A stretch of DNA of 38,852 bases from positions 1-38,852 of the IMG/VR virus record IMGVR_UViG_3300030688_000062; one strand, written 5' to 3'. How positions within the stretch are numbered: position 1 is the stretch's first letter; the number at the start of each line of letters is the position of its first letter. The notes under the pieces are model-generated. The model did no database searches. It saw nothing but the letters and a program-made list of their open reading frames with translations, and was not told the DNA's origin. Shown one piece after another: positions 1 to 38,852 of this stretch. Made by a program: the position numbers and the translations under genes. The stretch comes from a virus.

Positions 1-127
1 TCCTGAAGGGACAATACCTGAGCTCCGGTGGTACCATCTCGCTTTCTCAGATGGCCACCTTATACAGCGCCGTATCAAGCGGATCTGCCCTGTCTACTCC
101 TTCTCTGGCACCTGCTAATCCGACCGT
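1..127. repeat. Terminal direct repeat, left copy (circular closure)
   Basis: These 127 bases are identical to 38726-38852. The repeat lies inside the capsid gene and the reading frame continues across it. The length equals a common maximum assembler k-mer, so this is most likely the overlap of a circular contig and not a biological terminal repeat. The unique genome length is 38,725 bp. Confidence 0.95.
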
Positions 128-590
128 ATTCGACTACTACGAGCAGCTGATGACACCGACCGTCCGTGAGACCTACTCCGAGACCGGCCGCTACAACCTA
201 GCTTCCCGTCCTGATTCCGCCGGCGGCATGAGTCGCGATGGATTAGTTGGACGCTCTGGATTCACCGCCATTTCCTACCGCGGAGTACCGATTGTCCGTG
301 ACTACAAGGCTCCCTCCGGTAACTTGTACATGATTAACGAGGACACGCTCGAGTGGCGCGGAGCCAAGGGTTGGGCTGCTCTTAACTACCAGGGCGTTCC
401 CTTCACTCACTCAACCATCGAAGGCGTTTACTCCGAGGCACCTCTCAAGAGCATTGACGGATTCGGCTGGAGCACCTTCCGAGCTCCTATGAACCAGTTC
501 GGTGTTGTTGCTGACGTGTTGATGGCCGGTAACCTTCTCTGCAAGCGTTCTAACCGTAACGGCGTGTATACGGCAATTACGGGAATCTAG
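1..590 (+). CDS. Major capsid protein, C-terminal part (continues from 38224)
   Basis: This is the 3' part of the capsid gene that begins at 38224. Joining 38224-38725 to 1-590 gives one frame of 363 codons plus stop. The true start is at 38224; the internal ATG at 51 is not the start. The N-terminal part opens with a short arm, then an acidic helix and a stretch that reads like the spine helix and E-loop of HK97-fold coat proteins. Context agrees: portal and scaffold-like genes lie directly upstream, and decoration-like proteins follow. The family assignment rests on gene order and overall composition, since no single signature motif is diagnostic. Product: the main shell subunit of the head, and a plausible client of the phage GroEL/GroES. 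Confidence 0.85.
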   Translation, partial: LKGQYLSSGGTISLSQMATLYSAVSSGSALSTPSLAPANPTVFDYYEQLMTPTVRETYSETGRYNLASRPDSAGGMSRDGLVGRSGFTAISYRGVPIVRDYKAPSGNLYMINEDTLEWRGAKGWAALNYQGVPFTHSTIEGVYSEAPLKSIDGFGWSTFRAPMNQFGVVADVLMAGNLLCKRSNRNGVYTAITGI

Positions 591-628
591 CCTTAACTAC
601 ATTAGCCAACGTACTAATACTCGCCCTT

Positions 629-1366
629 ATGAAACTCGCCGCATCCAACCCCATAATCATCGACTTCGACCCGTTCAACACGAGCACCGTGCAGCAACAC
701 GACCTCGGGACGGAGTTCAAGCTCTCTGACGATCGCTCCTTCCGCTACTCGCTCGCCGGTGCTGCCAACCTTTCTGCCGGAAAGTGCAACACCGCCCCGG
801 TGCAGAAGACCAACCACATGAATGTCGCTGTCCAAGCTGCTGCTGCCATCGGAGCTACCTCCGTCTCGCTGACGCTCGGCGCTACCGCAGCTTTAGCTAA
901 CGAGTACGCCGAGGGCCTCCTGGTCGTTGGTCTTACTCCTGGTCAGGGCCACTCGTACAAGATCAGCTCGAACCCTGCCAACGCCGGATCCCTGACGATC
1001 ACCGTTCCCCTGTTCGACCCGATACAGGTTGCGCTTACCACCTCGAGCAAGGCCTCCCTCGTGCATAACGTCTCTAACGGAACCGTCGAGGGTACCGTTC
1101 AGACTATCCGTCCCTCCGGCGTTACCATGACGCCTGTCACTGCCGCCAACTACTACTTCGGCCAGATCCACGGTGTCGCATCTACCCTGAATGACGGAGC
1201 GATCGCGCTTGGCAGCTGGGTAACGCTTTCCAGCTCAGTATCCGGCGCCGTAGCCGCCATGTCCGCGACCTACGGTACCGCTCTGCTTACTCCCCGCGTC
1301 GGTGAGATGCGCGTCAAGGTAGGTGTCGACACCCAGTACGAGCCGGTCTTCCTGGACATCGCCTAA
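629..1366 (+). CDS. Head-associated structural protein (hypothetical)
   Basis: The product has 245 residues and starts at the first ATG after the capsid stop, 38 nt downstream, without a Shine-Dalgarno sequence. It is rich in Ala, Thr, Ser, Val and Gly, with alternating hydrophobic residues that suggest beta structure. It has no signal peptide or membrane segment. A gene of this size directly after the capsid gene is typically a head decoration or head-completion protein. I do not recognise the family. The role is inferred from position and composition only. Confidence 0.7.
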   Translation: MKLAASNPIIIDFDPFNTSTVQQHDLGTEFKLSDDRSFRYSLAGAANLSAGKCNTAPVQKTNHMNVAVQAAAAIGATSVSLTLGATAALANEYAEGLLVVGLTPGQGHSYKISSNPANAGSLTITVPLFDPIQVALTTSSKASLVHNVSNGTVEGTVQTIRPSGVTMTPVTAANYYFGQIHGVASTLNDGAIALGSWVTLSSSVSGAVAAMSATYGTALLTPRVGEMRVKVGVDTQYEPVFLDIA

Positions 1367-1385
1367 TCAGCCTAACCTAACAGCT

Positions 1386-1931
1386 ATGGCTGAATACATC
1401 GAGCAGTACATCCCGGTAGTCCAGCAGGTCGGCCTGCAGACAAAGAAGAACATCATCCTTGGGGGATCCGCTAACCTTGACCTATCGGGGACTAGTGGAT
1501 TCGTAAAGGGGTTCTCTTCCCAGATAATTTCCGGTCAGGGAGCAACGGCAACGCTTACCACGGGACAGAGTGGCGCGATATGCTTATTCGACCGGGCCGC
1601 AGGCATAATCTATACACTTCCTGCCCCGGTTCCTGGTAACCAGTTCACATTCCTAGTAACGGTTTCGGTTACCAGCAACAACCATAAGATCATCACTGAC
1701 ACCGGTACTACCCTTTTGATCGGCCAGATTGCTAATGCAGTTGCGGCGGGTACCAACACGACTTTCATAGGAAACGGAACTACTCACATCTCCCTCACTC
1801 AGAATGGAACGACTACGGGAGGATTAATCGGATCATGGATCAACCTGATATGTACTACTACTTCCCAATGGATAGTCGACGGAGTAACACTGGGAAGCGG
1901 AACCGTCGCCACGCCGTTCGCAACAACCTAG
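1386..1931 (+). CDS. Decoration / head fibre-like structural protein
   Basis: The product has 181 residues from the ATG at 1386; the frame is open further upstream, but that would overlap the previous gene. Residues 1-20 form a short N-terminal segment. The rest is Gly/Thr-rich and beta-prone, with a stretch (GQSGAICLFDRAAGIIYTLP) of the kind seen in small phage surface proteins that display an Ig-like or jelly-roll domain. It lies 19 nt after the previous gene and ends 1 nt before the next, so the three genes behind the capsid look co-transcribed. A capsid decoration role is inference. Confidence 0.65.
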   Translation: MAEYIEQYIPVVQQVGLQTKKNIILGGSANLDLSGTSGFVKGFSSQIISGQGATATLTTGQSGAICLFDRAAGIIYTLPAPVPGNQFTFLVTVSVTSNNHKIITDTGTTLLIGQIANAVAAGTNTTFIGNGTTHISLTQNGTTTGGLIGSWINLICTTTSQWIVDGVTLGSGTVATPFATT

Positions 1932-1932
1932 T

Positions 1933-2202
1933 ATGTATGCACATATCGTAGACACAACAGTAACTCAGGTATTCACTGGATACGTCCGCAAGGCCCTCAT
2001 CCAGGTGAACGCCGCCCTTACCGGCACGATCACCGTGTACAACGCCACGGGAAGCAACACGACCCCAGTGGTCGCTGTCATCACCAACCCTACCGTGGGA
2101 AGCATGTACGAGTACTGGGACTTGGAGACGGGATTTAAGGTAGTGGCCTCCACCACCTGCGATATTACGGCATCTGGCGATGCTGGACGCGGCCCCAAGT
2201 AG
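1933..2202 (+). CDS. Small structural protein (hypothetical)
   Basis: An 89-residue protein starting 1 nt after the previous stop. It is Thr/Val-rich with predicted beta strands and no membrane segment. Similar small beta proteins follow decoration genes in many podovirus-like genomes and sit on the capsid or at the neck, but no family was recognised. A strong hairpin terminator follows within 11 nt, so this is the last gene of the capsid transcript. Confidence 0.6.
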   Translation: MYAHIVDTTVTQVFTGYVRKALIQVNAALTGTITVYNATGSNTTPVVAVITNPTVGSMYEYWDLETGFKVVASTTCDITASGDAGRGPK

Positions 2203-2212
2203 CCGAAAGAAC

Positions 2213-2242
2213 AAGAAGGCCCCTTACAAGGCCTTCTTTCTT
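2213..2242 (+). terminator. Rho-independent terminator after the capsid cluster
   Basis: A 9-bp perfect stem (2213-2221 pairs with 2230-2238, AAGAAGGCC/GGCCTTCTT) has an 8-nt loop and a T-rich tail. It separates the capsid/decoration cluster from the next gene block, which has a possible -10 box (TATAGT, 2272-2277) 24 nt before its ATG. Confidence 0.85.
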
Positions 2243-2301
2243 GCGTTTAGGCGCAGTTAGGGAGTAGACTTTATAGTATCATCTATCATTAAGGCGACTA
2301 T

Positions 2302-3021
2302 ATGCCTGCTGAGCGCGAACACAGCCCGGAAGACCGGGTAAAGATCAAGAACATCATTGAGACGAACGGAAAAGACGTTGCCACATTTTGGCGCACTGTT
2401 TACCGCAAGGAAGGTGTTAAGGACTTGAACGGGGGAGTATCCGTGCGTGAAACGGCTAGTGAACAAGAGTTTGAGTGGGACTTTGCTAAGGGATTCTTTT
2501 TCTCCTGGGGGAATGAGTACTACGTCATTCGACCTGGCGAGGAAAAGGTATATCCACGCTTCCTCGCAGAACATGCGGTGGATCATATGGTGCAGTACAT
2601 GCTCAATAAGGAGTACCAGGCCACTCGCCGCTCTCTTGAGTCGGGCCTAGTAGCCTACGACAACAACATCCTCAACAATGAGGCTAAGAAAAAGGCATAC
2701 CGCAACCGAATTATCGTCGGTGTAGAGGAATACCGAGGGGCTTCCAATGATTCCTTTGAGCAGATTCTTGCCAAAGAGTTCGGTGGAAATTTCGATGAGG
2801 TAGCCGAACCCCAGATCAACAAAGAAGATGTTCTAATTACTAAAGACGAGGTGGAGCAATGGACCCCTCCAGTTCCCCAGAAGCCTAAAGATGTTATACC
2901 TCCGACTGATAACCCTGAACTGAAGGCCATGCGTGAGGAAGCCGACATTAACGACGTAGAGTACACAGCTTCCGACTCTGCCGCGATCATCAAGAGCAAG
3001 ATCCTTAAGGCTATGGCGTGA
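2302..3021 (+). CDS. Hypothetical virion-cluster protein, paralogue of the next gene
   Basis: The product has 239 residues, starting at an ATG 24 nt after a TATAGT box. Residues about 53-120 (around FFFSWGNEYYVIRPGEEKVYP and the following helix) resemble residues 35-90 of the product of the gene starting at 3018, so the two are probably diverged paralogues. The C-terminal 70 residues are charged and Pro-rich, and end in a short helix. The position between capsid and tail genes suggests a neck, assembly or internal head role. I do not recognise a family. Confidence 0.65.
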   Translation: MPAEREHSPEDRVKIKNIIETNGKDVATFWRTVYRKEGVKDLNGGVSVRETASEQEFEWDFAKGFFFSWGNEYYVIRPGEEKVYPRFLAEHAVDHMVQYMLNKEYQATRRSLESGLVAYDNNILNNEAKKKAYRNRIIVGVEEYRGASNDSFEQILAKEFGGNFDEVAEPQINKEDVLITKDEVEQWTPPVPQKPKDVIPPTDNPELKAMREEADINDVEYTASDSAAIIKSKILKAMA

Positions 3022-3602
3022 GCGCCCCGGAAGACGAGCTCTGGACGGTCTGCAACGTCTGCGTCGGTGACCTTGGCACCGACCTGACGTACGGCTACTC
3101 CTACGCCGACTACTTCGAGGTTCGGTGGGAGGGCGAGCCGTTCAGGCTTCCTCCCGGCGAGACGGCCGTGGTGCCCCGGTACCTCGCCGATCACTTCGCC
3201 AAGCACCTCACCGACCATATCCTCAAGAGAGACGGGCGGATGCTGCACGACGAGTCCCTGAGAAAGACCCTCATGGAGAGAATAATCCTAAGCAAAGCAG
3301 ATGGAACTGACAGAATTGAGCAAGGAACTGGAGATTCACTTGAGCAAAGCTCGGGAGGCGGAAGCAAGAGTATTGGAGGCACAGGGGGAGGCGATAAGTT
3401 GGGAAGCGAAGTCGAAACTGTTCAAGGAGAAAGTCCAGAAGACGGAAGCTTACCTCCTAGAACTGGAATTGAAGGTGAAGGAGGCGAAGGAAATCCTGGA
3501 GTCCTCGGAATCGGAACGGCAGCGTCTGGATTTGGAAGCACAGGAAAACCGGAAGTATCTTATCGCATCCGCAGTGGAGAAGATAAAAAAACTAGAAGCT
3601 GA
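3018..3602 (+). CDS. Hypothetical protein overlapping a coiled-coil gene
   Basis: The GTG start at 3018 overlaps the previous stop (GTGA). Residues 1-95 are protein-like, with GC-rich third positions. They include YFEVRWEGEPFRLPPGETA and a helix ending in MERIILSKA, resembling the middle of the preceding protein. From base 3301 the frame becomes Gly/Ser/Glu-rich and runs 302 bases over the next gene in another frame. That tail looks like an out-of-frame reading of the coiled coil. The functional product may end near residue 95, be fused to the coiled coil by a frameshift, or carry a low-complexity tail. Confidence 0.5.
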   Translation: MSAPEDELWTVCNVCVGDLGTDLTYGYSYADYFEVRWEGEPFRLPPGETAVVPRYLADHFAKHLTDHILKRDGRMLHDESLRKTLMERIILSKADGTDRIEQGTGDSLEQSSGGGSKSIGGTGGGDKLGSEVETVQGESPEDGSLPPRTGIEGEGGEGNPGVLGIGTAASGFGSTGKPEVSYRIRSGEDKKTRS

Positions 3603-4095
3603 GTTTAAGGAAGAAAAAGCTTTTTCGGAGGCTCTGATAGAGCAAGCTTCAGAAACAATATTTAACCAGCGGCAAGAAGTAGAGCAAGCCGAAAAGGACC
3701 TTTTAGTATCAAAAGAAGCGTTTTCCTTGCAAAACTCGGCACTGGTAGCCAATGAAAAACGCCTCATGGAACAGTTGGAGGAGTTTGAGGCCAAGGAATC
3801 GGCCCTTTCTGGCCGCCTTAAAGATGTCGGAAAGCGCGAGGAGGCTCTCGCCAAGTCCGAGCTGCTCATGGCCGAGCGCAAGGCCGCCCTGGCCAAACTG
3901 GAACAGTCCAGCCGAAAGGAGTCCGAGTCTATCGCCCTGAGCCGCCAGGAGGCATCCGAGGCGCAAAAGAAGGCATTGGAGCTTGCCGACGCCTACGAGC
4001 GCCGCCTGGCCGCCCTGGGCGAGAAGGAGAAGGTCCTGAAGGTACGTGAGATACGCCTGGCTGATAGAGAGGGTGTTGCGCTTTCTCACGGCTAG
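3301..4095 (+). CDS. Long coiled-coil protein
   Basis: A 264-residue protein that is almost entirely a heptad-patterned, Glu/Lys/Ala/Leu-rich coiled coil. It has no signal peptide or membrane segment. The ATG at 3301 lies inside the preceding gene; this frame is open only from 3292, just after a TAA, so the N-terminus is well defined. It is +1 relative to the 3018 frame. The location among neck and tail genes suggests an assembly scaffold or internal structural rod, which is inference. Confidence 0.7.
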   Translation: MELTELSKELEIHLSKAREAEARVLEAQGEAISWEAKSKLFKEKVQKTEAYLLELELKVKEAKEILESSESERQRLDLEAQENRKYLIASAVEKIKKLEAEFKEEKAFSEALIEQASETIFNQRQEVEQAEKDLLVSKEAFSLQNSALVANEKRLMEQLEEFEAKESALSGRLKDVGKREEALAKSELLMAERKAALAKLEQSSRKESESIALSRQEASEAQKKALELADAYERRLAALGEKEKVLKVREIRLADREGVALSHG

Positions 4096-4110
4096 ACGTA
4101 TTCTTGTGAT

Positions 4111-4305
4111 ATGAGCCTTACTCCCTGGTCTATCAATGCGAATATCGACGCCAATGAGCGCCAGTACGACCAGTCCGGCGTGACTTACGACCAGGCAGGG
4201 CTTACCTATGACGGCATACTCGCTTCGGCAATCAGCCCGTCCCTATCACCCTGGACTCCTAATACTGCTCCGTCTCATACCTCCTGGACAATCGTTACCC
4301 CATGA
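4111..4305 (+). CDS. Small neck/tail-cluster protein
   Basis: A 64-residue protein. A short repeat (YDQSGVTYDQAGLTYDG) sits near residues 19-35, a pattern seen in small proteins of tailed-phage connector clusters. The stop overlaps the next start (ATGA at 4302), indicating translational coupling with the following tail gene. Function unknown. Confidence 0.6.
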   Translation: MSLTPWSINANIDANERQYDQSGVTYDQAGLTYDGILASAISPSLSPWTPNTAPSHTSWTIVTP

Positions 4306-5177
4306 GTACCTCAACCTTTCCTACTTCCCTTGACTCTTATACCAACCCGTCCTCGACGAACGCAGTTAATAGCCCGTCCTTAGCTGCCGGTCAAACCTTA
4401 CAGAATGATTCTTTAGCTGCTCTTGAGACTAAGATTGGTATAGATAACAGCTCGGTGACAACTACGATTGACTACAAAGTCAAGAACGCCGCAAGCCCGA
4501 TAAACTCGGCCATCACGCAGCTTCAGCAGAACGTAATCACGCTTTACACGGACACTGGTTCTGCTAATACGTATGTCATTACTCCCACCGTCTCTATCGG
4601 AGCGTATGCCAAGGGACAGGTTTTCTTTTTTATCGCTGCTAATACGAATACTGGAGCTTCCACTCTGAACGTCAACGGTCTAGGTGCAAAGGCTATTAAG
4701 TATCAAGGGATTGTACTTCCCGCTGGCTTTATCCAAACTCTTACGACAGTCCAAGTGATGTATGATGGGACTCAGTTCCAGTTACTTAACCCGGCTAGTA
4801 GCTTACTTGGTTTTGTAGATATTACGGCAGGTTTCATAACCACCAACACTACAGAAACTCCTATAACTGGAATGACTATTACTGTAAATGTACCCGCTGG
4901 AAGAAGGGTAAGATTGATATTATACGTCGAACATATCAGTACAACTGGCGTTCCAGGTGCTCTTATCATTGCTATTTCTGAGTCTGGTGTTGATCTGCAA
5001 AGGAATCAGACGAATAATGCTACATCAACTCGTCCAGATTTAGGAGGACCAGTTATACATATCCTTTCCCCAACAGCAGGTGCTCATACTTATTATGCTC
5101 AAGTTTCCCAAAACACTTCAGGGACTCTAACTATTGACTCTGGTTTTCATACACAGTTATCCGCTGAACTCATCTAA
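4302..5177 (+). CDS. Tail fibre/appendage-like structural protein
   Basis: A 291-residue protein coupled to the previous gene by an ATGA overlap. Residues 1-50 contain FPTSLDSYTNP followed by a Ser/Asn-rich stretch and LAALETKIGID, an N-terminal module common in phage tail or virion appendage proteins. The middle and C-terminal parts are Thr/Gly/Ile-rich beta structure, consistent with a trimeric fibre or jelly-roll end domain. It probably attaches to the neck or tail and may contact the host; the receptor role is inference. Confidence 0.65.
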   Translation: MSTSTFPTSLDSYTNPSSTNAVNSPSLAAGQTLQNDSLAALETKIGIDNSSVTTTIDYKVKNAASPINSAITQLQQNVITLYTDTGSANTYVITPTVSIGAYAKGQVFFFIAANTNTGASTLNVNGLGAKAIKYQGIVLPAGFIQTLTTVQVMYDGTQFQLLNPASSLLGFVDITAGFITTNTTETPITGMTITVNVPAGRRVRLILYVEHISTTGVPGALIIAISESGVDLQRNQTNNATSTRPDLGGPVIHILSPTAGAHTYYAQVSQNTSGTLTIDSGFHTQLSAELI

Positions 5178-6100
5178 TGGTAACCTACGACGACTTCCTC
5201 CAGTCCTGCTATGACCTTGCCGACGACATGTCGGCGGGGAACCAGGCGTTCCTGATTCGGATGGGCAACACCGCCTACCGGCGGGCCATGCGCTACTTCG
5301 GGCGGCAGTTCGAGGAACGCACCAAGACGACTACCACGGTAGCCGGGCAGCAGTACTACCAGCTCCCGATCGACTACGCCTTCGGTAAGAGCTTCAAGAC
5401 TCTGGTAGGGGCGTATTCCTATCCTACTGTTGAGGTCCTCTCACAGACCGAGTGGGACGAGCTGAACCGCATCACCACCCTCTCCAACACCCGGCCTACC
5501 CGCCACTACATCCGCCTGAATGCCGGCATCGGGGGTGACGAGGTGGGGTTCTGGCCTACTCCTTCAGCCTCCGGCGATCCGATTACCTTCGTCTATGAGG
5601 CGGTACCTTCCGACGTTCTGCAACCAGCAACTCTTGGCATGACCGGTTCCCTTTCCAACGCCAGCAATCTACTGAACGATTCTGCCTCAACCTTTACCCC
5701 TCTGTTGATAGGCCGTTATTTCTGCATACAGCCCCCATATGGAGACGGTCAGTACTATAAGGTCACTCAGTACGTCTCATCCACTCAGCTAGGCCTGCAG
5801 AATTACTATGAGGGTCCGACCTTCACGACCGAGCCGTACGGCATTTACGACCTGTTCGGCATTGCCGAGGAGGCTCAGATGGTGCCAGTCTACTACGCCA
5901 TGTGGCACTTCTACCTCATGCGCCGCAACAAGGACCTGGCAGACTACTACAAGGAGATGCACGACGAGGAGATGAAGAAGTGCCGGGACAACGAGGTGGC
6001 CAAGAGTCACGACAACATCATCTCCCGCAGGGGGGGCGATAACGGGGCGTTCCTGGACTATCCGCCCTGGTTCCCAAGCAACGGAATAACTCCCAGCTGA
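5177..6100 (+). CDS. Neck / head-tail connector protein (podovirus type)
   Basis: A 307-residue protein whose ATG overlaps the previous stop by one base (TAATGG). The N-terminal half, with YDDFLQSCYDLADDM and a conserved QYYQLP turn, and the helical C-terminus (YYAMWHFYLMRRNKDLADYY) match the plan of adaptor or tail-tubular proteins that follow the portal in short-tailed phages. It is Tyr- and Asp-rich with no membrane segment. It probably joins portal and tail nozzle. Confidence 0.65.
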   Translation: MVTYDDFLQSCYDLADDMSAGNQAFLIRMGNTAYRRAMRYFGRQFEERTKTTTTVAGQQYYQLPIDYAFGKSFKTLVGAYSYPTVEVLSQTEWDELNRITTLSNTRPTRHYIRLNAGIGGDEVGFWPTPSASGDPITFVYEAVPSDVLQPATLGMTGSLSNASNLLNDSASTFTPLLIGRYFCIQPPYGDGQYYKVTQYVSSTQLGLQNYYEGPTFTTEPYGIYDLFGIAEEAQMVPVYYAMWHFYLMRRNKDLADYYKEMHDEEMKKCRDNEVAKSHDNIISRRGGDNGAFLDYPPWFPSNGITPS

Positions 6101-6101
6101 T

Positions 6102-7649
6102 ATGGCTATCCAGGTACTTTCCATGACCCGCTTCAACGGCGGCATCGCCATTGGGGACAAGGAGACGATCACTTCCGTCTACAACCAGAACGGCCTCAAC
6201 AGCTCCTGGCGTTTTGGGGTAGGGGTTAATGTTCACGACGAGCCTTCCAAGTTCTCGGCCCTTCCCGCCTCAGTAAATGTCCTGTCTGGAACCTATGGCT
6301 CAGGAGCGGTCATCCAGGATGAGCCTAGGTGGTTCTGTAACGCTTCTCCTTACTCGGCTGCCACCTTTATGTACGGCTCTACCGGGAGGGTGTACCAGGA
6401 GTTAGCGGGGGTATGGATGTACCTGTTTACCGTCCCGTCCAGCGTGGGGAACGGCATGTGCATATTCAATGACTACCTCTACTGTGTGGGAGACACTACG
6501 ATCACCCAGTACGGGCCACTTGATGGAAGTCCTGCCGTCGTCAATAATTGGCAGACTGGGCTCAACTCGACCAACGCCCTGGGCTTCGCCCCCTGCCTGG
6601 TCGCTAATTACGGATTCTACGTCGGCAACGGCAACCAGATAAGCTCCTGGGGCAACAGCACCGGCTCCTACGTCTGGACGGCCTCGGCGGTAAGCATCAA
6701 CTCAACCCGCAACGTCATCTCGATGGTCCAGATCGAGCAGTACGTGGCCTTCGGGACTACCAGCAGCACCTCGATATTCGACAACGAGAAGGGGTATGTC
6801 TACATGTGGGACGGTGTTTCGCTCACCCCCAACTACTACAGCCCCGTTGACATGGGATCCAACAACTTCGTGGCCAACTACCGCAACCAGCTCCTGTCGG
6901 TCAACGGGATACAGGGCATGATCTACCTGGGAAACGACCCGTTCGTCAAGGTACACCAGCTTCCTTTCATTCCCATCTCCGGGAGCTGCCAGGTGTATCC
7001 TGGGGCTGTAACTACTTGGAAAGGAGAGGTCCATATCGGATTTGCCGCCAACTCATCCGACCCTAACTTCACCCGTGGCGTCTATGCCTGGGGAGCCAAG
7101 GTGAACGCCTACCCGGACGCCCTGACATGCAACTACCCGATATCCACCGGCAATACCGGTAGCACCGTGCAGGTCACCTCATGCGCCGGCTTCGGCAACT
7201 ACCTCTACATCGGCTGGCGGGACGGAAATACCTGTGGCGTGGACAAGGTTTCAGCCAGTAACAACCCGGTGAACGGTGCCCGGATCAACTTCATGGTATT
7301 TGACGACGGGCGCGTCCCCCAGCAGAAGAACGCCATGCAGCTGCACGTGTACCACTCAGCCCTGCGTCCTGGTGAGTCGGTTTCCATCTACTACCGGATA
7401 AACCGTACCGACGGCACTTCGCCGTTCCTTACGACGCCGGTCGTTACCCACTCCTACGGAGTGTCCCAGAACCCTGGAAGCACGATTGACTACAACCCCA
7501 ACGTGACCAAGTGGAGCCCCTCGACTTCCGATATTCCCCGCTTCCATGAATTAGAGATAGGGGTATCTGTCGGATGCGCTACCACTACGCCTTCCGTCTA
7601 CGCCGTTTCCATGATGTACGACGACCTTAAGGAAGAGGAAAGGTTCTAA
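6102..7649 (+). CDS. Beta-propeller-like tail (nozzle) protein
   Basis: A 515-residue protein starting 1 nt after the previous stop. It is rich in Gly, Tyr, Trp, Asn and Ser, with repeated blade-like units (GKG/YMWDG, VYAWG, LYIGWRDGN) spaced 40-60 residues apart. This is the composition of beta-propeller tail proteins. Position after the connector suits a tail nozzle or tubular protein B analogue of a podovirus. The fold is inferred from composition and spacing, not from a diagnostic motif. Confidence 0.65.
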   Translation: MAIQVLSMTRFNGGIAIGDKETITSVYNQNGLNSSWRFGVGVNVHDEPSKFSALPASVNVLSGTYGSGAVIQDEPRWFCNASPYSAATFMYGSTGRVYQELAGVWMYLFTVPSSVGNGMCIFNDYLYCVGDTTITQYGPLDGSPAVVNNWQTGLNSTNALGFAPCLVANYGFYVGNGNQISSWGNSTGSYVWTASAVSINSTRNVISMVQIEQYVAFGTTSSTSIFDNEKGYVYMWDGVSLTPNYYSPVDMGSNNFVANYRNQLLSVNGIQGMIYLGNDPFVKVHQLPFIPISGSCQVYPGAVTTWKGEVHIGFAANSSDPNFTRGVYAWGAKVNAYPDALTCNYPISTGNTGSTVQVTSCAGFGNYLYIGWRDGNTCGVDKVSASNNPVNGARINFMVFDDGRVPQQKNAMQLHVYHSALRPGESVSIYYRINRTDGTSPFLTTPVVTHSYGVSQNPGSTIDYNPNVTKWSPSTSDIPRFHELEIGVSVGCATTTPSVYAVSMMYDDLKEEERF

Positions 7650-7658
7650 TCATTACCT

Positions 7659-8639
7659 ATGAATTACTCATCTGGCAATTCGCTCGTACCTAGCGCCTCG
7701 ACTCCTTCCTCTTCGTCAGACGTCACTACCACGACCAGCTTCCAAGGTGGTGGAACGATCTCAAGTGGCACTTCGATGAACTGGGGAGGCCCGACAGGGA
7801 TAACTATTCAGGGAAACCAGGGGATGTGGGCAGGAGCACAGGCGTTCGCCGATGCGCTAACCTCATTCGACCTTCAAGGTAACTTCAAGGCGGTAGGAGG
7901 AACGTTCAGTGGGGCGATATCGGGAGCGACCGTTACTGGATCGGAAATTATCATTGGCTCTTCTACGGGAGACCATATCGACCTGACCACAGGGGGGGTA
8001 GGGACGGCGTATATTAACTTTTACGACAGTAGTGATAATTACGTCGGTTCCTTATTCTCTCAACCTGGAATATTTAGCATCGAGGGGGGGACTAGCGGCA
8101 CGATCAACGTTTCTGCCGGCGGAGTGGTTGAGGCGGTGGGTGCAGGGGGTTGGTCGGTGGTTGACAGCAGCGGTCACTCAATCGGCATATCCCCTTCTAC
8201 AGGAGCCAATATCCATGCCAATACTACGGTCTACGGGAACTTGTTAGCCACCGGAACCAAGTCGTTCGATATTCCTTACCCGAATGATTCCACTGGTAAG
8301 CGCCTCCAGTATATCTGCCCGGAATCCCCTGAGGTACTGGTGATGTGCCGGGGAATGGGAGCCGTCCCTAATCCTCCCCAGAACTTCCTGGATATAGCCG
8401 AGCCTAATACTATCCAGTATGTCATTGGTGATGACGGGTCAGGCGGGAAGAACTGGATAGCTACGGCTACCCGGCTCGGCTATACCGATTTTAACCCCGT
8501 TTACCAGGGGAAGGATACGGTCGCTACTGCCGACATTGCGGTTCCAAACCCTACATTACCAAGCACACCTATTGACAATGCTGCTACGGTAGCCTATAAC
8601 GTAACTGACACTAACAACTCCGATGTTCCAAAAGGCTAA
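7659..8639 (+). CDS. Tail fibre / tailspike-like protein
   Basis: A 326-residue protein with a low-complexity Ser/Thr N-terminus (1-45), then Gly/Thr/Ser-rich short beta repeats typical of fibres. At about residue 205 the motif TKSFDIPYPNDSTGKRLQY is followed by CPESPEVLVMCRG. This resembles the conserved segment near the end of many tail fibres, just before a chaperone or peptidase S74 type domain. It probably contacts the host surface. Its 3' end overlaps the next gene by 17 bases. Confidence 0.7.
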   Translation: MNYSSGNSLVPSASTPSSSSDVTTTTSFQGGGTISSGTSMNWGGPTGITIQGNQGMWAGAQAFADALTSFDLQGNFKAVGGTFSGAISGATVTGSEIIIGSSTGDHIDLTTGGVGTAYINFYDSSDNYVGSLFSQPGIFSIEGGTSGTINVSAGGVVEAVGAGGWSVVDSSGHSIGISPSTGANIHANTTVYGNLLATGTKSFDIPYPNDSTGKRLQYICPESPEVLVMCRGMGAVPNPPQNFLDIAEPNTIQYVIGDDGSGGKNWIATATRLGYTDFNPVYQGKDTVATADIAVPNPTLPSTPIDNAATVAYNVTDTNNSDVPKG

Positions 8640-9225
8640 GCCTGTCATTATCGGTTCCATTGCCGCGCTTGTCGTGGGGGGTAGCCTTATTGCGCGTGCC
8701 GAGATAGGTAACAATCAAGTAGACCCTACGCCTAGCCCGATAGTGGCTTCAGACAGTCCTACGCCTGTAGCTACGGTTGTCCCTACGGACACTCCTTCTC
8801 CAACCGATACGCCCGTTAGTACTCCTGAGCCTACGGCAGACCCCACTCCTTCAGTTACCCCGTCTCCAGTCCCCACCCCGGCTTATACGCTGAATACCGG
8901 AGATGATTATTCCTATGAGTATCCTTCCGATTGCCAGTCTCCTAGCTTGCAGCTGGTAGCCTGTCCTGACAGTTCTTACGTCATAACTGAATCGACAAGC
9001 GACTTTTTAACGCAGCTTGGCGACGACGTTTCAACGTACCGAGAGATAACTGTTTCCGGGAAAGATGCTTACGAAAGCACCATAAAGCTGAATACGGTCG
9101 TAGAGACTGGAAACGGCTCGATTCTCATACAGGGACGCCAGGGTACTTCGATATCGAGCTGGCCGTCAACCAATATGTCCGATCCGGATTACCAACATCT
9201 GCTTGACACGTTCACGTTGAAGTAG
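8623..9225 (+). CDS. Secreted or membrane-anchored Pro/Thr-rich protein
   Basis: A 200-residue protein. Residues 1-27 form a signal peptide or N-terminal anchor (KAKPVIIGSIAALVVGGSL, then a possible AxA site at ARA). Residues 35-90 are a TP/SP-rich linker like those of bacterial surface proteins. Residues 90-200 form a compact domain with two Cys (CQSPSLQLVAC) and beta strands. Encoding an exported protein inside a tail gene cluster is unusual. It might alter the host envelope or block superinfection. It overlaps the fibre gene by 17 bases. Function unknown. Confidence 0.65.
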   Translation: MFQKAKPVIIGSIAALVVGGSLIARAEIGNNQVDPTPSPIVASDSPTPVATVVPTDTPSPTDTPVSTPEPTADPTPSVTPSPVPTPAYTLNTGDDYSYEYPSDCQSPSLQLVACPDSSYVITESTSDFLTQLGDDVSTYREITVSGKDAYESTIKLNTVVETGNGSILIQGRQGTSISSWPSTNMSDPDYQHLLDTFTLK

Positions 9226-9254
9226 TTGCAAAACCCGCCCGTAGGGTAGACAAT
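9226..9254 (+). promoter_or_regulatory. Promoter before the ejection-protein genes
   Basis: TTGCAA (9226-9231), 17-nt spacer, GACAAT (9249-9254). A TATATA follows at 9260. It fits a start near 9261, 16 nt before the ATG at 9277. It lies in the only gap (51 nt) of this part of the cluster. Confidence 0.5.
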
Positions 9255-9276
9255 AGCGGTATATAACCCTTCTCAA

Positions 9277-10338
9277 ATGGCCACCTATACTGTTGCCGCC
9301 GGAGACACAGCGATTCAGATCGCACAGAAGCTAGGACTTTCTTCCTATACCCAATTAGGCGGCCTTGGTAGTGATCCCTCGCTCATCCACCCGGGCCAGG
9401 TACTGACCTATGGCGCATCCTCGCCGTCCCAAGCCACATCCACTTCTTCCACACCTAGTACGTCTTCCGCTCCTTCCTCTGGCGGCTACTCTTCCGACGT
9501 GCCTTCCGGCGACCCTTTGCTCTCCCAGGACATGGCTTCGCTGAACAGCGACCAGTCAGACTTGCAGACGCTTGCCGCCCAGCAGGCCGCCGCCCTGAAC
9601 ACCCAGTCTGCTACCAACCAGGGGACCATTGCCAACGCATACCAGACTGCCGAGGGGCAGACAGGACTCCAAGGCATCCAGAACACCTACAACAGCCTTC
9701 AGGACGCCTACACGAAGGCCCAGGGACAAGCAAACGCCGCCCCGGTAAACGCCGTCCTTGACTCTGCCGGGCATGATGTGATGAGCTCTACCGCTGCTGC
9801 CGCCGGCACTGCCAACGCCCTGGTGCCGGGACTTACCGCCTCCAACGACGCCCTTGCCCTCGTGCCTGCCCAGAACGCCCTCAATACGGCCATGCAGAAC
9901 ACCCAGAACATCGCCGGCAACATCGTCACCGGGGCGCAGCTGAACCAGGCCGGGTTTACCGCCGGCCAGCAGATCCAGCTTCAGGCCCTTGAGTCGAAGA
10001 TTACCCAGGGCCAGCAACTGACCAACGACGAGTACAACAGCTATACCTCCCTTAAGTCGGCCCAGATCGGCGCTGCCGCTCAGGTTCAGTCTGCCAATAT
10101 CGGAGCGGGAGCGACTGAGGCTGCCGCTACGACCACCGCTAACGCTAGCGAGCAGAATACCCAGGCTACCAACGCCTTGAACAAGATAATAGCCGAGCTT
10201 GAGAATCCCGGGGCCTCGGTCAACGGAAACGGCGTAGGAAGCGTCAATCTTCAGGAAGCCTTAACTGGGCAGTCATCGAACGGAACGCCATCTTCCATCG
10301 CCGCTATCAACTCGGCTCTTTCTAAGTACGGATTCTAA
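9277..10338 (+). CDS. LysM-domain internal virion protein
   Basis: A 353-residue protein. Residues 1-47 are a LysM domain (YTVAAGDTAIQIAQKLG ... HPGQVL), a peptidoglycan-binding fold. A Ser/Thr/Pro linker (48-75) precedes a long Ala/Gln/Asn-rich helical region with no membrane segment. The next gene starts inside its stop codon (TAATGG). LysM plus long helices next to a large ejection-like protein suggests a virion protein that engages the cell wall during DNA delivery. I see no lytic catalytic domain. Confidence in LysM is high, in the role moderate. Confidence 0.75.
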   Translation: MATYTVAAGDTAIQIAQKLGLSSYTQLGGLGSDPSLIHPGQVLTYGASSPSQATSTSSTPSTSSAPSSGGYSSDVPSGDPLLSQDMASLNSDQSDLQTLAAQQAAALNTQSATNQGTIANAYQTAEGQTGLQGIQNTYNSLQDAYTKAQGQANAAPVNAVLDSAGHDVMSSTAAAAGTANALVPGLTASNDALALVPAQNALNTAMQNTQNIAGNIVTGAQLNQAGFTAGQQIQLQALESKITQGQQLTNDEYNSYTSLKSAQIGAAAQVQSANIGAGATEAAATTTANASEQNTQATNALNKIIAELENPGASVNGNGVGSVNLQEALTGQSSNGTPSSIAAINSALSKYGF

Positions 10339-12461
10339 TGGCCACGCCAACCCTCAACCTGGCCCCTGACGTTCAGACCCGGTACAACCAGGCCATGAGC
10401 GACCCTTCCATCTCCTCCAACCCGCAAGCGGTACAACAGCTTACGGCCCAGGCACAGCAGCAAAGCCAGCAGGAACAGCAGTCGCAAGCACCGGCCGCTC
10501 CCGCACAACCGGCTGCCCCTTCCTACGGCGGCCTTAAGGGCGTATTCCTTAACTCTAACAGCCCCCTGAACCTCCAGAATCTGGGGGGTACGCTCGGCAT
10601 GGTCGGCACGGACGCCGTAGGAGCCCTGCTTGCCCCTGAGACCGGCGGCCTCTCATTGGCTGGCGCTATCCCGCTTGGGGCGGCTTTGGCTGCCAGCGGG
10701 AGCGTTGCCGGGAAGGCCGCCCAGAACAAGCTGACCGGGCAGAACGTCACTTCAGGTCTTGGTGGGGCGGCAGCGGAAGGAGCCATCGGAGGCGCTGCCG
10801 GTCCAGTTATCGGGAAGGTCGTAGGAGGCGTTACCGACGCCCTTTCAAGTAAGCTCATTAGCGAGGGAGACGATGCCGCTGTTAAGTCGCTCGGCCTTTC
10901 CCAAGCCAACCGTAACGCCTTCTTTAAGGCGACTGGCCAGACTGCCTCTGACTTTCTGAAGGAGCAGAACCTGGCCGGTGAGGGAACCGATGCTGTAAAG
11001 GCCGCCCAGGACGCCCTGCAGACCCAGTACAATAATATCGCCCGCAACTCGGGAATCAAGGTTCCTATCGCCCAGGTGGTAAAGGATCTGGCCGGATCAC
11101 TCGGAGATTCCGATCTGACTACTCCCCAGGGCGAGGCTTCAGCAGACCAGGCATACTCCACGCTTAAGACCATTATCAAGAACCTTCCCCAGGACGGGGA
11201 GGGGAACGTGGATATCGGCGACCTTACCAATGCCAAGTCAAATATCCAGTCCCAGACAAACTTTGACGCTACTCGTCCGGGTGCTACCCAGAAGGCTAAC
11301 GAGGCCGTTTCCAACAGCCTTATGGGTACGATCAACAATGCGGCTGAAGAAGCCGGACTTACCTCGACTGACGGAAAGCCGCTGTCTGTCATCGGTCAGA
11401 CCCTCAACAGGTTCCGCACCATTACCGGAATGATAGGTAGCAAGGAACCCGGTACAGTCGGCTCGGGAACGCTTGCCAAGGTGATCGGCCACGCCATACT
11501 TCCTGGCACCGGAGCCGTGATAGGTGGAGCTATCGGAGGCCTTACCGGGGGAGAGTCTGGGGCGGCAACAGGAGCTGAGATCGGGGGAGGGATAGGGGCG
11601 GGATCTGAGGCGCTACTGCAATCCCCCGCAGTCCTTAGCAAGCTCGCTACCGTTTTGCCAGCTATTAGTTCCAAGTTGGCCCCGCAGGTTTCCGATGTGG
11701 CTGCAAAGGCAGGACTGACGGGTACGGAAGCCGCTACCGCCTCCCTTGGGCCATCACTTTCAACGCCGCTTTCCGTAGCTACCTCCATACCGGGTCGCCT
11801 AGTTGGCAACTCCGCTATCCAGGATACGGGTACCGTACTCGGACAGCAGTCCCTTCCGGCTTCTCCCTCCCTTTCGGACGTATCTTCTAGCACCAGTCCT
11901 GCTGCTAGCCAGCCTACTGGTTCGGCTGATCCGCTCCAGTCGGGAATAGCCGCTATCCAGGCAGGGCAGCCACTTTCAACTGCCCAGTACACCGCCCTTG
12001 AGGATGCTACTTCCCTTATGCCTAAGCTTCAGGCAGGGATTACGGCGGCGTACCAGGCTAGCAATCCCACGGTAACGCAGGGGCTTGGGATCGCCTCGGG
12101 TGTTACTAACAGCCTTCAGAACCTTTACAACGCCGCAGGCGGCGGCCAGGGACTGGTGATGGGAAACATCGAGAACGTCCTTTCCCCCATCACTAAGGGG
12201 ACGGCAAACGCCTACAACCAGCAGAAGCTGGCGCTGGGCCAGGAGATCATCAACCAGATCTACGGCTCTACCGGTACCGCTTCCGACCGTGATCAGGTGC
12301 TTTCCCTTATTCCTGACCTAAGCGATTCTCCTGCTAACGCCGCTAGCAAGCTTGCCCAGCTTAGAAACATGATTCAGACGAGACTCCAGGCTACCCAGGG
12401 AGCTACCCCTACCAGTGTCACGGCGACAAACTCCGGCCCGTCCCTTAGCTTGCAGCCATGA
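10338..12461 (+). CDS. Large internal virion / DNA-ejection protein
   Basis: A 707-residue protein. The N-terminus is Gln/Ala/Pro-rich (1-65). Residues about 85-165 and 390-425 hold Gly-zipper segments (AIGGAAGPVIGKVVGG; AVIGGAIGGLTGG), likely membrane-inserting. The rest is Ala/Gln/Ser-rich helix. Size, composition and place at the end of the tail cluster match ejection proteins of podoviruses that form a channel in the host envelope. It is coupled to the LysM gene (TAATG) and to a 30-codon gene (ATGA). Confidence 0.65.
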   Translation: MATPTLNLAPDVQTRYNQAMSDPSISSNPQAVQQLTAQAQQQSQQEQQSQAPAAPAQPAAPSYGGLKGVFLNSNSPLNLQNLGGTLGMVGTDAVGALLAPETGGLSLAGAIPLGAALAASGSVAGKAAQNKLTGQNVTSGLGGAAAEGAIGGAAGPVIGKVVGGVTDALSSKLISEGDDAAVKSLGLSQANRNAFFKATGQTASDFLKEQNLAGEGTDAVKAAQDALQTQYNNIARNSGIKVPIAQVVKDLAGSLGDSDLTTPQGEASADQAYSTLKTIIKNLPQDGEGNVDIGDLTNAKSNIQSQTNFDATRPGATQKANEAVSNSLMGTINNAAEEAGLTSTDGKPLSVIGQTLNRFRTITGMIGSKEPGTVGSGTLAKVIGHAILPGTGAVIGGAIGGLTGGESGAATGAEIGGGIGAGSEALLQSPAVLSKLATVLPAISSKLAPQVSDVAAKAGLTGTEAATASLGPSLSTPLSVATSIPGRLVGNSAIQDTGTVLGQQSLPASPSLSDVSSSTSPAASQPTGSADPLQSGIAAIQAGQPLSTAQYTALEDATSLMPKLQAGITAAYQASNPTVTQGLGIASGVTNSLQNLYNAAGGGQGLVMGNIENVLSPITKGTANAYNQQKLALGQEIINQIYGSTGTASDRDQVLSLIPDLSDSPANAASKLAQLRNMIQTRLQATQGATPTSVTATNSGPSLSLQP

Positions 12462-12550
12462 TATGGGACTTTCTAAGGATATTCTGCCTGGTTATGCTGT
12501 ACGCCTGGTTGCGTGCTATTTGGGATATAATTAAGGAAAACAACCTATGA
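12458..12550 (+). CDS. 30-residue membrane peptide gene
   Basis: ATG at 12458 overlaps the stop of the large ejection gene (ATGA) and its own stop overlaps the next start (ATGA at 12547). The product is MIWDFLRIFCLVMLYAWLRA plus ten residues: one hydrophobic, Trp-rich transmembrane helix with a short charged tail. Tight coupling on both sides argues that it is a real gene. It could be a holin-like or ejection-accessory peptide; nothing in the sequence decides. Confidence 0.6.
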   Translation: MIWDFLRIFCLVMLYAWLRAIWDIIKENNL

Positions 12551-12876
12551 ACCCAGAAGACGCAGTAGCAAGACAAGCCATGATCGCCCGCATGTCCGGC
12601 AGCCCCATGCCGGTTGCCTCCCAAATGAGCTCACAGGCCCCCGTGGCGGCTCCGAGCTCCCCGGTGATGAATCCGCCCGGCCCGGTACGTCCTCCTCAAT
12701 TACAATTAGGTGACGTGCAGCACAAGGCTACCCCCACCGACTCGGACAACTTAGCCAAGGCCCTGCTTCCCGGTACCGCTCACCTTGACCCGCACGTTCA
12801 GGCCATGTCCAAGGCGCTCTTGCAACAGCTCATTCCCTACCTAGGGGCAGGCCAAGCGTCTCCGCGAGTGCCCTAG
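12547..12876 (+). CDS. Pro/Ala/Met-rich small virion-cluster protein
   Basis: A 109-residue protein coupled by ATGA to the preceding 30-codon gene. Residues 15-60 are Pro/Ser/Ala/Met-rich and disordered, followed by a helical end (HVQAMSKALLQQLIPYLG). It is the last gene of the rightward structural block, and its 3' end overlaps the convergent gene 12830-13099 by 47 bases. Probably a minor structural or assembly protein. Confidence 0.55.
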   Translation: MNPEDAVARQAMIARMSGSPMPVASQMSSQAPVAAPSSPVMNPPGPVRPPQLQLGDVQHKATPTDSDNLAKALLPGTAHLDPHVQAMSKALLQQLIPYLGAGQASPRVP

Positions 12877-13099
12877 CTTCGTCGTTCTTCTCAAGATCGA
12901 TCTCTTCTTGGGTCTTTTGACGTATAACGCCTCCGCTTGGTGCGGGGGCGTTCTTGCGTTCCAGGGCCTTCTTCTTGGCCTCTTTGCGCGTTTCGGTGGA
13001 TTCCTTGTAGGAAATGAGGTTGTAGGCCACAAAAATACACCCTGTAACGAGTATTAGGGTGAAGACGCAGCCAGAGATGAAGGCTACTATTTCTGCCAT
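12830..13099 (-). CDS. Small membrane-anchored coiled-coil protein
   Basis: An 89-residue protein using the ATG at 13099. Residues 3-27 form one transmembrane helix (FISGCVFTLILVTGCIFVAY). The rest is a Lys/Glu/Arg-rich cytoplasmic helix. It is the last gene of the leftward chaperonin operon and overlaps the rightward block tail-to-tail. A one-helix protein with a coiled tail could be spanin-like or holin-like, but a lysis cassette lies elsewhere, so function is open. Confidence 0.6.
   Translation of the reverse strand: MAEIVAFISGCVFTLILVTGCIFVAYNLISYKESTETRKEAKKKALERKNAPAPSGGVIRQKTQEEIDLEKNDEARALAETLGLPLGRE
12926..12952. terminator. Hairpin at the convergent ends of two operons
   Basis: An 11-bp stem with one G-T pair (12926-12936 with 12942-12952) has a 5-nt loop, followed on the plus strand by a weak T-rich tail. 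It lies inside the minus-strand gene 12830-13099. It may end the rightward structural transcript; the poor T-run makes this uncertain. Confidence 0.4.
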
Positions 13100-13287
13100 T
13101 TGATATTGTCTTGGATAGCACTCCATACTAAATAATGGCGTCTACCGCACTTAGGGCAGGTGATTGTCACGTCCCTAGCTTCCGTCAGCTCCACGGCTAC
13201 TGGCTCTTTATACTTATGTCGGTCAAAGCAGGGGAGAGTGACCATCTTCTTGGGACGTGTCAGTTTCTGCTCGTACGACTCCTCCAT
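13087..13287 (-). CDS. Small zinc-ribbon-like protein
   Basis: A 66-residue protein from the ATG at 13287, which has an AAAGG sequence just upstream; a GTG at 13320 would add 11 residues and overlap the previous gene. CPKCGRRH near the C-terminus is half of a zinc ribbon, and an earlier single Cys (LPCFDRH) could supply another ligand. The C-terminus overlaps the next gene by 13 bases. Function unknown. Confidence 0.55.
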   Translation of the reverse strand: MEESYEQKLTRPKKMVTLPCFDRHKYKEPVAVELTEARDVTITCPKCGRRHYLVWSAIQDNIKWQK

Positions 13288-13300
13288 AACCTTTCTGACG

Positions 13301-13504
13301 TCAGAGGGTAACGTTATCACGCTCGTTGGCTTTAACGGCTTGGCTAAACGAGTCGGCGATTACCTCTAGGACCGATATGATTTCAATGGGGGTCAGGTCA
13401 CTCTCGGACATGATCGTGCGGACGGACATGATAGCTTGCTTAGAGACCCGATTCATCACGTCAAGGCGGGACTCTGGGTGACCTTTGGCTAGTTTATTGC
13501 TCAT
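13301..13504 (-). CDS. Hypothetical helical protein
   Basis: A 67-residue protein whose start overlaps the last codons of groEL by 11 bases. It is mostly helical (MNRVSKQAIMSVRTIM; IEIISVLEVIADSFSQAV), with no membrane segment or Cys pairs. Its position behind groEL suggests shared transcription. No family recognised. Confidence 0.55.
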   Translation of the reverse strand: MSNKLAKGHPESRLDVMNRVSKQAIMSVRTIMSESDLTPIEIISVLEVIADSFSQAVKANERDNVTL

Positions 13505-15116
13505 ATCGCTCCTTTTTAGGCTCTTCCGCTACCAGGACGGACGTAGTAAGCATCATCACAGCGCATGAAGCCGCGTTCTCCAAAGCGGATTTGGTGACCT
13601 TCACCGGGTCGATGATGCCGGACTTCACCATGTTCTTGGGGCTAGCGTCAATCACGTCGATTCCGAAGTTTTCCTTCTTAAGGACGGCCTCGAGCTCTCC
13701 TAGCATTTTTCCGGAATCGTATCCGGCGTTCTCCATGAGCTTCTTGAACGGCTGGACTGACGCTCGGCGCACTAGGTCAATGCCTAGCTGCACGTCACCG
13801 CTCTCTTTGAGGGTGTCCAGAGCCTTGGAGGCGCGGATCAGGGCGGTCTCGCCCCCTGGTACAATTCCCTCAGCCATGGCAGCACGGGTGGCGCTGATGG
13901 CGTCGATGAAGCGCTCTTTACGCTCACGCATCTCGGCTTCGGTGGAGGCTCCAACGAATACGATGCCAATACCAGAAGTTAGGCGGGCGATGCGTTCCTG
14001 GAGCTTATCGTGGTCGAAGTCGGTCTCAGCCTTCTCGTTGGCATTTTTAAGCTCCTGGACACGAGAGGCGATAGCTTCAGTAGCCCCCTCACCGCCAATG
14101 ATGACGGTATTCTTCTCAGTTGCCGTGACTTTTTCAGCACGTCCTAAGTCTTCGATATCGAAGCCTTCCTCGGTGAGTTTATCCCCAGCCTCTGTGGAAA
14201 AGTATTTAGCGCCGGTGACGACCGCTATATCACGAAGCATATCCTTCTGCTTATCCCCGAATCCGGGGGCCTTCACGGCGCAGACATTGAATACACCTTT
14301 AAGCTTGTTGACGATCATAAGGGCCAGGGCGTCACCGGTGATATCTTCACCGATTACTAGGATGTTGGGATTCTCGACGGCATGCTCCTGGATAGCGTTG
14401 GCGAACTTCTGGAGGAACGGCTGGGCGTCGGCTACACTTGACAGCTTGATGTCTGTAACTAAGACGTAGGGGCGCTCGAGTACGCACTCTCCAAGCTCAG
14501 GATTAGTGACGAAGTGGGGGGCGAGCCAGCCGCGGTTGAAGTCCATACCTTCTTTGATCTCAAGGTAGGTACTCGTGGTCTGTGACTCCTCAACAGCCAA
14601 CACGCCGTCCGTGCCCATGCGCGATATACCCTCGGTGACAATCTTCCCGATTTCCTCGTTCTGGGCGGAGATGGTAGCTACCTGTAAGAGTTCGGCCTCT
14701 CCTTTGACGGGGATAGCGATGTCGTCAAGCTCCTTGGTCATGGCCGCGACGGCCTTTTCGATGCCAATGCGAAGGCGCATAGCTGAGGCACCGGCCACGA
14801 TGTTCTTGTGGGCTTCAGCGGCGATGGCGTATCCGAGGACGGCCGCGGTAGTGGTACCGTCCCCAGCATTGTCATTAGTCTTGGCGGACGCCTCCTTGAG
14901 CAGCTCGCAGCCGATAGCCTCGTTCGGGTCTTTCAGGATAATTTCCCGGGCTACCCCTATGCCGTCGTGGATGACGATAGGCGGCCCGTATTCCCGGGCG
15001 ATGGCCACATTGGAACCCTTGGGGCCGAGCGTTGAGCCAACGGCATCGGAAAGGGTCTTGGCACCACGCAGGAGAGCCTCGCGGGCGGCTAGGTCGAAGG
15101 TGATGTCTTTTGCCAT
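13494..15116 (-). CDS. groL: Chaperonin GroEL, 60-kDa class I subunit
   Basis: A 540-residue protein, full length for the family. The start is the ATG at 15116 (MAKDITF), not upstream codons inside groES. Equatorial, intermediate and apical domains are all present. The ATPase motif GDGTTT is at 85-90, with the Asp that corresponds to E. coli Asp87. The catalytic Asp of the intermediate domain is kept near residue 398 (DAISATRAAMAEG). The usual GGM-rich tail is missing; the protein ends in a charged EEPKKERYEQ. The start follows the GroES stop by one base, giving a normal groES-groEL order. GroEL refolds proteins in an ATP-driven double-ring cage. Here it probably serves capsid or tail folding. 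Identity is certain; client proteins are inferred. Confidence 0.97.
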   Translation of the reverse strand: MAKDITFDLAAREALLRGAKTLSDAVGSTLGPKGSNVAIAREYGPPIVIHDGIGVAREIILKDPNEAIGCELLKEASAKTNDNAGDGTTTAAVLGYAIAAEAHKNIVAGASAMRLRIGIEKAVAAMTKELDDIAIPVKGEAELLQVATISAQNEEIGKIVTEGISRMGTDGVLAVEESQTTSTYLEIKEGMDFNRGWLAPHFVTNPELGECVLERPYVLVTDIKLSSVADAQPFLQKFANAIQEHAVENPNILVIGEDITGDALALMIVNKLKGVFNVCAVKAPGFGDKQKDMLRDIAVVTGAKYFSTEAGDKLTEEGFDIEDLGRAEKVTATEKNTVIIGGEGATEAIASRVQELKNANEKAETDFDHDKLQERIARLTSGIGIVFVGASTEAEMRERKERFIDAISATRAAMAEGIVPGGETALIRASKALDTLKESGDVQLGIDLVRRASVQPFKKLMENAGYDSGKMLGELEAVLKKENFGIDVIDASPKNMVKSGIIDPVKVTKSALENAASCAVMMLTTSVLVAEEPKKERYEQ

Positions 15117-15117
15117 G

Positions 15118-15399
15118 TTAGTTAAGTTTAGCGATGATGTTTTCAAATCGGATTCCGACGTATTTCTTGAAGTCCACCTCGATCTCTGAACTGTAATACT
15201 TGCGGAAGGCAACTAAGTCTCCAACCGCCAGGTCAGGTACGTTAAGGAGGATACCTCCATCAACGTAGGTCTTGGACTCTGGCAGGGCGACGACCTTACC
15301 GCTCAGGGTTTCGTTCTTGGCGCTCTCGGGAAGTTCCAGAAGTCCCGCTCGCTTTTTATTTTCTGTTTCAAGGAGAATCCAGCCTGGCATTGCGATCAT
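15118..15399 (-). CDS. groS: Co-chaperonin GroES, 10-kDa subunit
   Basis: A 93-residue protein, the usual GroES size, starting at the ATG at 15399 (MIAMPGWILL); a TTG 33 codons upstream is open but adds non-homologous sequence. The mobile-loop region (KKRAGLLELPES) and roof/barrel segments (GKVVALPES; VGDLVAFRKY) match the GroES pattern, and the C-terminus ends in strand-forming ENIIAKL. It forms the heptameric lid of the GroEL cage. It begins a leftward operon with groEL and three small genes. The 112 bp upstream are shared with the divergent gene at 15512. Confidence 0.9.
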   Translation of the reverse strand: MIAMPGWILLETENKKRAGLLELPESAKNETLSGKVVALPESKTYVDGGILLNVPDLAVGDLVAFRKYYSSEIEVDFKKYVGIRFENIIAKLN

Positions 15400-15511
15400 A
15401 CCGATCGATTTAGTTGTAGGTACTACTATTGAACCATACAGGGGCCAAAATGTATAGACTGTATGTTTCTGGTAGGGAGTGGTAAAATTGATATACAAAT
15501 AACTCTTTTAT

Positions 15512-15853
15512 ATGGCAATAAACCCAGAGGCGTACCGAGATCCAAATCGGGTAACTGCCCTCGTAGCCATTTCTAACGACGGTGCTAACACGACCGATCC
15601 AATGACCGTTTCCTATACACGTTCTGACACTGGTGATACCCAAACAGTAATGGTGCCTGCCGGATCACCTCCGGATGAAGTCACGAAAGCCGTACAAGTT
15701 GATTTAGACATAATCTTAGCCAACGCTACCATTGACTACAGTCCTATTATCAGTTCCGTAGTTTCTCCAACGGCTCAAGTAATTACCGAAGTAGATGCCT
15801 CTCCGGTCTTCCAAGACCCTTCTCCTGATGCAAGTGTTGCACCACTTGGTTAA
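15512..15853 (+). CDS. Small Thr/Pro-rich hypothetical protein
   Basis: A 113-residue protein divergent from groES. The ATG follows a TA-rich stretch with no Shine-Dalgarno sequence. The first 70 residues look beta-rich (VTALVAISNDG; MTVSYTRSDTGDTQTVMVPAG), like a small Ig-type or decoration fold. The C-terminus is Pro/Ser-rich and acidic. No signal or membrane segment. Function unknown. Confidence 0.6.
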   Translation: MAINPEAYRDPNRVTALVAISNDGANTTDPMTVSYTRSDTGDTQTVMVPAGSPPDEVTKAVQVDLDIILANATIDYSPIISSVVSPTAQVITEVDASPVFQDPSPDASVAPLG

Positions 15854-15887
15854 AGGGTAATATCATTTATTTGACTAGCGTACCATC

Positions 15888-15944
15888 ATGGCAAACGAAG
15901 CAAACAACGCCGATGGGGTAGCAGTACTTGGTGTGTGGACCTAA
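15888..15944 (+). CDS. Possible 18-codon peptide
   Basis: ATG to TAA reading MANEANNADGVAVLGVWT. It lies between two genes, 17 nt after a TTGACT. Nothing but an open frame and position supports it. Confidence 0.2.
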   Translation: MANEANNADGVAVLGVWT

Positions 15945-15945
15945 T

Positions 15946-15975
15946 TTGCATCCTTCCCCTTTGCAGACGTATAAT
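15946..15975 (+). promoter_or_regulatory. Promoter for the lysis cluster
   Basis: TTGCAT (15946-15951), 18-nt spacer, perfect TATAAT (15970-15975). Start of transcription is expected near 15982, 22 nt before the ATG at 16004. It is one of the clearest promoters in the genome and lies directly before the coiled-coil/endolysin/holin genes. Confidence 0.75.
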
Positions 15976-16003
15976 AACTTTATATATTCGTAAGTAAGCA
16001 GAA

Positions 16004-16267
16004 ATGACTATCCAAGACGTTGAGAATAGCTTGAGAGCTGATTTTGGCACCAAGCAACAGCAGGAGTTAGCGGCTTTTGAAGCCACGGTATCTGAGGACG
16101 CTAAGACCAAGTTCAAGGACGTTGTAGCTTCCCTGGCTACTGAAGTGGAGCAGATCAAGGCGACTCTTGAAGCTAAGACCGCCGAGCTTACCACCGCTCA
16201 AAGTCAGATCCCCACTGAAGAGGCTACCGACACCATTCCTGAAGCATCTGAGCCAGTACAGGGCTAA
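16004..16267 (+). CDS. Small coiled-coil protein
   Basis: An 87-residue protein. Residues 5-68 form a heptad-patterned helix (LAAFEATVSEDAKTKFKDVV), followed by an acidic Thr/Glu/Pro tail. First gene after a strong promoter and 2 nt before the endolysin gene. It may be a structural or lysis-timing accessory. It resembles the acidic coiled-coil product of 17369-17671 in design. Confidence 0.6.
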   Translation: MTIQDVENSLRADFGTKQQQELAAFEATVSEDAKTKFKDVVASLATEVEQIKATLEAKTAELTTAQSQIPTEEATDTIPEASEPVQG

Positions 16268-16269
16268 TT

Positions 16270-16971
16270 ATGATCCTCTACGCCCAAAACAATCAGGCTT
16301 GGGCAGGTCTACCAATTGGTACCTCTAGTTATCAAATGGGGCCGTATGGCTGCCTAACGACTGATATTGCTATGGCCTTAGCTGATGCAGGCTATGCCTT
16401 AAATCCAGGGGATGTGGTGCGTCAGCTTTCAGCCTCTAATGCCTACACCTCAAGTAGTTATGTCTACGGGGCAGGCCTGCTTATCTGGTCGGCACTTTCT
16501 AAGGCTTACCCTCAGATCACCTACTACTACGGCACTCAGGGTACCTACAAGCTGGTACAGGTCATGGTAAGCGGGGTATATGAGCACTGGCTACTTCAAC
16601 TTCCTGACGGTACATATTGTGATCCTGAGTATGGCGATACCGGCATGAAGCCTAACTACAAGCCAACCGGAACAGTACATAGTATTAGTATTACCCCGGC
16701 TCCTGTGCCTGTAGTTACTACGGCTTCTGTGAATATTCCGGTTACCGGATTCTATGTGGTACTAAATGCCAATATGAATGTTCGAGATCAGCCTACTACC
16801 GGAAGTGCTGTGTATACTACCTACGCTAAGGGCTCAGAGATTGAGTGCGACGGCACTGTTACTGGCGATGATATTAATGGGAATACCAACTGGTACCATA
16901 CCCATTTGCACGGTAAGTTCTTGAGTGCTGCATACTGTTCTGTAATTAACCAACCTAGTAACCCTGCCTGA
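16270..16971 (+). CDS. Endolysin: C39-like cysteine peptidase plus SH3
   Basis: A 233-residue protein. Residues 1-130 match papain-like C39-type peptidase domains used as phage lysins: YAQNNQAWAGLPIG at the start, the catalytic Cys28 in GPYGCLTTDIAM, His106 in VYEHWLLQ and a following Asp (CDPEYGD). Residues about 158-225 are a bacterial SH3-type wall-binding domain (LNANMNVRDQPTTGSAVYTT). No signal peptide, so it needs a holin; a candidate follows 1 nt downstream. It probably cuts peptidoglycan cross-bridges or stem peptides at late lysis. Confidence 0.8.
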   Translation: MILYAQNNQAWAGLPIGTSSYQMGPYGCLTTDIAMALADAGYALNPGDVVRQLSASNAYTSSSYVYGAGLLIWSALSKAYPQITYYYGTQGTYKLVQVMVSGVYEHWLLQLPDGTYCDPEYGDTGMKPNYKPTGTVHSISITPAPVPVVTTASVNIPVTGFYVVLNANMNVRDQPTTGSAVYTTYAKGSEIECDGTVTGDDINGNTNWYHTHLHGKFLSAAYCSVINQPSNPA

Positions 16972-16972
16972 T

Positions 16973-17269
16973 ATGACTAACAAAGTGACCGCTTATTTAT
17001 CCGCTGGTGTTGATGAGTCTTTGATTACCTTTGCCAAACACTTAGCGTCTGCTGTGTTCGTAGCTGCTGTAAACTACGCCGTACAACACTTTACCAAGAG
17101 TACGATCACCAGTATCCGTACCTTGGCTCCTTTTGTAGTTGGATTTCCTATCGTAACCTCTCTATCAAAGTGGCTCACTACCACAGCAAATAACGATCCG
17201 GCTGTTGGCAAGGTGAACCCTATCCCCTCTACTTTTTCGGTTGGAGACACAACCCCTCCCGTCGCCTAG
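16973..17269 (+). CDS. Holin candidate
   Basis: A 98-residue protein starting 1 nt after the endolysin stop. Two hydrophobic stretches, at about 20-42 (FAKHLASAVFVAAVNYAV) and 52-66 (LAPFVVGFPIVTSL), could span the membrane. The tail is short and polar. Size, topology and adjacency to the lysin fit a class II holin; no specific family motif is seen. Confidence 0.6.
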   Translation: MTNKVTAYLSAGVDESLITFAKHLASAVFVAAVNYAVQHFTKSTITSIRTLAPFVVGFPIVTSLSKWLTTTANNDPAVGKVNPIPSTFSVGDTTPPVA

Positions 17270-17368
17270 TAGATGGTCTTATTGCACCGAGGCGACATAT
17301 GTTTCCTGTACTTGAAATGTTGCTTAAGAGTGTGTGACAATAAATCTATCTATTTGTAAGGAAGTCTC

Positions 17369-17671
17369 ATGGGTGCATTTGCTGAAAGTATATTGCTGAA
17401 AAAGCGTGAAGAGTTTGAAGCCAAGCTTGCCGCACTCAAGGCTGAGTTTGAGGCTTCCGTAGATGATGGCTTGAATGATGAACTAGTGGCTGCTGTAAAG
17501 GCCTTAGAGACTGAAGTCGATAACCTTGAGTTCAAGCTTGAAGAGAAGAAAGAAGAGCTTGAAGCTGCTCGGTCGGAACTTGCTGAAGATCTCCCAGAAA
17601 CTGAGGAGGAGGAAGACGAGGAAGAGGAAGCAGAAGTTGAAACCGAAGTGACAACTTCTCCCATCGTCTAG
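17369..17671 (+). CDS. Acidic coiled-coil protein
   Basis: A 100-residue protein with an AAGGAAG sequence just upstream of its ATG, one of few clear ribosome sites here. Residues 8-75 are a Glu/Lys/Ala/Leu coiled coil and 76-94 are almost all Glu/Asp. A strong terminator follows 9 nt after the stop, so it ends the rightward lysis transcript. The 99-nt gap upstream holds no supported gene. Function unknown. Confidence 0.6.
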   Translation: MGAFAESILLKKREEFEAKLAALKAEFEASVDDGLNDELVAAVKALETEVDNLEFKLEEKKEELEAARSELAEDLPETEEEEDEEEEAEVETEVTTSPIV

Positions 17672-17680
17672 CTCCACAAA

Positions 17681-17709
17681 AAAAGAGACCCGATTACCGG
17701 GTCTCTTTT
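17681..17709. terminator. Strong bidirectional terminator
   Basis: A 12-bp perfect stem (17681-17692 with 17698-17709), 5-nt loop, A-run before and T-run after, so it works on both strands. It separates the rightward lysis cluster from the leftward accessory operon that ends at 17713. Confidence 0.9.
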
Positions 17710-17712
17710 GGT

Positions 17713-17850
17713 TTACAAATACTTTACGAACTCCCCCATGACATTGAGCTTCACTTCCTTCTTATTCTTCTTAGGCTCATCCTCAATCTTTTCTATTACT
17801 CCATTAGATTCTAGGTAGACTTCAGCCAGAGCTATTAAAAACTTTTTCAC
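17713..17850 (-). CDS. 45-residue charged protein
   Basis: GTG start at 17850; the product begins MKKFLIALAEVYLESNGVIE and is rich in Lys and Glu. An AAAGGAGGA sequence lies about 25 nt upstream and a TATAGT box about 50 nt upstream. It is the last leftward gene before the bidirectional terminator. Too short for a family call. Confidence 0.45.
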   Translation of the reverse strand: MKKFLIALAEVYLESNGVIEKIEDEPKKNKKEVKLNVMGEFVKYL

Positions 17851-17929
17851 GTTAGTTTATCTATTTGTTAATCCTCCTTTTTTGGGATTACACTATAGTA
17901 CCTCTAAATGAGTAATAAGTCAATGGGTT

Positions 17930-18081
17930 TGGTGCGTCTGGTGGGAATCGAACCCACATCTCCTACTGCCTTACGGCATCCTATATTTACCCCCAGACCA
18001 GCTAGGGAACCCTTACGGGGACTTTCGGAGTTAGAGCTGGCTAGTTAAGTCAGATGTTAGTGATCCATTCACCTCAGACGC
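17930..18081 (-). ncRNA. 152-nt tRNA-like RNA with an inserted structured domain
   Basis: On the minus strand the 3' end has a canonical T-arm (5-bp stem GTGGG/CCCAC around TTCGATT), a 7-nt acceptor strand, a discriminator A and an encoded CCA (17930-17932). The matching 5' acceptor strand (GCGTCTG, 18081-18075) pairs 7 of 7. Two nt later a short D-arm forms (GTGA, loop ATGGA, TCAC). There is no normal anticodon arm. Instead about 90 nt hold a helix ATCT/AGAT next to the T-arm, a CCAGCT/AGCTGG stem and two hairpins with GTAA (GNRA) tetraloops. It lacks the tag frame of tmRNA and is too short for a complete group I intron. It could be a tRNA with a relic insertion, a reduced tmRNA-like RNA or a tRNA mimic. 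Confidence 0.6.
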
Positions 18082-18157
18082 ATATGGTCCCCTTGCTCCT
18101 AAGACGAAGGCAAACAAGAGGTTTTAATGTCTCTAGTTTTCAAGGAGGCCGAAGTCA

Positions 18158-18460
18158 TTGTATCATGGGCATATGATACTGAGCTATCTGAAGCCAATAA
18201 CGGGGGAGAGACCGCCTAATTGGTACTACCAATCTAAATGGTGGCGGGAGTTTTCTATGGAGGTCCGTATGGATAGGCGGTACATTTGTGATCTGTGTCA
18301 TGGGCATGGCTACCAAGTCCATCATATGTACTATCCAGGGGCAGGCCTAGAGTGCAAGGACGGGGTTTTATGTCTATGCGAGCGTTGTCATAAGGCTGTT
18401 CATAAAAGCCCCTGGAAGGTGCCATTTAGACAGATTCTAGGGGCTTGGCTTCACGGGTAG
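18158..18460 (+). CDS. HNH endonuclease, small free-standing type
   Basis: About 100 residues. A TTG at 18158 has AAGGAGG 9 nt upstream; an ATG at 18173 would shorten it by five residues. The C-terminal half is an HNH/His-Me-type core with two Cys pairs (CDLCHGHG, CERCH) and the catalytic VHH (YQVHHMYYP), ending in CHKAVHKSPW. It is plus-strand and divergent from the tRNA-like RNA, alone among leftward genes. Such genes are mobile nicking or homing enzymes. Location beside a tRNA-like gene suggests it moved here or targets that locus. Confidence 0.75.
   Translation: MYHGHMILSYLKPITGERPPNWYYQSKWWREFSMEVRMDRRYICDLCHGHGYQVHHMYYPGAGLECKDGVLCLCERCHKAVHKSPWKVPFRQILGAWLHG
18160..18179. promoter_or_regulatory. 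Inverted repeat at the HNH start
   Basis: GTATCAT (18160-18166) and ATGATAC (18173-18179) form a perfect 7-bp inverted repeat with a 6-nt spacer. It covers the start region of the HNH gene and lies upstream of the divergent tRNA-like RNA. It could be an operator or a hairpin that hides the start. Confidence 0.4.
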
Positions 18461-18570
18461 GTTGCTCTCCCCTACCCTACCGGGTGCCTCGCTATTTTCA
18501 CTCCCCCGCTACTCTCTAACCTGTAAAGGTAGTACCTAGGTCGGAGTGGGGGAGTACCACAGCCTATTTT
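18461..18570. other. 110-bp gap with inverted repeats
   Basis: This gap between the HNH stop and the convergent gene end at 18571 has no gene. It holds GGGTAG/CTACCC (18455-18460 with 18472-18477), ACTCCCCC/GGGGGAGT (18500-18507 with 18548-18555) and an internal AGGTAGTACCT. No T-run follows, so factor-independent termination is weak; it may be a structured 3' end. Confidence 0.35.
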
Positions 18571-18759
18571 TCACATATACGAACTTAGCTCCTTATACTG
18601 TTTTGGGTGTATATGGTGCTTCTTTCTTGCGTAATGATATTGTTTGCAGAAATTGCAGACATACGGATAAATATCATGCAGCGCTTTAGTGGCTCGAATC
18701 ACTTCAGCTTTCGTTTCAAAACACCGCTTGCCGGTCTTGTCACAGAAGTTTTGGTTCAT
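18571..18759 (-). CDS. Small Cys/His-rich protein
   Basis: A 62-residue protein with C-x7-C (CDKTGKRC) and CNFCKQYHYARKKHH, so probably one zinc site followed by a basic tail. Small Cys/His proteins of this style are frequent in phage early operons, where they bind nucleic acid or host proteins. It starts 1 nt after the RusA gene stop. Function unknown. Confidence 0.6.
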   Translation of the reverse strand: MNQNFCDKTGKRCFETKAEVIRATKALHDIYPYVCNFCKQYHYARKKHHIHPKQYKELSSYM

Positions 18760-18760
18760 A

Positions 18761-19120
18761 CTAACTGTCTAAATGTGTTACCGTAATCACTAACTTAGGG
18801 TCGCCCACGTCCTTAGCCTTGATAACTTCTAAGCTTTTTATTTGCCGGTCGTTTTCAAAAGCATAGCCCTGCAAGCAGTCAAAGGTTGCCTTAAAAAATG
18901 CATCAATGTCCGGCTCGTGACTGCCATAATAAATAGTCATAGCTACCCGCACATCATGGGTTTTTGGAATCATCTCCTGATGACTTGCTTTCCATAGCCA
19001 CTGCAGTTCCTCCTCCCATTCCTTACATTCATCGGTTCTTGTCACTCCCCTTTTTCCGCCATAGTTTGGTCGATACATTCGGTTTAGGGATGGGGGAAGC
19101 CGTACGCTAATTGAACTCAT
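18761..19120 (-). CDS. rusA: RusA-family Holliday junction resolvase
   Basis: A 119-residue protein, the usual RusA length. N-terminal PPSLNRMYRPN and the acidic core PDIDAFFKATFDCLQG...ENDRQI match the family. Asp71, Asp73 and Asp91 fit the three metal ligands of E. coli RusA (Asp70, Asp72, Asp91), with Lys77 near the catalytic Lys76. It cuts four-way junctions formed during replication and recombination, preparing branched DNA for packaging. It sits in the distal part of the leftward operon. Confidence 0.88.
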   Translation of the reverse strand: MSSISVRLPPSLNRMYRPNYGGKRGVTRTDECKEWEEELQWLWKASHQEMIPKTHDVRVAMTIYYGSHEPDIDAFFKATFDCLQGYAFENDRQIKSLEVIKAKDVGDPKLVITVTHLDS

Positions 19121-19124
19121 ACTA

Positions 19125-19343
19125 TTAGTCTAAGTCCTGCTCAAGATCGTGGAAACGGATGGCATGACCCATATCATTCACTACCACTCCCTTCGCCTTG
19201 ATGTCCTTATCCCATAGCAATCCTAGTTCGTAGGCCATCTTGTTTTCGTCTTCACAGTAGAAAACCTTGTTAGGGTCTAACTTCTCACGCTTCCAGTAAT
19301 TCGAGTACGCTTCTATGGATGGTGCGGTGATAAATACTTTCAT
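19125..19343 (-). CDS. Hypothetical small protein
   Basis: A 72-residue protein with alternating strand and helix (MKVFITAPS; NKVFYCEDENKMAYELGLLWD). No Cys pairs, signal or membrane segment. It is 4 nt upstream of rusA in the same operon. No family recognised. Confidence 0.55.
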   Translation of the reverse strand: MKVFITAPSIEAYSNYWKREKLDPNKVFYCEDENKMAYELGLLWDKDIKAKGVVVNDMGHAIRFHDLEQDLD

Positions 19344-19345
19344 AT

Positions 19346-19528
19346 CTACAGTATTATGGTTCCACTAAGCAGGTAGACGATGAAGCCAAACACAGCGAAT
19401 ATTGAAATGATTACAGCCACAAATTGAGCAATCTTTTTGAATGGCTCCGGCAAGAACATATTCCCGGCGTATGAAATAATACCGGCGATAATCAGTAATA
19501 AAACAAGGTGGAAAAATTGAGTCGTCAT
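19346..19528 (-). CDS. Small two-helix membrane protein
   Basis: A 60-residue protein. Two hydrophobic helices (about 6-24 and 34-57) join through a short polar turn with NMFLPEPFKK. This is a helical hairpin. It sits among several other tiny membrane genes. Could modify the host membrane; role unknown. Confidence 0.6.
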   Translation of the reverse strand: MTTQFFHLVLLLIIAGIISYAGNMFLPEPFKKIAQFVAVIISIFAVFGFIVYLLSGTIIL

Positions 19529-19542
19529 AGGAAATATCTTAC

Positions 19543-19704
19543 TTATATATCTCTCTCTACTTCACCACACCTAGGGCAGGTGCGTCGCTTCCAGTCAGCG
19601 TCACGTATCATGCGGGTCCCACACTTAGGGCAGCGGGGGATATGTACGTCGTACCAAATAATACAAAGGATTACGAATAAAGCAAAAACAAGTAGGGTAG
19701 TCAT
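19543..19704 (-). CDS. 53-residue membrane-anchored zinc ribbon
   Basis: ATG at 19704. Residues 3-18 are hydrophobic (LLVFALFVILCIIWY); then come CPKCG and CPRCGE, separated by 14 residues, giving a four-Cys zinc ribbon. The start overlaps the previous stop (ATGA). The first 13 bases of the gene equal those of its upstream neighbour (ATGACTACCCTAC). Function unknown. Confidence 0.6.
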   Translation of the reverse strand: MTTLLVFALFVILCIIWYDVHIPRCPKCGTRMIRDADWKRRTCPRCGEVERDI

Positions 19705-19865
19705 ACCGGTAACTTATGCTCCTTGGCTAAGCGTTTTACAAACTGATCAACATCAAGCTGTCTCCACGTGTAATCGCCTCGTTTTCCATGATTCGGAGTA
19801 TAAAGCCGTCGGAAACGTAGCCAATTATCATCGCCAATAATTCCAAGTACTTGTAGGGTAGTCAT
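19701..19865 (-). CDS. 54-residue basic protein
   Basis: ATG at 19865; product begins MTTLQVLGIIGDDNWLRFRR and is rich in Arg, Lys and Trp. It overlaps its neighbours by 4 nt on both sides (ATGA pattern), which supports it as a real gene. The 5' end matches that of the next gene downstream. Possibly nucleic-acid binding from charge only. Confidence 0.55.
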   Translation of the reverse strand: MTTLQVLGIIGDDNWLRFRRLYTPNHGKRGDYTWRQLDVDQFVKRLAKEHKLPV

Positions 19866-19981
19866 TTCTTTCGTTTAGGTACCTTAGTTATATAGTAGTC
19901 TGACTTTCCACCGAGCCACCAGAGCCAGGAAATGCCGAGTAGGAAACACAGGGCAAACCCTAGGCCAAACCAGACGTTCAT
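19862..19981 (-). CDS. 39-residue membrane peptide
   Basis: ATG at 19981. Residues 3-22 are a Trp/Gly/Leu-rich transmembrane helix (WFGLGFALCFLLGISWLWWL); the rest is basic and ends in KRKK. Start and stop overlap neighbouring genes by 4 nt. Topology suggests the basic tail is cytoplasmic. Function unknown. Confidence 0.55.
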   Translation of the reverse strand: MNVWFGLGFALCFLLGISWLWWLGGKSDYYITKVPKRKK

Positions 19982-20175
19982 AATATCCCCCTACGGCGAA
20001 GATTCACCAGTCTCATACTAGCTGACTGCTTCACCTTAACAAAGGCAATAGAAGGCTTGTATTCATTATAGAGGCGGTTATCATCAACCCCTAAATCATC
20101 TAGGAGCTTTACCTGCACAGCACTTGCTACTTCTCCTTGCTTCATGGAGGCTAGTACCGCCCGGGCTTCTTCCAT
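19978..20175 (-). CDS. Hypothetical 65-residue protein
   Basis: ATG at 20175 (MEEARAVLASMKQGEVASAV). Mostly helical and basic towards the C-terminus (MRLVNLRRRGIL). Its frame stays open upstream to 20397, through the gene at 20151-20372, but the upstream part reads as Arg/Pro/Ser-rich shadow sequence. It overlaps the 20151-20372 gene by 25 bases and the downstream gene by 4. Function unknown. Confidence 0.5.
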   Translation of the reverse strand: MEEARAVLASMKQGEVASAVQVKLLDDLGVDDNRLYNEYKPSIAFVKVKQSASMRLVNLRRRGIL

Positions 20176-20372
20176 GGTCCAGCTGAAGGGTACATCAACT
20201 CCGACTCGTCGTCTTGTAGAGCTTCGCTCATCGCCTGGAAGATCGGCATCGCTAGTCTCCGGTCCCTGGCCGGTATGTCTAAGAATGGCGGCATTAGGTG
20301 TCGCTTGGAGGGGTCTAAATCGAGATAGGCCTCGTAGAAAAGTTCTTGGAGCCGTTTGGCTGAGGCTGCCAC
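20151..20372 (-). CDS. Hypothetical 73-residue protein (GTG start)
   Basis: GTG at 20372 is the first usable start after a TAA 12 nt upstream. The sequence (AASAKRLQELFYEAYLDLDP and on) is far more protein-like than the competing frame on the same strand. An ATG at 20397 in the competing frame could make a short leader or, with a frameshift, the N-terminus of this protein. Function unknown. Confidence 0.5.
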   Translation of the reverse strand: MAASAKRLQELFYEAYLDLDPSKRHLMPPFLDIPARDRRLAMPIFQAMSEALQDDESELMYPSAGPWKKPGRY

Positions 20373-20410
20373 TGGTTTCAGTTATAGTTTCCTTCATGGT
20401 AAGCGTGTTG

Positions 20411-20749
20411 CTAATTATTCTCAAGTAGACCAGGGCTATCAGCTAGTACCATCTCTCGCTGTTCTTGGGTAAGTTTAGCAATAGCTACGTCGGTTCCATC
20501 TCTAAGCTTCACATAGCCTGGAATGACACTTGTAGTACATTTTGGGGTAGTAGTGCGGGAAGGGGGAGGGTTTACTGGCTCATGCAATTCAGGTGCTCCT
20601 AAGGTTCTTGCAATCAATGCGGAGCCTATTCCCTGCCCTAGCTCCTTCTTGTTAATCCACTCCTTAATCTCAATAATGTGGCGTAGTAGGTCAGCTCGCT
20701 TAATCTCTTTAGAATCAGCGGGAACAGTTGGAATGTTAAAGTAGGGCAT
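20411..20749 (-). CDS. Hypothetical 112-residue protein
   Basis: N-terminal helix with basic and acidic residues (KRADLLRHIIEIKEWINKKE), a Pro/Thr-rich linker near residues 58-70, and a C-terminal strand/helix unit (YVKLRDGTDVAIAKLTQEQ). No Cys pairs or membrane segment. It lies 10 nt after the previous gene of the operon. No family recognised. Confidence 0.55.
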   Translation of the reverse strand: MPYFNIPTVPADSKEIKRADLLRHIIEIKEWINKKELGQGIGSALIARTLGAPELHEPVNPPPSRTTTPKCTTSVIPGYVKLRDGTDVAIAKLTQEQREMVLADSPGLLENN

Positions 20750-20759
20750 AAAAGTCTAG

Positions 20760-21182
20760 TTACTTCTTATTTAAACGATTACGGATCTCATCTATCTTAT
20801 TGATACATCCAATTACGTAATTATCCCAATTCGCCTGCTCAATCTCCGCCAGAATCTCCAGTATCTCCGCCTTGTGCAGCGTTCGGATCTTCTCAAGACT
20901 ACCTCCGTAGGCAGCTCTGGCTAGGGTTAGTTCGGATACCATAGGATTTTTTGTCCGGGCCTCATTTAGCTTGGCTTGGGTAAGCAGATCGTGAAGGAGT
21001 GCTACAACTTCTCGGTTCGTCACTGTCATCTCAGCCTTGTAGACTACCCAGGCAACCTGACGAGCGTTATCAAATGACTTGATCTTGCCAGTCTCATGGT
21101 CAGACCATTCGTTTGGGCAATAAGTAACCCAGTCTCCGACATTGCTGTCGGTAAGATGGATTAGTGTCTCAAGCTTGCTCAT
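20760..21182 (-). CDS. Hypothetical 140-residue protein
   Basis: Residues 8-50 read like a small beta barrel of SH3 type (NVGDWVTYCPNEWSD ... GKIKSFDNARQVAWVVY). Residues 60-140 are helical and charged. This split suggests a binding domain plus a helical bundle. No catalytic motif found. Early operon position suggests interaction with host factors. Confidence 0.55.
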   Translation of the reverse strand: MSKLETLIHLTDSNVGDWVTYCPNEWSDHETGKIKSFDNARQVAWVVYKAEMTVTNREVVALLHDLLTQAKLNEARTKNPMVSELTLARAAYGGSLEKIRTLHKAEILEILAEIEQANWDNYVIGCINKIDEIRNRLNKK

Positions 21183-21195
21183 AACGGTTATTCGC

Positions 21196-21294
21196 TTACT
21201 TCTTATATTCTGTCCTGATCTTTCCCATGATCTTGTTGGCGGCTGACATGAGTTCCGAATGTAGTTTCTTCATTTCCTCCAGCCCCTTGTTCAC
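21196..21294 (-). CDS. Possible 32-residue helical peptide
   Basis: GTG at 21294 (or ATG seven codons in, which has GGAGGAA upstream). The product (MNKGLEEMKKLHSELMSAAN and 12 more residues) is one amphipathic, Lys-rich helix. It fills the 130-nt gap between two genes on the same strand. Confidence 0.4.
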   Translation of the reverse strand: MNKGLEEMKKLHSELMSAANKIMGKIRTEYKK

Positions 21295-21312
21295 CGTCTC
21301 GACCTTTTCCTC

Positions 21313-21819
21313 TTACCGGATCTCGTACTTGATATCACCCTTGCAGATCAACTCCGAATCGCCGTCAACCTGGACGTACTTGGTTTCTTCCTTGTTATAA
21401 CACATACCGAAGAACCAACCTGAAGTAAGGGAAAGCTTGCCATACACCTGAGCGTCGCCATACACCTGAGCGTCGCCGTACACCCAAGCGTCGCCGTACA
21501 CCCGAGCGTCGCCGTACACCCAAGCGTTGCCGTACACCCAAGCGTCGCCGTACACCTCGGCGTCGCCGTACACCTGAGCGTCGCCATACACCTGAGCGTC
21601 GCCGTACACCCAAGCGTTGCCATACACCTGAGCGTCGCCGTACACCCAAGCGTCGCCAGACACCCGAGCGTCGCCATTGACTTCCTCGGATTCTACCCAT
21701 CCGCCTTTCTCGCCCTTCTTAGCCTTGCCTGGAATGTCTACGATCGCCTCGATGCGGTACAACTTCACTCCCCATAGATTTACCTTGCTTTCGTTCGTCA
21801 GCTTGAATGTCAGTTCCAT
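21313..21819 (-). CDS. Hexapeptide-repeat beta-helix protein
   Basis: A 168-residue protein. Residues 1-45 form a small N-terminal domain ending in GKAKKGEKGGWVESE. Residues 48-127 are about 13 copies of a 6-residue repeat (GDAxVY, x = Q, W, R or E). Such a period gives a left-handed or box-like beta-helix. Residues 128-168 cap it (SGWFFGMCYNKEE). Related repeat proteins occur in several phages, but with no established function. It may form an elongated binding surface in the infected cell. Confidence 0.7.
   Translation of the reverse strand: MELTFKLTNESKVNLWGVKLYRIEAIVDIPGKAKKGEKGGWVESEEVNGDARVSGDAWVYGDAQVYGNAWVYGDAQVYGDAQVYGDAEVYGDAWVYGNAWVYGDARVYGDAWVYGDAQVYGDAQVYGKLSLTSGWFFGMCYNKEETKYVQVDGDSELICKGDIKYEIR
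21438..21672 (-). repeat. 18-bp coding tandem repeats
   Basis: About 13 near-identical 18-bp units (plus strand CGTCGCCGTACACC plus a variable codon) encode the GDAxVY repeats. Units differ mostly at the x codon. Prone to slipped-strand copy-number change. Confidence 0.85.
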
Positions 21820-21832
21820 ATCGGTTATTCGC

Positions 21833-22099
21833 TTAGTGGTTGGTTGGGGGGGTCATAACCAGTTCATTATTCCTGTACATATACTCCACGCCCCGTAACA
21901 CTCCTGTATGTACCGTGGAGTAATAACTTCCTCTTACTATGCCGTCAGCACTGGCTTTGTCAGGGTAAATAGCAATCGCTATGTCCTGGTAGTCTACTTC
22001 CCCCCGTAGCCACTTAGCGGCTATTTTAGCCCATTCATAAACCGATATGCCTCCGTAGACTGAGTTTCGTAAATGGTTACTCCTTTTCTGTGGGGGAGG
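21833..22099 (-). CDS. Probable gene without a canonical start
   Basis: A frame of 88 codons, open from 22099 to the TAA at 21833, fills the gap between two leftward genes. It reads as a real protein (VYEWAKIAAKWLRGEVDYQD, then SYYSTVHTGVLRGVEYMYR). It has no ATG, GTG or TTG in its first two thirds. AAAAGGAG lies at 22087-22080, followed 5 nt later by an ATT in another frame. Possibilities are a non-standard start, a frameshift from a short leader, a recent start-codon loss or a base error. Confidence 0.45.
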   Translation of the reverse strand, partial: PPPQKRSNHLRNSVYGGISVYEWAKIAAKWLRGEVDYQDIAIAIYPDKASADGIVRGSYYSTVHTGVLRGVEYMYRNNELVMTPPTNH

Positions 22100-22104
22100 T
22101 TAGG

Positions 22105-22521
22105 TTAGTACTCGTTGACAAGGCACTTCTGGCAGACGGGGCCGATGTGGTTCGTTACCTGGTTGCAGTCGGGGCAGAAGGCCAGCTCGTACTCATCGGT
22201 AGGCTCCTTGGAGAGAAAGGCATTCACGTTGTCGGCCAAGGTTTTGTTGATGTGTGCGATGTGGGGATCTTCAAACCCTACCACAGTTACTAGCTCTCCT
22301 TCGGGAGTACGGTACTCGTAAGGCTTGCGTAAGGCTTCAGCAAACCCCTTCAGCTCCGCTTCTACCTCGGCGTGGATGAGGTCTTCTAAATCCTGCCTTA
22401 GCATTTCACCGTCATTTCCATCGGTATCAATCAGGTGTGGCCCGTAGTCTCCGCACCACTTCATGATAAATGGGCATAACATGTCGTAGACCTTGCTTCT
22501 CAGCTCTGCGTCGTTTGGCAT
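22105..22521 (-). CDS. Hypothetical protein with C-terminal zinc ribbon
   Basis: A 138-residue protein. Residues 1-100 are helical and acidic (ELRSKVYDMLCPFIMKWCGD; LRQDLEDLIHAEVEAELKGF). The C-terminus has CPDCNQVTNHIGPVCQKC, a four-Cys zinc ribbon. Encoded 9 nt after the repeat-protein gene stop. Possibly DNA/RNA binding or a host-protein adaptor; no family recognised. Confidence 0.6.
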   Translation of the reverse strand: MPNDAELRSKVYDMLCPFIMKWCGDYGPHLIDTDGNDGEMLRQDLEDLIHAEVEAELKGFAEALRKPYEYRTPEGELVTVVGFEDPHIAHINKTLADNVNAFLSKEPTDEYELAFCPDCNQVTNHIGPVCQKCLVNEY

Positions 22522-22530
22522 GGGGGTTGA

Positions 22531-23640
22531 TTATACTTCCTTAAACTCACCTTCTCTAAGTACGTACCAAACATCTTCCTTTAGGATAGTACCGTCAACT
22601 TGAGCTGACTTTACACATAGGGGTATATACTTATTATCGTCATATCTCCACTCGGCTAAGGTTATCCAGTCACCTTTCTTAGCTTTAATTTTATTATTAA
22701 TTCCGATCCCAGCTCCTACGCTATATCCTCCTGTAAGTTCAAGCTTGGCAGAGTCACCACTGGCCGCAAGCTGGGCAGATTCACCACTGGCCGCAAGCTT
22801 GGCAAAGTTACCACTGGCCGCAAGCTGGGCAGAGTAACCACCGGCCGCAAGCTTGGCAGAGTCACCGCTGGCCGCAAGCTTGGCAGAGTAACCACTGGCC
22901 GCAAGCTTGGCAGAGTCACCACTGGCCGCAAGCTGGGCAGAGTAACCACTGGCCGCAAGCTTGGCAGAGTCACCGCTGGCCGCAAGCTTGGCAGAGTAAC
23001 CACTGGCCGCAAGCTTGGCAAAGTTACCACTGGCCGCAAGCTTGGCAGAGTAACCACTGGCCGCAAGCTGGGCAGAGTTACCACCGGCCGCAAGCTGGGA
23101 AGAGTCACCACTGGCCGCAAGCTGGGCAGATTCACCACTGGCCGCAAGCTTGGCAGAGTCACCACTGGCCGCAAGCTGGGCAGAGTAACCACTGGCCGCA
23201 AGCTGGGCAGAGTTACCACCGGCCGCAAGCTGGGCAGAGTCACCACTGGCCGCAAGCTGGGCAGATTCACCACTGGCTTCTTCTTTGTTATTACAAGATT
23301 CCCAAAGGAAGTCGAAGGAGGCTTTAATATAGGCCCTAAGATCTAACTTGGCTCCGATCTTAATTCTATTTGTGACGACCTTACTATCATCAGGATGGGT
23401 TTGTGTTTCTCCGAGGGACTCTACTTCATGAAAGTTTGAGTCTATAAGATCGTAGTAGCCGAGACAGTCGAGAGGATTCGTGCAGAAATGAAATCCAGTA
23501 ACACAAATCTTTATCGCTTCTTTAATCTCATACTCCTTACCTTCTTCGTAGGTAAATTCTTTACAAGTCATATCCTTGTTAAACGCCTTGTATCCTTTGA
23601 TGACAGGATATTCTTTCTTCGGTGATTTCTTAGCGGGCAT
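22531..23640 (-). CDS. DUF7666-like protein with 9-residue repeats
   Basis: A 369-residue protein; ATG at 23640 (a TTG three codons upstream is also open). Residues 1-110 match the N-terminal plan of a phage family I associate with DUF7666: KGYKAFNKDMTCKEFTYEEG, then GFHFCTNPLDCLGYY and KIGAKLDLRAYIKASFDFLWE. About 20 copies of a 9-residue unit (SGDSAQLAA and variants) follow. A short C-terminal domain closes the protein. Regular Ala/Leu/Ser repeats suggest a solenoid. Function unknown; the family is common on large accessory phage operons. Confidence 0.7.
   Translation of the reverse strand: MPAKKSPKKEYPVIKGYKAFNKDMTCKEFTYEEGKEYEIKEAIKICVTGFHFCTNPLDCLGYYDLIDSNFHEVESLGETQTHPDDSKVVTNRIKIGAKLDLRAYIKASFDFLWESCNNKEEASGESAQLAASGDSAQLAAGGNSAQLAASGYSAQLAASGDSAKLAASGESAQLAASGDSSQLAAGGNSAQLAASGYSAKLAASGNFAKLAASGYSAKLAASGDSAKLAASGYSAQLAASGDSAKLAASGYSAKLAASGDSAKLAAGGYSAQLAASGNFAKLAASGESAQLAASGDSAKLELTGGYSVGAGIGINNKIKAKKGDWITLAEWRYDDNKYIPLCVKSAQVDGTILKEDVWYVLREGEFKEV
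22741..23277 (-). repeat. 27-bp coding tandem repeats
   Basis: About 20 units of 27 bp around GGCCGCAAGCTTGGCAGAG (plus strand) with four or five common variants. Frame is preserved because 27 is a multiple of three. There are no unique spacers, so this is not a CRISPR array. Confidence 0.9.
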
Positions 23641-24037
23641 TGTAGTCAATAATTATTTTGGGATAGATGATGTTTGAGAGGATGACTTTGAACAGGGGGG
23701 CTATTTCAGAGATATCATAACCAGCAATTCCTAATCCAACGGGAGTGAGGTAGAAGGTTAATTCAGGATGATGTATAGCGTAACGATAGAAGTTATCTCG
23801 GTATGTCTCAAGCCCAAATACCTTACCTAATTTAATAGGGACCTTCCGATGATTTTCGTCGAGAGTTGGAAAAGCGTAAGACCTTCCCTGTATCCCTTCT
23901 GGCTTACCCTCTATTGCTCCAAATAGCTCAACCGCTGTCCTAGCTGCCCCTCCGGCATGATTTCCGGCCAAGTTTGAGCCAAAAACGAATACCCCTCCTG
24001 GTGGTAGATCGGTAATGTGTTCTGGGGTGTAATTCAT
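23630..24037 (-). CDS. Macro-domain-like phage protein
   Basis: A 135-residue protein from the ATG at 24037 (MNYTPEHITDL). The core VFVFGSNLAGNHAGGAART, then YAFPTLDENHRKVPI and FYLTPVGLGIAGYDISEIAP, fits a macro-domain-like family found in phage genomes, with the glycine-rich loop that binds ADP-ribose type ligands. It may remove or read ADP-ribose marks used in host defence, which is inference. It overlaps the next gene by 11 bases. Confidence 0.7.
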   Translation of the reverse strand: MNYTPEHITDLPPGGVFVFGSNLAGNHAGGAARTAVELFGAIEGKPEGIQGRSYAFPTLDENHRKVPIKLGKVFGLETYRDNFYRYAIHHPELTFYLTPVGLGIAGYDISEIAPLFKVILSNIIYPKIIIDYNAR

Positions 24038-24084
24038 TGGGGGTTGGTTAGGGTTGGTTGGGGGGGTTCGTACATTTTGCAAGG

Positions 24085-25149
24085 TTATACCACCTCCTTT
24101 GCACCTATCTTATGAGCAAGGGAGGTAGATACACAACCTACTGGAATCACGAGGACCTTGGGAAAGGTCATCTTTTCAAAATCAACGCAATCATCGTCGT
24201 CAGTAATAACAATACTTACATCAGATCCGTTTCTAATAATATCATCAACGACTGCCTGGTAATTTGTCCCACCATTACCAAAACCTGGGTCCTGGTGCAA
24301 AAGTACGTTGTTGAAATAGATGATATCTTTTTCAATCTTCCCTCGATACTTTCGGATAACCTCTAATAGTTTTTTGGTAGCTAGAGACGTTTTGTCTGGG
24401 TTAAAGCTTCCCGACCGATCCACATAGAGGGTGAACTTAGCCGCTTTTTTTTTGGAAATCATACCTTTAAGGAGAAAATCTCCCTCAGCTCTACTTGGTC
24501 TGCGGTAGCTACTCACTCTTACGATCTTATTTCTTCCAAAGATACGATCTAGCTCAGAGGCAAGAGAAGGCTTTGGAGGCTTAAATCCAACAATAGTTTC
24601 GTGCAGCTGCTTAGCAGACCTCACTTTATCGGACTTTTTCTTTTCCTCTTTTGCCTTTTCCTTTGCTTGTTTAACGATATCCCCTATATCTTGCTTACTC
24701 TTTCCTTCTTTTTCTACAGTGACTCCCTCACCGTCGAACTGGTTTCCCGAAGCGTCAAAGCTTATGCTTTTAACCTTAAAGTCTTTCAAGAGTTCATTAT
24801 AAAAATCCTCTGCATACTCTCCCTTTAAGCCTTTGAGGGAATCCTCGGTAATACCTCCAGCAAGCATGGAGCGGGGTTTTTTTATGTGGTAGTTGTTCTC
24901 TTTGGTGTAGATATACTTTGCTATCTCCAGGTCGGCAGCGATATTCCATAGTAATCTGTTGATCTTCCGGTCTTTTTCTAGAATACCAAGCCTAACCTGG
25001 TGCTGTAGCCAAATGTGAGACATTTCATGAAGGCGGGCGGTCTCAAGCTCTTCTCCTGACAAGACCCATGAAAGGTATATTGCTGAGAAGTCAGTATAGG
25101 CTATAGCTGGATCTCTACCATTAAATCTAACCTCGTTAATTTCCTTCAT
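24085..25149 (-). CDS. Metallopeptidase-like plus VWA protein (DUF2201-like)
   Basis: A 354-residue protein. Residues 38-50 hold HEMSH (H41-E42-x-x-H45), a zinc-peptidase motif, followed by NIAADLEIAKY, typical of the N-terminal domain of DUF2201-type proteins. A charged Lys-rich linker (160-190) leads to a von Willebrand A domain with the MIDAS motif DRSGS near residue 245 and TDDDD near 320. This architecture pairs with MoxR AAA+ ATPases, and one lies immediately upstream. Together they probably remodel or activate a protein complex. Targets are unknown. Confidence 0.75.
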   Translation of the reverse strand: MKEINEVRFNGRDPAIAYTDFSAIYLSWVLSGEELETARLHEMSHIWLQHQVRLGILEKDRKINRLLWNIAADLEIAKYIYTKENNYHIKKPRSMLAGGITEDSLKGLKGEYAEDFYNELLKDFKVKSISFDASGNQFDGEGVTVEKEGKSKQDIGDIVKQAKEKAKEEKKKSDKVRSAKQLHETIVGFKPPKPSLASELDRIFGRNKIVRVSSYRRPSRAEGDFLLKGMISKKKAAKFTLYVDRSGSFNPDKTSLATKKLLEVIRKYRGKIEKDIIYFNNVLLHQDPGFGNGGTNYQAVVDDIIRNGSDVSIVITDDDDCVDFEKMTFPKVLVIPVGCVSTSLAHKIGAKEVV

Positions 25150-25158
25150 AATAGGTGC

Positions 25159-25251
25159 TTATATCATCAAATAAGGGTAGCCGTTGCTGAAGCCATTGCT
25201 GTAGCCATAGCCGAAGCCATTGCCATTGCCGTAGCCATTAGGGAGGGTCAT
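25159..25251 (-). CDS. 30-residue Gly/Tyr/Asn-rich peptide, copy 1
   Basis: ATG at 25251 overlaps the AAA+ ATPase stop (ATGA). The product starts MTLPNGYGNGNG and ends NGYPYLMI. It shares 55 identical bases at its 3' end (25159-25213) with copy 3, and 31 identical bases at its 5' end (25229-25259) with copy 2. It is the shortest of three related genes, probably a contracted repeat. Confidence 0.55.
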   Translation of the reverse strand: MTLPNGYGNGNGFGYGYSNGFSNGYPYLMI

Positions 25252-25994
25252 TTTCTCAAGATATTTTTTGCTATCGCTTTGGAGCCAATGGAGCGAGATA
25301 TTTTCTGAGCCCCATCCCCGCTATCATTATTATCCCGAAGGATCATGAGTATTCCACTTGCCATATTGGGGGTGACAAGACCTTTCACTAGGTCCGTAAC
25401 ATCCTCCTTATAGTTCAGGCAGACATTCACTGCGGCATCAATACTACGGGGTGAAGTCATGCGCCAATCAAGTCCTTCACCGTTTGCTTCCAAGAAGGGT
25501 AGCTCCTGTATTTTTATTCGGTCTATGACTTCGTTAACGAAGGGGATTTCGCCGTACTTTTTTCGCATATAGTTAGACCAGGAATCAAAGTCAGGATTGA
25601 ACGGTACTACCGAGAACCTATTAATCATAGGAAGACTTAGGCCATCGCCGCCGCCCCACTCAGGAGGATTAGCGGCGGCTACAATGTCAGTACCTTCGGG
25701 TATTCCAAAGTCTTTTGGGTGGGTGACTAAGGTTAGGAGTGTATCAGCCACTTCACGACGGGCTTTGTCTATTTCATCCAGAAAAAGGCACTTGGATCCG
25801 GTAGATCCTTGTAGTCTCTGGATATACGGAGGGATAGTTCTCTTTTCTAAGGCCCCTTCTCTGTATGGTATTCCTGCTATATCCTCTTCTGTTTGGGAGG
25901 AAAGGAGCAAAACTTCACAGTGATCGTACTTTTGTCTAATCTTCGCAGTCTTGCCTACACCTGGGGCTCCTACATATAAAATTGGGATGCTCAT
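25248..25994 (-). CDS. MoxR-type AAA+ ATPase
   Basis: A 248-residue protein. Walker A GAPGVGKT (9-16), Walker B CLFLDEID (about 69-76), sensor 1 AAANPPEW and a following arginine-rich MINRFS motif are all present. Length fits the short MoxR class that works with a VWA partner. The partner is the next main gene (24085-25149), separated only by a 30-residue Gly/Tyr peptide gene. ATP hydrolysis would drive loading or remodelling of a target through the VWA protein. Confidence 0.85.
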   Translation of the reverse strand: MSIPILYVGAPGVGKTAKIRQKYDHCEVLLLSSQTEEDIAGIPYREGALEKRTIPPYIQRLQGSTGSKCLFLDEIDKARREVADTLLTLVTHPKDFGIPEGTDIVAAANPPEWGGGDGLSLPMINRFSVVPFNPDFDSWSNYMRKKYGEIPFVNEVIDRIKIQELPFLEANGEGLDWRMTSPRSIDAAVNVCLNYKEDVTDLVKGLVTPNMASGILMILRDNNDSGDGAQKISRSIGSKAIAKNILRK

Positions 25995-25998
25995 AAGG

Positions 25999-26316
25999 TT
26001 ATATCATCGAATAAGGGTAGCTGCCATTGCCGTCACCGTAGCCATTGCCGTAGCCGTCACCGTAGCCATAGCCATAGCCGTCACCGTAGCCATAGCCATA
26101 GCCATAGCCATAGCCGTCGCCGGAGCCATAGCCGTAGCTATAGCCGTAGCCATTGCCGAAGCCGTTGCTGCCGTAGCCATTGCCGGAGCCATTGCCATTG
26201 CCGAAGCCGTCGCCATTACCGGAACCGAAGCCGTCGCCATTACCGGAGCCGTAGCTGCCGTAGCCATAGCCGAAGCCATTGACGGAGCCGTCACCGTAGC
26301 CATTAGGGAGGGTCAT
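25999..26316 (-). CDS. Gly/Tyr/Asn-rich low-complexity protein, copy 2
   Basis: A 105-residue protein starting MTLPNGYGDG and ending SYPYSMI. It is almost entirely GY, GN, GF and GD dipeptides from a GGC-NNC hexanucleotide repeat. The start overlaps the stop of the gene at 26313 (ATGA) and it ends 4 nt before the AAA+ gene. Other frames on both strands are open too, because the repeat has no stops. The frame given is supported by shared start and end sequences with the other copies. Such sequences are often disordered and self-associating. Confidence 0.6.
   Translation of the reverse strand: MTLPNGYGDGSVNGFGYGYGSYGSGNGDGFGSGNGDGFGNGNGSGNGYGSNGFGNGYGYSYGYGSGDGYGYGYGYGYGDGYGYGYGDGYGNGYGDGNGSYPYSMI
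26003..26300 (-). repeat. Hexanucleotide tandem repeat
   Basis: Tandem 6-bp units GCC-ATA, GCC-GTA, GCC-ATT, GCC-GTC and GCC-GAA (plus strand), nearly uninterrupted for about 300 bp. Similar but shorter tracts lie at 25170-25240 and 26625-26828. Likely to vary in length. Confidence 0.85.
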
Positions 26317-26594
26317 TTTCTCAACGTAGTTCCCTTAAAATCGTACAGGTTTACTGATGCTATGATTCCATAGCAAGCTGAGATAGGGAAGGTTTGTACG
26401 TCCGACGGGATAAACCGATCAAGCGTTACAGTAGCCCCTGATTCACCCCGAACAACGCCAGGCATACCTTTTCCTCCAGAGAATCCGCCGAACATTGAAC
26501 ACTGATCCATTGCGATATAGCCTTCCGGGGCTTGTACCTCGTTACCGAAGAAATAGAATCCACCAGCAATAATAAAGATTTTCCAGTTTTCCAT
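26313..26594 (-). CDS. Small phage protein (hypothetical)
   Basis: A 93-residue protein with strand-rich N-terminus (KIFIIAGGFYFFGNE), then GYIAMDQCSMFGGFSGGKGMPG and ATVTLDRFIP. This order recalls short phage proteins with a conserved GTTKGLGE-like turn and a threonine-valine-leucine motif after it. Function unknown. It ends in LRK like the AAA+ protein, because both ends belong to the 31-bp repeat that begins the Gly/Tyr genes. Confidence 0.55.
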   Translation of the reverse strand: MENWKIFIIAGGFYFFGNEVQAPEGYIAMDQCSMFGGFSGGKGMPGVVRGESGATVTLDRFIPSDVQTFPISACYGIIASVNLYDFKGTTLRK

Positions 26595-26605
26595 AATAGT
26601 TAAGG

Positions 26606-26830
26606 TTATATCATCAAATAAGGGTAGCCGTTGCTGAAGCCATTGCTGTAGCCATAGCCGTAGCCGAAGCCGAAGCCATAGCCATTGCCGAAGCCGTTGC
26701 TGCCGTAGCCATAGCCGTAGCCATAGCCATTGCCATTGCCGGAGCCGTCACCGTAGCCATTACCGAAGCCGTCGCCGAAGCCATTGCCGTAGCCATAGCC
26801 GAAGCCATTACCGGAGCCGTAGCCGTCCAT
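26606..26830 (-). CDS. Gly/Tyr/Asn-rich low-complexity protein, copy 3
   Basis: A 74-residue protein beginning MDGYGSGNG and ending FSNGYPYLMI, with the same GY/GN/GF/GD design as copy 2 and the same last 55 bases as copy 1. It lies between the SSB-like gene and the 93-residue gene. Upstream it lacks the 31-bp block shared by copies 1 and 2. Confidence 0.55.
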   Translation of the reverse strand: MDGYGSGNGFGYGYGNGFGDGFGNGYGDGSGNGNGYGYGYGYGSNGFGNGYGFGFGYGYGYSNGFSNGYPYLMI

Positions 26831-26840
26831 GAGGGTTGGG

Positions 26841-27446
26841 TTAGTCTTGCATTAGAGGATTACTTTCATCCCCTTCCATGATTTCCTCTACTGACTCCAT
26901 ATCAATCGTTTCCTCTTTGGTCTTCAGGGGATTAAAGGGGTCGAGCCCTTCATAGATCATGTCTAGGTTAAAGCCTTTCTTCTGGACCTCGGCCCAGGCG
27001 GTGGCAGCCTCGACTTCCAGTGACTCTTTGGGGTCGGGGATCATGCCGTACTCAGTACTCATGCCGTCACCGGTCTTGGCGACTACCAGGTCGTACTCAC
27101 GGGGGTTGCCCCATTTCGAGTTACGGGATAATTCCGTGATAGCCTTCAGCAGGAACTTCTGGGTAATCTCAAGCACCTGGACGGATTTGGCGGCGTAGTT
27201 CCAGACCGGCAGCGCCCAGAACTCCTTGGGCATCTTCTTCTCGCCGCTCTCCTCGATGCGGATGTCGCCGATGTCGATCTGGTCGCCCTTGTGGAGGCGT
27301 ACTGGCTTGTTCTGTATGCTCCAGTACTCGAGTCCAATGATCGGGGAGTCGAGGATACGGAAGCGGTTCTCGCCTTTTTGGAACTTCATATAGTGGCCGT
27401 CGGACGAGGTAACTTCATAGTCCGGGGGGAGGAATGTGCTTGCCAT
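26841..27446 (-). CDS. Probable single-stranded DNA-binding protein
   Basis: A 201-residue protein. The N-terminal YMKFQKGENRFRILDSPI and IIGLEYW are typical of a phage SSB lineage with an OB fold. Aromatic and basic residues continue through about 140 (FWALPVWNYAAKSVQVLEIT). The C-terminus is strongly acidic (MESVEEIMEGDES), as in SSBs that recruit partners through an acidic tip. It would protect ssDNA during replication and recombination. Confidence 0.7.
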   Translation of the reverse strand: MASTFLPPDYEVTSSDGHYMKFQKGENRFRILDSPIIGLEYWSIQNKPVRLHKGDQIDIGDIRIEESGEKKMPKEFWALPVWNYAAKSVQVLEITQKFLLKAITELSRNSKWGNPREYDLVVAKTGDGMSTEYGMIPDPKESLEVEAATAWAEVQKKGFNLDMIYEGLDPFNPLKTKEETIDMESVEEIMEGDESNPLMQD

Positions 27447-27521
27447 AAAAATATGCGTTATATGCTGGTAATTTCGGATAGGAGAGAGGGCAAAAGAGTT
27501 ATTGTGAGATAGGCTTTGAGC

Positions 27522-27680
27522 TTATGGGTTGGTTTTTTGGTAATGGTTAGAAAGCTCTCCGATTTCTACAATAGTATCAAGCATATACTTAAACTCCTTC
27601 ATCACATCTTCTGAGGTTGGCTTATGGCCAAACTCCTTCACAATTTGATCGAGCTTGTCGGCGAGTTGGAGGGAGGTCAT
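27522..27680 (-). CDS. 52-residue helical protein
   Basis: ATG at 27680 overlaps the previous stop (ATGA). Two amphipathic helices (LQLADKLDQIVKEFG; EDVMKEFKYMLDTIVEIG). Function unknown. The 75 nt between it and the SSB-like gene hold TATAAC at about 27458-27463, a possible -10 box for that gene. Confidence 0.55.
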   Translation of the reverse strand: MTSLQLADKLDQIVKEFGHKPTSEDVMKEFKYMLDTIVEIGELSNHYQKTNP

Positions 27681-27835
27681 TTCACCTCCCTTCTCGTCTC
27701 CTGGATTCGGTTATAGAGGTCGGCTACCAGAGCCATCTTCTCAAGGAACTCCGGCATCTCCTTGGGCATGGAGTAGCGGTCGTGGATCAGGAGGGTGAGG
27801 CCCTCAGTTATCAGGTCGTAGTCTAGGTTGGTCAT
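27677..27835 (-). CDS. 52-residue helical protein
   Basis: ATG at 27835; product begins MTNLDYDLITEGLTLLIHDR and ends in a helix with ETRREVK. The stop overlaps the next start by 4 nt. Similar in size to the next gene but not clearly a paralogue. Function unknown. Confidence 0.55.
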   Translation of the reverse strand: MTNLDYDLITEGLTLLIHDRYSMPKEMPEFLEKMALVADLYNRIQETRREVK

Positions 27836-27836
27836 G

Positions 27837-28025
27837 CTATTTGTCTAAGAGCCAAAATAATTCACCTTCACATTCATTTTCTTTCATAAGCCGTTCCTCT
27901 TCGGCGTTGAACTCTATGACGTTGTAGGTTGAGATCTTACTATTGGTTACCGCCATTCTTAAAGGGCCTCCTAGAGACTCCTGTAGCCCGTTATAACTAG
28001 ATATGATTTGTTTTATTGCGTTCAT
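27837..28025 (-). CDS. Hypothetical 62-residue protein
   Basis: Starts in the stop of the upstream gene (ATGA). It has a helix (MNAIKQIISSYNGLQESLGG), a strand pair and an acidic end. No known motif. Part of a run of tiny early genes. Confidence 0.5.
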   Translation of the reverse strand: MNAIKQIISSYNGLQESLGGPLRMAVTNSKISTYNVIEFNAEEERLMKENECEGELFWLLDK

Positions 28026-28222
28026 GATTCCTCCCAGTACCCGTCGGCGAACCGGTGGCCCTCGCCGTCGTCCTGCGTCTGGTCAACCCAGACGAAGCTT
28101 CGTCCATCCTCTAGATCCATATTCATAGGGTCCTCGTAGGTGATAAGGGAGCCATCGTAATACTCCCCGGAATCATCGGCGAGTTCCATAGTCTTCCATA
28201 CGCCAAATGCTGTGGTGTCCAT
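28022..28222 (-). CDS. Hypothetical acidic 66-residue protein
   Basis: ATG at 28222 (MDTTAFGVWKTMELADDSGE). Rich in Asp, Glu, Gly and Tyr, net strongly negative, so a DNA-mimic or inhibitor role is conceivable but unproven. Stop overlaps the next start by 4 nt; an open frame upstream would overlap the previous gene. Confidence 0.55.
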   Translation of the reverse strand: MDTTAFGVWKTMELADDSGEYYDGSLITYEDPMNMDLEDGRSFVWVDQTQDDGEGHRFADGYWEES

Positions 28223-28227
28223 AAGGA

Positions 28228-28506
28228 TTAGAATTCGCTGGTAAAAATGGGGGACTTCTTGTAGGGCTCGGCGTAGCGAGAGGCTACAGCCTTTTGATAC
28301 TGCCAATCTTCAAATGCTTCCTCGGCTTCCAACTCCATGATCTGCTTGTATTCATCCTCGACAGCGATACTTTCCATAGCTTGCAGCATTTCGGTTTCCT
28401 CATCAAGGCTTGAGGCCGGGGTGAGGGTGAGGTACTCAAACGGCTGCTCAACATCGACGACTGACTGAAACTGTCCAATGCTCATCCCATAAAAAATGTG
28501 GTTCAT
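28228..28506 (-). CDS. First gene of the leftward early operon (acidic)
   Basis: A 92-residue, Glu-rich protein (MESIAVEDEYKQIMELEAEE) that starts about 120 nt downstream of the strong leftward promoter, behind a structured leader. First early genes of phages often encode small acidic host-takeover proteins. No family recognised. Confidence 0.6.
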   Translation of the reverse strand: MNHIFYGMSIGQFQSVVDVEQPFEYLTLTPASSLDEETEMLQAMESIAVEDEYKQIMELEAEEAFEDWQYQKAVASRYAEPYKKSPIFTSEF

Positions 28507-28509
28507 ACT

Positions 28510-28626
28510 GTGCCTTTCGGTTAGTTATATAAGGCTTGCAGCCCCCACCAAGATCCAAGGGGCCTGATGGTTGGTGGGGATTGCCAGCCTTAGCTGGTGG
28601 AGTTGTCAAGGATCTTCGCTTTCAAT
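28510..28626 (-). promoter_or_regulatory. Structured 5' leader of the early operon
   Basis: About 117 nt separate the expected start site from the first ATG. In the transcript, CCAGC/GCTGG (4-nt loop), a 9-bp stem CCCCACCAA/TTGGTGGGG (28571-28579 with 28543-28551) and GGGCTGCAAGCCT form three hairpins. An early AAGATCC can also pair with GGATCTT next to the long stem, so two states compete. It may be an attenuator or ligand-sensing element; no known riboswitch class fits. Confidence 0.5.
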
Positions 28627-28632
28627 AAATTA

Positions 28633-28661
28633 ACTATAAGCTCATTCGGATACCTTGTCAA
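28633..28661 (-). promoter_or_regulatory. Strong leftward early promoter
   Basis: On the minus strand TTGACA (28661-28656), exactly 17 nt, TATAGT (28638-28633). This is the best -35/-10 match in the genome. It drives the 10-kb leftward operon. A GTGGTGCAACA motif (28663-28673) sits just upstream of the -35 box. Confidence 0.85.
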
Positions 28662-28713
28662 GTGGTGCAACAGTTCGTAGGAATAGGCTATAGAACTATA
28701 TAATCATAGCCCC

Positions 28714-28742
28714 TTGTTTTGTGGTGCATCACAGGGTATACT
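28714..28742 (+). promoter_or_regulatory. Rightward promoter with operator in its spacer
   Basis: TTGTTT (28714-28719), 17-nt spacer, TATACT (28737-28742), with the ATG 9 nt after the -10 box, giving an almost leaderless mRNA. The spacer contains the near-palindrome GTGGTGCATCAC (28721-28732). A related copy, GTGGTGCAACAG, lies at the leftward promoter. A second TATAAT at 28699 lacks a good -35. Confidence 0.65.
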
Positions 28743-28751
28743 GTGGCCTAT

Positions 28752-28928
28752 ATGGAACGCAACAAACAGTATTATATTACCTCCTGGAAGGCTCAACTTG
28801 ATGCAGAGCCTACCAAAGTCGGAGCTATGACAGAGGGAGCTTGGTACGTTTCATGGCTTGGATTACTTTCCAGGTTGTACTGTAATAATTGTATAACTTA
28901 CGCTGAATATGAGACAGAAATATATTGA
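28752..28928 (+). CDS. Small protein at the early switch
   Basis: A 58-residue protein from the ATG at 28752. Aromatic and polar (MERNKQYYITSWKAQLDAEP; YCNNC). First gene of the rightward switch operon; its 3' end overlaps the HTH gene by 20 nt. No recognised domain. Confidence 0.55.
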   Translation: MERNKQYYITSWKAQLDAEPTKVGAMTEGAWYVSWLGLLSRLYCNNCITYAEYETEIY

Positions 28929-29115
28929 GCTGCTTAATGACATTGATAGCGGAGAGCTTATAAACACTGACAAGGTGGCAGATTTGCTTGGGGTAAAAAG
29001 AATCACCGTGCAGCGGTTATACAAACGGGGTGATCTTCCTGGCCGCAAGCCCCTGGCTGGTGGATGGATACTATTTGATCGGGAGGATGTAGAGAAGCTC
29101 TTAAAAAGGCCCTAG
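28909..29115 (+). CDS. HTH DNA-binding regulator (excisionase/AlpA-like)
   Basis: A 68-residue protein. LINTDKVADLLGVKRITVQR forms a helix-turn-helix, followed by a wing (RGDLPGRKPLAGGWILFDRE) and a last helix, the MerR/excisionase HTH_17 plan. It probably controls the divergent promoters at 28.6-28.75 kb; the repeated GTGGTGCA motif is a candidate site. With no integrase gene present, a regulator role is more likely than excisionase. Confidence 0.75.
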   Translation: MRQKYIELLNDIDSGELINTDKVADLLGVKRITVQRLYKRGDLPGRKPLAGGWILFDREDVEKLLKRP

Positions 29116-29176
29116 GTTCTTGCGTAGGTGGGGCAAAATGGAGCAAAATGGAGAAAGACAGTAAATTTGTACCTCT

Positions 29177-29356
29177 ATGGCCGAATCGAACATTACATTT
29201 GAAAGTAAGAGCGTGGCCTTTAAGACCAACGCCGCTTGGATTATTTTGATTGTGATCGTCTTTGCCTTTAATACATTTTGGCCAGATATTGCCGGAACTT
29301 GGTTTTGGGACTTTTTTCATTTTATGCACCAATCACTTATAACTCATATCCGATGA
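29177..29356 (+). CDS. 59-residue membrane protein
   Basis: ATG at 29177. A cytoplasmic N-terminus (MAESNITFESKSVAFKTN) precedes one or two hydrophobic helices (AAWIILIVIVFAFNTFW; TWFWDFFHF). The stop overlaps the next start (ATGA). Upstream, GCAAAATGGA occurs twice in tandem (29131-29151). Possible holin-like or superinfection-exclusion role; unproven. Confidence 0.6.
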   Translation: MAESNITFESKSVAFKTNAAWIILIVIVFAFNTFWPDIAGTWFWDFFHFMHQSLITHIR

Positions 29357-29517
29357 CCTTTGGACATGTTACCCTCTTTGACATTGTGGTCAATTCCATA
29401 GAAATAATTGGTATGGTATGGGTCTCCTATAAGCAGGACCGGATGCTAGACCAGATAGAGCAGTTACTTAAAAAAGAAGACCAAGAACTTAAACAACTAA
29501 CTGATATACGTGGCTAG
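29353..29517 (+). CDS. 54-residue membrane/coiled-coil protein
   Basis: ATG at 29353, coupled to the previous gene by ATGA. Residues 5-25 are a transmembrane helix (VTLFDIVVNSIEIIGMVWV), then a charged coiled coil (DQIEQLLKKEDQELKQL). Likely works with its membrane neighbours. Function unknown. Confidence 0.6.
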   Translation: MTFGHVTLFDIVVNSIEIIGMVWVSYKQDRMLDQIEQLLKKEDQELKQLTDIRG

Positions 29518-29629
29518 ATTACCGAAAAAGAAAACCTGGGAATACTACATGAACCAGCTTGGTATATTCATGGCCTTATTCTTTATTTTGTTTGTGATTT
29601 GGATAAACTTTGGCCCCCCGGCTAATTAA
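29510..29629 (+). CDS. 39-residue membrane peptide (GTG start)
   Basis: GTG at 29510 overlaps the previous stop. Basic N-terminus (MARLPKKKTWEYYMNQLG), then one transmembrane helix (IFMALFFILFVIWINF). Third membrane peptide in a row. The next gene starts 1 nt after its stop. Confidence 0.5.
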   Translation: MARLPKKKTWEYYMNQLGIFMALFFILFVIWINFGPPAN

Positions 29630-29630
29630 T

Positions 29631-29846
29631 ATGAATCACGGCATACTTAAGTCGCTCAGGAAAAGTTTTACCCCTTTTGGTCTGGAAATAGTATCCGGAG
29701 ATCATTGTAAAGTTGTGAATAGCAGTGGCCGTATTATTTATCATTTTGGAGGAAGTCCATCCGATATTAATTTTGCCAGGCAGATGATTCGTGACTTGGT
29801 AAGGAGTGGCGATTTACCAAAAAAAGCTAAGAGGATAAAAATATAG
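29631..29846 (+). CDS. HicA-like / dsRBD-fold small protein
   Basis: A 71-residue protein from the ATG at 29631. The order helix (MNHGILKSLRKSF), strand pair around GDHCKVV, IIYHFGGSPSD and a C-terminal helix recalls HicA-type toxins, where a GSH motif carries the active His. Here it reads GDH. No HicB-like partner is adjacent, so this may be a lone phage derivative or a chance resemblance. Confidence 0.45.
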   Translation: MNHGILKSLRKSFTPFGLEIVSGDHCKVVNSSGRIIYHFGGSPSDINFARQMIRDLVRSGDLPKKAKRIKI

Positions 29847-29853
29847 GTATACC

Positions 29854-29886
29854 AAATAGACCCCCGCGTTCTGGAGGGTCTATTTT
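29854..29886. terminator. Terminator of the switch operon
   Basis: A 10-bp stem (29854-29863 with 29876-29885, AAATAGACCC/GGGTCTATTT) with flanking A and T runs, usable in both directions. It isolates the switch operon from the replication region. Confidence 0.85.
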
Positions 29887-30018
29887 GTGCTAATTTCGTA
29901 GATGAAAGAACTACGATGGCCATCTAAGGGATAGGCATTCAAAGCAAGAACTTCAAGACCTTGGTTGGAAGTATGTACTCAGCGTATTCCTTTAAGCGAA
30001 GGGGTGTCAATAGGGAAC

Positions 30019-30087
30019 CAAAAAACCGCTCGGCTTTCGCTCGCAGCGGTAATTTGGAACAGGATCAACATCTAAGGAAGGACGTTT
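30019..30087 (-). ncRNA. Candidate ~68-nt RNA from the divergent promoter
   Basis: A minus-strand promoter (TTGACG at 30123-30118, 17 nt, TAATAT at 30100-30095) points to a terminator hairpin (ACCGCT/AGCGGT, 30050-30045 with 30030-30025) followed by six T. The predicted RNA of about 68 nt has CCTTCCTT near its 5' end and a single intrinsic terminator at the 3' end, the layout of small regulatory RNAs. No open frame of note lies in it. Confidence 0.4.
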
Positions 30088-30094
30088 CCATACC

Positions 30095-30142
30095 ATATTA
30101 CCAGAGTAGACACTTGACGTCAAGTGAATTACCATACATAAT
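30095..30142. promoter_or_regulatory. Palindromic operator with face-to-back divergent promoters
   Basis: A perfect 16-bp palindrome CACTTGACGTCAAGTG (30111-30126) contains a TTGACG -35 box on each strand. Rightwards, TTGACG (30114-30119), 17 nt, CATAAT (30137-30142) leads to the initiator gene. Leftwards, TTGACG, 17 nt, TAATAT (30100-30095) leads into the small RNA. One dimeric protein bound here would block both. Confidence 0.7.
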
Positions 30143-30205
30143 TACTTTAATCCTAACAGGATTATTCAATATCTAAGTCCCCACAAGGGAAGAAAGGCGT
30201 TTTTT

Positions 30206-30958
30206 ATGCGAAGAATGGTAAATACAAAGATAACGGAGAAGGATTCCTTTTTGGATATGCCTCCTACGGCAAGACTTCTCTATTATGATTTATTAGTTCG
30301 TGCTGATGATGATGGATTTATTACTCCTTATCATGTTATACGAATGACAGGGGCTTCTGCTGATGATTTGAAGATACTTATTGCCAAACAATTTTTATAC
30401 CAATGGAACGATGGAGTGATCGTTTTATTACATTGGCGCGAACATAATAATGTAAAAGCTGATCGTTACCAATCTTCAGAATATTCTCCACGACTTCGTC
30501 AGATAGCAAAATTATACGTTCTAGGAGCACGTGATAATGGTTCCAAAATGGTTCCAAAACGGTTCCAAAACGGTTCCATTCTGGTTCCGCAGGATAGGTT
30601 AGGTAAGGATAGGTTAGTAGAGGATACTAATACCCCCTTACCCCCTACGGTGGACGGGGTGGAAAATATTCAAGAAATGAAGAATCTTTGGAAAGATTTG
30701 GTAGGGACAACACTACGAAATCATGTTGAGGAAAACTTAAAGGCGTATACGTCACTTAAAAAAGATTTTACAGATCTAAATACATTACTTAAAGCAGTTA
30801 GAATGATTCGTGCCGATGTATACCAGCCGAGAAATTTACAGAATAAGCTTATAAACTACGTTGGTTTGAAGGAGAAGATTGAAGAGGTTGAAGCATTTAT
30901 TCAGGTTAAAGTTGACCAGAAACATATTTCTAATTCTAAGATTTTGGAGGCATCATGA
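30206..30958 (+). CDS. Replication initiator (winged-helix, O/DnaD-like)
   Basis: A 250-residue protein. Residues 1-95 match the N-terminal domain of phage replication initiators: KDSFLDMPPTARLLYYDLLVRADDDGF, then ADDLKILIAKQFL, and VIVLLHWREHNNVKADRY. A linker (105-145) is encoded by DNA repeats, including KDRL/VED runs. The C-terminal part (150-250) is a helical DnaD-like or helicase-loader region. It would bind origin DNA and load the host helicase. The gene starts after a GGGAAGAAAGG sequence and a regulated promoter. AT content is higher than in the structural genes. Confidence 0.8.
   Translation: MRRMVNTKITEKDSFLDMPPTARLLYYDLLVRADDDGFITPYHVIRMTGASADDLKILIAKQFLYQWNDGVIVLLHWREHNNVKADRYQSSEYSPRLRQIAKLYVLGARDNGSKMVPKRFQNGSILVPQDRLGKDRLVEDTNTPLPPTVDGVENIQEMKNLWKDLVGTTLRNHVEENLKAYTSLKKDFTDLNTLLKAVRMIRADVYQPRNLQNKLINYVGLKEKIEEVEAFIQVKVDQKHISNSKILEAS
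30539..30617. repeat. Origin-like iterons inside the initiator gene
   Basis: Five tandem 11-bp units starting GGTTCC (30539, 30550, 30561, 30572, 30583), three of them GGTTCCAAAAY, are followed by two 12-bp repeats AGGATAGGTTAG (30591, 30606). Eleven bp is about one helical turn and is not a multiple of three, so conservation acts on DNA, not on the peptide. Placement inside the initiator gene is as in lambdoid origins. Confidence 0.7.
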
Positions 30959-31464
30959 CCAAGTACGTAACCTTATTTGACGGAACAGAACTATCTTTTC
31001 CTGATGAGTCTATGGCAGTTGTAGAAAAAGCAATGACTGATAAATTACCTATTCGGCTCCAAGGTAATTTAGTGAATGGATCTTCCATTGCTAAGATTAG
31101 TGAAATGACAAAGAATCCAGAGTACGGACCCCATATAGCGGCTCGCTCATCGTCAATTATGCAGTTAGCTGCAGGAGTATTTGAGGATAAACCTCAAGGT
31201 ATGTCGGATGAAACACGGCGTAAGATCATGGACACGTTGCGGAAAACAGATGATACGGGAGTTTTGAAGAAGAAAGCGTATTTTGCCTCAAACCGTTTAG
31301 CGTACCTGCTGCATGACCCAAAAGGTAAGAAGTGGGGACTTTTGGAGTGGGAACGGTTCAACTCCGAGCATCCAGAGCCATGGGAAGAATATGAGAAGTT
31401 GATGGGGCATGAAGAAGCATATAGCGACTTACAGCAAAATCTCCCGGAAGATATTATTGCTTAG
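30955..31464 (+). CDS. Hypothetical replication-operon protein
   Basis: A 169-residue protein coupled to the initiator by an ATGA overlap. N-terminal strands (VTLFDGTELSFPDE), a helical middle (ARSSSIMQLAAGVFED; DETRRKIMDTLRK) and an acidic C-terminus (HPEPWEEYEKLMGHEE). No helicase or primase motifs. Coupling suggests a role with the initiator, such as helicase loading or its control. Confidence 0.55.
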   Translation: MTKYVTLFDGTELSFPDESMAVVEKAMTDKLPIRLQGNLVNGSSIAKISEMTKNPEYGPHIAARSSSIMQLAAGVFEDKPQGMSDETRRKIMDTLRKTDDTGVLKKKAYFASNRLAYLLHDPKGKKWGLLEWERFNSEHPEPWEEYEKLMGHEEAYSDLQQNLPEDIIA

Positions 31465-31608
31465 AATGGCTTATAAAGGGCTTGAAATATCGTAAAGGTT
31501 ACATTGTCCAAGTTGTAACGAAACTCACGATTTTGACCCCTCTACGCAATAAACTAGGCCCTTGGCTAAGTGGGGGAGCAGGTGCATTTTTATAAGACGT
31601 GTGGGGTG

Positions 31609-31637
31609 TTGACTATTTTTGCTAATTAGCAAATTAT
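31609..31637 (+). promoter_or_regulatory. Palindrome-containing late promoter
   Basis: TTGACT (31609-31614), 17 nt, AATTAT (31632-31637). The spacer contains a perfect 16-bp palindrome TTTGCTAATTAGCAAA (31618-31633). The ATG follows 6 nt after the -10 box. This promoter would start the packaging/head block. The rest of the 179-bp gap shows no gene. Confidence 0.5.
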
Positions 31638-31643
31638 GGAGCT

Positions 31644-32036
31644 ATGACATGCGCCAACTGCGGAGCCACCACATCACGAGTTAAGATTTATTTGGGAAAG
31701 GAAACTTGTCATTCCTGTGCCGGATTTAGTGAGAGCGGCGGAGTGCGCACAGACGGGATTATGTCCCGGGAGCGAGTGAGAATGGACGCTGTGAAGTACG
31801 AGGGTGATGCGCTAAACCCTTGGGCATATTCCAAGTCTGAAAAGCACTTTGTACCAAACGAGGAGTTTGTGAAACGCCACGCCTCCAACGCCCACAACTT
31901 CTTTACGCCGGCAGACTTGGCCAAGAGCCACCCGAAACTTGCAGGAAAGTTAGGGAAGGGGAGAGAGCAGTATGCAGCGGCCGAGGGAGTGGGGGAGAGT
32001 GCTCCCGAACTTCAAAAAGTATTTACAGTAGCCTAA
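31644..32036 (+). CDS. Zinc-ribbon protein upstream of terminase
   Basis: A 130-residue protein. Residues 3-25 have CANCGATT...CHSC, a four-Cys zinc site. The rest is helical and basic, with HNFFTPADLAKSHPKLAGKL. Such small zinc proteins often open packaging operons of tailed phages and may be transcription or assembly factors. The ATG is effectively leaderless. Confidence 0.6.
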   Translation: MTCANCGATTSRVKIYLGKETCHSCAGFSESGGVRTDGIMSRERVRMDAVKYEGDALNPWAYSKSEKHFVPNEEFVKRHASNAHNFFTPADLAKSHPKLAGKLGKGREQYAAAEGVGESAPELQKVFTVA

Positions 32037-32046
32037 ATTATCCGGT

Positions 32047-32118
32047 ATGGATACGACAACCCAGAAGAACACTTTGGTAAACGATGATAATGAGGGCTTT
32101 GACGAGGTGATAATTTGA
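32047..32118 (+). CDS. Possible 23-codon peptide
   Basis: ATG to TGA, MDTTTQKNTLVNDDNEGFDE and three more residues. It fills part of the gap before the small terminase gene. A TATACT at 32127-32132 could be the -10 box for that gene. Weak support. Confidence 0.2.
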   Translation: MDTTTQKNTLVNDDNEGFDEVII

Positions 32119-32164
32119 CGCGCAAGTATACTACGATCTTCAACTTCATTCAAAAAATGGCGTA

Positions 32165-32521
32165 ATGCCTAAGCACGCTACCTCAACCAGCTTCAAGAAG
32201 GGACAGCAGGCCGCTCTTGGAAACGACAAGACGGCCAAGCTTTCCACGCTCCTGGAGATAGCGCTTAAAAGTGCAAATACCCGCAAGGAATATGAGCAGG
32301 CAAGAACTCTAGGAGCGGCTATAGCTACCGATTTCGCCAACTCATACTGGCAGGCCAAGACCGTCCAGGATAAGAAGGCGGTATTCTCCGAGCTCATGGA
32401 CCGCACTGAGGGCAAGGCGACCCAGCCCGTGCTGCACGGCGAGGATAACGACCATCCCTTCACTTCCATTTTTCTAAAGCCAGAAAAGCTTCCTGATGAT
32501 CAAGATCACGGCGACTCCTGA
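32165..32521 (+). CDS. Terminase small subunit candidate
   Basis: A 118-residue protein directly before the large subunit, overlapping it by 26 bases. The N-terminus is basic (TSFKKGQQAALGNDKTAKLS), then a helical core (LLEIALKSANTRKEYEQARTL) and a DRTEGKATQP motif seen in small terminase-type proteins. It would recognise phage DNA and regulate the motor. Assignment rests on size, motif and position. Confidence 0.65.
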   Translation: MPKHATSTSFKKGQQAALGNDKTAKLSTLLEIALKSANTRKEYEQARTLGAAIATDFANSYWQAKTVQDKKAVFSELMDRTEGKATQPVLHGEDNDHPFTSIFLKPEKLPDDQDHGDS

Positions 32522-34889
32522 TATCCTGGCGAAGTACGACCGCGTCTGGATACCGCATCCCGGACCCCAGACAGAGTTACTACGGCGCAATGAGGATGAG
32601 ATATTGTACGGCGGAGCCCGGGGCGGCGGCAAGTCCGACGGCGGCCGGGCCTGGATTACCGACCACGTGGACAATCCCCTGTATAGGGCTCTGGTAATAC
32701 GAAAGAACGCCGGAGACCTTGCCGACTGGGTAGACAAGGCCCGGTATTGGTACGTCCCGATGGGGGCGGTTTTTGCGTATCAGCCGACAGTAATCACTTG
32801 GCCGAGCGGCGCAAAGATCATTACCGGCCACCTCAAGGACGCTGACGCTTATACTAAGTACCAGGGCCAGGAGTTCCAGCGAATGCTCATCGAGGAGCTG
32901 ACGCAGATACCGGACAAGAAGCGCTATGTCCAGCTCATTGGATCCTGCCGCTCAACGGTTCCCGGCATTAGGCCTCAGGTTCTTAACACGGCCAATCCCG
33001 GCAACATCGGCCACCAATGGGTAAAGGAGCGCTTCATCGACCCGGCTGTTCCCGGGACGAGGTTCAAGGACGCCACCGGCCGCAGCTTCATCTTCATACC
33101 CTCGACCATCGATGACAACCCGACGCTGACGGAGAACGACCCGGGATACGTCCGCTACCTCGACAGCATCAAGGAGACCGACGAGAACCTGTGGAGGGCC
33201 TGGCGCTACGGCGACTGGTCCATCTTCGTGGGCCAGGTATTTGCCAAGTTCCGGCCCGACACGCACGTCCTGAACCGCTTGCCTGACGGCGTAAAGCTAT
33301 CTGACTGCAAGAAGATCGTTGGCTTTGACTGGGGCTATAACGCCCCGGGAGCTGCTGTGTTCATCGCTGTAACGCCAAAGAACCGCTGGGGAGTCAAACA
33401 CTACTACCAGTACCGGGAGCTCTACCTGACCAAGAATGACCCCGCCGAATGGGCGGCTCGCCTGGCCGAACTCAACGAGATTGACAACATCGACTGGATG
33501 GTGCTGCCGCACGACTGCTACAGCGAGGCTCAAGGCCATAAGAGCATCGAGAAGGTGTTCAAGGAATATATGCCTGGACTTAATTTTATCCGCGGAAAGA
33601 CGCTAAGTAAGGGTGCCCGTCACCAGCGCGTAGCCATCATGCAGTGGTGTCTGAACGCCGACGATAATGAGCCTGAAGGTCCTCCACGCTTCCGGATGCT
33701 CTCACGCTGCACCGACATGATACGGACTCTACCTAACCTGGTATACGACGAGAACGACATCGAGGACATCGACTGCTTCGTAACGGGAACCATGATATCT
33801 ACCCAATCCGGCGATATTCCAGTCGAGTTGGTCAAGACCGGCGATATGATACTCACGCCTGTCGGTCCTCGGAAGGTCATAGTGTGCGGTGAGCCAAAGG
33901 AGTCGCCTACCTGGACCGTCAAGTTGAGCAACGGAAGCGAGTTGCAGGGCACACCGAACCATAAGGTATTCGTTAAGGGAAATGGTCTTACTGAGTTGCG
34001 ATCATGCCTATGTGATGATATACTAGAGACATGGAATACAACATATCTGACAAGCTTACCTCAGTTGAATACAGAGGTATTACCTACCGACGCTATCATG
34101 GACGGCGGTACTTCGAACCGAACGGAAGCTACCTTGCAAAGGGGTATACTTCGCTTCATCGCCAAGTCTACATCGACAACAATGGCCTTATACCGGAAGG
34201 CATGCACGTTCATCACAGGGACCACGATACGGGCAACAATGACCCTGATAACCTTGAGCTTGTTGAGAAGGGGAAGCATGCGCTACTACACTACCGCGAG
34301 CGAGTCCGCTCAGGGGAGCTCCCAGACCACCTGGACAAATGGCGCAAGAGTCCAGAAGGGAAGCGAACCCTCCGTGAGAATCTGGCTAAAGCTCGTGAGA
34401 GAAGCCCTGTCCGGCAACTATCGTGCGGTCATTGTGGACAGCATATTAAAACGCAGCACCAGACCAAGCGGTTCTGTTCAGAAGCATGCTCGCATGCCGC
34501 TCGGAATGCCGATCATGTCAGAAAATGTCCAATCTGCGGGAATGACTTCGTCTACAAAAACAAACGCAGTGGCCGCACCTGTTCGTATCGTTGCGGTTGG
34601 ATCCTCAGAAAGACAGCCAGTCTACCGCCTACGGGTTGAGCAGGCCCACCTCTACTATGCAAACGGTATTCTCGTAACTAACACAGACGGGGAGGACCAT
34701 CTCTTTGACGCGGCGAGTCTTGCGCTCATGACAGAGATATCGGATGCTCCTTCCGGCCGCGTCATCCAGACCAATGTATCCTCCTTATTTAAGCCCACAG
34801 AGACCTTTGGACTGTCCCGAGATGGCCTGGTCGTTCCGCGTGACGCCCTGGATGAGCTTAGAGAGAGCTTGCCAAACTACGGTAATTAG
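32496..34889 (+). CDS. terL: Terminase large subunit with intein
   Basis: The 797-residue open frame is 494 residues of terminase plus a 303-residue intein. The packaging ATPase has Walker A GGARGGGKS (39-47) and Walker B RMLIEE (about 129-134). The RNase H-like nuclease has Asp278 in FDWGYNAP and the last acidic motif TDGEDHLFDA (730-739). The intein is inserted exactly before that motif, between Asp426 and Thr730, so splicing is needed to rebuild the nuclease site. The protein cuts concatemers and pumps DNA through the portal. Inside the intein lies a second gene in another frame (34031-34639). Confidence 0.92.
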   Translation: MIKITATPDILAKYDRVWIPHPGPQTELLRRNEDEILYGGARGGGKSDGGRAWITDHVDNPLYRALVIRKNAGDLADWVDKARYWYVPMGAVFAYQPTVITWPSGAKIITGHLKDADAYTKYQGQEFQRMLIEELTQIPDKKRYVQLIGSCRSTVPGIRPQVLNTANPGNIGHQWVKERFIDPAVPGTRFKDATGRSFIFIPSTIDDNPTLTENDPGYVRYLDSIKETDENLWRAWRYGDWSIFVGQVFAKFRPDTHVLNRLPDGVKLSDCKKIVGFDWGYNAPGAAVFIAVTPKNRWGVKHYYQYRELYLTKNDPAEWAARLAELNEIDNIDWMVLPHDCYSEAQGHKSIEKVFKEYMPGLNFIRGKTLSKGARHQRVAIMQWCLNADDNEPEGPPRFRMLSRCTDMIRTLPNLVYDENDIEDIDCFVTGTMISTQSGDIPVELVKTGDMILTPVGPRKVIVCGEPKESPTWTVKLSNGSELQGTPNHKVFVKGNGLTELRSCLCDDILETWNTTYLTSLPQLNTEVLPTDAIMDGGTSNRTEATLQRGILRFIAKSTSTTMALYRKACTFITGTTIRATMTLITLSLLRRGSMRYYTTASESAQGSSQTTWTNGARVQKGSEPSVRIWLKLVREALSGNYRAVIVDSILKRSTRPSGSVQKHARMPLGMPIMSENVQSAGMTSSTKTNAVAAPVRIVAVGSSERQPVYRLRVEQAHLYYANGILVTNTDGEDHLFDAASLALMTEISDAPSGRVIQTNVSSLFKPTETFGLSRDGLVVPRDALDELRESLPNYGN
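33996..34024 (+). promoter_or_regulatory. Promoter inside the intein for the HNH gene
   Basis: TTGCGA (33996-34001), exactly 17 nt, TATACT (34019-34024), with the HNH ATG 6 nt downstream at 34031. The layout matches the leaderless-type promoters at 28714 and 31609. It lies within intein coding sequence. Confidence 0.6.
34031..34639 (+). CDS. HNH homing endonuclease nested out of frame in the intein
   Basis: A 202-residue protein, in a different frame from terminase. Residues about 38-92 form an HNH core: GYTSLHRQVYIDNNG, IPEGMHVHHRDHDTGNNDPDNLE and HALLH, with catalytic HH and downstream Asn/His. Residues 130-195 carry three Cys-rich zinc modules (CGHCG..FCSEAC; CPICG; CSYRC) like DNA-binding tails of homing enzymes. 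The last about 20 codons overlap the C-terminal splicing block of the intein, so about 60 bases code for two proteins. It probably cleaves intein-less terminase genes and spreads the element. Confidence 0.85.
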   Translation: MEYNISDKLTSVEYRGITYRRYHGRRYFEPNGSYLAKGYTSLHRQVYIDNNGLIPEGMHVHHRDHDTGNNDPDNLELVEKGKHALLHYRERVRSGELPDHLDKWRKSPEGKRTLRENLAKARERSPVRQLSCGHCGQHIKTQHQTKRFCSEACSHAARNADHVRKCPICGNDFVYKNKRSGRTCSYRCGWILRKTASLPPTG

Positions 34890-34904
34890 CATCATACTGG
34901 CACC

Positions 34905-35171
34905 ATGGTAACTAATGACGAACATGAGCCGATTACGGTTCGACTGTCCTACAAACCCTGGGCCGAGCGTCGCCTTAGACCCTTCTACTGTGTGCGCTGC
35001 GGAAAGTGCGTCTGCGAGATCACTGGCGACGCCACCGAGATCATTCCCGGCGCTCCGAATGATGAGGAGATAGGGGAGCTCGACATTGCTCACCACGCCC
35101 GATGTGGGGGAAACATCCGTATAAGTCACGGCGTACACGTCCGTTGCACGGCAACTTACTATTTCAACTGA
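34905..35171 (+). CDS. Small Cys-rich protein
   Basis: An 88-residue protein between terminase and portal. CVRCGKCVC near residue 30 and HHARCGG near 67 could bind one zinc. Beta-rich otherwise. Packaging or assembly accessory by position; no family recognised. It starts 15 nt after the terminase stop and ends 1 nt before the portal ATG. Confidence 0.6.
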   Translation: MVTNDEHEPITVRLSYKPWAERRLRPFYCVRCGKCVCEITGDATEIIPGAPNDEEIGELDIAHHARCGGNIRISHGVHVRCTATYYFN

Positions 35172-35172
35172 T

Positions 35173-37113
35173 ATGGAAATCCACGAGCTCACTAAAGAGG
35201 AATCTAGGCCCGTAACTACTGTTCCGGAGCTCTCTATCTCCCTGTCCGATTCTGAGCTCCTGGAGCTCATAAAGCGCAAGACCGACGAGTACAAAGCTTG
35301 GCTCACGGCCCACAAGATTGACCAGCGGGCTAAGATGAACGTCGAGTACTGGAAGGGCGTCCAGGAGACCAAACGCAAGCGCGGCATGCCTGATACCCTA
35401 TACAAGAACAATATCCTGCACCGTGACCTGGCCACTCGCGTCCAGAATGCAACCAGTCGCATGCCGGACGTGGTGGTAATGAGTCCCCAGCAGGATGAGG
35501 ACCCCAGCGTCAAAGAGGACACCAAAAAGATCGAGGAATGGCTGAAGATCCGTATTGACTCCGATGTGACCCGCCGCCTTGCCCAGTCCGCTGTGCGCGA
35601 TAACCACCTCAAGTTCCGCGGCATCTGGAAGTATCGCTACGATAAAGCCCGTAAGGACGCCGTGATTGAGCGTCTACGTCCTGAGGACGTGGTGCTGGAC
35701 TCCACCGCTCGCATCCCCGAGGATGGCTATACTGCCGACAATATGGAGTTCATCGGGGAGTGGATGGAAGAGTATACCTCTGTCGTGTTCAATATGTTCC
35801 CGGACAAGAAAGAAGAGTTGATGGCCGATCTTTCTAAAGAAGCTGCAGCCGGAGGAAAACCAGCGTCTTCAAAGATCCGGTTTCTGCAGGTTACAGCCCG
35901 CGTGTCTGGCAACGACGGAAGCCCTAAGCTCATACTCGTCAACTCCTACAAGGATATCCTACTTTCCAAGTCTCCTCATCCTTTTTGGGACGAGCGCGAG
36001 GGAAGCGACATTGAGTTTGGCTTGGTCCCCGAAGAAAAGCTCGACCCAGCTCTTGCTGCCGCGGTTCTGCCAAGCCTTGGCTTGGATGTTCCCCGCCACA
36101 AGCCCAAGCGCTTCAATCATTTCCCCTGGCCTCGCATGCCTTACAGCATATTCAGTGGCGAGAACCTTGGCGACGGCCCGATTGACGATACTACCGTGTT
36201 TGAGCAGTCCCTAAGCCTCCAGGACATCGTCAACCTGCGTGGAGACCAGATAAGCCAGACCAACGAATGGGCGGTTCCCAAACTGGTTATGGCGACGACC
36301 GCCATGACCGAGGCTAAGGCCTCTAAGATCTCCCGCGACCCGTCGGAGATCCCTATGGTCGAGTTGAAGGAAGGCCAGTCCATAGATGGAGTCGTCAAGG
36401 AGATCCAAGGCTCACCCGCAAGCGCTGCCCTCTACCAGGACCTCCAGCAGTCTATACAGGCTATTGATGCCCATTTCTCCACCTCAGCTGCTGTACGTGG
36501 TGAGGCTGTAGAGCCTGAATCAGGCGTATCAAAGCAGATTAGCCGTGAGGGAGACCTCTCAGCGTCTGATGACATAGCCCAGACCATGGTGCAGCGCTGC
36601 GTAGAGGAGGCCGCTAACTGGCTTGTGCAGCTGGCTAAGATCTACTTCGATGATGATAACCGCGCAAGTGCTCCAGGACCTGATAGATCGCTCATTTCTG
36701 CCTCAATTAACAACAAGCTCATCCCCGACAATATCCAGATTGTGGTCAAGGCTAACGCTGTGGACAAAATGACCCAGCGCAATATGGCCATGAACCTTGT
36801 GAACAGCAAGGGAATCGACCCGATGAGCCTGTACGAGGACCTGGAGTTTCCCAATCCTAAGGAGCGTACCCAGCGCCTCATGGACTTCCTGGCCGCTGAG
36901 GCTCAGGGTCCGACAAAGTATCTGCAAGACATTGGAGTTAATGCCGCCGAACCCGCCAACAAGCAGAACGAAGCTACTACTACAGCTCCTGCCGCACCAG
37001 CACCGGCCGCACCAGCAGCCGCTGGACCTCCACAAGCTCCCCAGCCTCCTACGGCTCCAGCTCCTGCCGGCCCACCACCGCCTGCGGCTCTCGCACCACC
37101 TCCTCAACAATAA
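35173..37113 (+). CDS. Portal protein
   Basis: A 646-residue protein, the size of podovirus-type portals. An N-terminal helical region (YKAWLTAHKIDQRAKMNVEYW), a wing domain with VVMSPQQDEDPSVKEDTKK, a stem/clip region around DTTVFEQSLSLQDIVNLRGDQIS and a Pro/Ala-rich C-terminal tail (600-646) are seen. It forms the dodecameric ring at one capsid vertex and the DNA conduit for terminase and neck proteins. Gene order terminase-portal-scaffold-capsid supports the call. Confidence 0.88.
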   Translation: MEIHELTKEESRPVTTVPELSISLSDSELLELIKRKTDEYKAWLTAHKIDQRAKMNVEYWKGVQETKRKRGMPDTLYKNNILHRDLATRVQNATSRMPDVVVMSPQQDEDPSVKEDTKKIEEWLKIRIDSDVTRRLAQSAVRDNHLKFRGIWKYRYDKARKDAVIERLRPEDVVLDSTARIPEDGYTADNMEFIGEWMEEYTSVVFNMFPDKKEELMADLSKEAAAGGKPASSKIRFLQVTARVSGNDGSPKLILVNSYKDILLSKSPHPFWDEREGSDIEFGLVPEEKLDPALAAAVLPSLGLDVPRHKPKRFNHFPWPRMPYSIFSGENLGDGPIDDTTVFEQSLSLQDIVNLRGDQISQTNEWAVPKLVMATTAMTEAKASKISRDPSEIPMVELKEGQSIDGVVKEIQGSPASAALYQDLQQSIQAIDAHFSTSAAVRGEAVEPESGVSKQISREGDLSASDDIAQTMVQRCVEEAANWLVQLAKIYFDDDNRASAPGPDRSLISASINNKLIPDNIQIVVKANAVDKMTQRNMAMNLVNSKGIDPMSLYEDLEFPNPKERTQRLMDFLAAEAQGPTKYLQDIGVNAAEPANKQNEATTTAPAAPAPAAPAAAGPPQAPQPPTAPAPAGPPPPAALAPPPQQ

Positions 37114-37122
37114 CGAATCTAT

Positions 37123-37479
37123 ATGGCAAAAAAGCGGGGCGGTACGCCCCAGAAGCCACAACCAGACGACGAGCTACTCGCGGTATTCGCACCGGAACCT
37201 GAGCCCGTTGGCGTGCGCGAGACCTACGGTACTGCCCTACCTGACGATACTTCCGGCCCTAAGCGCGAAGGCGACGAAGGGGCGGGGCTTACCGCTCTAT
37301 TCGGGGGTTCGAAGTCGCCACCTATTGATGTAAAGACAGTGGAAAGTCCTCCTGACTTCGGACCCATAGTAAGTTCCGTGGACGAGTACATTAAGGACCA
37401 GGTACTGACCGAGATGTATGGCACCACAACCCCATCTGAACATGACAAGATCCAATTAGCCATAAAGAGAATGCTATGA
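37123..37479 (+). CDS. Hypothetical protein between portal and scaffold
   Basis: A 118-residue protein. Acidic and Pro/Gly-rich for 90 residues, then a C-terminal helix (SEHDKIQLAIKRML). Its stop overlaps the scaffold start (ATGA). Probably head assembly; no family recognised. Confidence 0.55.
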   Translation: MAKKRGGTPQKPQPDDELLAVFAPEPEPVGVRETYGTALPDDTSGPKREGDEGAGLTALFGGSKSPPIDVKTVESPPDFGPIVSSVDEYIKDQVLTEMYGTTTPSEHDKIQLAIKRML

Positions 37480-38105
37480 CTGCAGAAGAAATGGAAGCGA
37501 AGATGGCGCAGCTTGAGGCCAAGAACGCCGAACTTGAAGCAAAGATACCAGCTCCAGTAGCTACAATTGACCCAGACCTACAATACAAGCCTGGAACCTG
37601 GAAGGCACTTGACGAACGCGAGACGGCCAAAGCCGAAGCCGCTGCCGTTAAGGTCCTAAAGGAAGCCGAGGAAAAGAAAGACGCTGAGAAGAAACGTCAG
37701 GATGAGGCAGTAGCCGAACAGAAAAAGAAGATCGATGAGGCTTTTGAGGCCCTTCAAAAAGACGGGATTGTAGCCGAAGTGAAAGATCGAAACGACCCTA
37801 ATGATCCAGGAGTCCGTCAACGCAAACAGGTTCTGGCTTCTCTCGTGCGCTCTGGTGGACAACATGTTGACGTTGAGGCTAGAAAGTTTAAGACCGCTTG
37901 GGATCGAGGTTTAGAATATGATGATGTTCGTAATGAATTCGTGCCTGTCGGACAAGGTACTAACCCCAACCGTGATGCATACGTCGGCTCTAGCGCGAAT
38001 CGGGTCGCTACCCCTGCAGCTCCCGGAAAGATTAGTATGAGAGGGGTAGGCGGAGATCTGGACGAGGCTCGTCGCCGATGGGAACTCACTAACGGGAAAA
38101 TATAA
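37476..38105 (+). CDS. Scaffolding protein candidate
   Basis: A 209-residue protein. Residues 1-110 are a Glu/Lys/Ala coiled coil (EEMEAKMAQLEAKNAELEAK and on). The C-terminus has basic and Gly-rich stretches (SMRGVGGDLDEARRRWE) that could bind coat protein. Position directly before the capsid gene and high helicity are typical of scaffolds that guide procapsid assembly. Confidence 0.7.
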   Translation: MTAEEMEAKMAQLEAKNAELEAKIPAPVATIDPDLQYKPGTWKALDERETAKAEAAAVKVLKEAEEKKDAEKKRQDEAVAEQKKKIDEAFEALQKDGIVAEVKDRNDPNDPGVRQRKQVLASLVRSGGQHVDVEARKFKTAWDRGLEYDDVRNEFVPVGQGTNPNRDAYVGSSANRVATPAAPGKISMRGVGGDLDEARRRWELTNGKI

Positions 38106-38109
38106 CCGC

Positions 38110-38139
38110 TTGACAGCATTTGCTGTAACGTTGCATACT
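38110..38139 (+). promoter_or_regulatory. Capsid gene promoter
   Basis: TTGACA (38110-38115) with CATACT at 38134-38139 (18-nt spacer). It lies in the 118-nt gap between scaffold and capsid genes and could give extra capsid transcripts. The terminator hairpin at 38156 lies downstream of the start site. Confidence 0.55.
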
Positions 38140-38155
38140 TAAAGGCATCAAGGCC

Positions 38156-38190
38156 AAAGAGCCGTATCCCTTCTCGGGACGGCTCTTTTA
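38156..38190 (+). terminator. Hairpin before the capsid gene
   Basis: A 10-bp perfect stem (38156-38165 with 38179-38188, AAAGAGCCGT/ACGGCTCTTT) followed by TTA. It would lower read-through from the packaging genes, yet sits between the capsid promoter and the capsid ATG, so it may act as an attenuator or as a 5' stabilising hairpin. Confidence 0.75.
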
Positions 38191-38223
38191 GTATCCAAGA
38201 ACCTAATTAGTAAGTGACCATTC

Positions 38224-38852
38224 ATGGCTACGTTCACCGACACCCGGGTAAACGCGATGACGCAGGAATCATTCCTGCCAGCAGTATTTGACCAAGTAAT
38301 CTCCTCCACCGCGCTGAGCCTTCGCCTGCTTACCAACGGCAAGACCTGGAAGGGCCGCCAGATGGTCGTGCCTATCAAGCTTACCAACAGCAACCAGGCC
38401 CAGTCCTTCTCCGGTCTCGACTCTTTTGTTGCTCAGGAACTTTCCACCAAACAGCGCATGATCTTCGACCTGCGCGGCGCCCGCCAGCCGGTCGCCGTCA
38501 GCGGCCTGGAAGTCCTCGCAAACGACGCCCCTGAGGACCAGATCATCGACATGATCGAGGAAGCCCTCGAGGAAACCCAAACTGAGCTTATCGACTTCAT
38601 TGCCGGCATAATGTACGCCTACGGCACTGGTAACTCCAATAAAGACTTCTACGGTATTGGGGCTTACGTTGACGACGGAACCAACGTGGCCACTGTCGGA
38701 GGTCTTTCCCGCTCAACCTATCCAATCCTGAAGGGACAATACCTGAGCTCCGGTGGTACCATCTCGCTTTCTCAGATGGCCACCTTATACAGCGCCGTAT
38801 CAAGCGGATCTGCCCTGTCTACTCCTTCTCTGGCACCTGCTAATCCGACCGT
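38224..38852 (+). CDS. Major capsid protein, N-terminal part (continues at 1-590)
   Basis: The ATG at 38224 opens a frame that runs through the end of the window and resumes at base 1 of the circle, ending at 590 (363 residues). N-terminus ATFTDTRVNAMTQESFLPAV; the segment KTWKGRQMVVPIKLTN looks like the beta strand before the E-loop; later DMIEEALEETQTELIDFI is the long acidic helix. Downstream of a promoter and hairpin. It is the HK97-like shell protein by context. Confidence 0.85.
   Translation, partial: MATFTDTRVNAMTQESFLPAVFDQVISSTALSLRLLTNGKTWKGRQMVVPIKLTNSNQAQSFSGLDSFVAQELSTKQRMIFDLRGARQPVAVSGLEVLANDAPEDQIIDMIEEALEETQTELIDFIAGIMYAYGTGNSNKDFYGIGAYVDDGTNVATVGGLSRSTYPILKGQYLSSGGTISLSQMATLYSAVSSGSALSTPSLAPANPT
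38726..38852. repeat. Terminal direct repeat, right copy
   Basis: Identical to 1-127 and within the capsid gene. See the left copy: it marks circular closure of the contig. Confidence 0.95.

Follow-up and report, generated by a model that had tools for sequence, protein, structure and literature searches.

The minus strand at positions 17930-18081 carries the gene of a real and unusual tRNA-like RNA, which is most likely a functional phage RNA and possibly a recently broken tRNA. Our best reading, to which we give a probability of about 0.45 as a whole explanation, is a phage-encoded, non-decoding tRNA-like RNA that would act in trans, a decoy being the likeliest role. The window, which is the whole stretch of DNA analysed (38,852 nucleotides), bears a direct terminal repeat of 127 nt, which marks it as a complete genome assembled as a circle; other samples yielded near-identical contigs that span the join and represent other parts of the genome. 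Its MCP and portal proteins are nearest to those of MW202566 (Manatee Spring) and MG269973 (TM7 phage), the latter having an MCP 34% identical to that of the window, and a groEL/Cpn60-type gene is common to all three. Because the MCP and portal are TM7-phage-like and groEL is shared, a Saccharibacteria-type host is likely, judging from sequence. The features of the RNA and its surroundings are as follows.

17930..18081, minus (read 18081→17930): whole tRNA-like RNA, 152 nt, with the layout GCGTCTG-AG-GTGA-ATGGA-TCAC-(102 nt)-GTGGG-TTCGATT-CCCAC-CAGACGC-A-CCA
18075..18081, minus: acceptor 5' strand GCGTCTG, 7/7 Watson-Crick with 17934-17940
18074-18073, minus: A8 G9, preceding the D-arm-like hairpin
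18060..18072, minus: D-arm-like hairpin GTGA-ATGGA-TCAC, 4 bp, loop with GG
17958..18059, minus: domain replacing the anticodon arm, 102 nt
17998..18040, minus: possible stem CCAGCT (18040-18035) / AGCTGG (18003-17998), in the unconstrained MFE fold only
18010..18019, minus: hairpin CCC-GTAA-GGG, GNRA loop
17967..17978, minus: hairpin TGCC-GTAA-GGCA, GNRA loop
17941..17957, minus: canonical T-arm GTGGG-TTCGATT-CCCAC
17930..17940, minus: acceptor 3' strand CAGACGC (17940-17934), discriminator A73 (17933) and encoded CCA (17932-17930)
17895..17923, minus: sigma70-like promoter TTGACT-17-TACTAT, just downstream of the RNA; consensus match only
17713..17850, minus: 45-aa ORF with GTG start and AAAGGAGG upstream, downstream of the sigma70-like promoter; no Pfam match
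18158..18460, plus: HNH endonuclease gene, 100 aa, divergent, outside the RNA (PHROG 119, E=1.6e-6)
13494-15498, minus: groEL and groES pair, adjacent also in MW202566

All the parts that the sequence-only reading had described are present. Like a canonical tRNA, the RNA has a 7-bp acceptor, a T-arm, an encoded CCA and a D-arm at the right position. The combination of a T-arm with a perfect Watson-Crick acceptor and CCA occurs once in the window and is absent from 400 dinucleotide-shuffled versions of the whole window, both strands being searched. A D-arm of four Watson-Crick pairs with GG in its loop, at the exact position, has p=0.002 in a shuffle test, and two GNRA hairpins of at least three Watson-Crick base pairs each within the insert have P=0.0006; as these features were chosen after inspection, the individual p-values are somewhat optimistic, and the most weight falls on the shuffle test of the tRNA-like ends. 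The replacement of the anticodon arm by an insert with two GTAA hairpins is thus upheld, at a length of 102 nt. The CCAGCT/AGCTGG stem fared less well: both segments exist, but their pairing is seen only in the unconstrained fold, is absent from the constrained one, which favours other pairs, and is weakly supported. The inner domain shows no extra stability over shuffles (MFE z=+0.88), and folding of the whole 152-nt RNA gives z=-1.37.

The RNA departs from a canonical tRNA in having no anticodon arm, an insert of about 100 nt, a D-loop of only 5 nt, and A rather than U at position 8, so that the U8-A14 contact is missing. No anticodon arm with U33 is found between the D-arm and T-arm, either in the sequence as it stands or once a splice is assumed. 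From this sequence anatomy, we consider it probable that the upper half of a tRNA closes a domain of about 100 nt that takes the place of the anticodon arm.

The HNH gene reported to flank the RNA is real but divergent, and a search through it returned no relatives. A palindrome, GTATCAT-GGGCAT-ATGATAC, lies at its start (18160-18180) and is a possible operator or hairpin. The stretch immediately upstream of the RNA shows no clear promoter. Past the sigma70-like promoter and the 45-aa ORF, an inverted repeat resembling a terminator (about 17680-17710) was seen by eye; it is absent from the list produced by the scan. Elsewhere in the genome, the large terminase (32496-34889) is interrupted by an intein, with Hint_2 and Intein_splicing matches, and a further HNH ORF (34031-34639) lies in another frame. 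Two highly repetitive proteins are encoded on the minus strand at 22531-23649 and 21313-21819, with SAKLAASG-type and VYGDA-type repeats; the former has DUF7666 at its N-terminus.

Relatives of the RNA were sought via the HNH gene, an endolysin-like gene, MCP and portal, via an acceptor plus T-arm pattern and a GAGATG plus T-arm pattern, and by BLAST against phages and plasmids. No homologue was found in IMG/VR, in the phage and plasmid collections or among the fetched relatives, and in four near-identical or related contigs the RNA locus lies outside their coverage. With no homologue there is no covariation, which counts against our best reading. A 178-nt candidate relative (L020) was rejected, being a permuted tRNA-like.

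Across the whole window, neither ARAGORN nor Rfam at curated cut-offs reports a tRNA, a tmRNA or an intron, and the tRNA scan makes no call at the locus, where the sequence-only reading would have yielded to a normal tRNA. Its suggestion of a relic intron finds no support: ARAGORN in intron mode (-i) returns nothing at the RNA, and the best cloverleaf obtained after cutting out 40-95 nt is matched by 57% of shuffles. The same results make a small functional intron, spliced out to give a tRNA, quite improbable, even though insert-bearing phage tRNAs exist and an HNH gene adjoins, since that gene is divergent and outside the RNA. A group I intron would, as noted before, need more length than the insert has (102 nt against an expected length of more than about 200 nt), and there is no core and no Rfam intron match. 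A likelier alternative, though still an unlikely one, is a phage tRNA gene inactivated by insertion or rearrangement in the anticodon region, its intact ends being merely recent. The ends do look like those of an ordinary tRNA, nothing about the stability of the inner domain is exceptional, and inserts occur in other phage tRNAs, as at L303:13011-13160 (minus; about 72 nt in the D-loop) and L410 near 10255-10400 (minus; a 64-nt anticodon insert detected by ARAGORN -i). However, removal of any 40-95 nt restores no anticodon stem, A8 and the 5-nt D-loop already depart from a tRNA, and the two GNRA hairpins suggest an organised insert. An attP site, whose 3' part would reproduce the end of a host tRNA gene so that the phage can integrate there, would account for the intact T-arm, acceptor and CCA, which form the usual crossover segment, and positions 28909-29115 encode a small HTH protein of excisionase type; yet no integrase is found among the phage proteins searched, and the matching 5' acceptor strand and D-arm, both present, would be superfluous, leaving attP very improbable.

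Two known RNA families also have to be weighed. A reduced tmRNA, another suggestion of the sequence-only reading, draws on A8 followed by GG, on a CATCT/AGATG helix-like element beside the T-arm, as in tmRNA P2, and on the tmRNA-type domains of related phages. Membership in tmRNA (RF00023) fails, in that acceptor pair 3-70 is G-C and not the G-U alanine identity pair, a D-stem is present, and the P2-like helix is not significant (P=0.84). As stated before, there is no tag frame, none on the minus strand, on which the RNA is read, being alanine-rich. The Rfam tmRNA model aligns only the T-arm (15.5/12.8 bits against a cut-off of 47), while a model of tag-less phage tmRNA domains (R1) gives 20.4 bits over the T-arm half only, about as for ordinary tRNAs; two true members (L007 and L108) score 51-55. 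We therefore regard a reduced tmRNA as highly improbable. The permuted two-piece tmRNA (RF04321) was likewise rejected, at 16.5 bits against a cut-off of 47, with the acceptor complement upstream only. Less remote, but still decidedly unlikely, is a diverged skipping-rope RNA (RF02924), from a family of structured phage RNAs that has a pseudoknot (PMC7779021), whose terminal stem and last hairpin would resemble, or have become, the acceptor and T-arm. The window RNA shares with it an 8-bp terminal stem, the conserved GAGG after that stem, GAGAUG directly 5' of the last hairpin, and a 5-bp last hairpin abutting the stem; cmscan of the RNA alone gives 21.0 bits (E=0.0071) over the full-length model. 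This is far under the cut-off of 36.7, with the first hairpin and the middle unaligned, and a search of this kind elsewhere assigned E=0.003 to a family that was clearly false. A genome-scale search has no match in the window, and the TTCGATT loop and ACCA are left unexplained, the last hairpin here being a true T-arm with CCA.

The reading that survives is a tRNA mimic, which had been among those proposed at the outset. For a phage-encoded, non-decoding RNA acting in trans we count the tripartite match of the ends, the D-arm, the GNRA hairpins, the completeness of the genome, and the short anticodon-less tmRNA-type domains carried by two members of its phage clade, the TM7 phage MG269973 and contig L108, with 97 IMG/VR contigs fitting a pattern for such domains. 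Against it stand A8, the 5-nt D-loop, an inner domain no stabler than shuffles, the lack of a clear upstream promoter, and no tie to SmpB, EF-Tu or a nuclease. Having no anticodon, the RNA could not decode and would thus act in trans. Host RNase P and 3' processing would mature it as they do a tRNA, and contact between the D-loop and T-loop would give it a tRNA elbow. The RNA may then occupy host factors that recognise the upper half of tRNA or tmRNA, such as SmpB, EF-Tu, a synthetase or a tRNA-cutting defence nuclease, while the inner domain would add stability or a second contact. The decoy function in itself, drawn by analogy, is put forward only tentatively.

The nearest analogues are the tag-less (TLD-only) tmRNAs of mycobacteriophage DS6A and some plastids (PMC4131195, PMC11915505), which likewise consist of the upper half of a tRNA without anticodon, and share with the window RNA the T-arm and a GG in the D region; the DS6A form is phage-encoded too. 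At some 65-85 nt they are shorter, lack a D-stem and retain sequence features of tmRNA, whereas the window RNA has 152 nt, a D-stem, G3-C70 and an inner domain of 102 nt. A passage in PMC4131195, citing Mao et al. 2009, reports that the TLD alone strongly inhibits tmRNA, alanine-chargeable or not, perhaps via SmpB titration. As this inhibition is regardless of charging, the missing G3-U70 pair is compatible with a decoy. In the literature searched, the tag-less form is described from one phage, DS6A, plus plastids (PMC4131195, PMC11915505), and the tmRNA database holds 79 phage tmRNAs in all, 9 of them 'standard, no CDS'.

A scan of about 147 loci of related phages for a T-arm, CCA and acceptor without an ARAGORN call returned two short anticodon-less domains, in the TM7 phage (L007:7955-8020, minus) and in L108:565-636 (plus); the former is matched by the Rfam tmRNA model at 34.9 bits (E=1.8e-12). 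A search pattern built from the two, GGGCNNGANNGG … GGTTCRANTCCNNNCNNGTCC, matches at least 97 IMG/VR contigs. The 80 that were fetched (L259-L338), together with the original two, measure 61-83 nt from G1 to C72 and have G3-U70, with no tag frame and no anticodon arm. Covariation is strong: all 33 aligned members form acceptor pairs 5 and 6, which the pattern leaves free, and each of these two pairs occurs in five or six types; the pattern-free T-stem pairs are formed in nearly all aligned members. This set is one of tag-less tmRNA tRNA-like domains. The Rfam tmRNA cut-off is passed by four of the eight loci tried; ARAGORN calls a tRNA in 2/80 (RNA alone) or 4/82 (whole loci), and no tmRNA in the 82 loci. 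BLAST of two of the domains against named phages gave nothing. In the TM7 phage the domain is directly preceded, on its upstream side, by an RNA of about 190 nt (L007:8020-8215, minus) that folds stably and is closed by GTACGGCCTG/CAGGCCGTAC, with z=-2.55 for the whole stretch.

Other tRNA-like RNAs were seen in these searches. The scan of related phages gave an odd tRNA-like of 144 nt (L069), and L408:1519-1650 (plus) is a 132-nt RNA with an acceptor and a T-arm but neither a D-arm nor an anticodon arm. L156 (G019:C1 about 4090-4300) and L020:4100-4280, both also from that scan, are permuted, the T-arm and CCA piece preceding the 5' acceptor strand and D-arm; upstream of them, each contig has a similar gene. 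The permuted halves of L156 enclose a normal tRNA-Gly, and pairing between the two pieces is possible through CACATTG/CAATGTG and TGTAAG/CTTACA, which suggests a two-piece RNA. Further permuted tRNA-likes, with no call from ARAGORN or Rfam, are found at L471:1807-1994 (minus), L196:13638-13665 (minus) and L370:8229-8256 (plus). For one permuted gene of L471 the split falls within the anticodon loop (GGATT ... AATCC), an arrangement that presumably resembles the permuted tRNA genes of red algae. Permuted tRNA-likes and YrlA Y-RNA have in common with the window RNA a tRNA-like module within a longer RNA; their T-arm precedes the 5' acceptor strand, whereas the window RNA is not permuted.

It is conceivable, though on balance doubtful, that the window RNA represents a new trans-acting phage RNA, in which the upper half of a tRNA is both a stabilising cap and a factor-binding module for an unrelated structured domain of about 100 nt. 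It would then belong to a wider, little-described set of phage non-decoding tRNA-likes, a grouping we hold equally doubtful, that takes in tag-less tmRNA domains, permuted tRNA-likes and insert-bearing tRNA-likes. The tag-less tmRNA set is a stronger lead than the orphan RNA of the window, which is moderately interesting. Standard annotation misses most of these domains, and the set is testable material. If phages commonly make anticodon-less tRNA-likes, these may offer cheap interference with ribosome rescue or decoys for tRNA-targeting defences.

Follow-up and report, generated by a model that had tools for sequence, protein, structure and literature searches.

Textbook inteins carry an in-frame endonuclease, so that splicing and cutting evolve as one protein. 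The terminase large subunit gene (terL) in the window analyzed here (the whole 38,852-nt stretch of IMG/VR record IMGVR_UViG_3300030688_000062) appears to follow another plan: a sequence-only reading had proposed that it contains an intein, which in turn contains a complete HNH endonuclease gene in a different frame. This locus raises the question of whether such nesting is real, how two proteins could be read from the same DNA, and whether the arrangement is peculiar to one virus.

The terL Intein and Its Empty Site

The host frame is assigned to the terminase large subunit (PHROGs), and the insertion lies in the C-terminal nuclease domain of the enzyme (Table 1). Hint/intein HMMs match both ends of the insert, with terL-frame residues 427–458 matching Hint_2 (Pfam, 2.4e-7) and residues 468–729 matching Intein_splicing (Pfam, 1e-4); neither Intein_splicing nor the TIGR intein models reach their curated cut-off scores. 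The boundaries are fixed exactly by a viral contig (L004) that carries the precise empty site: its TerL is 89% identical to that of the window and lacks the insert, with D426 joined directly to T730 (..DENDIEDID/TDGEDHLF.., the slash marking the site), so that the intein extends from C427 to N729 and is followed by a +1 Thr. The insert is also absent from a more distant terL (L005). The intein is a single continuous ORF, rather than halves in separate ORFs, and three other metagenome contigs have a sequence identical to that of the window; thus, the layout is not the error of one assembly.

Table 1. Features of the terL locus, in window coordinates.
Feature	Position	Strand	Evidence
terL precursor frame, 797 aa, intein included	32496..34889	+	PHROG/Pfam terminase matches
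Intein, 303 aa, C427 to N729, +1 Thr730	33774..34682	+	L004 empty site; Hint/intein HMM matches; invariant C1, H63, N303
Hint-N half (blocks A, N2, B; T60, H63), residues 1–86	33774..34031	+	pLDDT 84–97; aligned blocks
Candidate -35 box TTGCGA, 17 nt before -10	33996..34001	+	Consensus match only
Candidate -10 box TATACT, ends 6 nt before HNH start	34019..34024	+	Extended, TG at 34016–34017
HNH endonuclease gene, 202 codons, -1 frame vs. terL	34031..34639	+	PF13392; phrog_15471; AF2 pLDDT 91
Intein-frame reading of HNH DNA: unstructured linker, merely stop-free	34032..34574	+	pLDDT 42–66; substitutions in relatives
Hint-C half (blocks F/G), residues 268–303	34575..34682	+	pLDDT 90–95; Intein_splicing match to residue 729
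DNA common to HNH gene 3' end and Hint-C	34575–34639	+	Intein residues 268–289

The residues associated with splicing are largely in place. The block A nucleophile (C1) is invariant across 38 aligned inteins, block B has its TxxH (T60, H63), and block G ends in N729 followed by T730; C1, T60, H63, and N303 are invariant or nearly so in the alignment. Among relatives, the +1 residue is C (44), T (7), or S (2), counts that depend on intein ends having been placed by the N-C/S/T pattern. The window intein has Thr in place of the penultimate His; this is not disqualifying, because the position is variable among related inteins (H 29, S 15, A 4, T 4, F 1). Protein splicing of the window intein is inferred.

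In the AlphaFold model of the intein, based on the 38 aligned inteins without rows from annotated phage records, pLDDT is about 84–97 from residue 1 to about residues 86–90 and 90–95 from about residue 270, vs. about 42–66 between the Hint halves, where the overlap is at about 50. Foldseek aligns the whole model to the Mtu RecA splicing domain (TMt 0.75–0.81), with the middle as an insertion, and the best PDB match of the intein sequence profile is the gp41-1 intein (1.4e-18). The HNH protein is modeled with a mean pLDDT of 91, and its closest solved homing endonuclease is I-HmuI, by both profile (E 0.0058) and fold (E 0.04). The models thus predict that the two ends of the insert adopt a Hint fold, and they give a confident, separate fold for the HNH.

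The HNH Gene in the -1 Frame

The -1 frame matches HNH_3 (PF13392, Pfam, 5e-12), and the 202-codon ORF matches an HNH endonuclease family of PHROGs (phrog_15471, 1e-23). The ORF encodes an HNH core and two zinc-finger modules, in which the catalytic residues (H61, H62, N70, H83, H87) are invariant in the alignment and the zinc-binding residues are conserved; its last ~20 codons overlap Hint-C. Cutting of the empty terL allele by this protein, and homing, are inferred. Longer HNH ORFs (266–313 aa) with an additional match to the C-terminal part of the HNH profile were observed in four relatives (L105, L115, L086, L093), in which the intein frame is still open. In the annotated phage records examined, the HNH inside these terL genes carries no annotation, so that mobile endonucleases go unnoticed; the alignment to at least one terminase profile of PHROGs (phrog_30251) extends over the out-of-frame stretch.

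An Open but Unselected Intein Frame Across the Overlap

Stop codons are avoided in the intein frame across the HNH gene: none are observed, vs. 3.35 expected per locus, in 53 non-redundant clusters (4.14 expected for the window alone), where the expectation comes from synonymous recoding with neighboring codon usage. In the equivalent frame of free-standing HNH relatives (n = 17), 5.5 stops are observed vs. 4.8 expected. The overlap class is defined partly by the absence of stops, and neither the stop statistics nor the spacing statistics given below take account of the relatedness of loci; all cluster representatives whose Hint-N lies in the HNH+1 frame met the class definition, and one non-representative member (L142) has a stop in the intein frame. 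An open frame by chance is ruled out by the stop deficit. The same avoidance is visible in the HNH proteins themselves: because ATG followed by A creates TGA in the intein frame, Met is barred before I, M, T, N, and K, and such Met residues number 0 of 129 in overlap HNHs vs. 24 of 62 in split and free ones (Fisher 5e-14).

Six related pairs had diverged enough for comparison: their substitutions peak at codon position 3 of the host frame outside the overlap, and at HNH position 3 (intein position 2) inside it. In the HNH frame pN is well below pS; in the intein frame it is about equal to or higher than pS. This switch in codon position, together with pN/pS, shows that the HNH is a translated, selected protein, and that the linker is only kept open. 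Selection was measured in relatives, as no close allele of the window copy itself was available. The idea that the overlap has a function when read in the intein frame finds no support: the middle of this frame matches no endonuclease family (Pfam, PHROGs), its pLDDT is low, and purifying selection is absent in relatives.

The structural claims of the sequence-only reading therefore held: splice blocks A, B, and F/G in the terL frame (supported by Pfam and L004), a 202-codon HNH gene in a different frame (ORFs and the HNH_3 match), a terL frame that stays open for about 200 codons without meaning (stop deficit, low pLDDT, no purifying selection), and 20 final HNH codons that share DNA with the C-terminal splicing block. 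The three-layer nesting of terminase, intein, and HNH gene that it proposed is likewise shown by computation, through the empty site, stop avoidance, codon-position switch, and folds.

Distribution Among Phages

Both frames, each in its own register, were recovered by tblastn in Tetrasphaera phage TJE1, Acinetobacter phage Highwayman, one Rhodobacteraceae phage, and one human gut phage. Viral contigs scanned with the HNH alignment gave 80 loci; with Hint-N, Hint-C, and HNH HMMs and clustering at 90% identity, 97 loci formed 73 clusters. The overlap layout is present in 53 of the 73 clusters, and in three bacterial genome contigs (L150, L152, L154), giving 56 non-redundant loci. The relative frame is conserved: of the 54 clusters with a detected Hint-N, 51 have it in the HNH+1 frame, the exceptions being two split inteins and one frameshifted copy, and no in-frame member of the window's HNH family occurs among the 97 loci. 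The host is nearly always terL (terminase large subunits make up 9 of 10 host ORFs scanned). Insertion sites read DxD/T-xEDH in the window's group and DH/C-DAxRY in most others; in L036 and L037, the insertion is at the Walker B site.

A sequencing error, which would have refuted the nested reading, is rejected, since more than 50 independent assemblies show the same layout, among them the TJE1, Highwayman, and LS06-2018-MD07 records. The out-of-frame HNH intein is a widespread and old arrangement, not a single oddity.

Two further observations concern individual loci. Four long terL ORFs (1188–1288 aa; L075, L079, L122, L147) seemingly have two inteins, of which the downstream one has the out-of-frame HNH; in L075, L079, and L122, the upstream one carries a LAGLIDADG endonuclease in frame, and in L147 it has only an intein splicing match. 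In two sets of near-identical copies (L073 vs. L074, L142 vs. L113), one copy has a frameshift that breaks the overlap, which in L142 fuses the end of the HNH to Hint-C; these frameshifts are probably assembly errors or recent decay.

Putative Start Signals of the HNH Gene

No Shine-Dalgarno sequence precedes the HNH gene of the window, where the arrangement is TTGCGA-N17-TATACT-N6-ATG; the TATACT box also encodes intein residues D82-I83-L84, and its first T is at -12 from the HNH start. In leaderless (TA-led) bacterial genes, the first T of a TANNNT box is about 12 bp before the start (PMC3160421); the window resembles these genes, with its box at exactly -12, but differs in that the box is inside the coding sequence of another protein. 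The motif by itself is weak evidence, because a promoter scan gives four such sites in 3 kb vs. 2.0 in shuffles.

Comparison across loci is more informative, and conservation of the TANNNT-N6-start spacing is shown by computation. In 22 loci, including the window, TANNNT is separated from the HNH start by exactly 6 nt, and none of these loci has a Shine-Dalgarno sequence. They comprise 14 of 56 overlap loci, for which other spacings give 1.9, and 8 of 18 free-standing ones, for which they give 0.7. Part of the signal in overlap loci stems from an encoded (G)D-x-L motif; free-standing loci have no such coding constraint on TANNNT, and several of them may possibly retain the box by descent from intein copies. 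The codons at the box are rare in GC-rich relatives (AGA at 0.00–0.01 of Arg codons in L109 and L111; AGG, very rare at 0.01, in L094), as expected if the TANNNT box is itself selected. The TANNNT start is present in fewer than half of all loci, and most loci without TANNNT-N6 carry a Shine-Dalgarno sequence (e.g., AAGGAGG in L072 and L123). For the window, it is likely that the HNH start is supplied by a leaderless promoter within the Hint-N codons, although use of this promoter is inferred.

Besides the HNH gene, a Shine-Dalgarno sequence precedes the first start of only 6 of 28 window ORFs (surveyed on the + strand in regions 51–12876, 15512–17269, and 30206–38105). The phage may use a host that does not rely on Shine-Dalgarno sequences; its closest relative, L150, is in a MAG labeled Saccharibacteria.

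Free, Split, and Mini Forms

Between the window and L150, identity is 35% in the TerL N-extein, vs. 52% in Hint-N and about 52–53% in the HNH, with 14 of 16 residues shared at the C end; because the intein and HNH are more similar than the extein, we infer that the element has moved between phages. In the HNH tree, overlap, free, and split loci are intermingled, and well-supported branches require at least four changes of state. The tree does not support a single uninterrupted origin of the overlap state, and it gives no direction for these changes.

Free-standing HNH genes occur directly after terL with an uninvaded site in L083, L107, L121, L153, SN1, and Poludnitsa. The free HNH of L106 is preceded by 12 Hint-N codons (SDALVWDDILHK; cf. 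MDALVWADRLSG in L111), and this fossil indicates that escape out of inteins has also occurred. Apparent split terL inteins were identified in L090, L092, L117, L151 (a Staphylococcus borealis prophage), and L149, in which the IntN ORF ends in a stop and is followed by an HNH gene with a strong Shine-Dalgarno sequence, and the IntC ORF begins within or at the 3' end of the HNH gene. In two Vibrio phages (L069, 1.245.O; L071, 1.238.A), terL ends in a Hint-N half followed by a broad-family HNH and then a separate hedgehog/hint ORF, which is possibly another split terL intein.

A Methanomassiliicoccales virus (vir335; L066) has a terL mini-intein of ~132 aa with no endonuclease, which is likely to be the empty form of this intein type. 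The likeliest origin of the overlap is insertion of a terL-linked HNH into such a mini-intein; because these HNH genes have few stops in their +1 frame, an open overlap is easily reached. Thus, the proposal that an HNH gene invaded a mini-intein held in part: it is likely, yet only part of the history, as it has to be amended by the repeated, undirected switching of states and by the Hint-N fossil of L106.

Comparison With Known Systems

The closest published precedent in the open-access literature searched is the ShiLan domain, published in 2025, in which an out-of-frame HNH is inserted in a phage methylase and a splicing domain is absent (PMC11855218). The insertion is thought to remain in the protein, a leaderless start with no Shine-Dalgarno sequence is suggested by the authors, and in a second ShiLan-like case HNH relatives are also free-standing beside the host gene (PMC11855218). 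In both ShiLan and the window, a complete zinc-finger HNH gene is read in another frame while the host frame stays open, and our direct check of the ShiLan record (JN020143) shows the same -1 relative frame. In the ShiLan HNH, zinc fingers flank the core on either side, and its match to the HNH profile used here is weak (31 bits). ShiLan gp65 has no match to the Hint-C HMM, and only background matches to the Hint-N and whole-intein HMMs (E 0.16–0.5). In the window, unlike ShiLan, the host gene is the essential terL and a Hint domain surrounds the HNH, by which the host protein can be restored.

The TerL inteins of mycobacteriophages BAKA and Bethlehem have an in-frame LAGLIDADG endonuclease and are in the N-terminal ATPase domain (PMC5050341). 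They share with the window a terL host and a single ORF with Hint plus an endonuclease between blocks B and F, whereas the window has its HNH in the -1 frame and its intein in the C-terminal nuclease domain. Fractured genes, in which the two halves of a split intein flank a free-standing endonuclease gene (Dassa et al., 2009, cited in PMC8228797), resemble the window in the placement of a separate endonuclease gene between intein halves. The window differs in that one continuous ORF overlaps the HNH, so splicing would be in cis; among relatives, L090/L151 and L149 resemble the fractured-gene type. I-HmuI shares the HNH core and is related to the window HNH by profile and fold, but is located in a group I intron, whereas the window HNH is in an intein and has different C-terminal zinc-finger modules.

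An out-of-frame endonuclease inside a true intein was not found in the open-access literature searched (subscription papers were outside the scope). The premise of the sequence-only reading, that the endonuclease of known inteins is in frame, therefore held for the literature found, the published out-of-frame HNH being outside an intein (PMC11855218).

Proposed Mechanism and Rival Explanations

The likely explanation is a mobile terL intein whose homing endonuclease is a separate gene in the -1 frame, where splicing, cutting, homing, and promoter use are inferred. Reading of the terL frame would produce a single precursor with Hint-N, an unstructured linker of ~180 residues, and Hint-C; the two Hint halves would fold together and splice the intein out, thereby restoring TerL. 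Initiation at the internal ATG (34031), served by a leaderless promoter in the window and by a Shine-Dalgarno sequence in many relatives, would yield a free HNH protein from the same DNA. This protein would cut intein-less terL genes, and repair would copy the intein and HNH into the cut gene. The linker would have no function, being barred only from gaining stops and thereby constraining the HNH sequence.

We lean, without strong conviction, toward a bolder reading: an old class of phage element in which an intein (for excision) and an HNH (for spread) are encoded by overlapping frames, with the endonuclease promoter in Hint-N codons in a large subset, and with the HNH cassette moving into and out of terL inteins to give embedded, split, and free forms.

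Two rivals are unlikely. The first is that an ancestral in-frame HNH domain underwent two compensating frameshifts and was rescued by internal initiation. In-frame endonuclease domains also sit between blocks B and F, and HNHs of other families do occur in frame within inteins (L044, L046, L054, L058); against this, none of the 97 loci has this HNH family in frame, free-standing homologs are common beside terL, and a related terL has an HNH-less mini-intein (L066). The second is a decaying element with both frames still open, in which intein splicing or HNH cutting has been lost in this phage. The penultimate Thr speaks for decay, as does the lack of a close allele with which to measure selection on the window copy (the nearest relative, L150, is 53% identical in the HNH); however, the HNH catalytic and zinc-binding residues are conserved, identical copies occur in three metagenomes, and the extein of the packaging enzyme is intact. 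This enzyme, the terminase, is essential.

Expression of the HNH as a TerL-IntN-HNH fusion by -1 programmed ribosomal frameshifting is very unlikely. The relative frame is always -1, as this would require, but in the window only the 12 nt preceding the ATG are open in both frames, and they contain no slippery heptamer; such a heptamer is present in only 3 of 53 loci, the HNH genes have their own Shine-Dalgarno or TANNNT-N6-start signals, and free-standing homologs exist. Removal of the insert as RNA by an HNH-bearing group I or other intron, with the Hint match incidental or decayed, has in its favor that HNH genes of the I-HmuI kind commonly reside in group I introns, but is all but excluded by the lack of any Rfam match in 32400–35300 even at E 1 (hence no known intron and no group I ribozyme core), the frame kept open in more than 50 lineages, the invariant or nearly invariant C1, T60, H63, and N303, and the Hint fold.

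Implications

In the preferred reading, a mobile terL intein with its endonuclease in the -1 frame, splicing and cutting are uncoupled yet share DNA, which is a third solution beside fusion and splitting, and an endonuclease gene can enter an intein without prior in-frame fusion. A leaderless start or a Shine-Dalgarno sequence is a concrete candidate answer to how a hidden endonuclease is expressed, a question that is open for ShiLan. The loci also amount to more than 50 naturally overlapping pairs of genes that are clearly asymmetric, one frame being selected and the other merely kept open. Because the layout recurs in more than 50 distinct phage lineages, it likely represents a widespread and seemingly unrecognized way to build a selfish element.
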